Assembly: GCA_949751835.1 (NCBI GenBank) | Contig: CATKHK010000080.1 | Location: 145,148-209,147 of the forward strand | Origin: Blepharisma japonicum | Taxonomy: Eukaryota; Ciliophora; Heterotrichea; Heterotrichida; Blepharismidae | DNA length: 64,000 nucleotides | Direction: 5' to 3' | Part shown: positions 1 to 64,000 of the stretch, piece after piece | Position numbering within the stretch: the first letter of the stretch is position 1 | How the letters are laid out: each line of letters begins with the position of its first letter | Translations under genes and position numbers: made by a program | The notes under the pieces: model-generated | Told to the model about the DNA's origin: nothing | The model's input: the letters and a program-made list of their open reading frames with translations, nothing else | The model's database searches: none

Positions 1-1696
1 TTTCCCCTCCAAAAGGAACCTTAACGTCTAAATATATTTTACTTTTATTGAGGTCTTGCTTTAGATCAATCTCGGTAGCTTGTTTTTGTCAGTCATAAAT
101 GGCTTTTAAATCATTTACCAAACATTTAAAAAGATCATCTAAATTTCTTGCTAAACTTCTGAATGAAGGATGCATTAAATGGCTTAGTCGATGATCAGTT
201 GGTGTAGAGAAAAAAAAGTCTCTGGGTGTGACATCAGCTCTTGGCTCATTTGATTCATCAATATCTTGTCCTTGTGAATCTATTGCAATGGAGTCAGAGC
301 CATAGAAAGAAAAACGTTTCTTTGTTATAGACTGATTCTGACTGTCATTTAAACCATAATCCTGGCTCATATTAAGCTTCGACTCTTCTTCATCAGTTTT
401 TTCTTGATTTTGGATAAATAAATTATTTTTCAATTTCTGCAAATTTTCTCATTCCATTTCTTTTTCCAAGCTTGCTATAATTGACAGCATCCTTCGACCA
501 CAGTGGCTTAATTTGTTAGATGGTAAAGAAAGTAATTTTTTTAAAATGTCTTGGTCTTTTTTAGACTTTGCTCGCTCCTCAAATGGTCGAAAATCATGAA
601 TTTCAGGTTTAACTCAAATATTTCCAACACAGCTCATAGGTATTTTTGATGGAATAATTACATCTTCTTCTCTAAAATCATATTTTGTATCATCATTAAG
701 TGACTCATAAGCAGGAAAGCAGTTTAAAGTTAATAAAACAGAAGCATATTTCTTTTCTTTTAAATAGCACCAAGCTAATAATTCTCAGAAGCAAAAAGTT
801 TCTAAATTCAGCTCAATTAAATATTGGCAAATTCTTCTAGCTTGTGGATAATCTTTTAGCTGGAAATACGCCAATGCTTGGGTATAATATAAAGAAAAAG
901 AATAAGGAGAAACTGCTAGCTGTGAGGTTGTAAAGTCTATAACTTCTTGGTATTTGCCAGTCATTATATAAGCTTTTCCAAGGTAATTCAGCATAAGTGG
1001 GTCAGTTGCAGACAGTTTTTTGAAAATTATTGTGTGGGTTTGGAATCTTTTTCGCCGTAATAAAAATTTGCTGCTGATTGCAAATAATAAATTTTCACCA
1101 TATCTAATTTTATCATTTAAATCTCCAAGCACAAAACCAAGCCTGTCTCAAAAAGTCATAGCAGATTCAATAAACGATTGAAACTGCACAGGCTGAGATG
1201 GGCCTTCTAGTAATCTAGCACCAATAACAGGCTCTGCATAAAAATAGCGTAAGACGGAGCTTACATGAACGCCTTGCCAATGGACATTTCCAGCTTGAAT
1301 TCTGTTATTATTAGAATTTACTAAATAATACTTTAATTCGAAATTCTGATTAATTTCTACTCTCAAATCAAATTTCGAAAACAAATCAAAAGCACAGAAA
1401 TAAGCAACAAGAACTTTTCCTTTATTTTTCAGCTTAGAAGACATATAACTTTTTAAATAATCAAGAATATTTGTAGTCGAGCTCATGTTGAGACCGTATA
1501 CGAAGTGAAATAATCCTCTATTAATTGGTTTTGATAAAAACTTTCTTATTCCAGTTTGTTTGATTTCTCATACAACATATAATAAATCTGGCGGTCCAAG
1601 TCCTCGGATTTGTTTTAAATTTATAGTTCTCAGGTCTAAAAAACTGCCAATTCCTGGTGAATCATGAATTTCTATGATATCTGAGCTTAGCTCCAT
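1..1696 (-). CDS. ChAPs (Chs5-Arf1-binding, exomer) family TPR protein, 3' end cut by window edge
   Basis: Resembles the yeast Bud7/Bch1/Chs6 family, which binds Arf1 and Chs5 in the exomer cargo adaptor at the trans-Golgi network. About 565 residues are visible. The start is the ATG at 1694-1696, the first Met after an upstream stop in this frame. The N-terminal block contains RGLGPPDLLYVVWEIKQTG, like the ChAPs opening. A TPR stretch follows (LNYLGKAYIMTGKYQEVI, then YYTQALAYFQLKDYPQARRI, then WCYLKEKKYASVLLTLNCFP), where the family has its 'LLTLNSCPM' motif. The later part (IASLEKEMEWENLQKLKNNL) fits the family's C-terminal helical region. TGA codons read as Trp lie at 1568-1570, 1148-1150, 785-787, 614-616 and 89-91. 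The frame is still open at base 1, so the C-terminus is missing. Family membership is from remembered motifs, not a search; a generic TPR protein is the alternative. Confidence 0.72.
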
Positions 1697-1995
1697 TTCC
1701 TTAATTATTCATATTTTGACATTTATGCTTATTTGCTGAAGATAAAATTAATATAATTCAAGAATAATAAATTTTTGCTCAGAATTTCCAATTAAAGGTA
1801 TGAAAATAAATAAGCAATATCGAAAGAAAGCTACATATAGATTTTAGTTTTAAAAATAGATTAAATTATATTTTTAATATAATTTCTTCAAGCTTCTAGC
1901 ATATGCTAATTCTTTTGCCTTCCCCAATTTATTTTCCAATAAAAAATTCAAATTTAATTTAATCTGAATGTCAGTTTAAACTTAAGCCATATTTT

Positions 1996-3459
1996 ATGGG
2001 TTGCATTCAAGCACCAGCGCCTCAAGTAGATATTAATCTTCAGCCTGAAATCCAAGATAACACCCGTCCTCAAAGCGACAAATTCTTCGAGTGTTCCACG
2101 TCTGGACATATCTCTGACTTTTACTCTATCCAAGAGAGAGTTGAGTCTGGCTCTTTCAGCACCGTTGTAAGAGCCGTTGACCAAGAAGGCAATGAAAGAG
2201 CAATAAGAATTATCAATAAATCAGTAATTGACAATAACAGTATCAGCAAATTTAACGATGCTCTAAAGGCCTTACAGGATCTTGATCATTATAACATGGT
2301 CAAAGTTTTTGCAGTAATTGAAGACGAATTTACTGTCAATATAGTCACTGATCACTGTACTGGAAAAGACCTTTTTAGCAAGATTGCTGACTGTAATCCG
2401 TTCTCTGAAAACCAAGCTGCTGTAATTATGTACCAAATTTTGTCAGCTTTAATTTCTACCCACGAGCTTGGAATTATTCATTGGGGCCTTCACCCTGAAA
2501 ACTTGGTCTTTTTAAATGAATCCGATGAGGCTCCTTTAAAAATTACTGAATTTGGTATATATCAATGGATAAAATCAATACCCTCGATAACTGAAAATAT
2601 TGATGTGTCGTTTTATACAGCACCAGAAGTTATTGAAGGGAAATTTGACTCTAAATGCGATGTCTGGAGCTGCGGAGTCATGCTTTATACTATGCTCAGC
2701 GGAGAGCCACCATTTGCAGGAAACAATAAAGAAGAAATATTCGCCAGCATTAAAGAAGCCAATCTTAAGCTAAAAGGATCAAGATGGGGAAAAATATCAG
2801 AAGAAGCCAAAGATTTAATAAGAAAAATGCTTGTGTTAGATCCAGAGCAAAGAATTGATGCCCAATCTGCATATGATGATCCTTGGATCCAAGAACGAGC
2901 TAATGGCAATGTAGATGATAATGAAATCAGCTCAAGAGTTGTCAAAAAACTCACTCAGTTCAGAGTAATTTTTATATAGGCTAAAAACAAGCTTCAAGAA
3001 GCTACCATGGCATTTATAGCAAGCTATTTGCTACCATCCCAAGACTTGGCAGACCTTAAGAAAACCTTTGAATCTTTAGATGTAAATCACGATGGAAGGC
3101 TAAACAAAGATGAGCTTCGAAGAGGCTTTGAGAAATTCCCTAATTTGTCAGGAATTCATGTAGAAGAAGTCTTAAAAAACTGTGACACAGATTCAAATGG
3201 ATTCGTAAATTATCAAGAATTCATTAACTCAACACTTAACTGGCAAAAAGAATTAACACAAGAAAGGCTTGAAGCAGCCTTTAAAGCAATCGATAAAGAT
3301 AACAGTGGGACTTTAACGGCAGATGAAGTCAAAGCATTTATAGGTCAGGGAGCTGGAGAAAATGAATGGCAAAATATTCTGAAAGAAGCTGATAAGAATG
3401 GAGATGGAGTTTTGGATCTTGATGAGTTCAAAGCGGCTATGATTAGAATAATGTCCTAA
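1996..3459 (+). CDS. CDPK-like protein: pseudokinase domain plus four EF hands
   Basis: 482 residues after removal of one 15-base intron (2965-2979). N-terminus MGC fits N-myristoylation with nearby palmitoylation. The kinase fold spans about residues 43-300, followed by a CDPK junction (LTQFRAKNKLQEA) and four canonical EF hands (DVNHDGRLNKDE, DTDSNGFVNYQE, DKDNSGTLTADE, DKNGDGVLDLDE). The kinase core keeps TAPEV and DVWSCGV, so the fold is recognisable. Key catalytic residues are changed: VAIK Lys is Arg (AIRIINK, residue 71), HRDLKPEN reads HWGLHPEN (Asp to Gly164), DFG reads EFG (Asp to Glu185), and the Gly loop is ESGSFS. The family normally phosphorylates targets in response to Ca2+. 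This member is inferred to be a Ca2+-responsive scaffold or regulator. Stop is TAA. Family assignment is very secure; loss of activity is inferred. Confidence 0.93.
2965..2979 (+). other. 15-base spliceosomal mini-intron
   Basis: GTAATTTTTATATAG. Reading through it gives an in-frame TAG just after the kinase domain. Removing it joins LTQFR to AKNKLQEA, the usual CDPK kinase-to-EF-hand junction, and keeps frame. Length and GT/AG ends match the 15-16-base introns known from heterotrich ciliates. Confidence 0.93.
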
Positions 3460-4096
3460 GACTAAATCTAATTTAATTTCTTAAATAAATAAAATTATTT
3501 TGGTGATTAGGAATCGGAAACTATAGAAATATGCTGAAAAACAAGGTCCATTGAATTGGAAGTTGTTAAATATATATAAGTATTATACACTTTTTGAATT
3601 TAATTTAAAATGTCATACTCTCGGTGGTGTATGGTGCACGCCTGTAAGGGAAATTCAGGAGGTGGAAGTTCGAGTCTTCCTCGAGAGACTTTTTATAAGG
3701 CATTAGTTGTAAAGCTGCAGTAAGCTGTCTAGCTAAAAACTAGGAATAATCCAACTTATTATTCCCAAACTGAAAAAAATTTCAAATTTTTTCAAAAATG
3801 TCATTTCTATTTTATTTAGATAATTAATAATTTTTACGAAAATTATAACTTTTTTCATATGAATGACAGTGGAAATTTGCGTCTTTGGAAATTTAAAACA
3901 TTATATAAATCAGCAGTTTTTTCTAATTATCTTAATTCTCAAAATATTTGTATATCTTTTAGATTAATGTTACTCTAGATTATATATGAAATTAAAGCAT
4001 ATCTTTAATGAAAATTAACGATTTAAGTCCATGAATTCTTATAATTTTAATTCTTCTTTGGGTTTTATATTAGCATAATTAAAAATTATAAATTTT
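3460..4096. other. Intergenic region with Pol III-like gene and hairpin
   Basis: AT-rich, no supported protein gene. It holds the tRNA-like gene at 3618-3688. Downstream there is a perfect 8-bp hairpin, GGAATAAT...ATTATTCC (about 3743-3765), which might belong to a longer transcript or be unrelated. Confidence 0.6.
3618..3688 (+). ncRNA. tRNA-like Pol III gene with abnormal anticodon arm
   Basis: About 71 bases fold as a cloverleaf: acceptor CTCTCGG/TCGAGAG (7 pairs, one G-T), D-like arm GTGT-ATGGT-GCAC, and a perfect T arm GGAAG-TTCGAGT-CTTCC. A run of five T follows at 3690-3694, as expected for a Pol III terminator. The middle arm is odd: only CCTG/CAGG pairs and the loop is 11 bases (TAAGGGAAATT), so no normal anticodon with U33 can be assigned. 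The stretch GGTGCACGCCTGTAA also resembles the Alu domain of SRP RNA, so a 7SL-like RNA is an alternative. It could also be a decayed tRNA. Confidence 0.45.
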
Positions 4097-4459
4097 CTAA
4101 TAGAGAGACTTTTTCGACGTCGTTGAATAAGTATACAAAGGTGATGGAAAAGGTGAGCTCACCCTGCTTTGGCAGCCTAACGATAATTTTATCCCAATCA
4201 CCAATTTTTGTTTGCCAGACAGTATATATGCTTCTTGAAGTGACAAATCATGAATAATTGAGTTTATTCCTTCAGGTCCGCTATATTCCAAAATGATATC
4301 TTGAGGTGTTTTCACTTCATTAATAAAATTCATTATCACTTTGAAAAGCTCATTGTAATCTCTTGGTCTCCTATCAAGCGACAATCTCTGATCTTCATAA
4401 ACAAGGTCCACAGGCCCGCTTAAATGTTCAGGTTGGACACATGTCATATTGCATCCCAT
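4097..4459 (-). CDS. Small conserved-looking protein with MGC acylation motif, unknown function
   Basis: 120 residues if started at the Met of MGCNMTCVQPEHL (4457-4459); a longer frame to 4510 exists but overlaps the neighbour's start. The N-terminus has Gly2 and Cys3/Cys7, suggesting myristoylation and palmitoylation. The middle part (VDLVYEDQRLSLDRRPRDY, then IILEYSGPEGINSII) has the look of a small alpha/beta domain, faintly PB1-like, but I do not recognise it. The tail is Ser/Pro-rich and ends with TAG. Only 21 bases separate its start from the divergent gene at 4481, so both would share a promoter. Confidence 0.6.
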   Translation of the reverse strand: MGCNMTCVQPEHLSGPVDLVYEDQRLSLDRRPRDYNELFKVIMNFINEVKTPQDIILEYSGPEGINSIIHDLSLQEAYILSGKQKLVIGIKLSLGCQSRVSSPFPSPLYTYSTTSKKSLY

Positions 4460-4480
4460 ATTAGAATAATAAAACTTAAA

Positions 4481-5233
4481 ATGGAAATAAGAGATTCTCC
4501 TGATGATCACCTTTCAGACTACTTTTTGCCGTCCCCGATTTCAAGTCCTTTAATCTCAGTCTTCCTCCCCAGCATCGAATTTATGAACCTCCCTTGCAAA
4601 AGACCAAAGCCATCAGAGACTCATGGCTACGACCCATCACGATTTGAGTCTCAAGTCCCTGAAGACTTCTTGTGTGGGTTCTGTGAAAAAGTGGTAAGGG
4701 AGCCTTCAGAGTGCACCAACTGCGGCCTTCTTTTTTGTAATTTTTGCGTAAAAGAGAAAAGAGGAGCTTTTCCATGTTCAGATATTTCAAATGAGTCGGT
4801 GCATTGTCCGAAGTGCGGTAGTAAAATTGACTTTCGGAAGCTAAGCAGAGTGCTTTGCACAATGATAAACGAGCTGAAAATTTACTGCAAAAATGCCAAA
4901 AGAGGGTGCGATGCAATTTCTACACTTGGGGACATAAAAAATCATGAGGAGACCTGCAAGTTTAAAAACGTAAAATGTGGAAACCATAAATACTGCAATA
5001 ATAAAGGAAAAGCAAGCGATTTTATATTGATTGAGGTGAAGCCTGTTTCATATTATTCAAATGTGAGAAGAGCTCCTTGGCAAACTAAAATGTATGCGTG
5101 CTGCGAAATGTGCAAAAAAACGATTAAGTTCGAAAAAACTGTGATGAACAAACAGTATGATAAAGCACTTGCGAGCTATTTTAAGACACTTAAAAAAATT
5201 GAAAAGAAGAACAGTGAAATAGCTTCAGAATAA
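4481..5233 (+). CDS. RING-like plus TRAF-type zinc-finger protein
   Basis: 250 residues from the ATG at 4481, which fits the gap to the divergent neighbour; Met at 4583 is a later alternative. A RING-like Cys array (CGFC, CTNC, LFCNFC, CPKCG) occupies about residues 65-115. A TRAF-type finger follows (YCKNAKRGCDAI, then GDIKNHEETCKFKNVKCGN). More CxxC pairs (CCEMCKK) lie near the end before a Lys-rich tail. Proteins of this layout commonly act as E3 ubiquitin ligases or signalling adaptors. The RING lacks the usual central His (it is all-Cys as far as I can see), so E3 activity is not certain. Confidence 0.8.
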   Translation: MEIRDSPDDHLSDYFLPSPISSPLISVFLPSIEFMNLPCKRPKPSETHGYDPSRFESQVPEDFLCGFCEKVVREPSECTNCGLLFCNFCVKEKRGAFPCSDISNESVHCPKCGSKIDFRKLSRVLCTMINELKIYCKNAKRGCDAISTLGDIKNHEETCKFKNVKCGNHKYCNNKGKASDFILIEVKPVSYYSNVRRAPWQTKMYACCEMCKKTIKFEKTVMNKQYDKALASYFKTLKKIEKKNSEIASE

Positions 5234-5432
5234 AATAATGTTTTAAATTATTAGTCAATGTAGTGTTAATAGATATAGTAGAAATTGTATTTTGCATTGA
5301 TTTTGCATTTCAAAGATTGAATGATATACATTTCATCTGAAAATAAATATAAAAAATTGAGAAATCCAAAACTAATAAACTAGCTATTATTGATTATATA
5401 AAACGATGACGAACATTTATAAATTACTTTAA

Positions 5433-6167
5433 ATGGAAGAAAAAGCATCATCAATAATCATTTTTCTCAGCATTTTGATCTTAGCTTTCAACTGAGTTTT
5501 GAAACTCAAATTTTGCATATTGAATTGAACCCTATATGGAGCTCTAATCGGCTTATTCTTTTTTTGAAGTTTAGGCTTATATCTCAGAAGGATAGACACG
5601 AAATTCGATATCCTCGCTAATCATGGGGCATATTCTCAAGGACTCTGCAGCTATATCTCCTATCAAAACAATAAATATTATCTCATTTGTGGCATTATAA
5701 TTGGTAGCTACATTGGCTATAATTTATCAATTGTATACGCTGTATATTTGGAGCTAAGACCAGCAATTGCCTTTTCCTATTTGGCTAATTCTTTTGGATC
5801 AATAATAACAACTTTAATAATGATTGGATTCGAAAATTCGAAACTCTTAAGACGGTTTTTACCATTTTGCTACCCTAAATCACATCCATGAACCTATTGT
5901 GAATTTTTTAAATCATTATATATCACTATGTCCTTTGGCGAATATACAGGTCTTATGACAATGCTTTATTTAGGGTTTTTTGAAGTAATGTATTTATCAG
6001 CATATAAAATTGTGATAGGTGTTGAGTGATATTTTATACTTGGAGGAGTTTTATTATGCTGCTGCTCTATGACTTGTATTGGTTATTATGATGAATTACA
6101 GAAAAGGAAAAAAAAGTTGGAAAAAGAAGGAGAAGTTGAGCTTGATGATATAACAACTACTGTTTAA
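5433..6167 (+). CDS. Multi-pass membrane protein, unknown
   Basis: 244 residues, visible only when TGA is Trp: five TGA codons occur in otherwise uninterrupted frame ending in TAA. About six hydrophobic segments are seen (for example IIIFLSILILAFNWVL, YGALIGLFFFWSLGLYL, YLICGIIIGSYIGYNLSIVY, GSIITTLIMIGF, LMTMLYLGFFEVMYL, FILGGVLLCCCSMTCIGYY). The C-terminal tail is highly charged (QKRKKKLEKEGEVELDD) and probably cytosolic. No family recognised. The topology resembles small ciliate membrane proteins related to Frag1/DRAM-type folds, but I cannot support that. Confidence 0.8.
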
Positions 6168-6613
6168 AATTAATATCAATAATAATAATAAAAATGTAAC
6201 TTTTTTACATTTTATTGCAATTTTTAATGAGAAAATATTAAATCAAATCTTATTGCCTCGTTATGATAGTTTTAAGGTAATTTTATATTCTGAAAATTAA
6301 TGCATGATATATATATCTGATTGTATGCTTGTGAAGCTTGTATTATATCATTTTTAAAGCAAGCTGAAGATATTAATCTTTATACACCTTCCGCTTATTT
6401 CTTTCACAAATTTAATTCAAATCTCATCATCATGTGTAACTGTTTTACACCTCCCACAGCTTTATTTCTAAATTTTTGATCCTAGCCTTTCTTTTTCTTC
6501 TTTAAAGCCTTCTTCACAATGCCTTATATTTTATTACCCATATTCCACGCTTAATTTACTTTTCATTCTCATCTGTCATATTTATTACTTAAAAGAAACT
6601 CAACTGCTAAAGA
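6168..6613. other. Intergenic region with pyrimidine-rich leader
   Basis: No gene supported. About 6370-6600 is strongly pyrimidine-rich on the plus strand and ends just before the ATG at 6614, a pattern repeated before other plus-strand genes in this window (9160, 39886). Confidence 0.5.
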
Positions 6614-6862
6614 ATGGAAAGATCAATGACTGGCTCTCAAGATGTAAATAGCACACTAAGCTTTAATGGAAATAAGAAACCAATTTTGAAATTGCCTATT
6701 CCCACAGAGAAAATCTTCTGCTTTGATGGGAGTCCTATACAAATCGACCATAAAAAGTGCAAAGTCTCGTTTAGAAAACCTGTGCAGAATGTGGTGTTGG
6801 TTGAGCCCATCATTTATGAGCACGAGAAGAAAATCAAGAGTTGCGCATGTGAAATATTTTAA
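6614..6862 (+). CDS. Small hypothetical protein with possible CaaX box
   Basis: 82 residues, TAA stop. Contains KKPILKLPIPTEKIFCFDG and KKCKVSFRKPVQNVVLVEP, with no known domain. The last residues are KSCACEIF; CEIF fits a CaaX prenylation box and the preceding Cys could be palmitoylated, suggesting a membrane-tethered small protein. A pyrimidine-rich leader precedes it. The frame is short, so the coding call rests on composition and context only. Confidence 0.5.
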   Translation: MERSMTGSQDVNSTLSFNGNKKPILKLPIPTEKIFCFDGSPIQIDHKKCKVSFRKPVQNVVLVEPIIYEHEKKIKSCACEIF

Positions 6863-7162
6863 ATTCTTAGCTAAGCTAATAATGTTCATATATTGCCAAT
6901 AAAATGGGTAAAAAATTGTTTCAAAAATGAAAAGGTGGAGAAATTGAGGAGAAATGCTAACATAAAGAAATTTTAAAATAAATTGAAGTAAATAATTATT
7001 ACTGGATTTTATTTTAGAGTTTCAAAAAAAAATATGAAAGCTGCAGATATTAAGGATTTCTTAAGGTGTTGGCTCTCGTGCTTATTCTTTATAATAGAAA
7101 GCAGGGCTTAGAAGAAAATACAATTGTCTCAAAATAAAATCAATATATTTCATTCAAATAAT
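6863..7162. other. Intergenic, nothing recognised
   Basis: AT-rich spacer between two plus-strand genes; no RNA gene or repeat seen. Confidence 0.4.
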
Positions 7163-7741
7163 ATGGAAGCAAACTATAGAGAATTCCCTTCCCCTCTTCG
7201 CAAATCAGAGGGTGACTCTAGCGATGAAGAAAGCCAGACAATGCAAACTTTTGACATTGAAAGTGAAGATATCGGCCCTGGTGCTTTTTCCCGAAGAATC
7301 AAATACTTCTGCTACTTCCTCATTCTAACATGCTGGATTCTTCCTCTCGTTTCTTACTTCACCGGTCCAGAATCCTATATTTACCTGATTATGTCCGTCA
7401 TCTCAATTGTTCAGCTAGCAATTGGAGTTTTGGGGGTGATTTGGTCGAAAAAGAATAAATTCACCAATATTGCATTCTTTCGCCTGCTTCTACATTTGTT
7501 CTTTATTTCACTCATTGTAGCTCTTGTAGGTTATGAAGCGTTTGGGTTATCGTTCACAGTCCAACACAACTACGACAACTGCGATGATTTTACCTTTAAT
7601 AAAGTATGCGAAAACCGCGGAGGACTTATGTCAGAACAAATGGTGCTAGTCCTGCTACTTCCAGCTTTAGATGCTCTGGTGATTCTGCTGTATATTTATA
7701 TCACGAAGCTTGCTAAGAAATGCCAGCTGAAGATGGCGTAA
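7163..7741 (+). CDS. Four-span membrane protein, unknown
   Basis: 192 residues from the first ATG (7163). The N-terminal 50 residues are hydrophilic and acidic/Ser-rich (GDSSDEESQTMQTFDIESED). Four hydrophobic segments follow: YFCYFLILTCWILPLVSYF, YIYLIMSVISIVQLAIGVLG, LLLHLFFISLIVALVGYEAF and MVLVLLLPALDALVILLYIY, with a Cys-containing loop (YDNCDDFTFNKVCENRGG) between the third and fourth. The layout is tetraspanin-like in outline but lacks the CCG motif. No family name supported. Confidence 0.75.
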   Translation: MEANYREFPSPLRKSEGDSSDEESQTMQTFDIESEDIGPGAFSRRIKYFCYFLILTCWILPLVSYFTGPESYIYLIMSVISIVQLAIGVLGVIWSKKNKFTNIAFFRLLLHLFFISLIVALVGYEAFGLSFTVQHNYDNCDDFTFNKVCENRGGLMSEQMVLVLLLPALDALVILLYIYITKLAKKCQLKMA

Positions 7742-7769
7742 ACAGCATTAATACTTAATAGAAGTTATG

Positions 7770-8330
7770 CTACTTAAGAATGAAAAAAGTGTCTTTCGAG
7801 AGCTTTGAGAGCCAGTTTCTGTATCTCAAACATTCGTATTTTTCTAAGTTGCTTCCTATAGGAAATAGAGGAATAATACTTCTAACATATGGGCTTCTTA
7901 TTTTCTTCCAGTTTATCTGTGGGCCTGGGGCTGCTACCTTTTCTGCAGGCGGAGGAGAATAAATGTATGAAAGTTGATCCCTATTTCTTTCCTTGGAAAT
8001 TTGTTTCAAAATGTCATTTTCGATTTTCAGCAAATTTTTTTCTTTATTTTTCAATCTGATGACTCTTTCATCTAAGATTTTCTTTATTTTCACAAGTGTA
8101 TTTTCAGGAAATTCGTGATTCATATAATCTTTCCTCCATAATGCTAAATCTTTTCTTAATCTTTCTTTCTCTGATTCTAATTTCTGTTTTATTTTATTGG
8201 CCTTTATTATCATTTCTTTCAAATTTGGAAGATCGTCTTCTTCATCTAAATCTTCAAACATTTGAATTTCTCCTAGTGCTTCACCGTCCTCTATTTCAGG
8301 ATCAGAATCGATAAAATCGATATCTTCCAT
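7770..8330 (-). CDS. Acidic N-terminus plus coiled-coil protein, unknown
   Basis: 186 residues ending in TAG. Residues 1-35 are very acidic (MEDIDFIDSDPEIEDGEAL). A charged helix runs to about residue 120 (KANKIKQKLESEKERLRKDL; IRLKNKEKNLLKIENDILKQ), typical of coiled coil. A Pro-rich turn (YSPPPAEKVAAPGP) and a basic/aromatic tail follow. It is convergent with the membrane-protein gene to its left, with only 28 bases between the stops. Probably a structural or cytoskeletal protein, but nothing specific can be claimed. Confidence 0.7.
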   Translation of the reverse strand: MEDIDFIDSDPEIEDGEALGEIQMFEDLDEEDDLPNLKEMIIKANKIKQKLESEKERLRKDLALWRKDYMNHEFPENTLVKIKKILDERVIRLKNKEKNLLKIENDILKQISKERNRDQLSYIYSPPPAEKVAAPGPQINWKKIRSPYVRSIIPLFPIGSNLEKYECLRYRNWLSKLSKDTFFILK

Positions 8331-8666
8331 TTAACTGCTATTCATTTTAAACAAAATAATTATTTCAATAATTGCAGTTATGCTGAATTAAATACTTATA
8401 GAGCTCAATCAAAAAATAAATATATCATATATGATAAATTTTGAAGTATCTTAAATTAGTTTTAAATATATAGGCAAAAAATATAATATCGTACAGATGT
8501 TATAAGCTCTTGGCAATTTGTTTTGGTAATTGAGATAATAAAAACACTTTTTTGTAATAGCACTTAAATAATAATTAAAAATGATAGTTAATATTTTTTG
8601 AAGGCTTCTAAAGCAATTAAAGAAAATAAGAGTATTTAAAAACAATTTGAGAATTAGACCCAGCTA
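8331..8666. other. AT-rich spacer before tRNA gene
   Basis: Very AT-rich. A 64-codon minus-strand frame here starts and reads like random AT-rich DNA and is not called. No other feature seen. Confidence 0.5.
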
Positions 8667-8747
8667 GACAGTATGGCCGAGTGGTTAAGGCGACAGACTT
8701 GAAATCTGTTGGGATCTCCCGCGCAGGTTCGAATCCTGCTACTGTCG
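8667..8747 (+). tRNA. tRNA-Ser (anticodon UGA)
   Basis: Acceptor GACAGTA pairs with TACTGTC. The anticodon arm is ACAGA-CTTGAAA-TCTGT, giving anticodon TGA (reads UCA/UCN). A long variable arm (GGGATCTCCC) marks a type II tRNA, as expected for Ser. T arm GCAGG-TTCGAAT-CCTGC is perfect. Six T residues follow directly (8748-8753). No intron. It decodes Ser codons and is not the tRNA for the reassigned UGA codon, which would need a UCA anticodon or a modified tRNA-Trp. Confidence 0.97.
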
Positions 8748-9159
8748 TTTTTTGAATTTTTAGAATTTACCGAATAATGTTTTTTGCAATACTTACTACG
8801 TGTTAAATACAATTTGTTACATATTTTACAAAGATATCAAAAAATTTTAATGACATTTAAAAACTATCTCCTTCAAGTAAAATTTAGAAGGGTAACTTAA
8901 AAATCGTTTTATAAAAAAAGTAAATGAATGAATATTTCTTTTAGTTAAAAGATTATTAACCTTAATATTTTTATGGAATTATTTTAATATCTCCATACTT
9001 ATATTTTCTTAAACTTATATTAAAAATGCTTAACCACTCTTCACTATTTTCTGACTCACTCAGCCTCCTGCCTCTTCATTCTTAATTTAATATTGCTATC
9101 TCCAACCTCTTTCTATTCTTTATTTTTTCCGTTTTTGCATTTTTTAATAAACTAATTTC
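8748..9159. other. Intergenic; pyrimidine-rich upstream tract
   Basis: Starts with the tRNA terminator. About 9030-9155 is pyrimidine-rich on the plus strand, ending at the ATG of the B-box/kelch gene. No gene or repeat recognised. Confidence 0.5.
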
Positions 9160-10659
9160 ATGAGTGCTTGCATAAATTGCAATAAGCCTGCAAAATTCGA
9201 GTGTCTATGCAACTCACATCCTCAAATCTTCTGCGAGCTATGCCTGCCAGATCACATAATAAACAACGTGACCCTTGTCCACAACTCACATACAATACAA
9301 GGAGCTAAAGAAGAAAACATTGAAACTTTTGTCTGCTCTATCTGCAATAAGAGGCCCGCAGAAATGATTTGTCTCTGTCAAGGCAGCAAAACCAAGCTCT
9401 GCCAACCATGCACACTAGTTCACTTTAAAAAGCAGCCCGAAAACTCCCATCCTTTAGAGCCAATCCGTGCTGATGAATTTTTAAAAAGTGCAGCCGATTT
9501 AAATGAGTATTTAGGAAGAAAACAAATTATCGACTTCTATATGAATGAACTGAGGATTAATATTTCGAACCTAGAAAAGTTTTCAAAAGATTTGGATTTG
9601 ACAAGGACTCAGCTGGTCAGCCAAATTGACAAACTTTTCAATGAAGTTAAAGAAGAAGCAGAGACAGGAAAAGCTAAGTATGAAGGATGGATCAATGAAT
9701 TAGAAAACGCAAGATATAAAAAGGAATTAGACGAAACGCGATGGGCTGACTCTTTAATTAGGAGGTCAAATTTGAATAATATGGCAACGATTGTTCAGGA
9801 GCTTAAAGTCAATTTATCTGATTTAGATATTGAGCCAGCCGTCAACTGTATTGCAAATATTGCGAAATTGAGCTTTGAAGAGCCTCATTACGACCAGAAA
9901 ATATGTTATTTTAAGGCTAGGTATAAAGAATTTACATGTGTAAATCTGAATAAGCTTGAAGTCTCAAAAGTAAATTTCCCACCTACTTTTAAATTGAAAG
10001 ATGGCGGAAGTTGATGCGATATCGGCTTTGGGAAGATTTTCCACTGTGGAGGTTTAGATGAAAGCTCATTCAGTTCTTCAGCTTGTGTTATTGATATTGG
10101 CTCCCTCAATTTTTCAGAGCTCCCCAATATGCATTTCCAAAAAGCTCTTCCAGGTCTTTATTATTTTCAAAAACGCGTTTTTGTATTTGGGGGGTATTTT
10201 AATGGAGAAAGCTTAAAGTCTGGAGAAGTCTATGATTTTGCTAAAAATGAGTGGAAAATTCTACCAGATATGCCGACAGCTAGGAGCGCTTTTACAATAG
10301 CAAGACTTGGGAAGTTTTTGTATATGTGTGGAGATTCACATAAAGTTGACGTTTTTGATACTGAAAAATTGTGTTTTGTGGATTGTGATATTGAACTACC
10401 TGAAGCTGATTCTTATTCCACCCTAGTAGAAAATAAAGACAATCTATTGCTATTCCAGAATGAAAAGTGTTGGAAAATTGAAGTCAACTCAAACACAGTC
10501 CAAGAACTCACAAGAATACCAAAAGGACAATGATGGAGTGTTTTCCCTCCTATTTCATTCCAAGGGAATCTATTTTTTACGAGATATGACGACTTCGCAC
10601 TGTGGAGATTTGATACTGAAAATTATGAGCTCAGCAAGCAGTTAAGGTTTTTAGAATAA
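9160..10659 (+). CDS. B-box zinc finger, coiled-coil and kelch protein
   Basis: 499 residues, with TGA=Trp at 10012-10014 and 10531-10533. Two B-box-like fingers open it (CINCNKPAKFECLC...FCELCLPDH; CSICNKRPAEMICLC...LCQPCTLVH, about residues 4-100). A coiled coil follows (residues 110-230). The C-terminal half has kelch-type blades with gly-rich strands (YFQKRVFVFGGYFNGESL, EVYDFAKNEWKILPDMPTA, ALWRFDTENYEL). Kelch propellers bind proteins and B-boxes mediate oligomerisation, so an adaptor role is likely. There is no RING, so it is not a complete TRIM E3. The fold assignment is good; the biological role is unknown. Confidence 0.88.
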
Positions 10660-10776
10660 TTATAATATGGAAATTTGTGCCGAAATTTAGATTTTTGATT
10701 AATAATATAGAATTGATATTATAAATTAAATAAATCCTGCTGGAATTATTGAATTGGTTTTAATATTGTCTATTAT

Positions 10777-11424
10777 TTATTTGAGCACCCATCCATTTTC
10801 CGTTTCTTTTGCTACCTTATTAAGTATGCTTATAATTTTTGAACTTGGCATTGAAGCACTATCAAAAATATCTCCAAATAGTGTAGATATAGAGAAGTGC
10901 ATACTAATAACAAGACCTTCTTGATTGAGGACTGGCCCTCCTGAATACCCAAAACCTCCTTTACATGATGAAAGATAGCAAGGAACGCGAGTAGATTCCA
11001 ATTTCGTGAATTCTGTGTTAAGTATATATCCAGGCTCAAAAACTTTGACATTATTCGCATAGACCCCATATAAGCAGATTCTTTCCCCTATTCTTGGTGG
11101 CAATTTGCTAAACTTCAAAAACGCATTATTCTCTAGTTTTTTAGCTTTGAGAATTAACAAATCAGCTTCTTTATCATATGAAATCACAGTAAATTCATAT
11201 TCTTCATCTCTATAAACCAATTTGCATTTCTTTAATTCTCTTTTCACATCATCAATAAAGTGATGCACACTCAATCCAAGTCCATTCGGGCCTATAAAAA
11301 ACCCTGATGCTGTCGCATTTTCATGCTTCAAATAAAACAAGCCTGGGTTTACAAAGCTATTTAGGTTTTTTCAGTCATCTAAGCAATAGACATATGAGCT
11401 AAGCGATGAAATCCATCTAATCAT
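10777..11424 (-). CDS. Trypsin-like serine protease
   Basis: 215 residues from ATG 11422-11424; one TGA=Trp at 11371-11373. The three catalytic elements are in the right order and spacing: His in LSVHHFIDDV, Asp in DKEADLLILK, Ser in GFGYSGGPVLN. The layout (no signal peptide, GxSGGP, short double-barrel domain) resembles DegP-like or cytosolic trypsin-2 domain proteins rather than secreted digestive trypsins. No PDZ domain is present. It lies 31 bases from the end of the fibrillarin gene on the same strand. Assignment is from motifs; substrate unknown. Confidence 0.82.
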
Positions 11425-11455
11425 ATTAAATATCCATAAAAACTTATGTGATTAG

Positions 11456-12292
11456 TTACTCAAATGGCTTGTATTCTCCAGCGACGACTGCATGATCCAC
11501 TTCATAAGGCTCCAAAGTAAGCATTTCTTTTGGTGCAAATCCCATTTCCTTCAAAGTCTCAATTTCTCTTTCAAACACCACACTCGGCTCTACAGTCGAG
11601 TCAATACAATTTGCCTTAATTGAAATCACAAAGTGTCCTCCGTTTTTCACGAAATGTTGAGCATTATGGGCCAAAATTCTTGCTTGGTCTCTTTGTGCGA
11701 CATCAGCAAAAATCACATCAACCATAGGTACTAGCATTCTATATCTCATTGGGTGTCTGGCATCATCTACAATAGGGATAACGTTTGTCCTTTTTTTAGC
11801 CATATTGACGAGGTCTCTACCTGATCTGTGAGAAAATTCGACAGCGTAGACTGCTCCTTCAGACCCGACAATGTCTGAAACGTGGCTGACTGTTGTTCCT
11901 GATGCAGCTCCAAGATAGAGAACTTTTGCACCTGGCTGAATCCAGATCTGGTCGATTCCTCCTAAAATTGCTGCAGCAATTTTAGACCTGTAAGGATTCC
12001 AAACTCGGTATTCGATTTTGTCTTCCCCAACTTGAACTGGGATTCGCTTTTCTTGATATACACTTTCTCCGGGGGCGAAACTTTTTGTGACTAAGGAGTC
12101 TTCGTTGCCTCTGGCGATGAAGATTCCAGGAAATCTGTGAGGTTCGACTAAGACTTTAGAGCCACCTTTCATGCCTCTTGGACCGCCACGGCCACCTCTT
12201 GGACCTCCTCTTCCGCCTCTTGGGCCACCTCTTGGTGGTCCACCACGGCCTCTTGGTGCTCCTCTGCCTCCTCCGAAGTCTCCTCTAACCAT
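11456..12292 (-). CDS. Fibrillarin (box C/D snoRNP 2'-O-methyltransferase)
   Basis: 278 residues. A Gly/Arg-rich GAR domain covers residues 1-45 ([15 protein letters not shown] repeats). The Rossmann methyltransferase follows: [20 protein letters not shown] is the SAM-binding motif, then [30 protein letters not shown] and the end [15 protein letters not shown]. Fibrillarin methylates rRNA under box C/D snoRNA guidance in the nucleolus and also modifies histone H2A Gln. The length is close to the family norm (about 290-320). All Trp codons here are TGG, none TGA. Start is the ATG at 12290-12292, with MVRGDFGG the expected start of the GAR region. Confidence 0.98.
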
Positions 12293-12616
12293 GATTAATA
12301 GGAATTAAGGGATTTCATGAAAAGCTGGCTTAAAATATCAACTCAGTCATGATTCGCTAAAATGAATATGCAGATTTAGTAATCGATCATATTAAAGATT
12401 TAATATTTGCTTAAATATTCTAAGCTACTTTAGTTAAAAAATCACGAGATAACTAAGCAATCATTGTTAGCATATAAAAAGCATTTTACTAGAAGGTATA
12501 AATTGATTTTATTTAAACATGTAAATTAATAAGTTGATATATCATTATTGCAGTTTTTATTTTGGAATAAAGCTTTTATTTAATTAGATATAATAAAATG
12601 CTGGACCGTTAACCAG
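12293..12616. other. Intergenic, nothing recognised
   Basis: AT-rich upstream region of the fibrillarin gene; contains its promoter by position, but no motif that I can name. Confidence 0.4.
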
Positions 12617-13120
12617 CTAGAATTTGAATGGAAATGGCTCAAAATCAATTTCACTTTCAGTGCCTGGAGATGCAACAGTATAATAAATATCTCCAGACAA
12701 AGCTTCTTCTTCGTTTTGGCACAAAAGCGTTCCTTTGTGCACTTCTTCGCAATTTTCTTTTATATTTTCTTCTTGGGGATGTTCCTCATTGATATTTGCA
12801 TTTTCAATTTTTTCCTCATCCACCTTTGTTGGTAATGGAGAATTATGGCCTTTTGGGGTTATTTCACTAGGCTCTTGTCCTTGAGTTTCAGGCTGGTGAT
12901 TTTTACTCCTTAAAATAAATTCCTGAATTAAATCAATTTTTTCTGATGACAGCTGGGGCTGTGTCAATGTCCTTACTTTATCTTTTCTGAGACCTCTGTT
13001 TATCGTTTTTTTAACTGCCCGCTGAATCGGAGATTCGGTTTTAGTTCTTCGAACAGAACGTGTAAACTCACTCTTAACTTTATTAAGGATATTTTCGGGC
13101 TTTTGAACAATAAGCTTCAT
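12617..13120 (-). CDS. Hypothetical charged, probably disordered protein
   Basis: 167 residues with a clean ATG start and TAG stop. The first 70 residues are basic (KSEFTRSVRRTKTESP, VKKTINRGLRKDKVRTLTQP), the middle is Glu/Asn-rich (EEKIENANINEEHPQEENIK), and the end is SGDIYYTVASPGTESEIDF. No domain recognised; composition suggests an intrinsically disordered protein. The bipolar charge might suit a nucleic acid or cytoskeleton binder, but that is guesswork. Confidence 0.65.
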   Translation of the reverse strand: MKLIVQKPENILNKVKSEFTRSVRRTKTESPIQRAVKKTINRGLRKDKVRTLTQPQLSSEKIDLIQEFILRSKNHQPETQGQEPSEITPKGHNSPLPTKVDEEKIENANINEEHPQEENIKENCEEVHKGTLLCQNEEEALSGDIYYTVASPGTESEIDFEPFPFKF

Positions 13121-13627
13121 TATTATTTATTAGCCCTTAATTAATAGAAATTAAATTTTGAATTTATGTGGTTTTAGCATTTATTATTTTGATAATCTTA
13201 AGTTAATGGAGATGATTAGATCGATAATTTGGAAGATCAAGGTAATTATTACACTATCGGTAAATGATAATTTAATTATAATTTGAATTTTAATATGCTA
13301 TTGATAAATTAAAAATTTTTTAGATTTATTAGTGATCTTCAAGTTTGAAATTCTTAAGAATTGGTTTTAAATTAGCCTTCTTAAGTCATAAGTTATCTTT
13401 TTCAAGCACCCTAGGCATATATTTAATTAAATAAAATTCTGATTTTTTTCTTAGTTTTGTATTTATTATCAGAATATTAACAATTTTGGAATTATCTTTT
13501 TTTTATTTTCTATATGTCAAATTTAATTCAGAAATCCATTAAAGTACTAATCATTGCCTTAATATCCATGCCAATAAAAAAGGTATTAATTCTAACCTAA
13601 ATATTTAATAAGAATCATAGAATAGAA
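13121..13627. other. Intergenic, divergent promoter region
   Basis: 507 AT-rich bases between divergent genes at 13120 and 13628. No RNA gene, repeat or extra frame is supported. Confidence 0.5.
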
Positions 13628-14608
13628 ATGTCCCAAAGAATCTGCTATAAGCCTGGCTGTGGAGGAAAGGCCAAATTCAAGTGCTTTTGCACCACTCCTG
13701 AAACTTATATGTGTGAAAAGCACATAGATGATAGAGACCCTCTCTATAGAAACCACGTTGGTCACGAGATGATCACCATTTATAGCAAGCCTGATTATGC
13801 TTCAAAAGAAGCTTTTCTTAAGTTTCTCGCTGGAGAAGTCCATAAACTCGATTCAGTTGAGAAAATTATCGTCGAAAACACTTTGGTTGAAATCAAAGCA
13901 ATCGAAGAAAGTCTAAAGGAAATTTTGCACAAGATCAATGGCTCCAAAAATACTCTAAATCATTTAGTTGAAGAGATCAATTCTCTTAGAGAGATTCCAT
14001 ACAACAGTTCCAAATCTCTTCACAATTGGTTAAGACTTCCTGTACAAGAAGCAAATGCCTTGATAGAAAACCTTAAGAGGACAAAAGAGCTTCCCTCTTC
14101 TGAAGGTTTATACCAAGAAATGGTCCAATTTACCTTGGAATTTGCTTTAAAACCAATCGAATCTCCTTTAGAAGTCCTAGAGCTTCTGAACGAAAGTAGT
14201 AAAAAAAATCAGATCCAATTCAAGCAGCAAATGAACACAATCCTAAACTTGAAAAATATAGTGAACCAATACAAAAACAACCTTAAGCAAGACTTAAGCA
14301 CTCCTATCAACAATGAAAGATCACCAAGTTCTCTCTCTACATACAAGCAAGACTTTGAAGCTTTGGCCAAGCAGGACATTACGAACTATGACATTCCCCA
14401 AAGAAAAAGAAATAGCCAGCAATATATGAACAATAATTTAGAAGTTTCTGATGCAGTTCATCATGCAACAGCTGGTGGCGCTGAACCTGACAGCTCTGAT
14501 TCAGATCATCAAAATACAACTGAAGAGGAGTCTGTCAATACCACACACTCAGCCTACACTGCAGAGACTATTTCAGATTATTCCCCTCTTAACACCCAAT
14601 TCAGCTAA
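13628..14608 (+). CDS. B-box-like zinc finger and coiled-coil protein
   Basis: 326 residues. The N-terminus has a compact Cys/His array (CYKPGCGGKAKFKCFC, then YMCEKHIDD, then HVGHEM) resembling the shortened B-boxes common in ciliates. Residues 65-235 are mostly helical with heptad-like spacing (KIIVENTLVEIKAIEESLKE; QQMNTILNLKNIVNQYKNNL). The last 100 residues are Ser/Thr/Asn-rich and likely disordered and phosphorylated. It resembles the 115-residue protein at 17294-17641 in its finger. Function unknown; an oligomeric adaptor is plausible. Confidence 0.75.
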   Translation: MSQRICYKPGCGGKAKFKCFCTTPETYMCEKHIDDRDPLYRNHVGHEMITIYSKPDYASKEAFLKFLAGEVHKLDSVEKIIVENTLVEIKAIEESLKEILHKINGSKNTLNHLVEEINSLREIPYNSSKSLHNWLRLPVQEANALIENLKRTKELPSSEGLYQEMVQFTLEFALKPIESPLEVLELLNESSKKNQIQFKQQMNTILNLKNIVNQYKNNLKQDLSTPINNERSPSSLSTYKQDFEALAKQDITNYDIPQRKRNSQQYMNNNLEVSDAVHHATAGGAEPDSSDSDHQNTTEEESVNTTHSAYTAETISDYSPLNTQFS

Positions 14609-14734
14609 ATGATTCTGAGATAAAGCAAATATAATATAAATAATCCAATATTCCCATATTAATTTTTTATGTATCGGTGTAGTTAATTTCTAAATAGCCA
14701 TATTTAATTAACTTTTGCAAAGCTTTTCATATTT

Positions 14735-14983
14735 ATGCCTTGGTACTCTCGAATAGCATATTCAGAACAAAAAGAATGGACTTATAATGATGTAGATGTG
14801 CAGCAGGTTGAATGCCAAAAGAGATATGATAATTGGCAGCAGTGTGTAAGGTCGAAAGGAGCGAGGGACCAGGGATGCAAAAAAGATTGTCTGGAAGATT
14901 ACTACACTTGTATTGATAAATTGAACGCCATGAGGTCACATTTCGAAGTAAACTTGTCAAGAAAACTAAATAGGATTGCCTAA
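14735..14983 (+). CDS. Small CX9C (CHCH-like) mitochondrial-type protein
   Basis: 82 residues. One exact CX9C is seen (CQKRYDNWQQC), and a second helix has Cys at CKKDCLEDYYTC (spacing 3 and 6, or CX10C overall). Twin CX9C proteins are oxidised by Mia40 in the mitochondrial intermembrane space and serve as respiratory-complex subunits or assembly factors. DYYTCIDKLNAMRSHF recalls the end of the complex I subunit NDUFS5, but the match is too short to name it. No targeting presequence, as usual for this class. Confidence 0.6.
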   Translation: MPWYSRIAYSEQKEWTYNDVDVQQVECQKRYDNWQQCVRSKGARDQGCKKDCLEDYYTCIDKLNAMRSHFEVNLSRKLNRIA

Positions 14984-15755
14984 TCTAATTTTATATTTTT
15001 TAAGCCTAGCTTAAGAGACTGTTGAATATAAAAATTTCAGTTTTAATTGAGAAGATTGTAACAGCTATTATCTGGAAATATAAAGTTAAGAATGTGATGT
15101 AATTAGAATTTTGAGTAGAAATAACTGTGATCCAGTTTCAAAATTTGGTGTTCTAGAATAGAAGAATTAGAAGCCATTTTAATCGTTGATATTTTCAGGC
15201 ATGACATCAAATGAGATGTTGAAACTTATTTAGTTAAAATTTAAGGTTTGATAATTTAGGCTTTTAAGAAGGCCAAATGATTAGGATATTTTTAATTTTA
15301 TCAGATGAAATATTTGGGGCTTATTTTTAAATGAATTTCTTTTTTATCAATTTTTATTATGTAATAGTAGACTGTGGTGAACTATAACAAATAGCAAGAG
15401 ATGCTTTTTGCAATCTATTTAAAATAAAGAAAAATCCTAAATCATGTTATTATATATGAATTCTTAAATTTTTACATTTTATTTGACATTTTAATATTTC
15501 TAATAATTATTACCTTTATTACTAATTATTGTGTTTTCATGCCTACTAATTATATAAAAATTCTTATTTTTTACTTTTAGAATCCCTATATAAAGAGAGA
15601 ACATGAATAATTAGGACCATAATTATTGCTGATTAATGTCATAATTTTATGAAGCCATTGAATCTCCTTAATTAAAAATAAGATTATGATTGCTCTTCAC
15701 CTTAAATTAAATCTTATACACAAAAAAGTCTTATATAGCAATATTTATTCTAAAT
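14984..15755. other. Intergenic region between convergent genes
   Basis: 772 AT-rich bases with stops in all frames even when TGA is Trp. No RNA gene, repeat or hairpin strong enough to call. Confidence 0.6.
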
Positions 15756-17144
15756 TTAAACTGAGCTGCCTGGTTCACTATCGTCATCTCTGATTTCTAA
15801 TATAGATTTTCTTCTGCATTTCTTTGTAATCTTATAAATTAATAGCCCAATCAATCCTAAGCTAATTCCACTTACAACAACAGCGGCAGGAACTATCCAT
15901 CTATTTCCTTCTTCAACTGCAGTTTTATTGCTTGTTTGGGTTTGATTATAAAAAGTCCTATTATTATGAGTCTCACTAATATGTAACGGATTACATTCTG
16001 AATCAGCAAACCCTATCTTATTAGTAGTCCTATCAAATATTACGTCCATCCCTCTTGAAAATATTCCTCCTAATACGTTACATCCCTGTCCATCGTTATA
16101 AATTCCTAAGCAGTAACTATTAGGATATGCAGGCCAGGCAAATAAATAATTTTCAGGAAGCCACTGCACCTCAATATTGTCAATTAATAAAGTTAGCACA
16201 GGAAAAGTATCATAAAAATCATATATGTCTGGATATTTACCACTATCATAATTATAACACATATGGGGCTCGCTCGGAATATAAGCCTTATCACCATCAC
16301 ATTTCCCAGGCTTTGAACAGGCTGACTCAAAATGGCTCCAAAGGGCTTCATAAAGTGGCTGATGTAAATATACAAAAGTAGTCCCAGAGTCGACTATTGT
16401 GCCTGTGCCATATTGTCTTGAAAAATCATTTGCTGATAATTCAATATTATTCCCGTCTACTTTTAGTCCATGCCAATTAATAGAATAAAAAGTGTCATCA
16501 TGAAGGTTTGCCCACATCACCTCACTGAGATGCAAGGTCGAGTTATAACCTCCAATAGTCATATACCCATCATTTTTCCCAAAACATATAGCAAAAATAT
16601 CAGTAGAAATGTCATGGTCACTAAACAAGGCATCTACAAGTGTCGGCATCCTGCTTTTTGCAAAGGCCAAGCCCATAATTCCATCAGCTTTTTGAGTTCT
16701 GAATAGATTGGTTTCTCTATTATGACACCCAAATACAAATTTGACTCTTTTTGAATGCTGGAAATCATCTCCGAACATAATAAAATCTTCTACAAGAATC
16801 CCTGCAATTGAGCTGCCTTCAGCGTAGCTTTGACTGTATCCACATTGGTCATTTTTGCATGGAGAACAAGGGATGTTTTGGTTGCAGTTTAAGACACTTG
16901 AGGAGCTTGAGTTCCGATAATCGAAATAAGAGTCCATGTGAGTTCCACAATCCCGGCAGCCTGCGCATGGGAAAGCTGTAATCCTGCTCCCTGTATCAAT
17001 AATAACAGTCTGCTTCATTGGAGGGGTCCCTACTCATAGATCAACATAAAAGTATCCTAAGTCTTCGGTATTGCCGTATATGACAGCGTGCTCGATTTCT
17101 TGAGAGTAGGCTGATAAAAACAGGAGAAGAAGGAAGCCTGACAT
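15756..17144 (-). CDS. Membrane-anchored aspartic protease (A1 family)
   Basis: 462 residues from ATG 17142-17144; one TGA=Trp at 17034-17036. A signal peptide opens it (MSGFLLLLFLSAYSQ). The two catalytic motifs are DTGS (VIIDTGSRITAF) and DSGT (TIVDSGTTFVYL). Between them is a Cys-rich loop (CAGCRDCGTH...CSPCKNDQCGYSQSY), like nepenthesin-type proteases of plants and apicomplexans/ciliates. A transmembrane helix near the C-terminus (VPAAVVVSGISLGLIGLLIY) and a basic cytosolic tail anchor it. Likely luminal or surface proteolysis in the endomembrane or phagosomal system. Catalytic residues look intact. Confidence 0.93.
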
Positions 17145-17293
17145 TTTAAATCCTATTATGGAATTGATAGAATTACATAGGAAATTCTCTATTTATAAAA
17201 ACAGCTCTATAAAGTATGTAGAGAAAAATTTACGCTTATTCGGGCTGTAATAAGTGTGATAATAATTTATTAAAGCTTTCTAAATATTATAAA

Positions 17294-17641
17294 ATGAGGT
17301 GCTGGATGGAAAGTTGTGAAGCAATCCCTAACGTATTTTGTGACTGCACTGAAGAAGGAGTACTTGTTTGCATAGATCACTTATTAGATCATATGTGTGT
17401 GCAAGGAGTGGAGCATAAGTATGAGCCTCTTGATGTGATCCATAACATCAAAGCAAGAAAGTTAGCCGAAAAGCAGCTTGTAGCAAGAATCGCTGAATTA
17501 ATCAGGAAAAAGTCAGAGCTAGTTGAAAATGCTTCTAAAGAAATCCAAGAGCAGGCCTTATCTCTAAACCAGCAAGCAGAAGAAGGTGGAGCTCCAATGG
17601 ATATTCAACCAGAAAACGCACAAAGCGAATCAAGTGCATAA
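17294..17641 (+). CDS. Small B-box-like zinc-finger protein
   Basis: 115 residues. The finger is CWMESCEAIPNVFCDC...VLVCIDHLLDHMC...EHKYEP, with the same C-x4-C...C-x-C...C-x2-H layout as the protein at 13628. A helical segment (AEKQLVARIAELIRKKSELV) and a short acidic tail follow. It lies head to head with the aspartic protease gene, 149 bases apart. It may be a truncated relative of the longer B-box coiled-coil proteins. No function can be named. Confidence 0.65.
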   Translation: MRCWMESCEAIPNVFCDCTEEGVLVCIDHLLDHMCVQGVEHKYEPLDVIHNIKARKLAEKQLVARIAELIRKKSELVENASKEIQEQALSLNQQAEEGGAPMDIQPENAQSESSA

Positions 17642-17771
17642 AATTAGCAATTAGTGTCATGGTTTTCTGAATAATCTAGCTATCATAAATTAATTAAAAA
17701 ATAACTATATCATCCCAGAATCCTTCAGATAATATAAACTATACTTATTTTCTTTCCACTTTACTATAAAG

Positions 17772-18824
17772 ATGGACTTTTTGAGCATCTTGCGCTCATG
17801 CATCACAGGCATGGTTCCAGTCACAGTCATAACTATTTCTGGAGCTTACCTAACCCACACCAATATCTTTACCAAAGAATCAAACCGATATCTCTCTGGC
17901 AGCTGCACACGGTTCTTTTTTATTATTTTTAACTTTTGGACAGCAATTAAAGTAGTGGAATTTTCAGCATTTGCCTATCTCTGGCCAGTTTTGGTGGTTC
18001 CTCTGATATTGGTAATTCTCTCCTGCTTTTTCTCATATTTGATTATTCCATTCTTAACCCCCCCAAGCAGCTTCAAGTATTCAGCAATTGCAGCACTTTC
18101 CTTTTCCAGCCTTGGAGGAGTCCCATTGCTTATAGTTAAAGGAATATGCTCTTCATATGGGCCATTAAATGGTGATAAATATTGTGATGATGCTATTGGA
18201 TATGTATCTCTTTTAATATGTACAACAAATCTGTTCATATGGTCTGTGTCAGGAATGCTACTAAAATTTGATATAAGAAATAATGGAGATAATAAAGAAG
18301 AGATATCAGTGATGAGACTGTTTATTTCTGGAATTTTGTCACCTCTGGCTGTATCTTCATGACTAGGTATTGTGTTTGGACTGATTCCTGGAATTAAGTG
18401 ACTATTTGTATATAAATCTTCTCCGCTGTATGCTATTTATGATACTCTAATGAGTCTATCTTACCTTGGAATTGTAGTCTCGCAGCTAATGATAGGAAGC
18501 AGTTTAATGCTACTAAGAGGCGCCCAGAGCCCTCTCTCTAAACCATATATTTTGAAATTAATTATCCTCAAAAGCTTTATTTTTCCAGCCCTTTGGCTTC
18601 TTGTGATTTTTGGATTTTGGAAAGCTGGCATTTTTGGCGACAATAGAGTTATGGCTTATACTATTTTTATAGGCCAAAGCAGCCCTATTTCAGTTGTGGT
18701 GCTAATGGTTGCCCACTTATTAAATGCTGCAATATCTGAGTGTTCAGTGATGTTTTTGTGGCAATACTTAGCAGCTCCAGTTTCTTTAACATTGTTTACG
18801 TACATTTTCTTTCTTATGACTTAG
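17772..18824 (+). CDS. Auxin-efflux-carrier (PIN/PILS-like) family transporter, copy 1
   Basis: 350 residues; TGA=Trp at 18359-18361 and 18398-18400; TAG stop. About ten hydrophobic helices with a short hydrophilic loop in the middle (about residues 175-185), the layout of the Mem_trans/AEC family. Diagnostic stretches are GMVPVTVITISGAYL, a Pro/Gly-containing segment (SFSSLGGVPLLIVKGIC) near helix 4-5, and GQSSPISVVVLMV in the second repeat. The family moves organic anions; plant members carry auxin. A ciliate substrate is unknown. First of three tandem paralogues with 29 bases to the next. Confidence 0.85.
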
Positions 18825-18853
18825 ACTAAATCAAGTATACTTAAAGATAAATA

Positions 18854-19936
18854 ATGGACTTTTTATCAATTTTAAGATCATGTGTCACAGGAATGGTCCC
18901 AGTTACTTTAGTTACATTTTCAGGTGCTTATCTTGCTAAAAAGAACATTTTCAACAAAGAAGCTAATGAACTCATATCAAGAAGCTGCGCAAGGTTCTTT
19001 TTTGTAGTTCAAAGCTTTGCAACAATTCCAAAATCCGTGAATCTTTCAAGTTTAGTAGAATTGTGGCCAATCCCTGTAATTACTTTTCTAATCATCATAA
19101 TTGGACTGATTTTATCATTTTTGTCCTTATACTTCTTAAAGCCGCCGACTCATTTCAAGTTTACCACTTTATCGATACTTGTATTTACGAATGGAGGAAA
19201 CATCCCTTTTTTAATCATGAAAGGAATTTGTGCTTCTTATGGACCTTTGGCTGGCGATGATAAATGTGATGAGTATTCTGGGTATATAGCTTTAGTTATT
19301 TTTGTATGCAGCATTTTAATATGGTCAATATGTATTGCTTTTATTAAAGCTGATGAACAAGAAACTAGAAAATTGGAGGAATTAGCGAGTTTAACTGATA
19401 ATAAGCATGCGGAAAGCTCGCTTAAAGATCTTATGATCCGAGGCATGTTTTCACCAGTCCCGATTTCATGTATTTTAAGCTTAATTCTTGCCCTCATTCC
19501 TGGGTTTGATTGATTATTTGTACACAAAACATCGCCACTATACTCAATATTTGACTCTCTATTTGTGGTAGCTTATGTGGGTGTTGTGATAAGCCAAATG
19601 ATTATTGGGAGCAATTTATATATGATGGAAAAGGCTGATTATGGGATTTCGAAATTTTATATTATTTCGACGACATTGATGAAGAACGTCATTTATCCTT
19701 GTTTTTGGCTATTGCTTACACTTTTGCTATGAAATTTGGGGTGTTATGGAAATAATAAAGTGATGGCATATATCATTTACATCGCTCAAGCAACACCGGT
19801 AGCGTACACTGTTCTGATTCAATGCCAGCTTGTAAATTCAGGTGTAAAAGATTGCACTGTGATTTTATTGTGGCAGTACATTACAGCTCCTATTACTTTA
19901 ACATTGTTCACTTATCTATTCTTTATAATAATTTAA
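18854..19936 (+). CDS. Auxin-efflux-carrier family transporter, copy 2
   Basis: 360 residues; TGA=Trp at 19511-19513 and 19730-19732. Same start (MDFLSILRSC), same helices and same landmarks as copy 1: TNGGNIPFLIMKGICASYGP, KNVIYPCFWLLLTLLLW and AQATPVAYTVLIQC. The central loop is longer and charged (DEQETRKLEELASLTDNKHA), a likely site of regulation. The close spacing and matching order show a tandem duplication. Confidence 0.85.
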
Positions 19937-20229
19937 TTGAGAAATACATATTCATTTTTGATAGCTCGTTTTCTTAAAATGCAATTTTTATAATAACAAA
20001 AAAAATAATTCTCAATTAATTGAGCCTTGAGCATTATATTACATTTTTTTAAGATAACTATATAGCGCTTTTTAAATAAGATGATAAATTCATTTTCTCC
20101 AATCCTATTAATTTTTCTTATTTAAAATTATAGGTTAAAATCATAAACTTACAGCATAAAATGCAATTTGAACTCAATAATAAAATCAGTTTATGAATAA
20201 AATTAGAGTGGTTGAGGTTAAAGTAAAAA
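19937..20229. other. Spacer between transporter copies 2 and 3
   Basis: 293 AT-rich bases, much longer than the 29-base spacer between copies 1 and 2. No gene or repeat seen. Confidence 0.5.
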
Positions 20230-21312
20230 ATGGATCTCTTGCTAGTCTTCCAAGCTTGCATTTTAGGCATGATTCCTCTAATTTTAATTACTTTATCAGG
20301 CACATACCTAGCATATCATAAAATTTTTGATCACGAATCAAATCGACTTATTTCAAAAAGCTGCACACAATTCTTTTTTGTGGTTTTTGGATTTGTTACA
20401 AACTTAAAAGTCGTTGAATTTGATGATTTAGCAGAAATTTGGCCAATTTTTATCATTCCCATCTTTTATACTTGCATTTCTATCTCTCTCTCGCTATTCT
20501 TTTTGCCTTTATTAAAGCCATCAGCTCATTATAGATACTTGACTATTTGTGTATTATCTCTCCCTAATGCAGGAAATGTAAGTATTCTAATTATCAGAGG
20601 AATTTGCTCTTCATATGGACCTTTATCTGATGACTCTAATTGCGATAAATCTCTTGGCTATGTATCTTTATGTCTTACTTTGGGAAATATTTTTACTTTA
20701 GCAATGTGTCCTGCGTTTCTCAGTCTTGATGCAAAACATAAAGAAAAATCAGCAGAAGAACTCACTGATGATCAAGAAATCACTGAAGAAATTTCTGTCA
20801 AAAAACTTATTATTAGTGGTTTATTTTCAAGAATCCCTATATCTTACGTCCTTGGAGTGGTTGCTGCACTAATTCCAGGAATTAAGTGGCTTTTTGTCTA
20901 TGATGACTCTCCGCTTTTAGCTATCTATGATTCTTTGTTTACTCTAGGATATTGCGGTGTGATTTTATCGCAATTAGTAGTAGGAAGTAACATTTATTTA
21001 TTCAAACCGACTGATAAGCATATAAGTATACAGTTTTTAGTAATAAGTTCTATTATGAAAAACGTATTTTATACTGCTATTTGGCTGTATTTAACAGTTT
21101 TGCTATGAAATTTAGGAGTCTTTGGAGACAATAAAGTCACTGCCTATGTAGTTTTCATAGCTCAATCTTCTCCTGTAGCGACACTCGTGGTGCTGCTTTG
21201 CCAAGTGTTAAAAACTGGTATAAAAGAAATTACTGTTATTTTGATATGGCATTATTTATCAGCGCCTTTATTTTTGATGCTGTATTCATATGCGTTCTTT
21301 ATTTATATCTAA
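20230..21312 (+). CDS. Auxin-efflux-carrier family transporter, copy 3
   Basis: 360 residues; TGA=Trp at 21106-21108. Equivalent landmarks are LPNAGNVSILIIRGICSSYG, NVFYTAIWLYLTVLLW and AQSSPVATLVVLLC. Its start (MDLLLVFQACILGMIPLILI) and many helices differ more from copies 1 and 2 than they do from each other by eye, so it probably split first. Length equals copy 2. The central loop is acidic (KHKEKSAEELTDDQEITEE). Substrate unknown. Confidence 0.85.
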
Positions 21313-21375
21313 TAAATACACAAATGCTAAATTTTGTTTATCTTCAATAAGTTCTCTTTTCTAAGTTTATTTAAA

Positions 21376-23244
21376 ATGGCAAGAAGGGCATTTATATCAA
21401 GACATATTGTTTTATCTGAAGAAAACAAACCTGTTTTTGGGGCAATTTTAATTGAGGGAGAAATAATTAGTGAAGTGAGAAAATTTGATAAATTGAAGAA
21501 AATTGAAAACGCCTTGCTAGAACTTCAAGACTGGGATCCAAAAGTCTATGAAGATGCATATATTTTCCCAGGGATTGTAGATTGTAATGCAAAAACTAAT
21601 GGGGATTGAGAAGGAAGGTCATTTTTAACGCAGGCAGCTGTCTCTGGTGGAGTAACCACTGTAGTCATTGAACCAAGTCTATGGCAGCAACCTGAGCCTC
21701 AAACGGAAATTTACTGTGATTATGGAGAGATAGGACTGATAAATGGAGACTCAGTTTCAATTGAAGGAGTTTTAGCTATAAAAGGATACCTTTATAAGCC
21801 AACTCGCTATGTAGAAGAAATTCAGAACCTTGAAGGCTTGCTTTCAGAAGCTGCTAAATCAGATATTCCGGTCATTGTTGATCCATCTCTTCCAAACCCT
21901 AGGATGCTATTCATGGCATCTCCATGTAGAACTTTGTCTCTTCAAAGGAGAAGTGAAGTCGAAGATCTTTCTGATATGCAACACTTTGCAGGAGCTTTTC
22001 CAGAAAATGTAGTTGAGTCAGGAGAAAATTCTCCTGTAGAGGCTGAGGAACAAAATGACTCAGGCCTGGAGAAACGGCTTTCTCTGAGAGATATAAAAAA
22101 GTCTGAGATAGTGAGAACTACTAATCACAGAATTAGCTTGATAACTGATGCAAATATTGTTGAGCATAATGATGGTGAAAATAAACTAGCAAGTATTCGC
22201 AAAAAGTACCATAGGAAAAAGGTATCTGATATTTATCAAGACTTAGACAAAAGAATCAAAGAGTCGCAGGACAACATAGAGCATTTAAGTCGAGCTGAAA
22301 TTTCATTATACTCAGAAGCAGGGACCACATCTGGAGACAGCTTAAATTCTCCACAACTTCAGGCGCATTTCCCAGCAGTCCACTCATATCCAGACATGTC
22401 AGCAATGAAGCCATCTCCCCTTTCTCTCCAAGAGCGAAGAAAAATGCGTCCCGCAACTCTTAACGTATCAAAGCAAAAACCAAAAGAAGAGTCTCTATAT
22501 GTACGATATCTCGCAAACTGCCCTGATTGCTGAGAAACAGCAGGCGTTGAAAGAATCTTAAGAGCCATGGAAGGTATCAAGCACAGAGTTCACATTTCTA
22601 ATTTATCATCTGCAAGAAGTGTTAACTTAGTCCGACAATTTAAAGAGACCTCAAAATGCATTACCTGTAATACGACATCTTATTTTTTATATTTCACAGA
22701 CGTGGACATACAGAATGGGGATACAAGATTTAAAGCTCACCCTCCTATTCGAAGCAATCTAAATTGTAATTTATTATGGGATTTGCTCAAAATGAAAGCA
22801 ATCGATATGGTTTCTTCAGCTCATAACCCAATTCTTCCAATGTATAAATTTCTGAACTCTGGAGATTTTCGAAGGGCTTTGAGTGGTATCAATTCTATGG
22901 GATTTGCGCTACAAGTATTATGGACAAAACTAAGGCAGCCCGTCTTGTCAGCAGCTAGTCTGGAGCATTACATTGTGAGACTTTCTAAATGGCTTTCGTT
23001 ACACCCTGCCAAGTTTTTCAAAATTGACAGTTTTAAAGGCTCAATTTCGCCTGGAAAACATGCAGATCTCGTTATATGGAAACCGCATGAAATTGTGATT
23101 GCTAAAAGCTACAGTAAGTTTCCAGAAATGTGTGTATTCAGAGGAAAAGAACTCTATGGAAAAATTGAAGAAGTTTATGTAAGGGGTCAGCTGGCATTCC
23201 AAGGAAACAATTTTTATCCTGTCGGGAGAAAGATTGTCAGGTAA
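21376..23244 (+). CDS. Allantoinase/dihydroorotase-like protein without metal ligands
   Basis: 622 residues from ATG 21376; TGA=Trp at 21607-21609 and 22531-22533. The two ends align with allantoinase: FPGIVDCNAKTNGDWEG, SGGVTTVVIEPS, HRVHISNLSSARSV, FKAHPPIRSN, then IDMVSSAHNPILP, LNSGDFRRALSGINSM and SPGKHADLVIW. The active-site residues are gone: the HxH pair reads NAK (residues 71-73), the CPHYL His is missing, and the catalytic Asp of SDHSP is Ala (about residue 482). About 200 extra residues, Ser/Glu-rich and probably disordered, sit in the barrel region (about 175-385). So it is most likely a non-enzymatic, CRMP-like relative, with a structural or regulatory role. Confidence 0.85.
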
Positions 23245-23276
23245 TTATTTAATTAACTAAGGTGATTAAAAGATAA

Positions 23277-24740
23277 ATGGGAAACTGCAGCAACAGCGCA
23301 AAACCTGATATTCCTCAATCAGAAATTTCATACTCAGAAATAGCAATGCTAAAAATCAAAGAGCGTGACTATTCAGGACAAGTCATCAACCACGACAAAA
23401 TAAAATTCAAATTGACATCTCCATGTCTCAACCAAACTGCCAAGTTCTTGCACATGCCTTATGCCTTCGACATCACAGGAACAGTTCTCCCTGGGCTAGA
23501 CCCTAGAGAACTTGTCGATAAGGAATGCCAAGACAATCTCTTCTTTGTGGAGAAAGAAAATACCCTCTTCGCTGCACTTTTTGACGGGCATGGCCAAGAT
23601 GGGTTTAAAGTCACTGAATATTGCAAGAGGTTCATGAATCGACAATTTAAAGAAAAATTCGAAGATTTTAAAGTAAAGCCTAAAGATGCAATCAGAAAAA
23701 TAATTGAGGAATGCGATGCGTCACTCAAAGCAAATGCTGGGGACATAAATTATTTAATATCAGGGACCACTGCTGTAGTCCTGTTTATAGATGGAAATAG
23801 CATGTATGTAGGTAGTGTGGGCGACTCTAGAGCTATTTTGGGGACTATTCCAAAGTCTGATGATGAAGTGTCAAAAATTATAAGAAGCAATAAACCGGTT
23901 CCTTATAAAACAAATATCGAGCCTAGAAGGTTACTGAAATCTATAGCACTCACTGTAGATCAAAAGCCAAACCATCAAGAAGAACTTGAAAGGATTCAAA
24001 AATCAGGCGGAAAAGTCCAACAATTGACAGATGACAGAGGAAATAAAATAGGCCCATTTAGAGTGTGAAAAGGGAACGGAAACATCCCAGGCTTAGCAAT
24101 GTCGAGATCAATAGGTGACGGAATTGCAAAAGACTGTGGAGTTATTTCTACACCCATAGTCCATGATTTTCAGCTATTTCCTGATAGAGACCAATTCATA
24201 GTTTTAGGCTCAGATGGGGTATGAGATGTTTTTGACAACCAAGAAGCTGTGAATTTTGTAGAGAAATACCGCTCAGAGTGTGTGAAAGCACCTGTCAGAG
24301 ACAATGCCTATCCTATTAAAGTAACATATATTTAGCCTGATAACTCAACTATATCTCAATTGTTAGGTGAAGAGGCAAGATATAGATGGTTTGGAGTCTG
24401 CGAAGACGAAGATGTGATGATTGATGATATATCTGTAATTGTCATTGAAATAAGCTCTTTAGTCCCTATGTCGGTTATTGATACGAGTGAAACTGAGGAT
24501 AGGAGAACTGTGAGGCTTAATAGTTTGGGAGATATTCAAGACTCGAAGCCCATGGTCTCAAATATGCTGAGAGGAGATGCTGTAAGAGGAAGCTTTATAC
24601 CTGCAAAGGACCCTAATGCAAAACGAATAAGAATTGACCCGAAAAGAGGATCACATGCTGTTGTAGGGGGAGAAGATGCGGAGGAAACTGAAGCTGTCAT
24701 CGATGTGCCATTTGTCGATGAAGAGCATAAACTTGATTAG
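23277..24740 (+). CDS. PP2C-type Ser/Thr phosphatase, N-myristoylated
   Basis: 482 residues after splicing one 15-base intron (24321-24335); TGA=Trp at 24066-24068 and 24222-24224. MGNCSNSA fits N-myristoylation. PPM motifs are in order: DNLFFVE, ALFDGHGQDG, SGTTAVVLF, GSVGDSRAIL, LTVDQKP, LAMSRSIGDG, LGSDGVWDV and the last Asp in the DDISVIVIEI strand. Metal-binding Asp and Gly residues are present, so it should be active and Mg/Mn-dependent. The C-terminal 110 residues are an extra tail rich in Arg/Asp. Likely opposes membrane-associated kinases. TAG stop. Confidence 0.95.
24321..24335 (+). other. 15-base spliceosomal mini-intron
   Basis: GTAACATATATTTAG. It contains an in-frame TAG, and removal joins DNAYPIK to PDNSTISQLLGEEA, restoring the last part of the PP2C domain. 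Same length and ends as the intron at 2965-2979. Confidence 0.93.
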
Positions 24741-24971
24741 TTTATTAAGTTCAAAAAATTAGTATGCTAAAACATTATGCATTATTACGAATTTTAATTT
24801 GGAAAATTTTAGAACAGAAGCTGAGAGAGTTTGTAAATAATAAAATTATATTTTAGGTAAAGATATCATAAAGTCAATGATTTTGAATTATACTTACACT
24901 CATTTGGCTTAATAGAAATATTTGTTAAAAAAAGCTATTGCGTTAGGAGTTAGGTTTCTTTATAGAAAAGA

Positions 24972-25139
24972 GACCACTGCGCCAGGAGTAGTCTAGAGCA
25001 GGATAGAACTTGCGCCCTAACCTTCAGTAAACGATCAATTCAAAGTTTTGGAAGTAACTCCTTAGCATTGAGTCATCTTTATAATCCCTTTTGATTTAAA
25101 TATCTAAGATGGAACGATAATTTCTTTTATGGGTCAAGG
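24972..25139 (+). repeat. Structured repeat element, copy 1
   Basis: Begins CCACTGCGCCAGGAGT and ends TTATGGGTCAAG. Internal hairpin GCAGG-ATAGAA-CTTGC. The 5' GGAGT can pair with ACTCC at about 25057-25061, and GAGTCAT can pair imperfectly with ATGGGTC at the end. Preceded by a 5' fragment (AGCTATTGCGTTAGGAGT, from about 24933). Orientation is arbitrary. Confidence 0.75.
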
Positions 25140-25440
25140 CTCGAATATTCATAAATATATTTCTTAAAGAAAACTTAATTTAATTTGTTATAAATTAAGC
25201 TTCATTCAAGATAAAATTCTTTTTTGTCATTTCTTTCTTGCTATAGAATCCATAGTTAAATTTTTATATGTAAGATTGGAGTGCAACTTGATCCAAAAAA
25301 GTTATGGAAGCTTATAAGATGCTAGTGAATAACTATTAATTCGCATTTCATTTTTTATAGATTCTAAAATATTAAATGAATCATGCTTTAATTAGATTTT
25401 CGTGATAATAATTTAACTCTAAATTTTGTTGTCAGGAAAA

Positions 25441-25534
25441 AGCTATTGCACCAGGAGTGATCTAAATGCAGACTCACACCTACCTTGATAGAAAAGAATT
25501 TAAAATATTTGAAGTAAGAGATTTTATAAAAAAA
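25441..25534 (+). repeat. 5'-half fragment of structured repeat element
   Basis: Carries AGCTATTGCACCAGGAGT and the section down to CTTGATAGAAAAGAATTT, and ends GAAGTAAGAG just before copy 2. It matches the 5' half of copy 3 best (the part up to TCGATAGAATATTT). The 3' half is missing, so this is a partial copy fused to the next one. Confidence 0.6.
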
Positions 25535-25706
25535 GACTACTGCGCTAGGAGAAATCTAGAGCAGGATAGAACTTGCGCACAATCCTACAGTAGAGTTAAT
25601 AATCAAACGATATGAAGTAACTCCTTAGCATTGAGCCATCTTTATAATTCCTCTTGATTTAAATATCCAAGAGAAATTTATAATTTCTTTTTATGGGTCA
25701 AGACTT
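25535..25706 (+). repeat. Structured repeat element, copy 2
   Basis: GACTACTGCGCTAGGAG at the start, TTATGGGTCAAGACTT at the end. Hairpins: GCAGG-ATAGAA-CTTGC, and CTCTT...AAGAG around GATTTAAATATC. ACTCCTTAGC can pair back with GCTAGGAG. The next 100 bases (ATTCATGAATATATGGTCAA onward) also match the flank of copy 4, and include hairpin TTGAG...CTCAA. Confidence 0.78.
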
Positions 25707-25879
25707 GAAAATTCATGAATATATGGTCAAGTAAAAATTGAGAGTTATCCCTCAACTTCACTTTCTATATCAAAAGTATTTTATATAGAACAATGCATAA
25801 TTTTTAATCTCTACGAGAGAGCAAGCAAAAGATTTTTGTTCACTCTTAAAGGGTTTAGAGTTTACTTTAACAGCGCAGC

Positions 25880-26105
25880 TTGCCGAATGGTTTTACCACT
25901 ATCTTTTCTCCTCCTTTGCTTTCATTCTTAATTCTTTTTTATCGTCTCTTCTTCTTCTTCCTCTTCTTCTCTCGATTTCCATACCCAATTTTACTCCTCT
26001 CATATCCTTCTTAATCTTTGTGTCTCATTTTCCATTTTTCATTTCGTCCTTAATTAATCTTATCCACCCATATCTGCTTCTTTATATTATCTTCTCTCTT
26101 TTTAT
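25880..26105. other. Pyrimidine-rich tract
   Basis: Long run dominated by C and T on the plus strand (many TCTTCTTC units), with a second such stretch at about 26300-26500. Frames across it look like low-complexity translation and no gene is called. Confidence 0.6.
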
Positions 26106-26300
26106 GCCATTTTGTGCTATGTTGAGTGCTAAACTGTGTGCTATTTCGTGTGCTGCATTGTGTACTATATCGTGCGCTATGCCTGTTCTATTTCGAATGC
26201 TATGTCGTACACTATATCAGTTGTAATAAGTGCACTATGCCGTGTGATATTCCATATGCTCTGTCATGCGTCATGCTTTACTGTTCTACGCTGTCATTTT
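26106..26300. repeat. Degenerate 12-base tandem repeat
   Basis: About 15 units of roughly TGCTATNTCGTG (for example TGCTATTTCGTG, TACTATATCGTG, CACTATGCCGTG), mostly 12 bases with occasional 11. As 12 is a multiple of 3, open frames are kept (peptide CAISCAALCTISCAM), but there is no sign of a real gene around it. Confidence 0.75.
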
Positions 26301-26831
26301 TCTCACCACCATCTTTTTCTCACTAATTCTTCCTGCCTTTTCGATTTTATATCCAGTCATTCCTAGAAATTTTGCTAAACTATTTCACAAACTAAAAAAT
26401 ACCCAAATTTTCTTTCTTTCTCCGAGAGCAAATTTCTGGTTTCCCCAATGTTTTTCTCGTGTGGGCCTTCTTCTTCTTCTTCACCTTCCTTAGTTCCCAA
26501 GAGCACCAAACTTATTCTCCAGTGCAATTTTCTAACCCAGGCTAATCTTATGTGATATAATTATTTTTAACTAGATTGACTTGATTCATGTTTAAAACGA
26601 GACAATCAAAATATTAATTTAACTACTTACCAAAATGCTTTAATCATATATAGTTATATTCTTATGAGAGATAAGAATTAGGGTATTAATATTTTATTAA
26701 ATATATTTAAAGTCTTATTAGATTAGAATAAGAGCTAATATATTACAACATCTCTAATATTTCTTTATCAACATAGGTAGTTATTTTTAAAGATAAGAAT
26801 CTATGGGTATCATTTATGCTTGAATAAATAC

Positions 26832-27700
26832 ATAGAAACTAAAAATTAAATAATTCAAATAAAAATAATTTGTTCATAGAAACAGTTCTCTTACTTTTTG
26901 CTGTCTAAATAATACTGATTATTTAATTTCTAAATCTTCAAGATTCGGATTCTTGGAAGAAGAGAAATCCATTATTTAATACATTCATTCAATTATTAAA
27001 GCTTCAAAACAATCTCTATTAAATTAGAAAGGAACCATAAAAAGTAATAAAACAGCTTAAATTTTTATTTATGTTTAGATTATTTTAATCTTCCCTCTTT
27101 ATTTTTTGAAGATCCTACAATATTGTTTAGAGTTGCATAAAATTTGCTAAGATCGAAAGCTTACGATAAGAAAAAAGCCACAGCGCTAGGAGTATTCTAA
27201 GTCATCAGCAAGGTTTGCGCACCCACCTCGATAGAATATTTCGTTTTTATATGAAGTATCTCCTTAGCATAGAGCTATCTTTATTGTTTCTATTTATTTA
27301 AATAGCACTCAAATAATGCCTATGTTTATTATGGGTCAAGGAAGATAAGAAAATAAAGAATAAAATAAAAATTTATCTATGATTAATATTTTAACATATA
27401 GAATTATAACAGTGAAAGCGTGTCTATAGAAAAATATAAATTATCAGCTTGTTTAGTAATCTAGCTACTAGCTTTTAGTAATTTTTAATGCTTATTTGTA
27501 TGCTTCTGGTATATTACTGTGCTCACATATATATATTAATTCTTTTTAATCTTCAGTTAAACACTGCAATGAAGCTAAACTTTTCTTATCATTTATTTGT
27601 TTTTATAAAATATAAGAATAAATATCAAAATTCCCCTACATCTTAAAAATTTATAACGATTGACACATCATATTTTCTTATAAATTAAAGATTATTGAAC
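26832..27700 (+). repeat. Large duplicated block, copy 1 (contains element copy 3)
   Basis: Closely matches 28215-29050, from ACTAAAAATTAAATAATTC through to GATTGACACATCATATTTTC. Both copies hold a structured element in the same place and orientation. Differences are substitutions and small indels. Confidence 0.8.
27177..27340 (+). repeat. Structured repeat element, copy 3
   Basis: GCCACAGCGCTAGGAGT at the start, ATTATGGGTCAAG at the end. Hairpin is GCAA-GGT-TTGC; the second hairpin is CTATTT-ATTT-AAATAG in place of CTCTT/AAGAG, a changed sequence that keeps pairing. CTCCTTAGC pairs back to GCTAGGAG. Confidence 0.78.
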
Positions 27701-27850
27701 TTCTATTACTTATATCTCTTAACCAATAAAATATTAAATGAGTTGTGTTTTAATCAGCAGCTTGTGAAAATAAGTTCAGCTTTAAATTTTGCTAATAACC
27801 TAAAATTGTTCAAAGAGTAATCTAAGTACTAAGAAATTTTATAAAAATAG

Positions 27851-28016
27851 GCCACTGCGCCAAGAGTGTCTAAGAGGATAGAACTCACGCCCAACCCGTC
27901 TGTAGATTCATAAAACAATGAATGAAGTAACTCTTTAGCATTGAGCCATTTTTTATAGTTTCTCTTGATTTAAATATCTAAGAGAAATTGATAAATTCTT
28001 TTTATGGGTCAAAACT
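27851..28016 (+). repeat. Structured repeat element, copy 4
   Basis: GCCACTGCGCCAAGAGT at the start, TTTATGGGTCAAAACT at the end. Hairpin is GAG-GATAGAA-CTC where copies 1 and 2 have GCAGG/CTTGC, so both sides changed together. TCTCTT...AAGAGA hairpin is present. The flank holds TGGGAT-CCAGTC-ATCCCCA at the place of the TTGAG/CTCAA hairpin of copy 2. Confidence 0.78.
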
Positions 28017-28115
28017 TAAAAATTCATGAATATATGGTCAAATAAAAATGGGATCCAGTCATCCCCAATATCACTTTCGTATATCAAAAGTATATTATAT
28101 AGAATAGTATATAAA

Positions 28116-28199
28116 TCTTTAGCATTGAGCCATTTTTATAGTTTCTCTTGATTTAAATATCTAAGAGAAATTGATAAATTCTTTTATGGGTCAAAACTT
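28116..28199 (+). repeat. 3'-half fragment of structured repeat element
   Basis: TCTTTAGCATTGAGCC through TTTATGGGTCAAAACTTAAA, nearly identical to the 3' half of copy 4, about 180 bases downstream of it. A recent local duplication. Confidence 0.75.
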
Positions 28200-28214
28200 A
28201 AAAATTCATGAATA

Positions 28215-29050
28215 TATAAAAACTAAAAATTAAATAATTCAAATAAAAGTAATTTGTTCACTCTTATTTTTTGCTGTCTAAATAATACTGATTATTTAGT
28301 TTCTAAATCTTCAAGGTTCTATTCTTGGAAGAAGAGAAATCCATTATTTAATACATTCATCCAATTATTAAAGCTTCAAAACAATCTCTATTAAATTAGA
28401 AAGGAACCATAAAGCAGCTTAAATTTTTTTAATTACCTTTGGATTATTTTAATTTTCCCTCTTTATTTTTTGAAGATCCTATAATATTGTTTAGAGTTGC
28501 ATAAAATTAGCTAAGATCGAACGTTTACAATAAGAAAACAGCCACAGCGCTAGGAGTATTCTAAGTCATCAGCAAGGCTTGTGAATTTACCTCAATAGAA
28601 TATTTCGTTTTAATATGAAGTATCTTTTTTTGCATAGAACTATCGCTATTGTTTCTTTTATTTAGATAACACTAAAATAATGCCTATTTTATTATGGGTA
28701 AGATAAGAAAAGGAATAAAATAAAAGTTTATCTATGATTAATATTTTAACATTTTAGAATTATAACAGTAAAAACGTATCTCTCGAAAAATATAAATTAT
28801 CAGCTTGTTTAGTAATCTAGCTACTAGCTTTTAGTAACTTTTAATGCTTATTTGCATACTTCTGCTATATCACTGTGCTCATATATATATTAATTCCATT
28901 TTGAATCTTCAGTTAAACACTGCAATGAAGTTAAACCTTTCTAATCATTTATTGTTCTTATTATATTTCTTTAAGGTTTAGGGAATTTTGATTTTTTATT
29001 TTTATATTTTGCGATTGACACATCATATTTTCTTATAAATTAAAGATTAT
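28215..29050 (+). repeat. Large duplicated block, copy 2 (contains element copy 5)
   Basis: Partner of 26832-27700; see that entry. The block ends shortly before the promoter region of the ABCA gene. Confidence 0.8.
28541..28702 (+). repeat. Structured repeat element, copy 5 (partly decayed)
   Basis: GCCACAGCGCTAGGAGT at the start, hairpin GCAAG-G-CTTGT, end ATTATGGGTAAG. The ACTCCTTAGC strand is replaced by ATCTTTTTTTGCAT, so the long-range pairing is lost. Likely a degenerating copy. Confidence 0.72.
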
Positions 29051-29250
29051 TAAATTCTATCATCACCCTCTTAAATAATAAAATTTTTAAAAAATGCTGT
29101 TTTCTTATCTGTATTGCAATCAGTACTGACTTTGAATTTTTGCAAATAAGCCAGTTTTTATATATAAGAAGTTATATTTTTGACATATAAAAATGCAACC
29201 TTAAAGGATCCTTTTCATTTTTAAAGTAAATTGGAAAACGTATATTGGAA

Positions 29251-32200
29251 ATGTCTTTGTATCACTTTAAAGCACTAGTATACAAAAATTGGATACTTTG
29301 ATATCGAAGACCACTAGGATCATTCTGTGAGCTTTTTTTCCCTATACTTGTATTTATCGTTTTATATTGGGTAAGAACACAAGTGACTTCTGATGAATAC
29401 GAAGCAGAAAGCTATCTTAACAACGCAACTTATGTATCCCCAACTCAAACCACATCAGTTTCCTTTGAATTCGAATCTTCTATACCATTTTTGCAATGCT
29501 TAGGATATGTAGCACAAGGAGAGGAGTGGATTGTCGGACTTGCACCGCAAAATGAAATAACAGAATACATTGAAGATCAGCTTGGAGACTATTTAAGAAG
29601 AGTTGAGGTCAGGTATTTTGAAGATGACGATGCAATAGAAGATTATGTTAAAGACAGCGACTATGAAGACGGACCAAAGCTTTGTTTTGCTGTCGTTTTT
29701 ACAGAGTGAAGTGACAACTATGTTGAATATAAAATCAGATTCAACCAGACTGACTCAATACCTGATGATGGCTTTGCAATAGGTGACTACGTAGATATTT
29801 TTAATTTCAATGACAATGAAGCTACTAATGAAAGACAAAGAGAGCCAAAATCTGAATTCCAAGCACAATTTTTTTCGACAGGGTTTATACAAATACAAAA
29901 TTGGGTTGATAATTATTTATTGCAAAAATATACAGGAAGCACAAATTCATATATTGCAGCAGGATTTGTGCCAATGTATTTTGATGAATGAATTGATGAT
30001 GACTTTTTAGAGTATTTGGCGAATTTTTTGGCGTTTTTTATTATTCTTAGCTTTGGAATTCCTGTTTGTAGGATGGTAACACAAATAGTTGAAGAAAAGG
30101 AAACGAAAATTAAAGAAATGATGGTTATCATGGGGTTATCTGGAACTTCCTATTGGGCTGCATGAATTTTATACTACTTTTTCATATATTTAGCAATAGC
30201 AATCGGAGCAGCTTATATCCTAAGTCGAAATTTTTACGAATACAGCGACGTTTCTATCATTTTCATCACTTATTTTTTACTTGGACTCTCCTGTATTTCA
30301 TTTAGTTTACTTTTGAGTGTTTTTTTCTCAAGTGTAAAAACAGCTCTAATTTTCAGCATCATGATCTTTTTCGCCACATTTTTCGCATATTTTGCAGTAG
30401 ACGACCCTCTTATATCGACTTCTACAAAGTATTGAATTTCAATTATACCTTCTGTTGCTTTTTCATTAGGGACACAAATCATGGTTGAGCAAGAAAGAGG
30501 GTATATTGGTGTAACATATGATAATATCACTGAAGAGTTATTCAATTATAAATACTCAGCTAGTCTCATTTTTATGGCTATTGACACAGTTGTCATATTT
30601 TTGCTGTTTTTATATCTTGAACAAGTGTGGCCATCTGAGTTTGGGGTAAAAAGACCATGAAATTTTTTATTTAAAAAAGAGTTTTGGGTTGAAACTCCTG
30701 TTGAAAGTAAAGAATTTGATGATAGTATTGAGAAAAACGAAAATACAGAAGAAGTTGATGCAATTCTTGAAGAGCAAAAAAGCAAAGGAAAAGCTATGAT
30801 GATCAGAAACCTAACAAAGAGCTATGATGGGGCACTTGCTGTTGACAATTTGAATCTTGATATATATGAAGGGCAAATTTTTGCATTGTTAGGGCATAAT
30901 GGTGCTGGAAAAACAACAACGATTTCAATGCTGACAGGAATGATAACTGTTACTAGTGGAGATATGATGGTCAGAAATCTATTACTCTCTAAAGACCTTA
31001 AAAAAATTCGAAAGCTTCTGGGTGTCTGCCCACAGCAAAATATTCATTATCCAGAGCTAACCCCTTCTGAGCATTTATACTTATTTTCTGTTTTTAAAGG
31101 AAAAACAAATAGTGACGAAATTAGCAAAGAAATAAACGAAAAACTAGAAGAAATTATGCTGCTACCTCAAAAAAACGTCCAGGTGAAAACTTTATCAGGT
31201 GGCCAAAAACGAAAACTATCGCTTGCCATCGCTCTAATAGGAGGATCTCCAATTATTTTGCTAGATGAGCCTACATCAGGTATGGACCTCAATGCTAGAA
31301 GACATATGTGGGAAATGCTTAAAAACAACAAACAAGAAAGAATAATTATTTTGACAACTCACTATATGCAAGAAGCTGACACTCTTGCAGACAGAATTGC
31401 AATACTTTCTCATGGAAAGCTCAGATGCTGTGGAAGCTCATTATTTTTGAAAAATAAATTTGGAGTAGGATACTACTTGGTTCTTGTCAAGCAGTCTAAT
31501 GTATACAGTCCTCAACATTCTAAATTAATTATTGATTTTGTGGAAAAATATGTTTCAAACTCAAGATTAGTAAGTGATGTACAAGCAGAAATTTCATTCC
31601 AGCTACCTTTGTCAAGCTCAGAACAGTTTAATGATTTTTTCCAAGCTCTGGATGAGAAAAAGATGGAATTAGAAATTAGGTCTTACTCTGTATCTGTGAC
31701 GACACTAGAAGAAGTCTTTATAAATGTTACTGAAAAAACTCAAGAAATTAAGGAAAATGAAGAAAATCTTGATGAGACAAGATTCCAGGAAGGCGAAAAT
31801 GAACTTTTGGTTGAGAAGCCAAAAGAAAGTAAGGCGCTTTTTATCAGGCATTTCAAAGCTTTGCTGAAAAAGAGAATACTATGGAGCATGAGAGACTTCA
31901 AAACTTTTACATTTGAAATTTTGATTCCAATGTCTTTAATCACGATTGGAATTATATTTCTCTTGATTGCTGACAGATATATTGATCAAGACCCTTGGGA
32001 TTTAGTAATAGACCAATATGATACCCCTCAGAATATCTTATACCCAGACAATGTAAATGACTATACCTCTCAGCTGATGTCATCTTTAGACTCTATGGAA
32101 GATATTGATACTTCAGGAATCACAGCTGAAGATATTGAAGAATTCGATCTGCTGATATTTGAGAATCGAGAAGTTGACCCAACCCGTATGGGCTCTTATT

Positions 32201-34347
32201 ATTACTACAACATGAATTCCAATATTGATAGGTATGAACCAGTAATTTTCCATAATCAGACTGCTTTTCAATCTTTGCCGACCTACTATCAGCTTGTTAC
32301 ATTAGAAATCTTAAAAACATATAACCCAGATTTAGAAATATTGGTGCAAAACCACCCTTTGCCTATCACAGAAAAAATGAATGAGTTTGAAGCCTCCATA
32401 AGTTCATTTATTATCACAATTATTTTCGGGCTGGGAGCTGCATTTATTCCTGCAAGTATTGTCTCTTTCATTGTAAGGGAAAAAGAAAACAACGTGAAAT
32501 TCCAGCATATGATAAGCGGGGCTTCTATGTGGGCTTATTGGATTTCGAATTTCTTATGGGATTATGCGAAATATCTCGTCATTGCAATTTATGTATGTGT
32601 TTTAATTGTGATCGTAGATATAAATATCTACGTTGATGAAGATGAACGGTATGCAGCATTTTGACTGATTTTTCTATTATATGGATTAAGTGTAATCCCT
32701 TTTACTTATTTGACTAGCTTTATATTCACGAACCATAACACAGCTCAAGTTATCACTATATCATTTCATTTTCTCACAGGTTCATTTTTACCAATCGTGA
32801 TGATATTTATGTGGTTTTTTGATGACACTAGAAACTATGTCAGAGAATGGAGGTGATTTTTTAGACTTTTCCCTAATTTTTGTTTTGGTAATGGAATCCT
32901 TCAAATAGCATCTCAAGAATTCATAGCTTATTTTGATGGCGACGAAACTGAGCCCGTATTTTCATTAGAAGCAGCAGGAGGAGATATTTTATACCTTGGG
33001 GCCACAGCAGTCGGCTATTCAATTTTACTGATCCTTGCTGAGTGGATTAACAATAACCGCGCCCTTGGACAGTTTATAACTCAAAGATTAGCAGGGAAAC
33101 CTTCAGAATATCTATCAGATGAAGATGTAGAATCCGAAAAACAACTTGCACTGATAACAAGCCCACAAGATGTTAAAGTAAATGTTAGGGAGCTGAGAAA
33201 AGTTTATGGAAGCTTATTTGGCTCAAGGGTTGTTGCTGTTGAAGAAGTCAGCTTTAATATCCCAAGCCAGCAGTGTTTTTGTTTACTAGGGTCTAATGGA
33301 GCTGGCAAAACAACAGTATTTAAAATCCTTGCTGGAGAAATTATAGCAAGCTCAGGTGAAGCTTTTATAGGAGGCTACTCCATTAATACTTCATTAACTT
33401 CGGCCAGAAAATGCATAGGATACTGTCCTCAGTTTGACGCTTTAAGTGAAAAATTAACCTGCAAAGAACACATAAGATTGTATTGTGATATAAAGGGAAT
33501 TAATAAACAAAAAATCGCTGAATTGACAAAAAATCTATTAATTGAATTGGATTTAGAGATGTACGCTGATTATAAAGTAGAAAATTTAAGCGGAGGAAAT
33601 AAACGAAAGCTTTCAGTGGCTATTTCTTTAATAGGCAGTCCTGATGTGATCTTTTTAGATGAACCCTCAACTGGAATGGACCCAGAAACAAGAAAAAAAC
33701 TGTGAAGAGTTTTAGGAAACTTGAAAAAGCAAAATTCTTCAGTTGTTCTGACAACCCACTCAATGGAAGAAGCTGAAGCACTTAGTGATAGAATTGCTAT
33801 TATGGTCGCTGGAAGAATTAGATGTATTGGCTCTTCTTCCCATATTCGAAATAAATTTGGACAGGGCTATGAGCTTGACGTCAAAATAAAAATCCCAAAG
33901 CAAGAGAAAATCCACACTTTGAGCACAAAGTTGGACTCAGAATTAAAAGAAGCTACACAAATAAGAGAATTTCAAATTAAAAAGTGCTTACAAGCTTTGG
34001 AAGCTGAGGACTTAGAAGAAATTTTTAACTCAAAAAATATAGGATTTGCTATGCAGCTGAAAAATGAAGGAAGCATTGCGAGAGATTCGTTTATTTCATG
34101 GGTCATTACTGAAAAAAGAGGTTTGAAAGTATTAAAGTGACTCAAAGGAGAGTATAAAGATGTTGATTTAGTTGAGCATTATTTGAGCTCGTATAAATAT
34201 AGAATTTCTAAGCAAGATGATAGGTCGTTAGGATACCTTTTTTCTTTGGTAGAAAAATCAAAAAAAGCATTGAAGATTTCTGAGTACTCGATTTCACAAA
34301 CTTCTCTTGAACAAATTTTTACTGAATTGTCTAGTAACCCTAATTAA
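29251..34347 (+). CDS. ABCA-subfamily full ABC transporter
   Basis: 1,698 residues with no intron; about ten in-frame TGA codons are Trp. Start at ATG 29251 gives [20 protein letters not shown], the usual first-helix start of ABCA proteins. Order: TMD1 with a large extracellular loop (residues 40-250) and five further helices; NBD1 ([31 protein letters not shown], residues 515-720); TMD2 starting at [16 protein letters not shown] with another large loop; NBD2 ([31 protein letters not shown]). Both sites look catalytically complete. ABCA members move lipids across or out of membranes. The length is normal for protist ABCA proteins. Confidence 0.96.
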
Positions 34348-34749
34348 ATAACTTTAAATTAACTGTGTAATTGAATTTTATAAAAGACATAGGAAAAGAA
34401 GGCATTCATAGTACGGTTAAAAAATGTGCATGATCACAAGCTATAATTAAAATAAGAATATATCTAAGAAAGTTTCTGGTAAAAATTCAAAATGGGCAAG
34501 ATTATGCAACCAAGTACTCCTTTAAAATAATGATTATAATTAGACTGTCACTGTATGCCAAGTTGGGCTATAAGATCGAATTAAAATTAATATAATTTTG
34601 ATAAAATTGGATATGCATACCTAAAAATAAGAAAGAAGAAATCAATCAATTGTGTAGAAGCAGTAGGTATAATTAAGATTTCACTATAATATTCAAATCC
34701 ATATTAATCATCATGCTAAAACCCTTTATATACATAATTCAGTATTAAA
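34348..34749. other. Intergenic, nothing recognised
   Basis: 402 AT-rich bases between two plus-strand genes. No RNA gene, repeat or additional frame. Confidence 0.5.
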
Positions 34750-35469
34750 ATGTCAAATCATGTGCCCGAAATTTCAACTGCCTGCACAACTGGTTCCCTT
34801 TCTCTCCTAGAGGCAAAAAAGCAGAGAAAACAGCTTCAGCAAGATGCTGCACTATTATCAAACCGTATCAAGCTTCTTCAGCTTGAAGAAGAACGAACCT
34901 GAAAAAAGATCGAAGAAGCCAAAAATCGAAAAAACCAAATTGAGCACTCAAAAATGCGCAATGAGAATAAACAAAAAGAAATCGAAAAACTCTATCAAAT
35001 TAAAGAACAAATGAGACTAGAAGCTCAAGAAAAAATAAAAAAACTGAAATTTGAACGAAATTCAGGGAAAAATCGAAATGTCGAGTCGATTCAAAACACA
35101 AAAAAAGATTGCTATAAATATGGGAGAGAATGAAAAGTTTATAGTTTACAACAGAGGCAGCTTACCAATGAGACTTATAGGGAAAAAAATAAGCAAAAAG
35201 CGATGAGTGTTAAATTAGAAGAAAGGCATAGGCAAATTAAGTTAAAGAAAATAGGTAATCGGCGAGAAGCGGAAAATAAAGAAGACTATTTGCAAAGAGT
35301 TAAGCAAGAGGAAGAAGCCAAAACTCAGCTGGAAAGGCAGGTGATGGAAATGGAGCTGCTAGAAATGGAATTGATAAGAAAATTACAGCACACTCAACTG
35401 ATACAACAAGAAGCCATTTCTGATTTAGAAAAAGCAGTTTCATATAAACCTGGATCAGTACAAGATTAA
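34750..35469 (+). CDS. Coiled-coil protein, unknown
   Basis: 239 residues from ATG 34750; TGA=Trp at 34900-34902 and 35131-35133. Almost the whole protein is a charged helix rich in Lys, Glu and Gln (KKQRKQLQQDAALLSNRIKL, QKEIEKLYQIKEQMRLEAQE, EDYLQRVKQEEEAKTQLERQ). The start is Ser/Thr-rich. It resembles axonemal or basal-body coiled-coil proteins of ciliates in composition only. It ends 39 bases from the convergent NYN/LOTUS gene. Confidence 0.8.
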
Positions 35470-35508
35470 TAGTAAATATATAGACCAAAGTTATTAACTC
35501 TTTAGAGT

Positions 35509-37725
35509 TTAAGATATTCGGTTAGCATTTTTCGAAAAAAATGGGGTTGCATCCGGGTCGAGCTTCGAAGTTTTCTTCTTAGGGCTCTCGGTTGAATCGT
35601 CGTCAGATAAAAGGTCATAAATAAACTTGAGTTGATGGTGGTTTTCAGGTTCCTCTGATGTCGTTTCGATTTCATTCATGGAATTCTTCAACTCCTGATT
35701 GTTTTTTAGGAAAATTGGGGGAAAATTGTGAGCCACGAAAGGCTTTTCTAAATCTAAAGGATTTTCTAATGTAAAATTAAATTCTATTTGCTTGGACTGC
35801 AGATGGTTTAGGTAAAGAAAGTCATCCAAGGATTTGCAATTATAATTATCCCAGTCTATGCTTCCAAACTTAGAAAATAAGTGCTCTTCTAAATGAGTGT
35901 AATCGGAGAATTTAAGTATTTCTGATACTATTTCGTCTATAGCGACTCCATTAATCAAAAGCGCATAAGGCTGATTAGTCCCACTTTGCTCCACTTGCAC
36001 ATTTTTGATTGTCCTCAAAAAGTCTTTTAATTTGGAAAATCCAAACTTAGTTATATCTAAATGCATAGAAAATCTCTTTTTTAAGTGCAAAGGAATCTGG
36101 GCAAGTGGAAGCCCTGCTTTTTCTTCTTTTAAAATTTCTATAATATTTTTTCTGATGTCTTCTAGTTTGGAGTCTATTTTTAAATCTTCAATCTTATTTT
36201 CGACTGTGGATGATAAAACTAATAGAGCTTTTTGGTACCTTATGACATCTTCATCAATAGCTAGCTGCACCATGTAACTCAATTTTCCCAGTGAGCATTC
36301 TTGTAAAAGCTTAGGCCCGAAGAATTTTATTAATTGAGCACATCCATATCTCCCTCCGGGAATTGCAGTGCTGACTTCTGATTTAGTTTTAAAATAACTT
36401 TCACAAAACGCTATTAAAGTATTTCATTCATGTGTGTTTTTCATATTAAGAGGATCTCCTGTACGTATGTATTGGTCGTAAGAAAATCATTGATCTTCTC
36501 TTGGAAAAATTAAAAATGTTGTTGACTCGTTTTGAGGGTCGTCTATTTCGGAAATCAAGTAATTCGGGCTATTTTTGCATTTTTCTAGTAAGTTTCCCCA
36601 TTGAGAATTAGTTGGCTTGAAGTCAAAAGCTTCTTTGATTCTTGATTGCACGGTTCTTTCAATTGGAAGCATTTCATCGATTTTTAAGGATTTAAGCACC
36701 CATTGCACACTTTCCAAGCTTAAACTTTCAAGCTTCAGTCCAATGAAGTCTTTCGGACTCAGGCCTCCAAATTGTTTTCTGCTTAAAAATGAGATTCCTA
36801 AGTTGCAAGTCTGGTTCAACACTTCAGATGATTTTTCATAACTTAGTCCATATTTTATTGAAAAATCATTTATAAACCACTCGAGATCTATCATCATCTG
36901 TCCATGTTTTGCAAAGGACTTCAATCTTTTTGCTACTAAATCATGGTATTGGCTTTGTCCACGTTTTACTGTAAATTGTTGGTGCTCGCTGCAAGATTCC
37001 ATTAAGTCTCCTGTTTTACTAAGTTTTGTTTGATCTGGATTGGAAACTTGGGGATCTTGATAATTAACAATCCTATAAAAGCCAAATGGAATTGGGAGCA
37101 ACTGTATATTTTTTATTTCTAATGGAGAAATGGATTGTGAAAATAGAAGGGTCACGTTTGGTAAATTATTCTGAATTTGTGTCAAATGGGGCTTCATATA
37201 AGCGGCATTCCCACTTAGTATCAAAATATGGGTTAGATATTTTCCAGCAGATAAAGAAAGCTCTAGAATAAATGTTTGTAAGTCTTTAAGCTCGTTCGAC
37301 ACGATCAAGTCAATACCAAATTCATTAAACACACTACTCCATTTTTGGTAACTATCCCCGAAGGCCTTGATTTCTGCTATATTATCATAAAGCGTTCTTA
37401 TATTCTTCAAGACGGTTTCAACATCTTCTTTTTTATTCACTCGACAGGAATGCAAGTCCCAAAACACTGAAACCTTGCTGACGAAGGATAAAGGCTCCAA
37501 GGAATGGTCAGGATGGTTTTTGGTGCAATTTTCGCAAAGAGGGACTTCACAGGTCCAGCATCTTTTTTGGGCTACAGATTTGCAGTGCTTGCATATAAGC
37601 TGTCTGACATGGAGTTTTCGCTTGCCACCTCTATGGATCGATTCAGAGCAATCTTTGCAAAATAACTCATCACATTCTGAACATAGAAGCGTGGCCGTTA
37701 AATGGTTGCACTCCTCACAATGCAT
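35509..37725 (-). CDS. B-box, NYN and LOTUS domain protein (MARF1-like)
   Basis: 738 residues; TGA=Trp at 36487-36489 and 36424-36426. Two B-boxes (CEECNHLTATLLCSEC, CKHCKSVAQKRCWTC, residues 1-80). A NYN ribonuclease-like domain follows (residues 84-215): VSVFWDLHSCRV matches FWDIENC, AFGDSYQKW the second acidic strand, and LILSGNAAYMKP the SGD strand. An unassigned middle region (residues 245-480) precedes an OST-HTH/LOTUS domain at about 520-592 (IRKNIIEILKEEKAGLPLAQ, then YALLINGV). NYN plus LOTUS is the MARF1/limkain-b1 layout, acting in mRNA decay and silencing. The SGD Asp is Asn here, so nuclease activity may be altered. B-boxes in front of NYN are unusual. Confidence 0.87.
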
Positions 37726-38218
37726 TTTGATTTATATGATTTGAGACCTTTTTAAAATTCGATGAATAAATGGACTTCTTATCAGAATTAATACTTTAAT
37801 GCTGTACATTATTATTTTATTTCTAACAATTCTTCAATTAATTACCATCATAATTATATATCTAAATTTCAATTAAAAGGCTTAGAAATTGCCCGGGTAT
37901 TAATATTTTTGTTGAAAAAATAATTTAAAATATTAGCAAAGGATTATGACAAATTTAAGTGTGGTTAATTAAATAAAGTTGAAAAAATCTTATATAAATT
38001 GCTTTAAAATTAAAACTACTGAGCATTATAATAAATATAGAGAAATCCACAGAATTCTAATAAAAAATGGTAACTATTTCATCATTTTAGAAAAATATGT
38101 GTATATTTATTATTTATCAAAGAAAATATCTAAATTAAAAATAAAACTCACTCAGAAATATATATTATGGGCCTTTAATGACAAAGACTCAGATTATATA
38201 TATTTTGCCTATTTTTAA
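37726..38218. other. AT-rich upstream region
   Basis: No gene supported. A 79-codon plus-strand frame (37979-38218) begins at TTG and looks like random AT-rich translation. Confidence 0.5.
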
Positions 38219-38415
38219 TTGGGTTTTGAAGGAAAATGCCTTTCCAACTCAATCAATTGGCTCACCAGCCTTAGTTAGCGAACGAACTAGGATATAACTG
38301 CATTAGGTAAAAATTTTCTCGTTCCAGCTAGTCGACCAGGAGTGAAGAGGGAATAGCCTTTTAAAGTTCGATCTAAAAAGCGAATAGAAGCATTATTACT
38401 TAACGAAGAGCTCAA
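38219..38415 (+). ncRNA. Candidate Pol III non-coding RNA
   Basis: A patch of clearly higher GC than its flanks. TTGGG at 38219 can pair with CTCAA at 38411-38415 as a closing stem. An A-box-like TGGCTCACCAG (38258-38268) and a B-box-like AGTTCGATCT (38365-38374) lie inside, and TTTTTT (38423-38428) follows. Local hairpins include GGAAA-ATGCC-TTTCC and TAGTT...AACTA. I could not match it to RNase P, SRP, U3, U snRNA or telomerase RNA; the edges are inferred. Confidence 0.5.
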
Positions 38416-38534
38416 GTTTTAATTTTTTATATATAAATAAGATTAATCAATCTTAAAATTATATTAAATAGCTACTAGCCTACTAAATTTCAATTTATTT
38501 GAATTTAAATCACTTTTATATAAGAAATCTAAAA

Positions 38535-39077
38535 ATGGAAATTGAGCTCAATCCTCGAGTTTTAAATATTTTAGCTCGTCAAGTCAATAGACTTCAGCAG
38601 GAAAATCTTGAAGGTGTAAAGCCTATTTTAAATGAAGACAACATTGCAGATGTTCAAGCTGATATTATAGGCCCTGAGGAAACTCCTTATCATGGCGGAA
38701 TTTTTAGATGCAAACTTGAATTCCCTGCCGATTTCCCAAACAGCCCTCCAAAAGGATACTTTTTGACAAAGATTTTTCACCCTAACATCTCAAATGGAGG
38801 AGAAATTTGTGTAAATACATTAAAAAAAGATTGAAATCCAACTAATTGGTCGTTGTCTCACATTTTGCAAGTTGTTAGATGTCTATTGCTAGAACCGTTT
38901 CCAGAATCAGCATTAAATGAAGAAGCAGGGAGAATGTTCATGGAAAATTATCAAGAATACTTTAGATATGCTAAGCTTTATACATCAATTCATGCAATGC
39001 CAAAAGCTGTCCATGCTCCAGTTCGAAAAATGCAGACTCAACTTGACCATATCAAAAAGTGGATACGCAGAATTTAA
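38535..39077 (+). CDS. UBE2S-like ubiquitin-conjugating enzyme
   Basis: 180 residues from ATG 38535; TGA=Trp at 38832-38834. UBC fold with PYHGGIFRCKLEFPADFP, SPPKGYFLTKIFHPN and catalytic Cys in ICVNTLKKDWNP. The stretch PFPESALNEEAGRMFMENYQ and YTSIHAM is close to human UBE2S, which lengthens Lys11-linked ubiquitin chains with the APC/C. The human C-terminal Lys-rich tail and Leu-Arg-Arg-Leu end are shortened; here the end is KKWIRRI, which might serve the same APC/C docking role. Confidence 0.93.
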
Positions 39078-39885
39078 TATCTTTTCTAAAAATTATTGAG
39101 TAAATGGAAATTAATATTGTGCAATTTACATTCGAAATAATTGCATATTTTTATTGTAATATATATATGAGTACCTTTAGTGCTTTTCAATAAGATACAT
39201 CTTGTAAGTTCTTGCTTTATTTGGGAAATAAGAGATTAAAAGACAAAGTTTCTTATTTGCTTCTTAATGAGTAAGAAACTTATATATAATTTATTACCCA
39301 CTTGACTAAATTCAGTTAGTTGTTGATTTTTTATAATAAAAATATCATAATGTGAGCTACTTTCTCCATCAACTCACTGTTTTTAGCACTAAAGAGGAGT
39401 TAAAATTACTTATGTGCAAATATTTATCAGAGCCAATGCGAAAAAATTATGAGGAATCATGATACAATAATTTATAAGTTTAGTGCTTGGCAGATTAACT
39501 AATCCTGATAATATCTTATTAGTCCAAACACTTCTTTATGCTTATTTACTAATTATAAGTCTCTAAATAATATATTCTCCTAAATAGCTTAGCATATCAA
39601 TTTAGTCAATTGAATAAACTAATGCAATATTTCTATTAAATTATGAGCATTAAAAGAAGTGTATGGTTCATAAAATATCATGAAAGAAAGAATTACGTTT
39701 TTGGGAAAATCAGCTTTCTGAAATCAGTGCTCAAATTTAAATTATTAATAAATTCTGTTTTCTATTTATTTTCTTTCCATTTCTTTTATAATCTCTGAAT
39801 ATTCCTAGATATTCATTTATCGTTTTTTTCTTTTCCATTATATCCTCCACACTTATCTTTATAATCTTACAAATAATAAGTTACC
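39078..39885. other. Intergenic region with inverted repeat and pyrimidine-rich leader
   Basis: 808 AT-rich bases. Holds the inverted repeat at 39246-39281. About 39755-39875 is pyrimidine-rich on the plus strand, just before the phosphatase ATG. No gene supported. Confidence 0.5.
39246..39281. repeat. 10-bp inverted repeat
   Basis: AAGTTTCTTA and TAAGAAACTT form a perfect 10-bp stem with a 16-base loop. It lies about 170 bases after the UBE2S-like stop. Could be a 3'-end element or chance in AT-rich DNA. Confidence 0.5.
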
Positions 39886-40884
39886 ATGGAAAATCCAATA
39901 ATTGAAGGCTCCTGCCGAGAACGTGACATATCATACAAATTTTTAGCCGAACATACTGAGCTTAGTGAACTTGAAGCTGGAATTCCTTATAAAGAGTTTT
40001 TCTTCCACAGCAAAGCAAGAGATAAAGACTTGGAGTTTCGAGTGCTCAAGCGGATTACGGAGACTCGGAAACATGCAGAATGTCTTGTCGAAAATTCTGC
40101 TATGACTTGCTCTATGAACCGTTATGCTGATATTCTTCCATATAAAGACACATTAGTACACGTCCCAGGCTACTCATACATTAACGCAAATTTCGTGGAT
40201 GGGGCATGCTCAGGCTCCGAACAAATGATAATTGCCACCCAGGGCCCTCTTCATCGGACAATGGATACTTTCTGGGCGATGGTTTGAGAATATGAGGTTT
40301 CCCTCATAATTATGATGTGTAACTTATTAGAAGACGGGATGGTGAAGTGTGAAGAATATTTTCCAAGTGGAAATAATATAATATGTGATGTCTTTGAGAT
40401 ATCACTGGCGAAGAGCACAAATAAATACCCATTTTTGATGGAAAGAGTGCTAATTATGACCCATGTCCCTACTCAAGAAACGAGGATTATTACTCATTTA
40501 CAAAGCACAGCCTGGCCAGACCAAGGTGTCCCGTCACTTGCTGACGAATTTAGTTCTATCAATTATATGATTTCGTTGATAAAGAAAAAGTGAATGGCAA
40601 ATAGATCAAAAATTGTTGTACATTGTTCGGCTGGTATCGGAAGAACGGGAGTGCTTGTAGGGATTTTTAATGTGGTCACAGCATTGGAAGAGTTACTTGA
40701 AAAAGAAGCTGAAGAAGAAAATGTGGAGCCAAGAGTTTCAATTTTTGGAGCGGTAAGAAGACTAAGAGAGCAGCGATGGGGTATGGTTGCAAATGTGAAA
40801 CAATATAAATTTATTTATAAATTTATGGAGTATTGGATCACTTCATTTTTGTCACATCAACAACAAATCGGACAGTCGGTATAA
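39886..40884 (+). CDS. Classical protein tyrosine phosphatase
   Basis: 332 residues; TGA=Trp at 40285-40287 and 40591-40593. PTP motifs in order: NRYADILPY, YINANFVDG, ATQGPLHRTMDTFWAMVWE, WPDQGVP (WPD loop), VHCSAGIGRTG (P-loop with catalytic Cys and Arg) and VKQYKFIYKFM (Q loop). All catalytic residues are present, so it should dephosphorylate phosphotyrosine. No transmembrane or SH2 region, so cytosolic. The KIM-like recognition loop is partly kept (ENSAMTCSMNRY). Confidence 0.95.
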
Positions 40885-41003
40885 TTATGTATTTAATAGA
40901 TTTATTATATAAAATCATTAAATTGACTAATAAAACTATAAAATCTAATACTTTATTTAAATATTTGGCTCATTATTTCTCAGAAATGCTAAAATAACCT
41001 TAA

Positions 41004-42719
41004 TTAAATAGGATGCTCATCAAACTTATAAAAATCTTCAATGATTTTCATCACCCCTAAGACTTCTTCATCTTTGCTTGGATATCCAACAACCTGCAAA
41101 CAAACTGGAAGTCCTACACTGCCTTCCATAATTTCCTTGCAAGACTTAACTGCTTTGTCTCGACTTGTACTTTCATATTTGTCTTCTCCTGGCCTAACAG
41201 TCCTAATAGGAACAACTCCGCAAGGATAATCCAGCAGATTCCACACAAATGAATAAGAAAACGCTGCAGCTAAAGTTTTTGTCTTGGTGTGCTGAGGAGC
41301 TACAAGTGGCCAAATTGGACAAACTAATGCATCAATTTGCAAAGAATTCCAATAGTCGTGGAATTTGTTTTTGAAAACTGCAGAATCATTGAAAAGCTTG
41401 CAAAAGTCATGGAGTGAAATGTCACGAGGCAGTCCTACAAGTCTTGAAAGCTGCTTATGGCCAAGTAATCTCAGATACAGAGGAATCAATGTTTTCATGA
41501 ATGGAAATCTCGCTTGAAGATCTAAAACATTATAAACCCAAGATGGCTCTTCTCCTTCTAATTCTTCCCATAAGTATTTAGGGTCTCCTGCATAGGCTAT
41601 TCTTGCATATATATCTGTGCCTTCTGAAAACAGATTTCCAGCATTAAACTCTACAAGTTCATGTCCTTCAGCTTCCAATTTTTCTTTGGTTTCTCTGATA
41701 ATGTCTTTTATTACTCCAGCACATTCGAAAACTCCATTATAATCAAAATATCCTATCCTTAATTTTTTCTTCTGTGTATTTTCATATACCTCTTGGTCGA
41801 ATTTCATAGGGAACAAATAGCAATCTTTTTTCCACAGCTCTTCGTTCCACCAAGCCTTAAGAACTATTGTTAAGTCTTCCACACACCTGCCCATAGGTCC
41901 TCTTGTAGACTTTATAAGCAACTTAAAATGGTCGATTTTGTCTGGGTGGGTTTGGGCTCCTTCTTTTCCATTAGTTCTTCTTGAAGTTGGTCTAATCCCA
42001 TAAACTCCACAAAAAGCTGAGGGTATTCTTATAGAGCCTCCTATATCACTTCCAATAGCTAAGGCTGCACATCTTGCGGCCACAATTCCAGCGTCACCAC
42101 CTGAGCTCCCTCCTACAGTCCTACTTGGATCCCAAGGATTTTTGGCGACTCCATAAATATTGTTTTCTGTTTCAAACCACATCATAATCTGTAATGGGTT
42201 TCCTCTGACAAATGGTAGCCCACCTGATGCCCTTATCTGAGAAACCAAAGGATGATCAGAATTGTCAATTTTTCCAAGTCTCCTCACAAGTCCTGCAGAT
42301 GTGACGCAGCCTTTTTGAGAATAGCTGTCTTTTATGGAAATCGGAAGACCATGTAAGATGCCTCCTGGGAGGTCTTCAAGTCTATTGATGGCATCAGTGA
42401 ACATTTCTTCAGCAGTAATAGAATATTTTCTTCCTAATTCTTGAGCTCTCATAATATAGGTATTGAGAACTTGTTGGGTTGTGAGTGAGCCTGAATTGAT
42501 TGCTTCCACAATTTGATAAGCTTTCATTGAGAGTATTTTTTCTTTTATCTCAGGGTCAACATTCAGCTCAATCCATTTAGAATTTCTTTCCTTAAGTTTT
42601 GCAGCTCCTCTTTGTCGTGCTTTTCTTGCTCTGATTTTGCGAGCGGCATATTTCAATGCAAAATAGGCAATAACAACTGCAGCTGAAGCAGGAATTAACT
42701 CTTTATAGCCTATTTTCAT
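41004..42719 (-). CDS. FAAH-like amidase, copy 1
   Basis: 571 residues from the ATG at 42717-42719. An in-frame ATG at 42765-42767 would add 16 residues. An N-terminal hydrophobic helix (LIPASAAVVIAYFALKYAA) and basic stretch mirror the membrane anchor of FAAH. Amidase-signature triad: Lys in GLPISIKDS, Ser in GGSSGGDAG, nucleophile Ser in GSDIGGSIRIPS. FAAH enzymes hydrolyse fatty acid amides. Follows copy 2 on the same strand after 64 bases. All catalytic residues are intact and no TGA codon is used. Confidence 0.92.
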   Translation of the reverse strand: MKIGYKELIPASAAVVIAYFALKYAARKIRARKARQRGAAKLKERNSKWIELNVDPEIKEKILSMKAYQIVEAINSGSLTTQQVLNTYIMRAQELGRKYSITAEEMFTDAINRLEDLPGGILHGLPISIKDSYSQKGCVTSAGLVRRLGKIDNSDHPLVSQIRASGGLPFVRGNPLQIMMWFETENNIYGVAKNPWDPSRTVGGSSGGDAGIVAARCAALAIGSDIGGSIRIPSAFCGVYGIRPTSRRTNGKEGAQTHPDKIDHFKLLIKSTRGPMGRCVEDLTIVLKAWWNEELWKKDCYLFPMKFDQEVYENTQKKKLRIGYFDYNGVFECAGVIKDIIRETKEKLEAEGHELVEFNAGNLFSEGTDIYARIAYAGDPKYLWEELEGEEPSWVYNVLDLQARFPFMKTLIPLYLRLLGHKQLSRLVGLPRDISLHDFCKLFNDSAVFKNKFHDYWNSLQIDALVCPIWPLVAPQHTKTKTLAAAFSYSFVWNLLDYPCGVVPIRTVRPGEDKYESTSRDKAVKSCKEIMEGSVGLPVCLQVVGYPSKDEEVLGVMKIIEDFYKFDEHPI

Positions 42720-42783
42720 TTTATAATAAATCACCTTGAGATTATTATTAAAAAATATCTTCGCCAACCATTTATTGCATTAA

Positions 42784-44508
42784 TTATAAAGGATACTCGT
42801 GGAAATCGTAGTAATTCTCGATAATTTTCATCACGCCTAAGACTTTTTCGTCACAGCTAGGATAGCCTGCTACTTGTATTGCTACTGGCAGTCCAACACT
42901 GTCTTTCATAATTTCTTTTGCGATTTTAGCTGCACCATCATTTAATGATGTATTATAATTGTCTTCTCCTTTTTTAACCTTGCGTACAGGCACAACTCCA
43001 GCAGGAAAACTCATAATATTCCAAAAATACAAATATGAAAATGCAGGGAATAAAAATTCAGTTTTGTTATGCTGTGGGGCCACCAATGGCCATACGGGGC
43101 AAATTACACAGTCAAATCCCATTTGGTTCCAATAGTCTGTAAATTCTGACTTAAATAGACACACTTGTTCAGCGAATGCACAAAATTCTTTTAGGGTGTA
43201 AATTCTTGGTGCATTCAGTGCTTCAGCAAATTGATGATATCCTGATATAGAAAGGGCAGCTGGCTCAAACATAGATGAAATTGAGCATTCTGAGCTGATG
43301 TATTGAGGCTTGAATGGGAATGTTGGGCTTTCTCCTTGTAACTCATCCACAATAATGCTTGGGTCAATGCCAAAAAATAGTCTAGATGCATATTCAAATG
43401 CATGTGCAAAAAAGCCTGTATTCATTTCTACTAGTTCATGGCCATCATTTTTTAGCTTGTTTACCGTTTCTCTTATTACTGATTTAACAACTTCAGCACA
43501 GGGGAAAACTTGATTATCGTCAAAATATGCAATTCTGAGTTTTTTATTAGACATTTTTTCATATGATTTTGTATTGAAAGGCTTGGGAATTACATATGCA
43601 TCATATTTCCAAAAATTTTTATCCCATCATGATTTTAGGACCAAGGCTAAGTCATCAACGCATCTACCTATAGGCCCATAGGAGGTTTTTATTAAAATTT
43701 CGGTAGGCTCTTTGAGATTGGGGTGAGGGTTTGCCCAATCCCTATGTGTAGTTCTCAAAGGAGTTGGCATAAAAGAATAAACCCCACAGCAAGCTGCTGG
43801 GAAACGAATAGAGCCAGCTATATCACTTCCTATTCCAATAACTGTAGCCCTGGAAGCAACAAGTCCTGCGTCACCTCCTGAGCTTCCTCCTGTTGATCTT
43901 GTAGGGTCCCATGGGTTGACAGCAGTTCCATATATATTGTTTGTCGTTTCAAACCACATAGCCAATTGCATAGAATTACCTCTTACAAATGGAATAGCGC
44001 CCTGTCTTCTTAATTGCAGGACCAATATATTGTCATATGGATCTTTATGGTCAAGTCTCCAAGCAACTCCAGTTGTGGACTGGCAGCCATCCTGAAATAG
44101 CTCATCCTTTATTGATATAGGGACACCTTTTAATAGTCCATCAGGCAAGTTTATAGTCCTTCTTGACGCATCCTCAAAGACCTCTTCTGCTGTTAAATTT
44201 AGGCGTCTGCCTATATCTCGAGCTCTTTCTATATAGGTTGATAAAATGTCATCGGGTGTTAACTCATTGTTGTTTACTGCTTGAACCAATTGAGCAGCAT
44301 TTAAATTAAGAATTTTATCTCTTTTGGGAAAGTCGACATTTTTTGGTACAAAGGCTTTGCAGTTCCTAGAAAGCAATTTATTTTTGCCTTTATTCTTCAT
44401 TTTTGATTGTTTTATGAGGCTCATGCCAATATCTAAGACTGAATAAAGAGCAAAGCCTCCAAGGATAGCAATCGGGATTTTTTCATTTAAATTGAAATTT
44501 TCAGCCAT
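42784..44508 (-). CDS. FAAH-like amidase, copy 2
   Basis: 574 residues; TGA=Trp at 43627-43629. Same layout as copy 1: N-terminal hydrophobic stretch (PIAILGGFALYSVLDIGMSL), Lys in GVPISIKDE, Ser in GGSSGGDAG and nucleophile Ser in GSDIAGSIRFP. C-terminal part (ICPVWPLVAPQHNKT, SVGLPVAIQVAGYPS) matches copy 1 closely, showing a tandem duplication. The middle region differs most, suggesting a different acyl chain preference, but this is not testable from sequence alone. Confidence 0.92.
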
Positions 44509-45012
44509 TAATTTATATTTTAAATATGGATAATTGAAAGGTTAGATATTTTAAAAAATTAAATAGATCAATTTTCTGTTATTGAAATTGAAATTTATCT
44601 AAGTCAAATTTCATGATGATGTGGATATTGGTAATGTATTAATTTCCTAGTGAATGCTTAGTTAAACTAAAGAAATTAGATATATTTATATTGAATTCTT
44701 TTAAAACAAAAATTTAAAGCACTTATTGGTACCTTTTATTAGATATAGAAACCAGATAGTTTCTTTATCCAAAAATCTAATTTAATTAAAAATTAAGAAA
44801 ATTCCAAAGATCCACGCGAGATTCCCATTTTAAGTAATGAAATAAATGAGTTAATTAGTTCTAGCTCTCTAAAGTTTATTTAATACGCATTTGGTTATCT
44901 CTCAATCTATTAATTAATTTTATAATTTATTAAAAGAATTGTTCATTTAAACTTTAGCGCCTACTTTTATAGAATGCAACTTTTATATGCTAATTTACCT
45001 CATCATATATAA
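44509..45012. other. Intergenic, divergent promoter region
   Basis: 504 AT-rich bases between divergent genes. No RNA gene or repeat recognised. Confidence 0.5.
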
Positions 45013-45918
45013 ATGGAAAACTCATCTTTTCTTTTTGCTCAAATTTTAACTACAGTCATATATAATTCAACTACATCAAGGAAAACCATTAAAAAAGAAT
45101 TCCCTGATATCCCAGTTAATCCAGCTCGCTCTTATTACAACAACGGAATAATTTTATCAGGTGGATTTTTAAAAGGAAATCCATCAAAATCTGTTTATTT
45201 TTTAGACTTCACAAATTTATCATATATCGGGGATCTTCTTACCTCACGCGTTTATCATTCTCAACTGCTTGTCAACGGGAAACTATATGTCCTTGGCGGT
45301 TGTGTAGCAAACAATGTGAGTGTCGCTTATTTTGAGTCTTTCGACATTTTATCCAAAAAATCCACATATCTCCCCAGCATTCCTTATACAACCAAGCTCC
45401 AATGCAATTGTTGCCTCAATGATGTTATTTATGTATTCGGAGGGGATCACGACGAAGCCATAAAAACAATAGCAGCTTATTCAATTGAAACACAAGTCTG
45501 AAGAATTATTCCAGTGAATTATTCACGCATTAAAGGTGGGATTTGTGTTCCAATAGATTCTAGAAATATTTTTGTTTTCGGAGGATGACAGAAAACTTCT
45601 ATATATAATCATCAAAGATTTATTTTTGATACAAAAAATGAAATACTTTTTGATGTGAGATTTCCAATTGAAGCAGAAGTTTATTCTTCTTATTGGCTAG
45701 AAGGTAGCAGATTATCATTAAGCGATGAGCTAGGAAGAAGAAGGATAATTTATATTGATGAATTAAAATGAGAAACTTTGTGTGAAGAAGGAAAATCATT
45801 GTGAAAAGAAAGAAAAGGAATCATTTATATGCATAAATATTGCAAACAGAAGAAAATTCATCATGTTTTGACAATTTTACCTTTTAGTTTATTTAAAGAA
45901 ATTGCGCTGTTTTTGTAA
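45013..45918 (+). CDS. Kelch-repeat protein
   Basis: 301 residues; four TGA=Trp codons (45499-45501, 45586-45588, 45769-45771, 45802-45804). Blades show the kelch pattern of Gly-Gly followed by aromatic residues: NNGIILSGGFLKG, VNGKLYVLGGCVANN, NDVIYVFGGDHDEA and RNIFVFGGWQKTS. Only about five blades are clear, so the propeller may be short or its last blades too diverged to see. No B-box or other domain. Likely a protein-interaction adaptor. Confidence 0.82.
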
Positions 45919-46599
45919 TATTTCGAGTTAATTGTGAAATAATTATTTATTATTAGAAATAATATAAGATTTTTCATAATTAATTTTGAGTTTTAAGTCT
46001 GAAATATAACATGGTACTTTTTTCAGCATCACCTGCAGTAAACCATTCTTAAATAATTAATTAGCATAATAATCATTTTATATTATCAATGGAATTAATT
46101 TTTATTAAGTATAACCCTGCTAATTTAGCTTTACTCATAGTATCCCTTAAGTTATACCTATAAAATCGAGCTACCTCATCTTATTTATAAAATCAAATGA
46201 ATATAGCGTATCTATTTTTTGATTCATGTAGAGAAACGATCTGAAAAATGTGCTGAAAATAGCAAATTCTATTTTTATAACTATTTTCGTTCAACTTCAG
46301 AATAAGTTATATTTTTTTTTGTCATAAAGATGGTGTTTTCATTATCATCGTGTCATTTCAACCCTACTTACCCCTTCACATCGATCTAAGCGGGCTCTGA
46401 ACCATAATATTTTTTATTATATTGGCTTCTAATGAAAATAAATTAAATCTCAAAATTTGGTACTGAAATTTGGGGGTAAATTTGGGGTAAATTGGTTTAA
46501 CCTGATAATTGATGAAATATCATTTATGAAATTTAAGACTAAGTAGAAAAAATTTAAGGCTTAAAATAGTTGATTATTAAATTAATAAGCCAAATACCA
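45919..46599. other. Intergenic region between convergent genes
   Basis: 681 AT-rich bases with stops in all frames. A slightly GC-richer patch near 46350-46400 (CAACCCTACTTACCCCTTC) has no recognised feature. Confidence 0.5.
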
Positions 46600-47877
46600 T
46601 TATTTTTCATTTGCCTTAAGTTCAACCATGACTTTTCTAATTAAATCAAATTTATAGTACCTGAAATAGTTTGATCTATCATAAACATAAAATTCTCCTA
46701 TGTATATTCCACCTTTATTATAAGAACAGTATATTTGGCCAGGATTATCACTCTTGATTATAGATTTTGCAATTGGTTTTCAAGAATATTCATTCCTAAC
46801 CTCACTTTCATAAACCATTCCACGGCACTCAATTAAATACAATCTATCAGCATTTATCAGAAGCTTTTTTCTCTGCTCTCCAAAACCATAAGGGATTGTT
46901 GAGAAAGAATCCATATCAATTGAGTACAACAATAGATTCTGATTTTTATATCCAGCGACCAATATATTTCCATTGAAAATCATGCTACTTACACAAAAAT
47001 CAGCTTTTTGCATTGGAGTGAGCTTAATTCAGCGATTTTTATCAAAATCAAATCTTTCTGACAGAGCAGCGTCAAACATTACATTATATCTTCCTCCAAA
47101 ACAATAGACATTTTTATTGAAATAAATAGCTGATGAGTTATAGCAAGGCGTCCCAGATGGCAGCACTCGAAACTTATAATTTTTATCAATTATTAATGTA
47201 ATCCCAGAGACTGGGCTTTCTTTTCCAAAACAGAATAATTCACCATTTGGAAGCTGGGCTATGCAAGTACTCTCATATAATATTTGAGGGATATCCAGTG
47301 CTGTTTCTCTTTCTATTTCTAGTTCAGTATTATAAGCAATTAAACTGTTTCTACAGTTATTGTCTATTTTAGAGCCAAAAAAGTTAGATCTATAGTCGTT
47401 ATACGTTTTAATAAGATGAAGAGATGTGGTTTGATGGTAAGCGGTGATATAATTATTATAAGCTTCATTTAATTCTAAGTCAGATGGAGCAATCAAGCTC
47501 TCATATTCTGAACAAATTTTTCTAAAATCTCGCTCTTTTTCGGGGTTACTAGCACTGTTTATCATTGCAGATGCTTTGAATTTCAGCTCTTGAGAGGAAA
47601 TTCCATTCTGAGCTTGCTCTGGTAAAATTTTGATTATAGGATGATGCCTATTTTCTTGCTTTTCTGTTATGAGCTGTTCCGAGCACTTTATAAGCTCTTT
47701 TATGCTCTTCTCAATATCCTTAATTAAGCCATAAACGGAATTTTTTATTTCTTCAAGCATAGCAATATCATTTTCTCTCGAACCAGTACCTCTCCAGTGC
47801 TTTTCAATTAATTTGTCTATATCTGAAAGTCTGACTAGAAAAGCTTCTAGTTGTCTATTGATTAAACAATTAGTCAT
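46600..47877 (-). CDS. Coiled-coil and kelch-like protein
   Basis: 425 residues; TGA=Trp at 47029-47031 and 46780-46782. Residues 1-160 are helical with coiled-coil character (LEEIKNSVYGLIKDIEKSIK; ELIKCSEQLITEKQENRHHP). The C-terminal half has kelch-like strands (NGELFCFGKESPVSG, FNKNVYCFGGRYNVMF, NGNILVAGYKNQNLL, GQIYCSYNKGGIYIGEFY). It resembles the B-box/kelch protein at 9160 without the fingers. Convergent with the kelch gene at 45013, so the two may share ancestry. Confidence 0.8.
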
Positions 47878-48235
47878 TGCTAATTAAATAAATTCTACAA
47901 CATTTTTCTCATTTTAAAAATTATTGTAATGTATCTCATTTCTATATTGATCGATAAAATTTATAAATAGAAAATTTCTTATGACTGTCGGCATATTTAT
48001 AAATCTTCGATTGATATATTCTGCCATACTTTGAAAACATAAATTTAATTAATCCTATTTAATAATCATTTCACGTACCGAAAATTTTACATACGAAGAG
48101 ATAAATTGGCTATAGAGCTCATTATAATTATAAGAAGCTGCTATTTCTGATTATTTCGTTAATACTGAAAGCATATGAACTTGGCATTTTATCTTAATAT
48201 TTTCTATTTTAGAAATTGATAAATGAGAAGCCTAT
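47878..48235. other. Spacer downstream of giant gene A
   Basis: About 48060-48235 matches the 3' flank of gene B (56285-56439), including CATAGAGCTCATTATA-like and GATAAATGAGAAGCC sequences, so the duplication took the 3' flank along. No gene seen. Confidence 0.6.
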
Positions 48236-51200
48236 TTATGAATATTTAAGCATATCTTTTTTCTTTGCTAATACTTCCTGCCTCTTCAACCCTTTCTTTC
48301 TTTTATTAAGCATCTCTTGTCTCCACTTGAAGTTCCATTTCTCTCTCAGTTTGATTTCAATTTTCTTGTTTTTTGGAATAATAACATTTTTCCATATATT
48401 CAGCCGCTTAATTGATGCCTCAACTTCTTGAATTGATTTTTCTATTATATCGACTGAGTCTAAATCTGGTGAAGTTATGAAATCTTTGATATTGCAAAAA
48501 ACTGATAAAAGCCAATTCATTTGCTTTAGCAAATAATGGAAATCCAGTGGCTTTTTTAAAGTTTCTTTATAAATGCATTCGTTGATTTCTGTTTGATATT
48601 TTTCGATGAGAGAGATAATGAGTAAATAATTTTTTGATTTTTCCCAATCTGTTTTAAGCGCTTTGATATCTTTAACTTTAGAAGATAGGGATGAAAATAA
48701 AACTAGCTGTGAAACAGTAGGATTTTGAAGTTTTTTTCTGTGTGTTTTTAGTTTTCTTAATTTATAGACTTGCTCATGATGTATCGCAAAAAGCTTCATT
48801 TCAGAAATCCAAGATGTATTATGTTTTATCAAGCTTTCTTCTTCACTTATCATATCTTGATGAGTGACAAGAATTTCACCATCTTTTGGAGGTAATGCCA
48901 GATTAATTGCTTGATATTCTTCAAGAACTTCAAAATTGGCTATTTGCATTATTTCATGAATTTCACTGGTTATTCCTATTAGTTCGAATTCTCTATTTAA
49001 TTGCATTTTCATCATTGATTCAAATAAATTACTTGGAGACCCATAGCGAATGATTATTGGCAAAAATTCATATATCCTTCAGGCAAATTTTAATTTTGAT
49101 TTTGATTTTGAGACTATGACAGATTTATTAATTTCACTTAGAGTTTTTACTGTCCATTCAAAAAGCTCAGCAGCAATTGAAGATCTTTTTCCCTTACTAA
49201 TGCCCTTAAATATTGCTTCATTTCGGTTCATTTTTGTATTTTTGGGGAAATACTTATAATGGACTTTAGATAATTTTACAGGCTTACACAAAGAAATAGC
49301 CCAACAGACCACAGCTTTTTCAATTAGATTAATGACTTGCTTAATTTCCATTTCAAAGAATTGAGCATGGAATAAAGATAAAATTGATGTAGAAATATCT
49401 TCAAAGGCTCCTTGTTCGAAATAGAAGTCAATATCCAAATAAGCGAAAGCATACTGATAAAATGAATGACTTTTAAACACTTTTTCATTCGAAGATGATA
49501 TGATTGGCTTAACTCTTTGCTTTAGCATCTCATGGAAATAGCAAGAGTATCCTAAGAGTTTGCAGAGCTGATATGAATTAAGTAGTTTTTCTACAATCTC
49601 AGCTGAATCATGAGTTTTTTCTGATAAGTTCATCAATAATTGTGCATGTCAAAGCAGCGCATGTTTCGCTATCTTTGTTATCTTGATCTCATCTTCAGGA
49701 ATAGATCAACATTTTTCTATAATTAAATTCATCATACTATCTTTATTTTCTGTGGAGTTTTCTTTATGCTTTTTAATCTCTTTTTCTAGGAATGCTATTT
49801 CTTTTTTATTTTGCTCTTTTATAAAATCTCGTGATATTCTGTATCCTTCTGCAAGACTAAGAATTTTTTCTAAACCATTCAGCTGATATTTCAATTCCGA
49901 TGAAAAGTTTTTTTCAAGCTTGTAAGGGTTACCATTAATATGGGAGTTAATGAAGTCAATCATCCAGCGCTCTCCATAATTATTTGATAATGTGCAAACT
50001 GTAGCAGGAAGAATGAAATTTCTTAATCATTCTATAGAAGTGAGTGAGCTAACAATTTCTTTAGAAAACACATTCACAATATTTTTTATTGGGAGAATTA
50101 AAAATTGCCCTTCAATGTCGGCAACATATACTTTTTCAATATCTGGAAGTTTCATAGATTTCAGCAAAATATTGGTTTTATGAAGCAGTACATGTGATAA
50201 ATGAGGAAGCACCATTGTCACTGGCGCTGAAATTAACTGGCGAATCCCAAGTGGAGCCAATAATGCAAAAATCAGGGTTGAGTAATGGGTATTAAGATTT
50301 CGATTATTTACGCATAGCAATTTTACAACCATACTCGATATAAGCAAAATTTCTTCAAAGTCTTCATATGATAAATTTTGTAAGAAAGATTTTAAAGAAG
50401 GTTGATATCTAGTTCCAATCAATAATTGAGTAAAAAATGATAGAGCATCCCAAGCTCTTAATTCACTCATAACTGTTTTAAAAGTTTTACCTTGAAGCAC
50501 ATCTTTAATTAATCCAATTCTCTGTCTCAAGTAATTTATAAATAAAGACTCATCCTTATTATTTATGAATTTCCACAAAATTTCATTAAACACAAAATAC
50601 TCAGGGAAACTAGGCATTTCTCCCAAAGAAGCTTCAAAGTTAGATCTTTGAGTAACTAAATGGAGTGCATTAAGATTACAAACAACTGAATCTAACGCAA
50701 TTTTCGCAGCTTTCACTTCTTCTTCGTTAGAAGGGGTAACGAAAGGAAGTCAAGAGAAATTTTCTTCATTAATTTTTGCTAAGCCATCAGGATTTTCAAA
50801 TGTTAAATAAATATGTTTGAAATTTTTATAATCCATAAATGAAGATGCCACTGCTAAAGAATTTTCTCTGTCCATCATATAAACAGTTTTCTTCCAGTAT
50901 CCTAATAAAATCAGCCCTCTGAATGATTCAATTCCTAGATTTCTCCCATCAAAAAATCTTTTCAGTGCTAAATATTCAGGGTTAATCATTTCTAGTACAT
51001 TATGAATAGCTGCATAGGCGATAGTTGCTCTTTGTAATTGCGCTTTCATAAAAAATGGCTTTTTTATATGATGTGGCTTTAATATAGAATTATTGGAATA
51101 TTTAAATGCTAGTGACACCACATATCTGCCTAGCCTTCCTTCTAAATGGTATCTATTGCATACAAAAAGACACATTTTATACATCCCGAAGTCCTCTAAA

Positions 51201-54200
51201 GTATCCAATATAATTCCTAATAGTTCAGGAGAAATTTCATCAAGGTCAACTAAGGATGCCAATTCTCATGACTCAGCGATTTCTTGAGTACTTACAAGAG
51301 ATTCTGCTGATTTGAAAGCTTTTAGGAACGAAGACACATCAGTAGAAAACATGCCGACATATTCAATTATTTTTCGCATAGCTTGGTCTTCAATGAAAAT
51401 ATCAGTTTTGGTGTTAATAAGTTTTCCACCTTGATTGAGAGCTGCAGCATGGACATTGTCGATAATCGAATAGTCAGAGAGGACAGTGCCTTCTTTATTG
51501 ATGGTCGAACCTAAAGAGTCTATAACAGAGCCTGAGTCCGATTGAAGCCATTCGTCCTCAGGGTCGATGTCTTGCAAAACTTCATATATTTGGTCATCAT
51601 CTTTTATTATACTGAAACTGTCAGCTGATGAGTTTTCTAGCAAAGTGAAGGATGAATTGGATTCTTGAATTAATGAAAAAGACTCTTCTGGCTGTGGTGA
51701 TTTTAATGAAGACTCTTCTTTTTCTTCTTCTTCTTTTTCTTCTTCGCTTTCTTCTTTTTCTTTTTCTTCTTCACTTTCTTCTGCCTTTTCTTGTTCTTCA
51801 GGAATAATATTTTTATCTTCTTGAACTATTCTATTTATATATTGTGTGTCCTTATCCACAGTTGGCAGAATCTTTGGAATCAACGCTTCTAGAGCTATAG
51901 GGACATATTTTTTAATAAATTTCTTTCTTTCTTCATCTGTCATGCAATCTCTACACTTATATATGCAATGCACCAATTTATCTCATTTTCTGCCGCACCT
52001 ATAAGCATCTATAGCTCTAATATATTCAAATTTTTCAGCAAATATATTTCCTGCAGGCTCGTAACGTCCACAAGCTAAATATGCTTCTGCAGCCTGATTA
52101 TTGAGCCCGATGCTTTGGTAAATATCAGCTGCCTTTTCATTTTCTTTTGCTGAAGCAAAACACCTTGCAGCCTCCTTTAGCATAATTTTCCTCTCATTTT
52201 CCTCAATTTCAGAAAGGCTTAAAAAGTCATTCCCTGCTGAAATAAAATCATTTCTTGCTTTTTCTAGCATTTCACTTTTTTGATTCTTTCAATTTCTGCT
52301 GCTAGTGTTTCTTGCCTTTTTTCCTTCTGCAACAATAAGAAGCTCAGAGGCCTGAGTAGCTTTAAGATAAGCCAAAGCTTTTTGCTCTAATATAATATTG
52401 TCAGCTGCCCTAAAACACTTAACAGCTTGCTCATAGAACTTGTGGGACATCATTCTAAGTCCTTGCTCTGTTCATTCTTCTTTAGTAGAGGATTTTGCAA
52501 AGGTTTGGAATATGGAGCCTTGTAGCTCTTCAGAAGTTTGGAATGAAGAAGAGCCTATTTTCTGCCAGAAACTTTGCATTTTTTCTCTTGTTTCAGGCTG
52601 GTCATCATATACAATCAATCTGACTTTTGATCTCGTGATGGCTACATAAAGCTGTTTTAGTTCAGTACATAATAGTGAGTATTTTTTTATATTTATAGCC
52701 TTGCTACATGATAACTTAAGGGTTTGGTTTTCTAGATCTTCTAAACTGCTTGGCTTATAATTTGGGTCATCTTGAATTTTTCCAATATAATCCAAAGCTT
52801 TTCAATTTTTTATTGGCATTTCAGAGTCTGTAAAGAAATTATAGAGGATGACATCATCAAACTCTAAACCTTTGGCTTCATAAACAGTCAAGCAAAGAGC
52901 TGATTTTAGTAACCTGTGAAGCTTCAATTTGGATTCTTGGTTTCTTACAATAATTACTTGGTTGCAGCCAAATTGAATATTTGAAGCTTGAGAGTTTTCA
53001 TTGTTGGAAGATAAAAGGTCCAATAAATCTTCTGGGCTATTACTATTGATAATAATAGGATGAGGACCATTTTTTAAGCTTTTTTCTTTTCCCATTTTGT
53101 CTATAGTGGCTGGGAATAAGGTTTCTAGTAGCGCCACAACTGAATTGGAAAGTTCTAGGATTTGATTATTAGACCTGAAATTTATAGTAAGTTGTACCAC
53201 TTTAGGAGCAAGTATAGAAGACTCATAATACAAGGTTTTTAAGTCACAAAACCTGAAGCCAACACCTTTGGCTATTGTTTGTGCAGTGTCTCCTGAGAAG
53301 AATAATTTTTGGCCTGTAACCTGAAGCAGCAAAGTCAGCGTGGCAGATGTTAAATCTTGGACTTCATCAACCATCATATAGTGGATTGGAATTCCTTTAT
53401 ACCCATGGTAATGAATTTCGCACAAAATGTAATTCACTAAGTCCTGAAAATCATAGCCGCGAACGCTTCTTTTCCACTCCTCATAAGCAAGGAAAGCTTT
53501 GTAAATTTCTATTTTTTCCTCTTGTGATAACATTGATGATTTTTTACTTAAAAGAAGATATTCATCTTTTGTGAGGTAAAAGCCTCTAGATAAGTATGAC
53601 TGTGGGCTACCTTTTATATAAGCTGAAATTTCTGTCCACAAAACCAAAGGTGAAAATTTATCACGGCATGGTAAATTTGGCCAAAATTTTTCAGAAAAAG
53701 CTTTAAAATCAATTTCCCAGCTTCTTATTTGTCTTTGATTATCGCAAGATTTTGGTTCATAAGATTTGCTGCCTTCTTCAACAAGAAGATTTTCATCAAA
53801 ATCTGAGACGTCGCTTATAGATTGAGACTGCTCCCTTCTTTTCTTCTTATAGGCTTTTCCGATTTCGAGAGTGCCCATCAGTTCATTATGCCACTCAAAA
53901 TTTGAAGAAGACCCAATTACTCTTCCAAATTTGTCCCTCGTGAAAAATGGTCTTTCTAAGCTTCCATCAATCATTAAAACAAATTTCCTAATAGTTGCAA
54001 ATAACGGAAAATCTTCGTCTGTAAGCAATTTCATAGAATGAGGGCCCGAATTTATCTCTTCTTCCATTTCTTCAGCTTGTGAAAGCTCAGAGACTTGCCT
54101 TTCTAGCTTGATTTCTTCTATTATTTTTTCTTTCTTAAAGCCTTGCCTTGCTGCTTTCTCTTTGGCTTTTAGACCATCTTTGATTAATTTATTGAGTTTT

Positions 54201-55495
54201 TTATAATAATTCTTGACCTCATTTGTGAGAACTGGAGATGCAGTGACAAAAATAAAGTGTAGAGAAGAAGGCTTATCTACATCTTTTGCTATCAGTTTTC
54301 TCTTATTTTTTAGCATTTTATATCTAAAAAGAATTTCAGCTGAAAACATGCGTAGCAATGAGCAAGTGGTTTTTCCTGTTCCTGATCTTCCTATAGCAAG
54401 AACATTTCCTGGAGTGCTGATAAGCTCCAGCTCTTCTTCTGTGAGTCTCAAAGCCAAATTGGGAAGAGTTTTGAGAAGTCTGATGAAATCTTTGCAGCTA
54501 TTTTCTTCACTTAGCTGTTTAACTAAGTTATTTTTAAAATTTTCATTTCTTTCTCGATTCTCCAAAATAGCTCGGTCTTTTCATACCCACCTTTCAATAC
54601 TAGCATCAAATTTTATACTTTTTGACTCTTTTTGAGTTAAAAATGATTGTGGGATAATTAAGGGATATCTTTTGTCCGCAACATGTTTTAATTGCCTAGA
54701 AACATCTAAGTCTCCAATCCATTCAGGATATTCAATCCATTTATCAGGATCGTCTCTGATTTCTTCTGAAAATTTCTCTATCAATTGAAGGGAATTTATA
54801 GAGTTTTCAGAGATTTCAATTAGTTTGATATAGTGTTCATATGAATACTCAATGACTTTACCATCTTTGACAATCGGAATTCTCTCAATCAAGCATCCGC
54901 CAACTCCGTACCAGTAGTTGTCATCATAACGCCAATAATTCTCATCATGAAACGGAAATGAAAAAAACACCATTCCAATGCAAGGGCCATATTTCACGAC
55001 TCGGCAATTATAGTCATCTAATATGTAACCAAGACTGAATTCGATCATTTTCTTTAACAGCAATATTTTGACGTTTTTATGGCAATCCTTGAATTTTAAT
55101 AAAGCTCTTTCAGAAAAACGGAATCTCCAAGGAATCTGGTTAATATCTTCAAAGATATCACGAGATTTTCAGAAATCAGCTCTCATTATCAAGCTTGTTA
55201 TGTTTTTTGGTTCCCAGTTTGGAATTTTACCTGCAAAGCGGTCTTTTTCGTATTTTTCGATCTCATATTTCAGATAAATTGCCAAAATTTCCAAAGGATC
55301 ATCCATAATTTCTCTGTAATTGATTGGCATGTATGAGCTAAACTCATGGTACATCTGCCATAAGTTGTTAATCATCTTGCTATAAATTTCTTCAACAAGA
55401 TCTGCAATGATGCCTTTAAGATTAAAACAAGCCATAGTATCTTGGCCAAGAGCTGTATTACTTTGCTTCTTCTTGGATTTTTTAGAGGCCTCCAT
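48236..55495 (-). CDS. Giant SF1 helicase/TPR protein (TRANK1-type), copy A
   Basis: 2,419 residues in one frame with at least ten TGA=Trp codons and a TAA stop (48236-48238). After a 300-residue N-terminal region (YNCRVVKYGPCIGMVFF) comes a UvrD/Rep-like helicase core: Walker A GRSGTGKTTCSLLRMF, Walker B VDEVQDLTSATL, SGDTAQTIAKGVGF, TINFRSNNQILEL, YEAKGLEFDDVILYNFF and YVAITRSKVRLIVYD. TPR-like helices follow (AARCFASAKENEKAADIYQS, NQAAEAYLACGRYEPAGNIF), then an acidic Glu/Ser tract and 1,000 residues of mostly helical unknown sequence. Motif order and the long gap between Walker A and B fit TRANK1-like proteins of animals, fungi and ciliates. The biological role is unknown. Confidence 0.9.
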
Positions 55496-56439
55496 AATAG
55501 TTTATACCGGCACCTATTTAATTCCAAAAATATGGAAATGAGTTATTATGGGGCTATGTTTATCTTGGCACAAAAAAGTTAAATTTCCAAAACTTTTATT
55601 AAAATTACAAAGAAAATTTCACAAAAATAATGGCAAAACAAATTAAATTTCATAAAGTATATTCTTGCTAGTACAAATATTTATAATTGCATTGGTATGG
55701 CAAAAATTATAAAAGAGATGCTTAGTGTAAATATATATACAGAATCCATTATCTTTTATAAAATATAAAACACTTAAAAAGTAGAAAAAAATTGTTAATA
55801 TGCAAAATTCATGTACATGAGTCTCAAGATTTGATATTAATATATTAACAAGTTTTTTTTCTGTTTTTAAATGAATTTTAAAATAATATTAATTTTCCTT
55901 TCCAATATTGCAAATTGGGGTTTTTGTAAAATTTGCTAAAAAATTATATTAAAAAAATCAAAAAATATTGCATTTTATGATATCTTTAAAATTCTAGAAA
56001 TTATATTTGCATAATAGCTCTTTTATAAATTTTAGCACAAAGCTTATTATTTAATATTTCGCCAAAACTATCTCTTCTATCATGTATATAGATAATAATA
56101 TTCTTAATTTAGCACATAGTTTTATATAGAGATTTCCCCTGAGGCGCTACTCAGGGAAATCCCTATAAGTTTATATTAAATTTTAATTGAATTTTTTTAC
56201 AGACAAAAGTTTGATTTCTGACAATATTTTAATTAAATTTACGAAAGTTAGATAAGACTATGACAAATTTTCTAAAAAAAATTTAATTAATCCTACTTAA
56301 AAATCATCACAGGTGAAAAAAGTTGCTTATGAAGAGGTAAATTTGCCATAGAGCTCATTATAGTTATTAGAAGTATTTCTTATACTAGTATTATATCTTA
56401 TTATTTTCTAATTTAGAAACTGATAAATGAGAAGCCTAT
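55496..56439. other. Spacer between the two giant genes
   Basis: 944 AT-rich bases. The first 20 or so (AGTTTATACCGGCACCTATT) match the region upstream of gene B, and about 56285-56439 matches the 3' flank of gene A. The middle is not shared and holds the strong hairpin at 56125-56167. Confidence 0.6.
56125..56167. repeat. Near-perfect GC-rich hairpin
   Basis: Left arm TATAGAGATTTCCCCTGAG and right arm CTCAGGGAAATCCCTATA pair over about 18 bp with one mismatch and one bulge; the loop is about six bases (GCGCTA). It is far more GC-rich than the surrounding 900 bases. Confidence 0.75.
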
Positions 56440-59400
56440 TTATGAATATTTAAGCATATCCTTTTTCTTTGCTAATGCTTCCTGTCTCTTCAACCCTTTC
56501 TTTCTTTTATTAAGCATTTCTTGTCTCCACTTGAAGTTCCATTTCTTCTGCAGTTTGATTTCAATTTCCTTGTTTTTTGGAATAATTACATTTTTCCATA
56601 TATTCAGCCGTTTAATTGATGCCTCAACTTCTTGAAGTGATTTTTCTATTATATCAACTGAGTCTAAATCCGGCGAAGTTATAAAAGTGTTAATATTGCA
56701 AAAAACTGATAAAAGCCAATTCATTTGCTTTAACAAATAATGGAAATCCAGTGGCTTTTTCAAGCTTTCTTTATAAATGCATTCGTTGATTTCTGTTTGG
56801 AATTTTTCAATGATAGAGATAATGATTGAATAATTTTTTGATTTTTCCCAGTCTGTTTTTAGTGCTTGGATATCCTTAACTCTAGAAGATAGGGATGAAA
56901 ATAAAACTAGCTGTGAAACACTAAGATTTTTTAGTCTTTTTCTGTGTGTTTTTAAGTGTTTTCTTAATTTATAGACTTGCTCATGGTGTATCGCAAAAAG
57001 CTTCACTTCAGAAATCCAAAATGCATTATGTTTTATCAAGCTTTCTTCTTCACTTATCATATCTTGATGAGTGACAAGAATTTCACCATCTTTTGGAGGT
57101 AAAGTCAGATTAATTGCTTGATATTCTTCAAGAACTTCAAAATTGACTATTTGCACTATTTCTTGAATTTCACTGGTTATTCCAATTAGTTCGAATTCTC
57201 TATTTAATTGCATTTTCATCATTGATTCAAATAAATTACTTGGAGACCCATAACGAATGAGAATTGGTAAAAATTCATAAATCCTTGAGGTTAATTTTGA
57301 TTTTGATTTTGGGTTCGTGTCAGATTTATTAATTTCGCTTAGAGTTTTTACTGTCCATTCAAAAAGCTCAGCAGCAATCGAAGATATTTTTCCCTTACTA
57401 ATACCCTTAAATATGGCTTCATTTTTCTTCACTTCTTTATTTTTGGGGAAATATTTATCATGGGTTTTAGATAATTTTACAGGTTTACCCAAAGAAATAG
57501 CCCAACAGACAACAGCTTTTTCAATTAGTTTAATGACTTGCCCTATTTCCATTTCAAAGAATTGGGCATGCAATAAAGATAAAACTGATGTCGAAATATC
57601 TTCAAAGGCGCCTTGTTCGAAATAGAAGTCAATATCCAAATACGCGAGAGCATATTGATAAAATGAATGACTTTTAAATACTTTTTCATTCGAAGAGGAT
57701 ATGATTGGCTTCACTCTGTGTTTTAGCATCTCATGAAAATAGCAAGAATATCCTGAGAGTTTGCAGAGCTGATATGAATTCAGCAGTGCTTCTACAATTT
57801 CAGCTGATTCATGAGATTTTCCTGATAAGTCCATCATAATTTGTGCTTGGCAAAGTAGCGCATGCTTTGCTATCTTTGTTATCTTGATCTCACCATTAGA
57901 AATAGATGAGAATTTTTCTATAATTAAATTCAGCATACTATCTTTATTTTCCATAGAGTTTTCTTTATATTTATGGATCTCTTTTTCTAAGAAAGCTATT
58001 TCTTTTTTGTTTTGCTCTTTTATAAAATCCAATGATCTTCTGTCTCCTTCAGCAAGACTAAGGATTTTTTCTAGTCTTTTCTTATGTTTTGTGTGCTCTT
58101 TATACTCATTAGACTCTTTTAAAAAAGTTGATGATAAACTTTCAAGTTTATAAGGGTTCCCATTAATATGTGAATTAATAAAGTCAATCATCCACAGCTC
58201 TCCATATCTATTTGATAGTGTACAAACTGTCCCAGGCTGCGACTTAGAATGAATATTTCTAACTTTTATTATAGAAATAAGCGAGCTAACAATTTCTTTA
58301 GAAAATATATTCACTATATTTTTTATTGGGAGAATTAAAAATTGCCCTTCAATGTCGACAACATATACTTTTTCAATATCTGAAAGATTCATAGATTTCA
58401 GCAAAATATTGCTTTTATGAAGCAATGCGTGTGATAAGTGAGAAAGCACCATCGTCACTGGCGCTGAAATTAACTGGCGAATCCCAAGTGGAGCTAGTAA
58501 TGCAAAAATCAGGGTTGAGTAATGGGGATCAAGAATTTGATAATTTGAGCACAACAATTTTACAACCATACTCGATATAAGCAAAATTTCTTCAAAATCT
58601 TCATATGATAATTTTTGTAAGAAAGATTTTAAAGAAGGCTGATAGATAGATCCGATCAATAATTGAGTAAAAAATGACAGAACATCCCAGGCTCTCAACT
58701 CACTCATAGTGGTTTTAAAAGCTTTACCTTGAAGCACATCTTTAATCAATCCAATGCTCTGTCTCAAGTAATTCATGAATAAAGACTCATCCTTTTTATT
58801 TATGAATTTCCACAAAATTTCATTAAACACAAAATACTCAGGGAATATAGGCATTTCCCCTAAAGACGCGGCAGAATTAGATTTTTGAGTAACTAAATGG
58901 AGTGCATTAAGATTACAAACGACTGAATCTAAAGCAATTTTTGCAGCTTTTACTTCTTCTTCATTAGAAGGAGTAATGAAAGGAAGCCATGAGAAGTTTT
59001 CTTCATTTACTTTTCCCAAGTTATCAGGATTTTCAAATGTTAAATAAATATGTTTGAAATTTTTGTAATCCATAAATGAAGATGTCACTGCTAAAGAATT
59101 TTCTCTATCCATGATATAAACAGTTTTCTTCCAGTATCCTAATAAAATCAGCCCTCTGAATGACTCAATTCCTAGATTTCTCCCATCAAAAAATCTTTTC
59201 AGCGCCAAATATTCAGGGTTAATCATTTCTAGGACATTATGAATAGCTGCATAAGCAATCGCTGCTCTTTGTAATTGCGCTTTCATAAAAAACGGCCTGA
59301 TTATATCATGTGGCTTCAATATAGAATTATTGGAATATTTAAATGCTAGAGACACTACATATCTGCCTAGCCTTCCTTCTAAATGGTATCTATTGCATAC

Positions 59401-62400
59401 AAAAAGACACATTTTATACATCCCGAATTCTTCTAAAGTATCCAATATAATTCCTAATAATTCAGGAGAAATTTCATCAAGGTCAACTAAGGATGCCAAT
59501 TCTCATGACTCAGCGATTTCTTGGGTGCTTACAAGAGATTCTGCTGATTTAAAAGCTTTTAGGAACGAAGACACATCAGTAGAAAACATACCAACATATT
59601 CAATTATTTTTCTCATAGCTTGGTCTTCAATGAAAATATCAGTTTTAGTATTAATGAGTTTTCCACCTTGATTGAGAGCTGCAGCGTGGACATTGTCGAT
59701 AATCGAATAGTCAGAGATAACTGTGCCTTCTTTATTGATGGTCGAACCTAAAGAGTCTATGACAGAGCCTGAGTCCGATTGAAGCCATTCGTCTTCAGGG
59801 TCGATGTCTTGCAAAACTTCATATATTTGGTCATCATCTTTTATTATACTGAAACTGTCAGCTGATGAGTTTTCTAGCAAAGTGAAGGATGAATTGGATT
59901 CTTGGATTAATGAAAAAGATTCTTCTGGCTGTGGTGATTTGAATGAAGACTCTTCTTTTTCTTCTTCTTTTTCTTCTTCGCTTTCTTCTTCTTCTTCTTC
60001 TTCTTTTACTTCTTCTTTTACTTCTTCGATTTCTTCTGCCTTTTCTTGTTCTTCAAGAATAATATTTTTATCTTCTTGAACTATTCTATTAATATATTGT
60101 GTGTCCTTGTCCACAGTTGGCATAATCTTTGGAATTAACGCTTCTAAAGCTACAGGGACATATTTTTTAATAAATTTCTTTCTTTCTTCATCTGTCATGC
60201 AACTTCTACATTTATATATGCAATGCACCAATTTATCTCATTTTCTACCACACCTATAAGCATCTATAGCTCTGATATATTCGAAATTCTCAGCAAATAA
60301 ATTGCCTGCAGATTCATAAAGACCACAAGCTAAATATGCTTCTGCAGCCTGATTATTGAGTCCAATGCTTTGAAAAATATCAGCTGCCTTTTCGTTTTCT
60401 TTTGCTGAAGCAAAGCATCTTGCAGCCTCTTTTAGCATAATTCTCTTCTCATTTTCTTCAATTTCAGAAAGGCTTAAAAATTCATTTCCTGCGAAAATAA
60501 AATCATTTCTTACTTTTTCTAGAATTCCAATTATTTCTTTCTTTTTATTTTTGCTGCTAGGATTTACTGCTTTTTGTCCTTCTACAAAATTAAGAGTCTC
60601 AGAGGCCTGAGTAGCTTTAAGATAAGCCAAAGCCTTTCGCTCTAGAATAATATCATCAGCTGCCCTAAAACACTTTGCAGCTTGTTCATAGAATTGATGT
60701 GACATCATTCTAAGCCCTTGCTCTATTCATTCTTCTTTAGTAGATGATTTCGCAAAAGTTTGGAATAAGGAGCCTCGAAGCTCTTCTGATGTTTGGAATG
60801 AAGAAGTGCCTATTTTCTGCCAGAAACTTTGCATTTTTTCTCTTGCTTCAGGTTTGTCATCATAAATAATCAACCTGACTTTTGGCCTAGTAATGGCTAC
60901 ATATAGCTGTTTTAGTTCAGTGCATAATAGTGAATATTTTTTTATATTTATGGCCTTGCTGCATGATAACTTAGGGGTTTGGTTTTCTAGATCTTCTAAA
61001 CTGCTTGGCTTATAATTTGGGTCATCTTGAATTTTTCCAATATAATCCAAAGCTTTTCAATTTTTTATTGGCATTTCAGAGTCTGTAAAGAAATTATAGA
61101 GAATGACATCGTCAAACTCTAAACCTTTGGCTTCATAAACAGTTAAACAAAGAGCTGATTTTAGCACCCTGTGAAGCTTCGATTTGGATTCTTGGTTTCT
61201 TACTATAATAACTTGGTTGCAGCCAAATTGAATATCTGAAGCTTGAGAGTTTTCATTTCTGGAAAATAAAAGGTCCAATAAATCTTCTGGGTTGTCACTA
61301 TTTATAATAACAGGATGAGGACCATCTTTTAAGCTTTTTTCTTTTCCCATCTTGTCAATTGTTGCTGGGAATAACGTTTCTAGAAGTGCCACAACTGAAT
61401 TAGCAAGTTCTAGGATTTGATTATGAGACCTGAAATTTATAGTAAGCTGCACCACTTTAGGAGCAAGCATAGAAGACTCAAAATATAAAGTTTTTAAGTC
61501 ACAAAACCTGAAGCCAACACCTTTGGCTATTGTTTGTGCAGTGTCTCCTGAGAAGAATAATTTTTGGCCTGTAACCTGAAGCAGCAAAGTAAGCGTGGCA
61601 GATGTTAAATCTTGGACTTCATCAACCATCATATAGTGGATTGGAATTCCTTTATACCCATGGTAATGAATTTCAGACAAAATGTAATTAACTATGTCCT
61701 GAAAATCATAGCCTCGATAGCTTCTTTTCCACTCCTCATAAGCAAGGAAAGCTTTGTAAATTTCTATTTTTTCCTCTTGTGATAGCATTGATGACTTTTT
61801 ACTTAAAAGAAGATATTCATCTTTAGTGAGGCAAAAACCTCTGGATAAGTATGACTGTGGGCTTCCTTTTATGTAAGCTGAAATTTCTGTCCACAAGACC
61901 AAAGGTGAAAATTTACCTCGCCATGACAAACTTGGCCAAAATTTTTCTGAAAAAGCTTTAAAATCAACTTCCCAGCTTCTTTTTTGTAGGTGACTATAAT
62001 CATATTTTGGATGGTAAGGTTTGTTGCTTTCTTCAACAAGAAGATCTTCATCAGAATCTGAGCCGTCGCTCATAAATTCAGACTGTTCCCTTCTTTTCTT
62101 CTTATAGGCTTTTCCGATTTCGAGAGCGCCCATCAGCTCATTATGCCACTCAAAATTTGAAGAAGACCCAATTACTCTTCCATATTTGTCCCTCGTGAAA
62201 AATGGTCTTTCTAAGCTTCCATCAATCATTAAAATAAATTTCCTAATAGTTGCAAATAATGGGAAATCTTCATCTGTGAGCAAATTCATAGAATGTGGGC
62301 CTGAGTTTATCTCTTCTTCTATTTCTTCAGCTTGTGAAAGTTCTGAGACTTGCCTTTCTAGCTTGATTTCTTCTACTTTTTCTTCTTCCTCAAAGTCTGG

Positions 62401-63747
62401 CTTTGCTGCTCTCTCTTTGGCTTCTAAGCCATCTTTGATTAATTTATTGAGTTTTTTATAATAAATCTTGACCTCATTTGTGAGAACTGGAGATGCAGTG
62501 ACAAAAATAAAATGTAGAGCTGAAGGCTTATCTACATCTTCTGCTCTCAGCTTTTTCTTTTTTAACATTTTATATCTAAAAAGAATTTCAGCTGAAAACA
62601 TGCGTAGCAATGAACAAGTGGTTTTTCCTGTTCCTGATCTTCCTATAACAAGAACATTTCCTGGAGTGCTGATAAGCTCCAACTCTTCTTCTGTGAGCCT
62701 TAAAGCCATATTGGGAAGAGTTTTCAGAAGCCTGACGAAATCTTTGCAGCTATTTTCTTCACTTAGATGTTTTACTAAGTTATTTTTAAAATTTTCATTT
62801 TTTTCTCGATTCTCCAAAATAGCTCTGTCTTTTCATATCCATCTTCCAATACTTGCATCAAATTGTATACTTTCTGACTCTTCTTCAGTCAAAGATGCTT
62901 GTGGGATTATTAATGGATATCATTTTTCTGTAACACTCCTTAATTGCCTAGACATATTCAAATCTCCAATCCATTCAGAATATTCAATCCATTTGTCAGG
63001 ATCGTCTCTGATTTCTTCTGAAAAGTTCTCTATCAATTCAAGAACTCCATCAAAGCCTTCAATGACTTCAATTAATTTGATATAGTGTTCATATGAGTAC
63101 TCAATAACTTTACCATCTTTGACAATAGGAGTTCTCTCAATCAAGCATCCACAAATTCCATGCCATTGTATGGGAATAGAATAAGAATAGTTCACATCAT
63201 AAAATGGAAACGAGAAAAATATCATTCCAATACAAGGGCCATATTTAAGGACTCGGCAATTATAGTCATCTAATATATACCCAAGGCTAAACTCGATCAA
63301 TTTCTTTAGTAATGCTGTTTTAAAGTTTTTATGGCCATCCTTGATTTTTAATAAAGCATTTTCAGAAATTCTGAATCTCCAAGGGATTTGGTTAATATCA
63401 TCGAAGACGTCACGAGATTTTCAGAAATCAGCTCTCATTTTCAATTCTGTAATGTTTTGCTGAGTCCAATTTGGGATTTCTCCTGCAAAGCGGTCTTTTT
63501 CGTATTTCTCGATCTCATACTTAAGATAAGTAGTCCAAATATTGAGAGGATCATCCATAATTTCTTTATAATTGATTGGCATGAATGAACTAAACTCATG
63601 GTACATCTTTCATAAGTTGTTAATCATCTTATTATAGATCTCTTCAACAAGAACTATAATATTTTCTGTAAGTTTATAGCAGACCATAGTATCTTGACCA
63701 AGGACTGAATTATTTTGTTTCTTCTTGAACTTTTTAGAGGCCTCCAT
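56440..63747 (-). CDS. Giant SF1 helicase/TPR protein (TRANK1-type), copy B
   Basis: 2,435 residues, start ATG 63745-63747, TAA stop at 56440-56442. Same order as copy A: N-terminal region, helicase core (GRSGTGKTTCSLLRMF at residues 369-384, DEVQD at about 709-713, SGDTAQTIAKGVGF, TINFRSHNQILEL, YEAKGLEFDDVILYNFF, YVAITRPKVRLIIYD), TPR-like helices, acidic tract and long helical C-terminus. By eye it is nearly identical to copy A over long stretches, least so in the first 100 residues, the linker inside the helicase and the acidic tract. Helicase residues are intact, so an ATPase that moves on nucleic acid is expected. Confidence 0.9.
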
Positions 63748-63877
63748 AATAGTTTATATCGGTACCTATTAAATGACAAATTATGAATGATTTTAAGAAG
63801 CCAATATGGAAATTATCATTTAGCATCAAAAGTGATTGGTAATTCCTAGTATGAAAAAAGAAACTTATGTAATATAA
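63748..63877. other. Upstream region of giant gene B
   Basis: Begins AGTTTATATCGGTACCTATT, matching the first bases upstream of gene A, then diverges. Probably holds the promoter. Confidence 0.5.
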
Positions 63878-64000
63878 TTAATCAATAAACGCTTTATAGA
63901 TATCATTAATTTGTTCAGGCGATAACTCAAATTTTTCAAGAAGCAACCTTAATTTCTGCCCATAAGTAATTCCCCTTTTCCAAACTCTGGATGGGTTGAT
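63878..64000 (-). CDS. C-terminal end of a further gene, cut by window edge
   Basis: Open frame on the minus strand entering from the right edge and ending in TAA at 63878-63880. The visible 40 residues include VWKRGITYGQKLRLLLEKFE and ELSPEQINDIYKAFID. No domain recognised. Codon usage looks real and the frame is open to the edge, but the length is too short to be sure. Confidence 0.55.
   Translation of the reverse strand: MNPSRVWKRGITYGQKLRLLLEKFELSPEQINDIYKAFID

Follow-up and report, generated by a model that had tools for sequence, protein, structure and literature searches.

The 64,000-nucleotide stretch of Blepharisma japonicum DNA analysed here (the window) contains a repeated element, which raises the question of whether its copies encode a structured RNA and, if so, to which class this RNA belongs. 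A preliminary description had reported five full copies with common ends. The copies are indeed real and exceed what is found by chance in shuffled sequences, although the motifs at their ends are less exact than had been stated. With up to three mismatches, CCACTGCGCYAGGAGT occurs at seven sites in the window, against an expectation of 0.11, and none of 100 shuffles reached seven; TTATGGGTCAAG with at most one mismatch occurs at five sites, against an expectation of 0.29, and none of 100 shuffles reached five. The former is letter-perfect only at position 24974 and the latter only at positions 25127, 25691 and 27329.

Organisation of the array

The element is a tandem array on the minus strand, which consists of five small RNA genes (c1 to c5) and three remnants. 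The RNAs are roughly 105 nt long, and the local copies have long flanks in common, as in segmental duplications. The genes c1 to c4 look intact, while c5 is probably decaying. The features of the array, including the TATA boxes and the snRNA-type upstream elements (PSE), are as follows (CM, covariance model; P1 and P2, terminal stems of the RNA):

24929-24950 (about), minus strand: remnant, 3' gene end with T-run
24964..25076, minus strand: c1 RNA gene with its 5' end at about 25076 and its T-run at about 24964-24970; Vault CM 21.4 bits over the full model; in alignment A4; T-run and PSE
25096..25102, minus strand: c1 TATA box, TATTTAA, 26 nt upstream of the c1 start
25127..25138, minus strand: c1 PSE, CTTGACCCATAA; U6 and U2 carry the same element
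25435-25524 (about), minus strand: remnant, 3' portion of a gene whose 5' half is eroded; 12.1 bits to the family model, not significant
25529..25639, minus strand: c2 RNA gene; Vault CM 26.5 bits over the full model; in alignment A4; T-run and PSE
25659..25665, minus strand: c2 TATA box
25691..25702, minus strand: c2 PSE
27170..27278, minus strand: c3 RNA gene; Vault CM 26.9 bits over the full model; in alignment A4; T-run and PSE
27298..27304, minus strand: c3 TATA box
27329..27340, minus strand: c3 PSE
27843..27949, minus strand: c4 RNA gene; 100.7 bits to the family model, itself built partly from c4; G-C to A-U change in P2; in alignment A4; T-run and PSE; no Vault match in the Rfam scan (E up to 5)
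27970..27976, minus strand: c4 TATA box
28002..28013, minus strand: c4 PSE
28116-28195 (about), minus strand: c4-like remnant; PSE, TATA box and first gene bases kept, remainder lost
28534..28642, minus strand: c5 RNA gene, probably decaying; 5' strand of P2 broken (pair counts), fold no better than shuffles; no Vault match in the Rfam scan (E up to 5)
28662..28668, minus strand: altered c5 TATA box, TATCTAA
28692..28699, minus strand: c5 PSE core, ACCCATAA

The plus-strand orientation implied by the preliminary description was rejected because the Vault matches, the T-runs and the promoter all indicate that the minus strand is the functional one. The shared end TTATGGGTCAAG belongs to the promoter and not to the RNA and, when reversed, is the snRNA-type element; the opposite shared end forms the stem that closes the RNA and is followed by the T-run. 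As a consequence of the misread strand, two of the pairings proposed earlier fall in the promoter. The arms of the supposed CTCTT/AAGAG hairpin lie on either side of the TATA box, ahead of the transcribed part, and GAGCCAT/ATGGGTC would link the promoter element with the 5' end of the RNA, with all seven pairs being possible in none of the 22 genes bearing the element (range 1 to 6). The GGAGT/ACTCC pairing is real and corresponds to helix P2.

A family of structured RNA genes

Pattern searches revealed a family of at least 23 genes, distributed over nine contigs, and reversed controls gave no match in two of the searches. The number remains uncertain because the near-identical C144 and C186 copies may be alleles and because exact patterns overlook diverged copies. 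All 23 genes end in a T-run, and 22 of them carry a TATA box together with the PSE, the latter 56-60 nt upstream. The PSE is also present in 13 of the 14 genes that were found without using the promoter pattern. The Rfam scans covered 22 genes, the 23rd (L091) being outside both these scans and alignment A4.

The U6 gene and three U2 genes of the same genome possess the same PSE, TCCC(A/T)TAA, 56-61 nt upstream, and U6 has TATTTAA at an identical gap, whereas the sequence and structure of these RNAs are different. RNA polymerase III transcripts end at a T-run. However, since U2 bears the same PSE, the promoter is no proof of transcription by this polymerase. The PSE core (TTGACCCATWA) is uninformative by itself, with 64 matches versus 53 in the reversed control, and the promoter pattern with spacing gave 25 matches versus 22 in controls. 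Ten of the 25 belong to the family (nine genes and one remnant), one is U6 and the 14 others may be due to chance.

Both terminal stems covary. In the family alignment, 95.1% of the 264 cells of P1 and P2 are paired and 23 cells show double changes, a result that none of 500 shuffles equalled. Fold energies are mostly unremarkable (z from -3.57 to +0.61 in 13 genes). The earlier suggestion of a conserved RNA structure, as opposed to a decayed transposon end, is thus supported beyond its original extent by at least 23 genes with covarying terminal stems and a common promoter and terminator. Even if it is not vault RNA, this is a well-supported family of structured RNAs. The snRNA-type element lies about 58 nt and the TATA box about 26 nt before the predicted start of a transcript of approximately 80-130 nt that would terminate at the T-run. 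The covarying helix P1, of about 4 bp, is predicted to join the two ends of the RNA, and single strands of 4 nt and 5 nt would lead from it to P2. The latter would consist of 4 bp, a bulged A and another 4 bp, and beyond P2 a variable apical domain is expected.

Several known RNA classes were rejected. Telomerase RNA was considered, as the plus strand of c1 contains CCCTAAC, but CCCTAA is found in none of the 23 transcripts. A 15.5-bit match to U6 straddles the promoter and the 5' end, while the genome's own U6 scores 92.8 bits. For box C/D snoRNAs, box C (RUGAUGA) is present in 0 of 23 and box D (CUGA) in 5 of 23 transcripts, and an Sm site, searched for with one pattern, in 0 of 23, which speaks against an Sm-class snRNA. 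The remaining sub-threshold Rfam matches near family genes are short, antisense or off-register, among them shuA_thermo downstream in L087 (26.8 bits, E 0.38) and Afu_294 on the antisense strand (E 0.59).

Similarity to vault RNA

We interpret the repeated element as a vault-RNA-like family, which probably represents true vault RNA. Vault (RF00006) is the best-fitting Rfam family, and 6 of the 22 genes scanned match the whole model on the correct strand. On the gene strand, all 99 positions of the Vault CM are covered in C37b (28.0 bits), c3 (26.9 bits), c2 (26.5 bits), C46 (22.2 bits), c1 (21.4 bits) and C37c (17.6 bits, E 1.8), and from end to end these matches follow the Vault layout of a terminal stem, a bulged second stem, a variable apical part and a U-run. 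In single-sequence searches against all of Rfam, Vault was found with E values of 1e-4 for C37b and 2.2e-4 for c3. The Vault gathering score of 34 bits was reached by none of the 22 genes scanned, C37b coming closest, and for 16 of them the scans, at the thresholds applied, gave no Vault match. Likewise, no copy in the window attains any Rfam gathering score. The statement that no known RNA class fits needs correction, as Rfam Vault matches several copies over the full length of the model, albeit with scores below the curated cut-off. A genome-wide Vault search yielded one match, c1, with an E value of 0.75. When the family was first compared with the Vault consensus in a matrix test, it did not stand out (444 of 4000 shuffles); a core-only test gave 2-5 of 4000 shuffles and carries little weight because it was picked after the first had failed.

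The ciliate RNAs resemble vault RNA in the terminal stem, in the 8-bp second stem with a bulged A at the same position, in the GUUACUUC/AUACUUC and GGCGC strands and in the T-run end, and the GCUGU strand of the model appears as GCAGU in the family. Moreover, the length and the organisation in multigene clusters are similar. Box A-like letters were recognised by eye only, in the Vault CM alignments, and 13 of 23 genes fit a loose box B pattern, set after the fact, where this box would be expected. According to an excerpt of PMC7058938, upstream promoter elements also help in vault RNA genes. The family differs from vault RNA in scoring at most 28.0 of the 34 bits needed, in its shorter P1 and its degenerate or absent box B, in having the snRNA PSE as upstream element and in its number of at least 23 genes.

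The genome also contains genes for the major vault protein (MVP) and for TROVE proteins. Three loci encode MVP repeats with a shoulder domain, and there are three TROVE proteins, each about 600 aa long, in which no further domains were recognised. Of these, one scores above the Ro60 vWA cut-off and another falls just short of it. A TEP1-type protein, through which vault RNA associates with vaults, was not recognised in the genome, the three TROVE proteins included. We propose that a TROVE protein of the genome binds the predicted ciliate vault-RNA-like RNA at its terminal stems and that the RNA is carried in vault particles, which the MVP genes would build. The analysis shows the gene family with its promoter, terminator and covarying stems, its likeness to the Vault model and the presence of MVP and TROVE genes; transcription and the polymerase responsible, binding to TROVE proteins, packaging and whatever role the RNA has in the cell are inferred.

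Vault RNA is known from animals and, according to PMC7916137 and PMC12547018, from Trypanosoma brucei, and the species that an excerpt of PMC7058938 lists as having tested vault RNAs are likewise animals and Trypanosoma brucei. Our searches found no description of a ciliate vault RNA. With about even chances, the genes encode genuine vault RNAs in an extant lineage of ciliates, as far as the searches show the first outside animals and kinetoplastids. Taken together with those cases, they would trace vault RNA back to an ancestor shared by most or all eukaryotes; the family would have expanded to 23 genes or more under an snRNA promoter beside three MVP paralogs. Vaults with differing RNA cargo would therefore be possible. 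If true, a third, distant lineage would have vault RNA, here under an snRNA-type promoter, and the comparison would reveal the retained parts of the RNA (P1, the bulged P2 and the UACUUC strand). Furthermore, the role of vaults and vault RNAs would become approachable in large free-living cells.

Alternative explanations

A considerably less likely explanation is that the genes belong to a ciliate-specific class of snRNA-like RNAs, for instance to or akin to the Arisong RNAs, and that a short terminal stem and box A-like letters arose in them by convergence, which would account for the Vault score. The Arisong RNAs of Oxytricha, reportedly described by Jung et al. in 2011, are said to be a ciliate multigene family of small RNAs with snRNA-like features, in which they would resemble the present family. 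The PSE common with U6 and U2 and the scores below the Vault cut-off, including the 16 genes not reported as Vault, are consistent with such a class, as are the sub-threshold Vault matches that the genome-wide search also returned for 7 of the 14 vault-less genomes used as controls. However, several genes match Vault end to end on the right strand with bulge and terminator in register, MVP and TROVE genes are present, and the one pattern used for an Sm-site-like motif has no match in any of the 23 transcripts. These observations argue against such a class.

It is improbable that the family is Y RNA-like, that is, transcribed by polymerase III and associated with a Ro60-type TROVE protein outside vaults. 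Y RNAs (RF00019) are polymerase III transcripts of similar size in which terminal stems close the molecule and to which a TROVE protein binds, and their likeness to vault RNAs has been reported (both according to an excerpt of PMC7916137). The TROVE proteins of about 600 aa and their Ro60 vWA scores would also suit this explanation. However, the Y RNA CM had no match in the 22 genes scanned, even at permissive thresholds (E up to 5, 0.5 and 10), and none among the 50 of 6720 candidates scored genome-wide, the latter being a weak test.

Finally, a mobile element, such as a SINE or MITE, with copies retaining polymerase III-like ends would account for the multiple copies, the truncated remnants and the imperfect AT-rich inverted pairs (70-73%) around c3 and c5, but is very improbable, as the arms of these pairs differ between c3 and c5 although both genes are duplicates, no inverted pair frames c1, c2 or c4 (the pair I2 links the 3' end of c4 to the remnant), only 23 copies are known in 45 Mb, 22 of them have an external promoter that retroposed copies would be without, the flanks point to segmental duplication and the stems covary.

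Gene family and promoter

The array copies belong to a conserved gene family with an snRNA-type promoter, a terminator and covarying terminal stems. The array region (24741-29250) is flanked by plus-strand genes for a PP2C and an ABC transporter (Pfam) and holds five full copies, c1 to c5. On the minus strand, each consists of CTTGACCCATAA or a variant, a TATA box and the RNA, whose end, GGCGC(A/T)GT, is shortly followed by a T-run. The TATA box is TATTTAA (TATCTAA in c5) and precedes the RNA start by about 26 nt; in c1 to c4, 24-25 nt separate it from the upstream element. Copy c5 is probably decaying. The preliminary description had reported two shared end motifs, which are real and exceed chance but are less exact than written. 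One of these ends, TTATGGGTCAAG, is an snRNA-type upstream element, given that the U6 and U2 genes carry matching elements. The U6 gene of the same genome (92.8 bits) is preceded by TGTCCCATAA at a distance of 61 nt, a 24-nt gap and TATTTAA, and the three U2 genes reported have TCCCATAA or TCCCTTAA at 56-57 nt. The upstream promoter element (PSE) of ciliate snRNA and telomerase RNA genes is close to TGACCCATNAA. Ciliate telomerase RNAs are reported to have a type 3 snRNA promoter (PMC9841428). Since the PSE is the same in U2 here, Pol III is favoured by the T-runs only.

Further members were found in the eukaryotic genome (45.2 Mb, 224 contigs). One search pattern, defined by promoter letters and their spacing without any transcript letters, occurred at 25 places versus 22 for the control: nine family genes, one family remnant, U6 and 14 others. 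Of these nine genes, five had not been seen before and lie on other contigs; their starts and ends match those of c1 to c5. A transcript-only pattern recovered 21 genes (reversed pattern, 0) and a 5'-end pattern 17 (control, 0), the latter adding one gene. The union of the three patterns comprises 23 genes.

Family genes per contig
C2: 3
C30: 2
C37: 7
C46: 1
C62: 2
C80 (window): 5
C144: 1
C186: 1
C213: 1

A PSE is present 56-60 nt upstream of 22 of the 23 genes, and at least four T follow in all of them. The strict pattern detects a TATA-like box at 24-27 nt in 20/23 genes, or in 22/23 if CATTTAA and TATCTAA are counted. The promoter pattern missed 14 genes, of which 13 have a PSE; the sole exception, C30a, is probably a pseudogene.

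Within the array, the units of c3 and c5 have flanks beyond the gene in common, as do those of c2 and c4, indicating that the array grew by local duplication. None of the 16 inverted-repeat pairs listed for the region frames c1, c2 or c4; weak AT-rich pairs surround c3 and c5, and their arms differ between these two copies.

Terminal helices

RNA structure was assessed in an alignment of 22 genes including c5 and C30a; the 23rd gene was found afterwards and lies outside it. The two terminal helices, P1 and P2, are paired in 95.1% of 264 cells, and pairing falls to 41.3-59.5% when partners are slid by 1-3 columns. Both sides have changed in 23 cells (shuffle mean 8.6) and the covariation score is 0.377 (shuffle mean 0.238), values reached by none of 500 shuffles, which take no account of relatedness among the genes. 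The numbers of pairs with double changes (5; 53/500 shuffles as high) and of further pair types (12; 455/500) are unexceptional. The window copies alone give a weaker pairing signal (87.8%), and single-sequence folding energies are mostly unremarkable. The apical part is variable: by eye, many dispersed genes have a GCC-NNNN-GGC-like hairpin, and the window copies have a longer stem. Two tandem members, L061 and L062 (G000:C62:240880-241209), have longer apical parts with repeated TGCC-NNAA-GGTT-like hairpins, and a 3' end remnant lies between or after them.

Resemblance to vault RNA

When 4227 Rfam families were scanned against the array, only Vault matched at E < 1, followed by U6 (E 3).

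Vault matches of family genes
Array (3/5 copies): c3 26.9, c2 26.5, c1 21.4 bits
Scan of 19 loci, E up to 0.5 (1/8 genes): C37b 28.0 bits
Further scan (2/9 genes): C46 22.2, C37c 17.6 bits

On the gene strand, all six matches extend over positions 1-99, and the T-run coincides with the end of the model. The bulged A of the family aligns with a bulge of the model, and its GCAGU strand with the GCUGU strand of the model. Single-sequence searches gave E values of 1e-4 (C37b) and 2.2e-4 (c3), to be multiplied about 23-fold for gene choice. All scores are below the curated 34 bits, and the genes are therefore not filed in RF00006. Genome-wide, with 49 of 2815 candidates scored, Vault matched c1 at E 0.75; sub-threshold matches also occur in 7 of 14 control genomes. 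In a matrix test against Vault, the observed score was reached by 444/4000 shuffles for blocks including P1, and by 2-5/4000 for the cores only, which were chosen after the first test. Y RNA gave no match among the family loci scanned with Rfam or genome-wide (50 of 6720 candidates scored). No ciliate vault RNA was found in titles and abstract openings of the literature searched, whose coverage omits most subscription journals; the accessible text of a Tetrahymena snoRNA paper only mentions vault RNAs (PMC6315972).

Candidate protein partners

Three major vault protein (MVP) loci were identified by MVP repeats, with 12 domain matches above the cut-off. Of their reading frames, two (845 and 862 aa) are complete and one extends past the locus edge (at least 709 aa); shoulder and repeat domains are present in all three. 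The genome also has genes for three TROVE proteins, whose frames measure 604-614 aa between stops. Against the Ro60 vWA model (cut-off 27.7 bits), one passes (28.3), one just misses (27.1) and the third does neither. The TROVE frames yielded no NACHT or WD40 domain, and the TEP1_N model reached only 17.1 of the 25 bits required, at a place outside them. A solved-structure search with one TROVE protein returned two chains named 'TROVE domain-containing protein'.

We propose that Pol III would make a short RNA, that a TROVE protein could hold this RNA by its terminal helices and that the two would sit together in vaults; ligands or other RNAs may bind to the variable apical part of the RNA. In mammals, the TROVE domain of TEP1 is reported to bind vault RNA (PMC7916137), and vault RNA genes are described as combining internal boxes with upstream elements (PMC7058938). 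T. brucei vaults reportedly contain vault RNA and several MVP paralogs (PMC12547018), the latter paralleling, at the level of genes, the three MVP loci here.

Other features of the locus and genome

Several reading frames of known proteins cross in-frame TGA, and the PP2C gene contains an intron-like 15-nt stretch, GTAACATATATTTAG (24321-24335, from sequence). For Blepharisma stoltei, UGA is reported to encode tryptophan and introns to measure 15-16 bp (PMC9942806). The source is thus probably a Blepharisma-like heterotrich ciliate.

3618-3689: tRNA-Ser (GGA) per ARAGORN, without an Rfam tRNA-model report at gathering score
8667-8747: tRNA-Ser, called by both ARAGORN and Rfam
about 26110-26270, between c2 and c3: by eye, degenerate repeats of words like GTGCTATTTCGTGTGCT adjoining a pyrimidine-rich tract
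36487-37725, minus strand: one gene combining B-box zinc fingers and an NYN nuclease-like domain
48186-63357: about 8.2 kb duplicated in tandem, with a similarity of 82-96% across seven 300-nt blocks
52802-54565 and 61057-62817: frames in this duplication (587-588 aa) with a weak match to UvrD-like helicase domains

Outside the window, locus L059 has two tRNA genes, at 809-881 and 1610-1682, separated by about 800 bases and each scoring 62.0 bits, with antisense sub-threshold matches to Plastid-ycf2.
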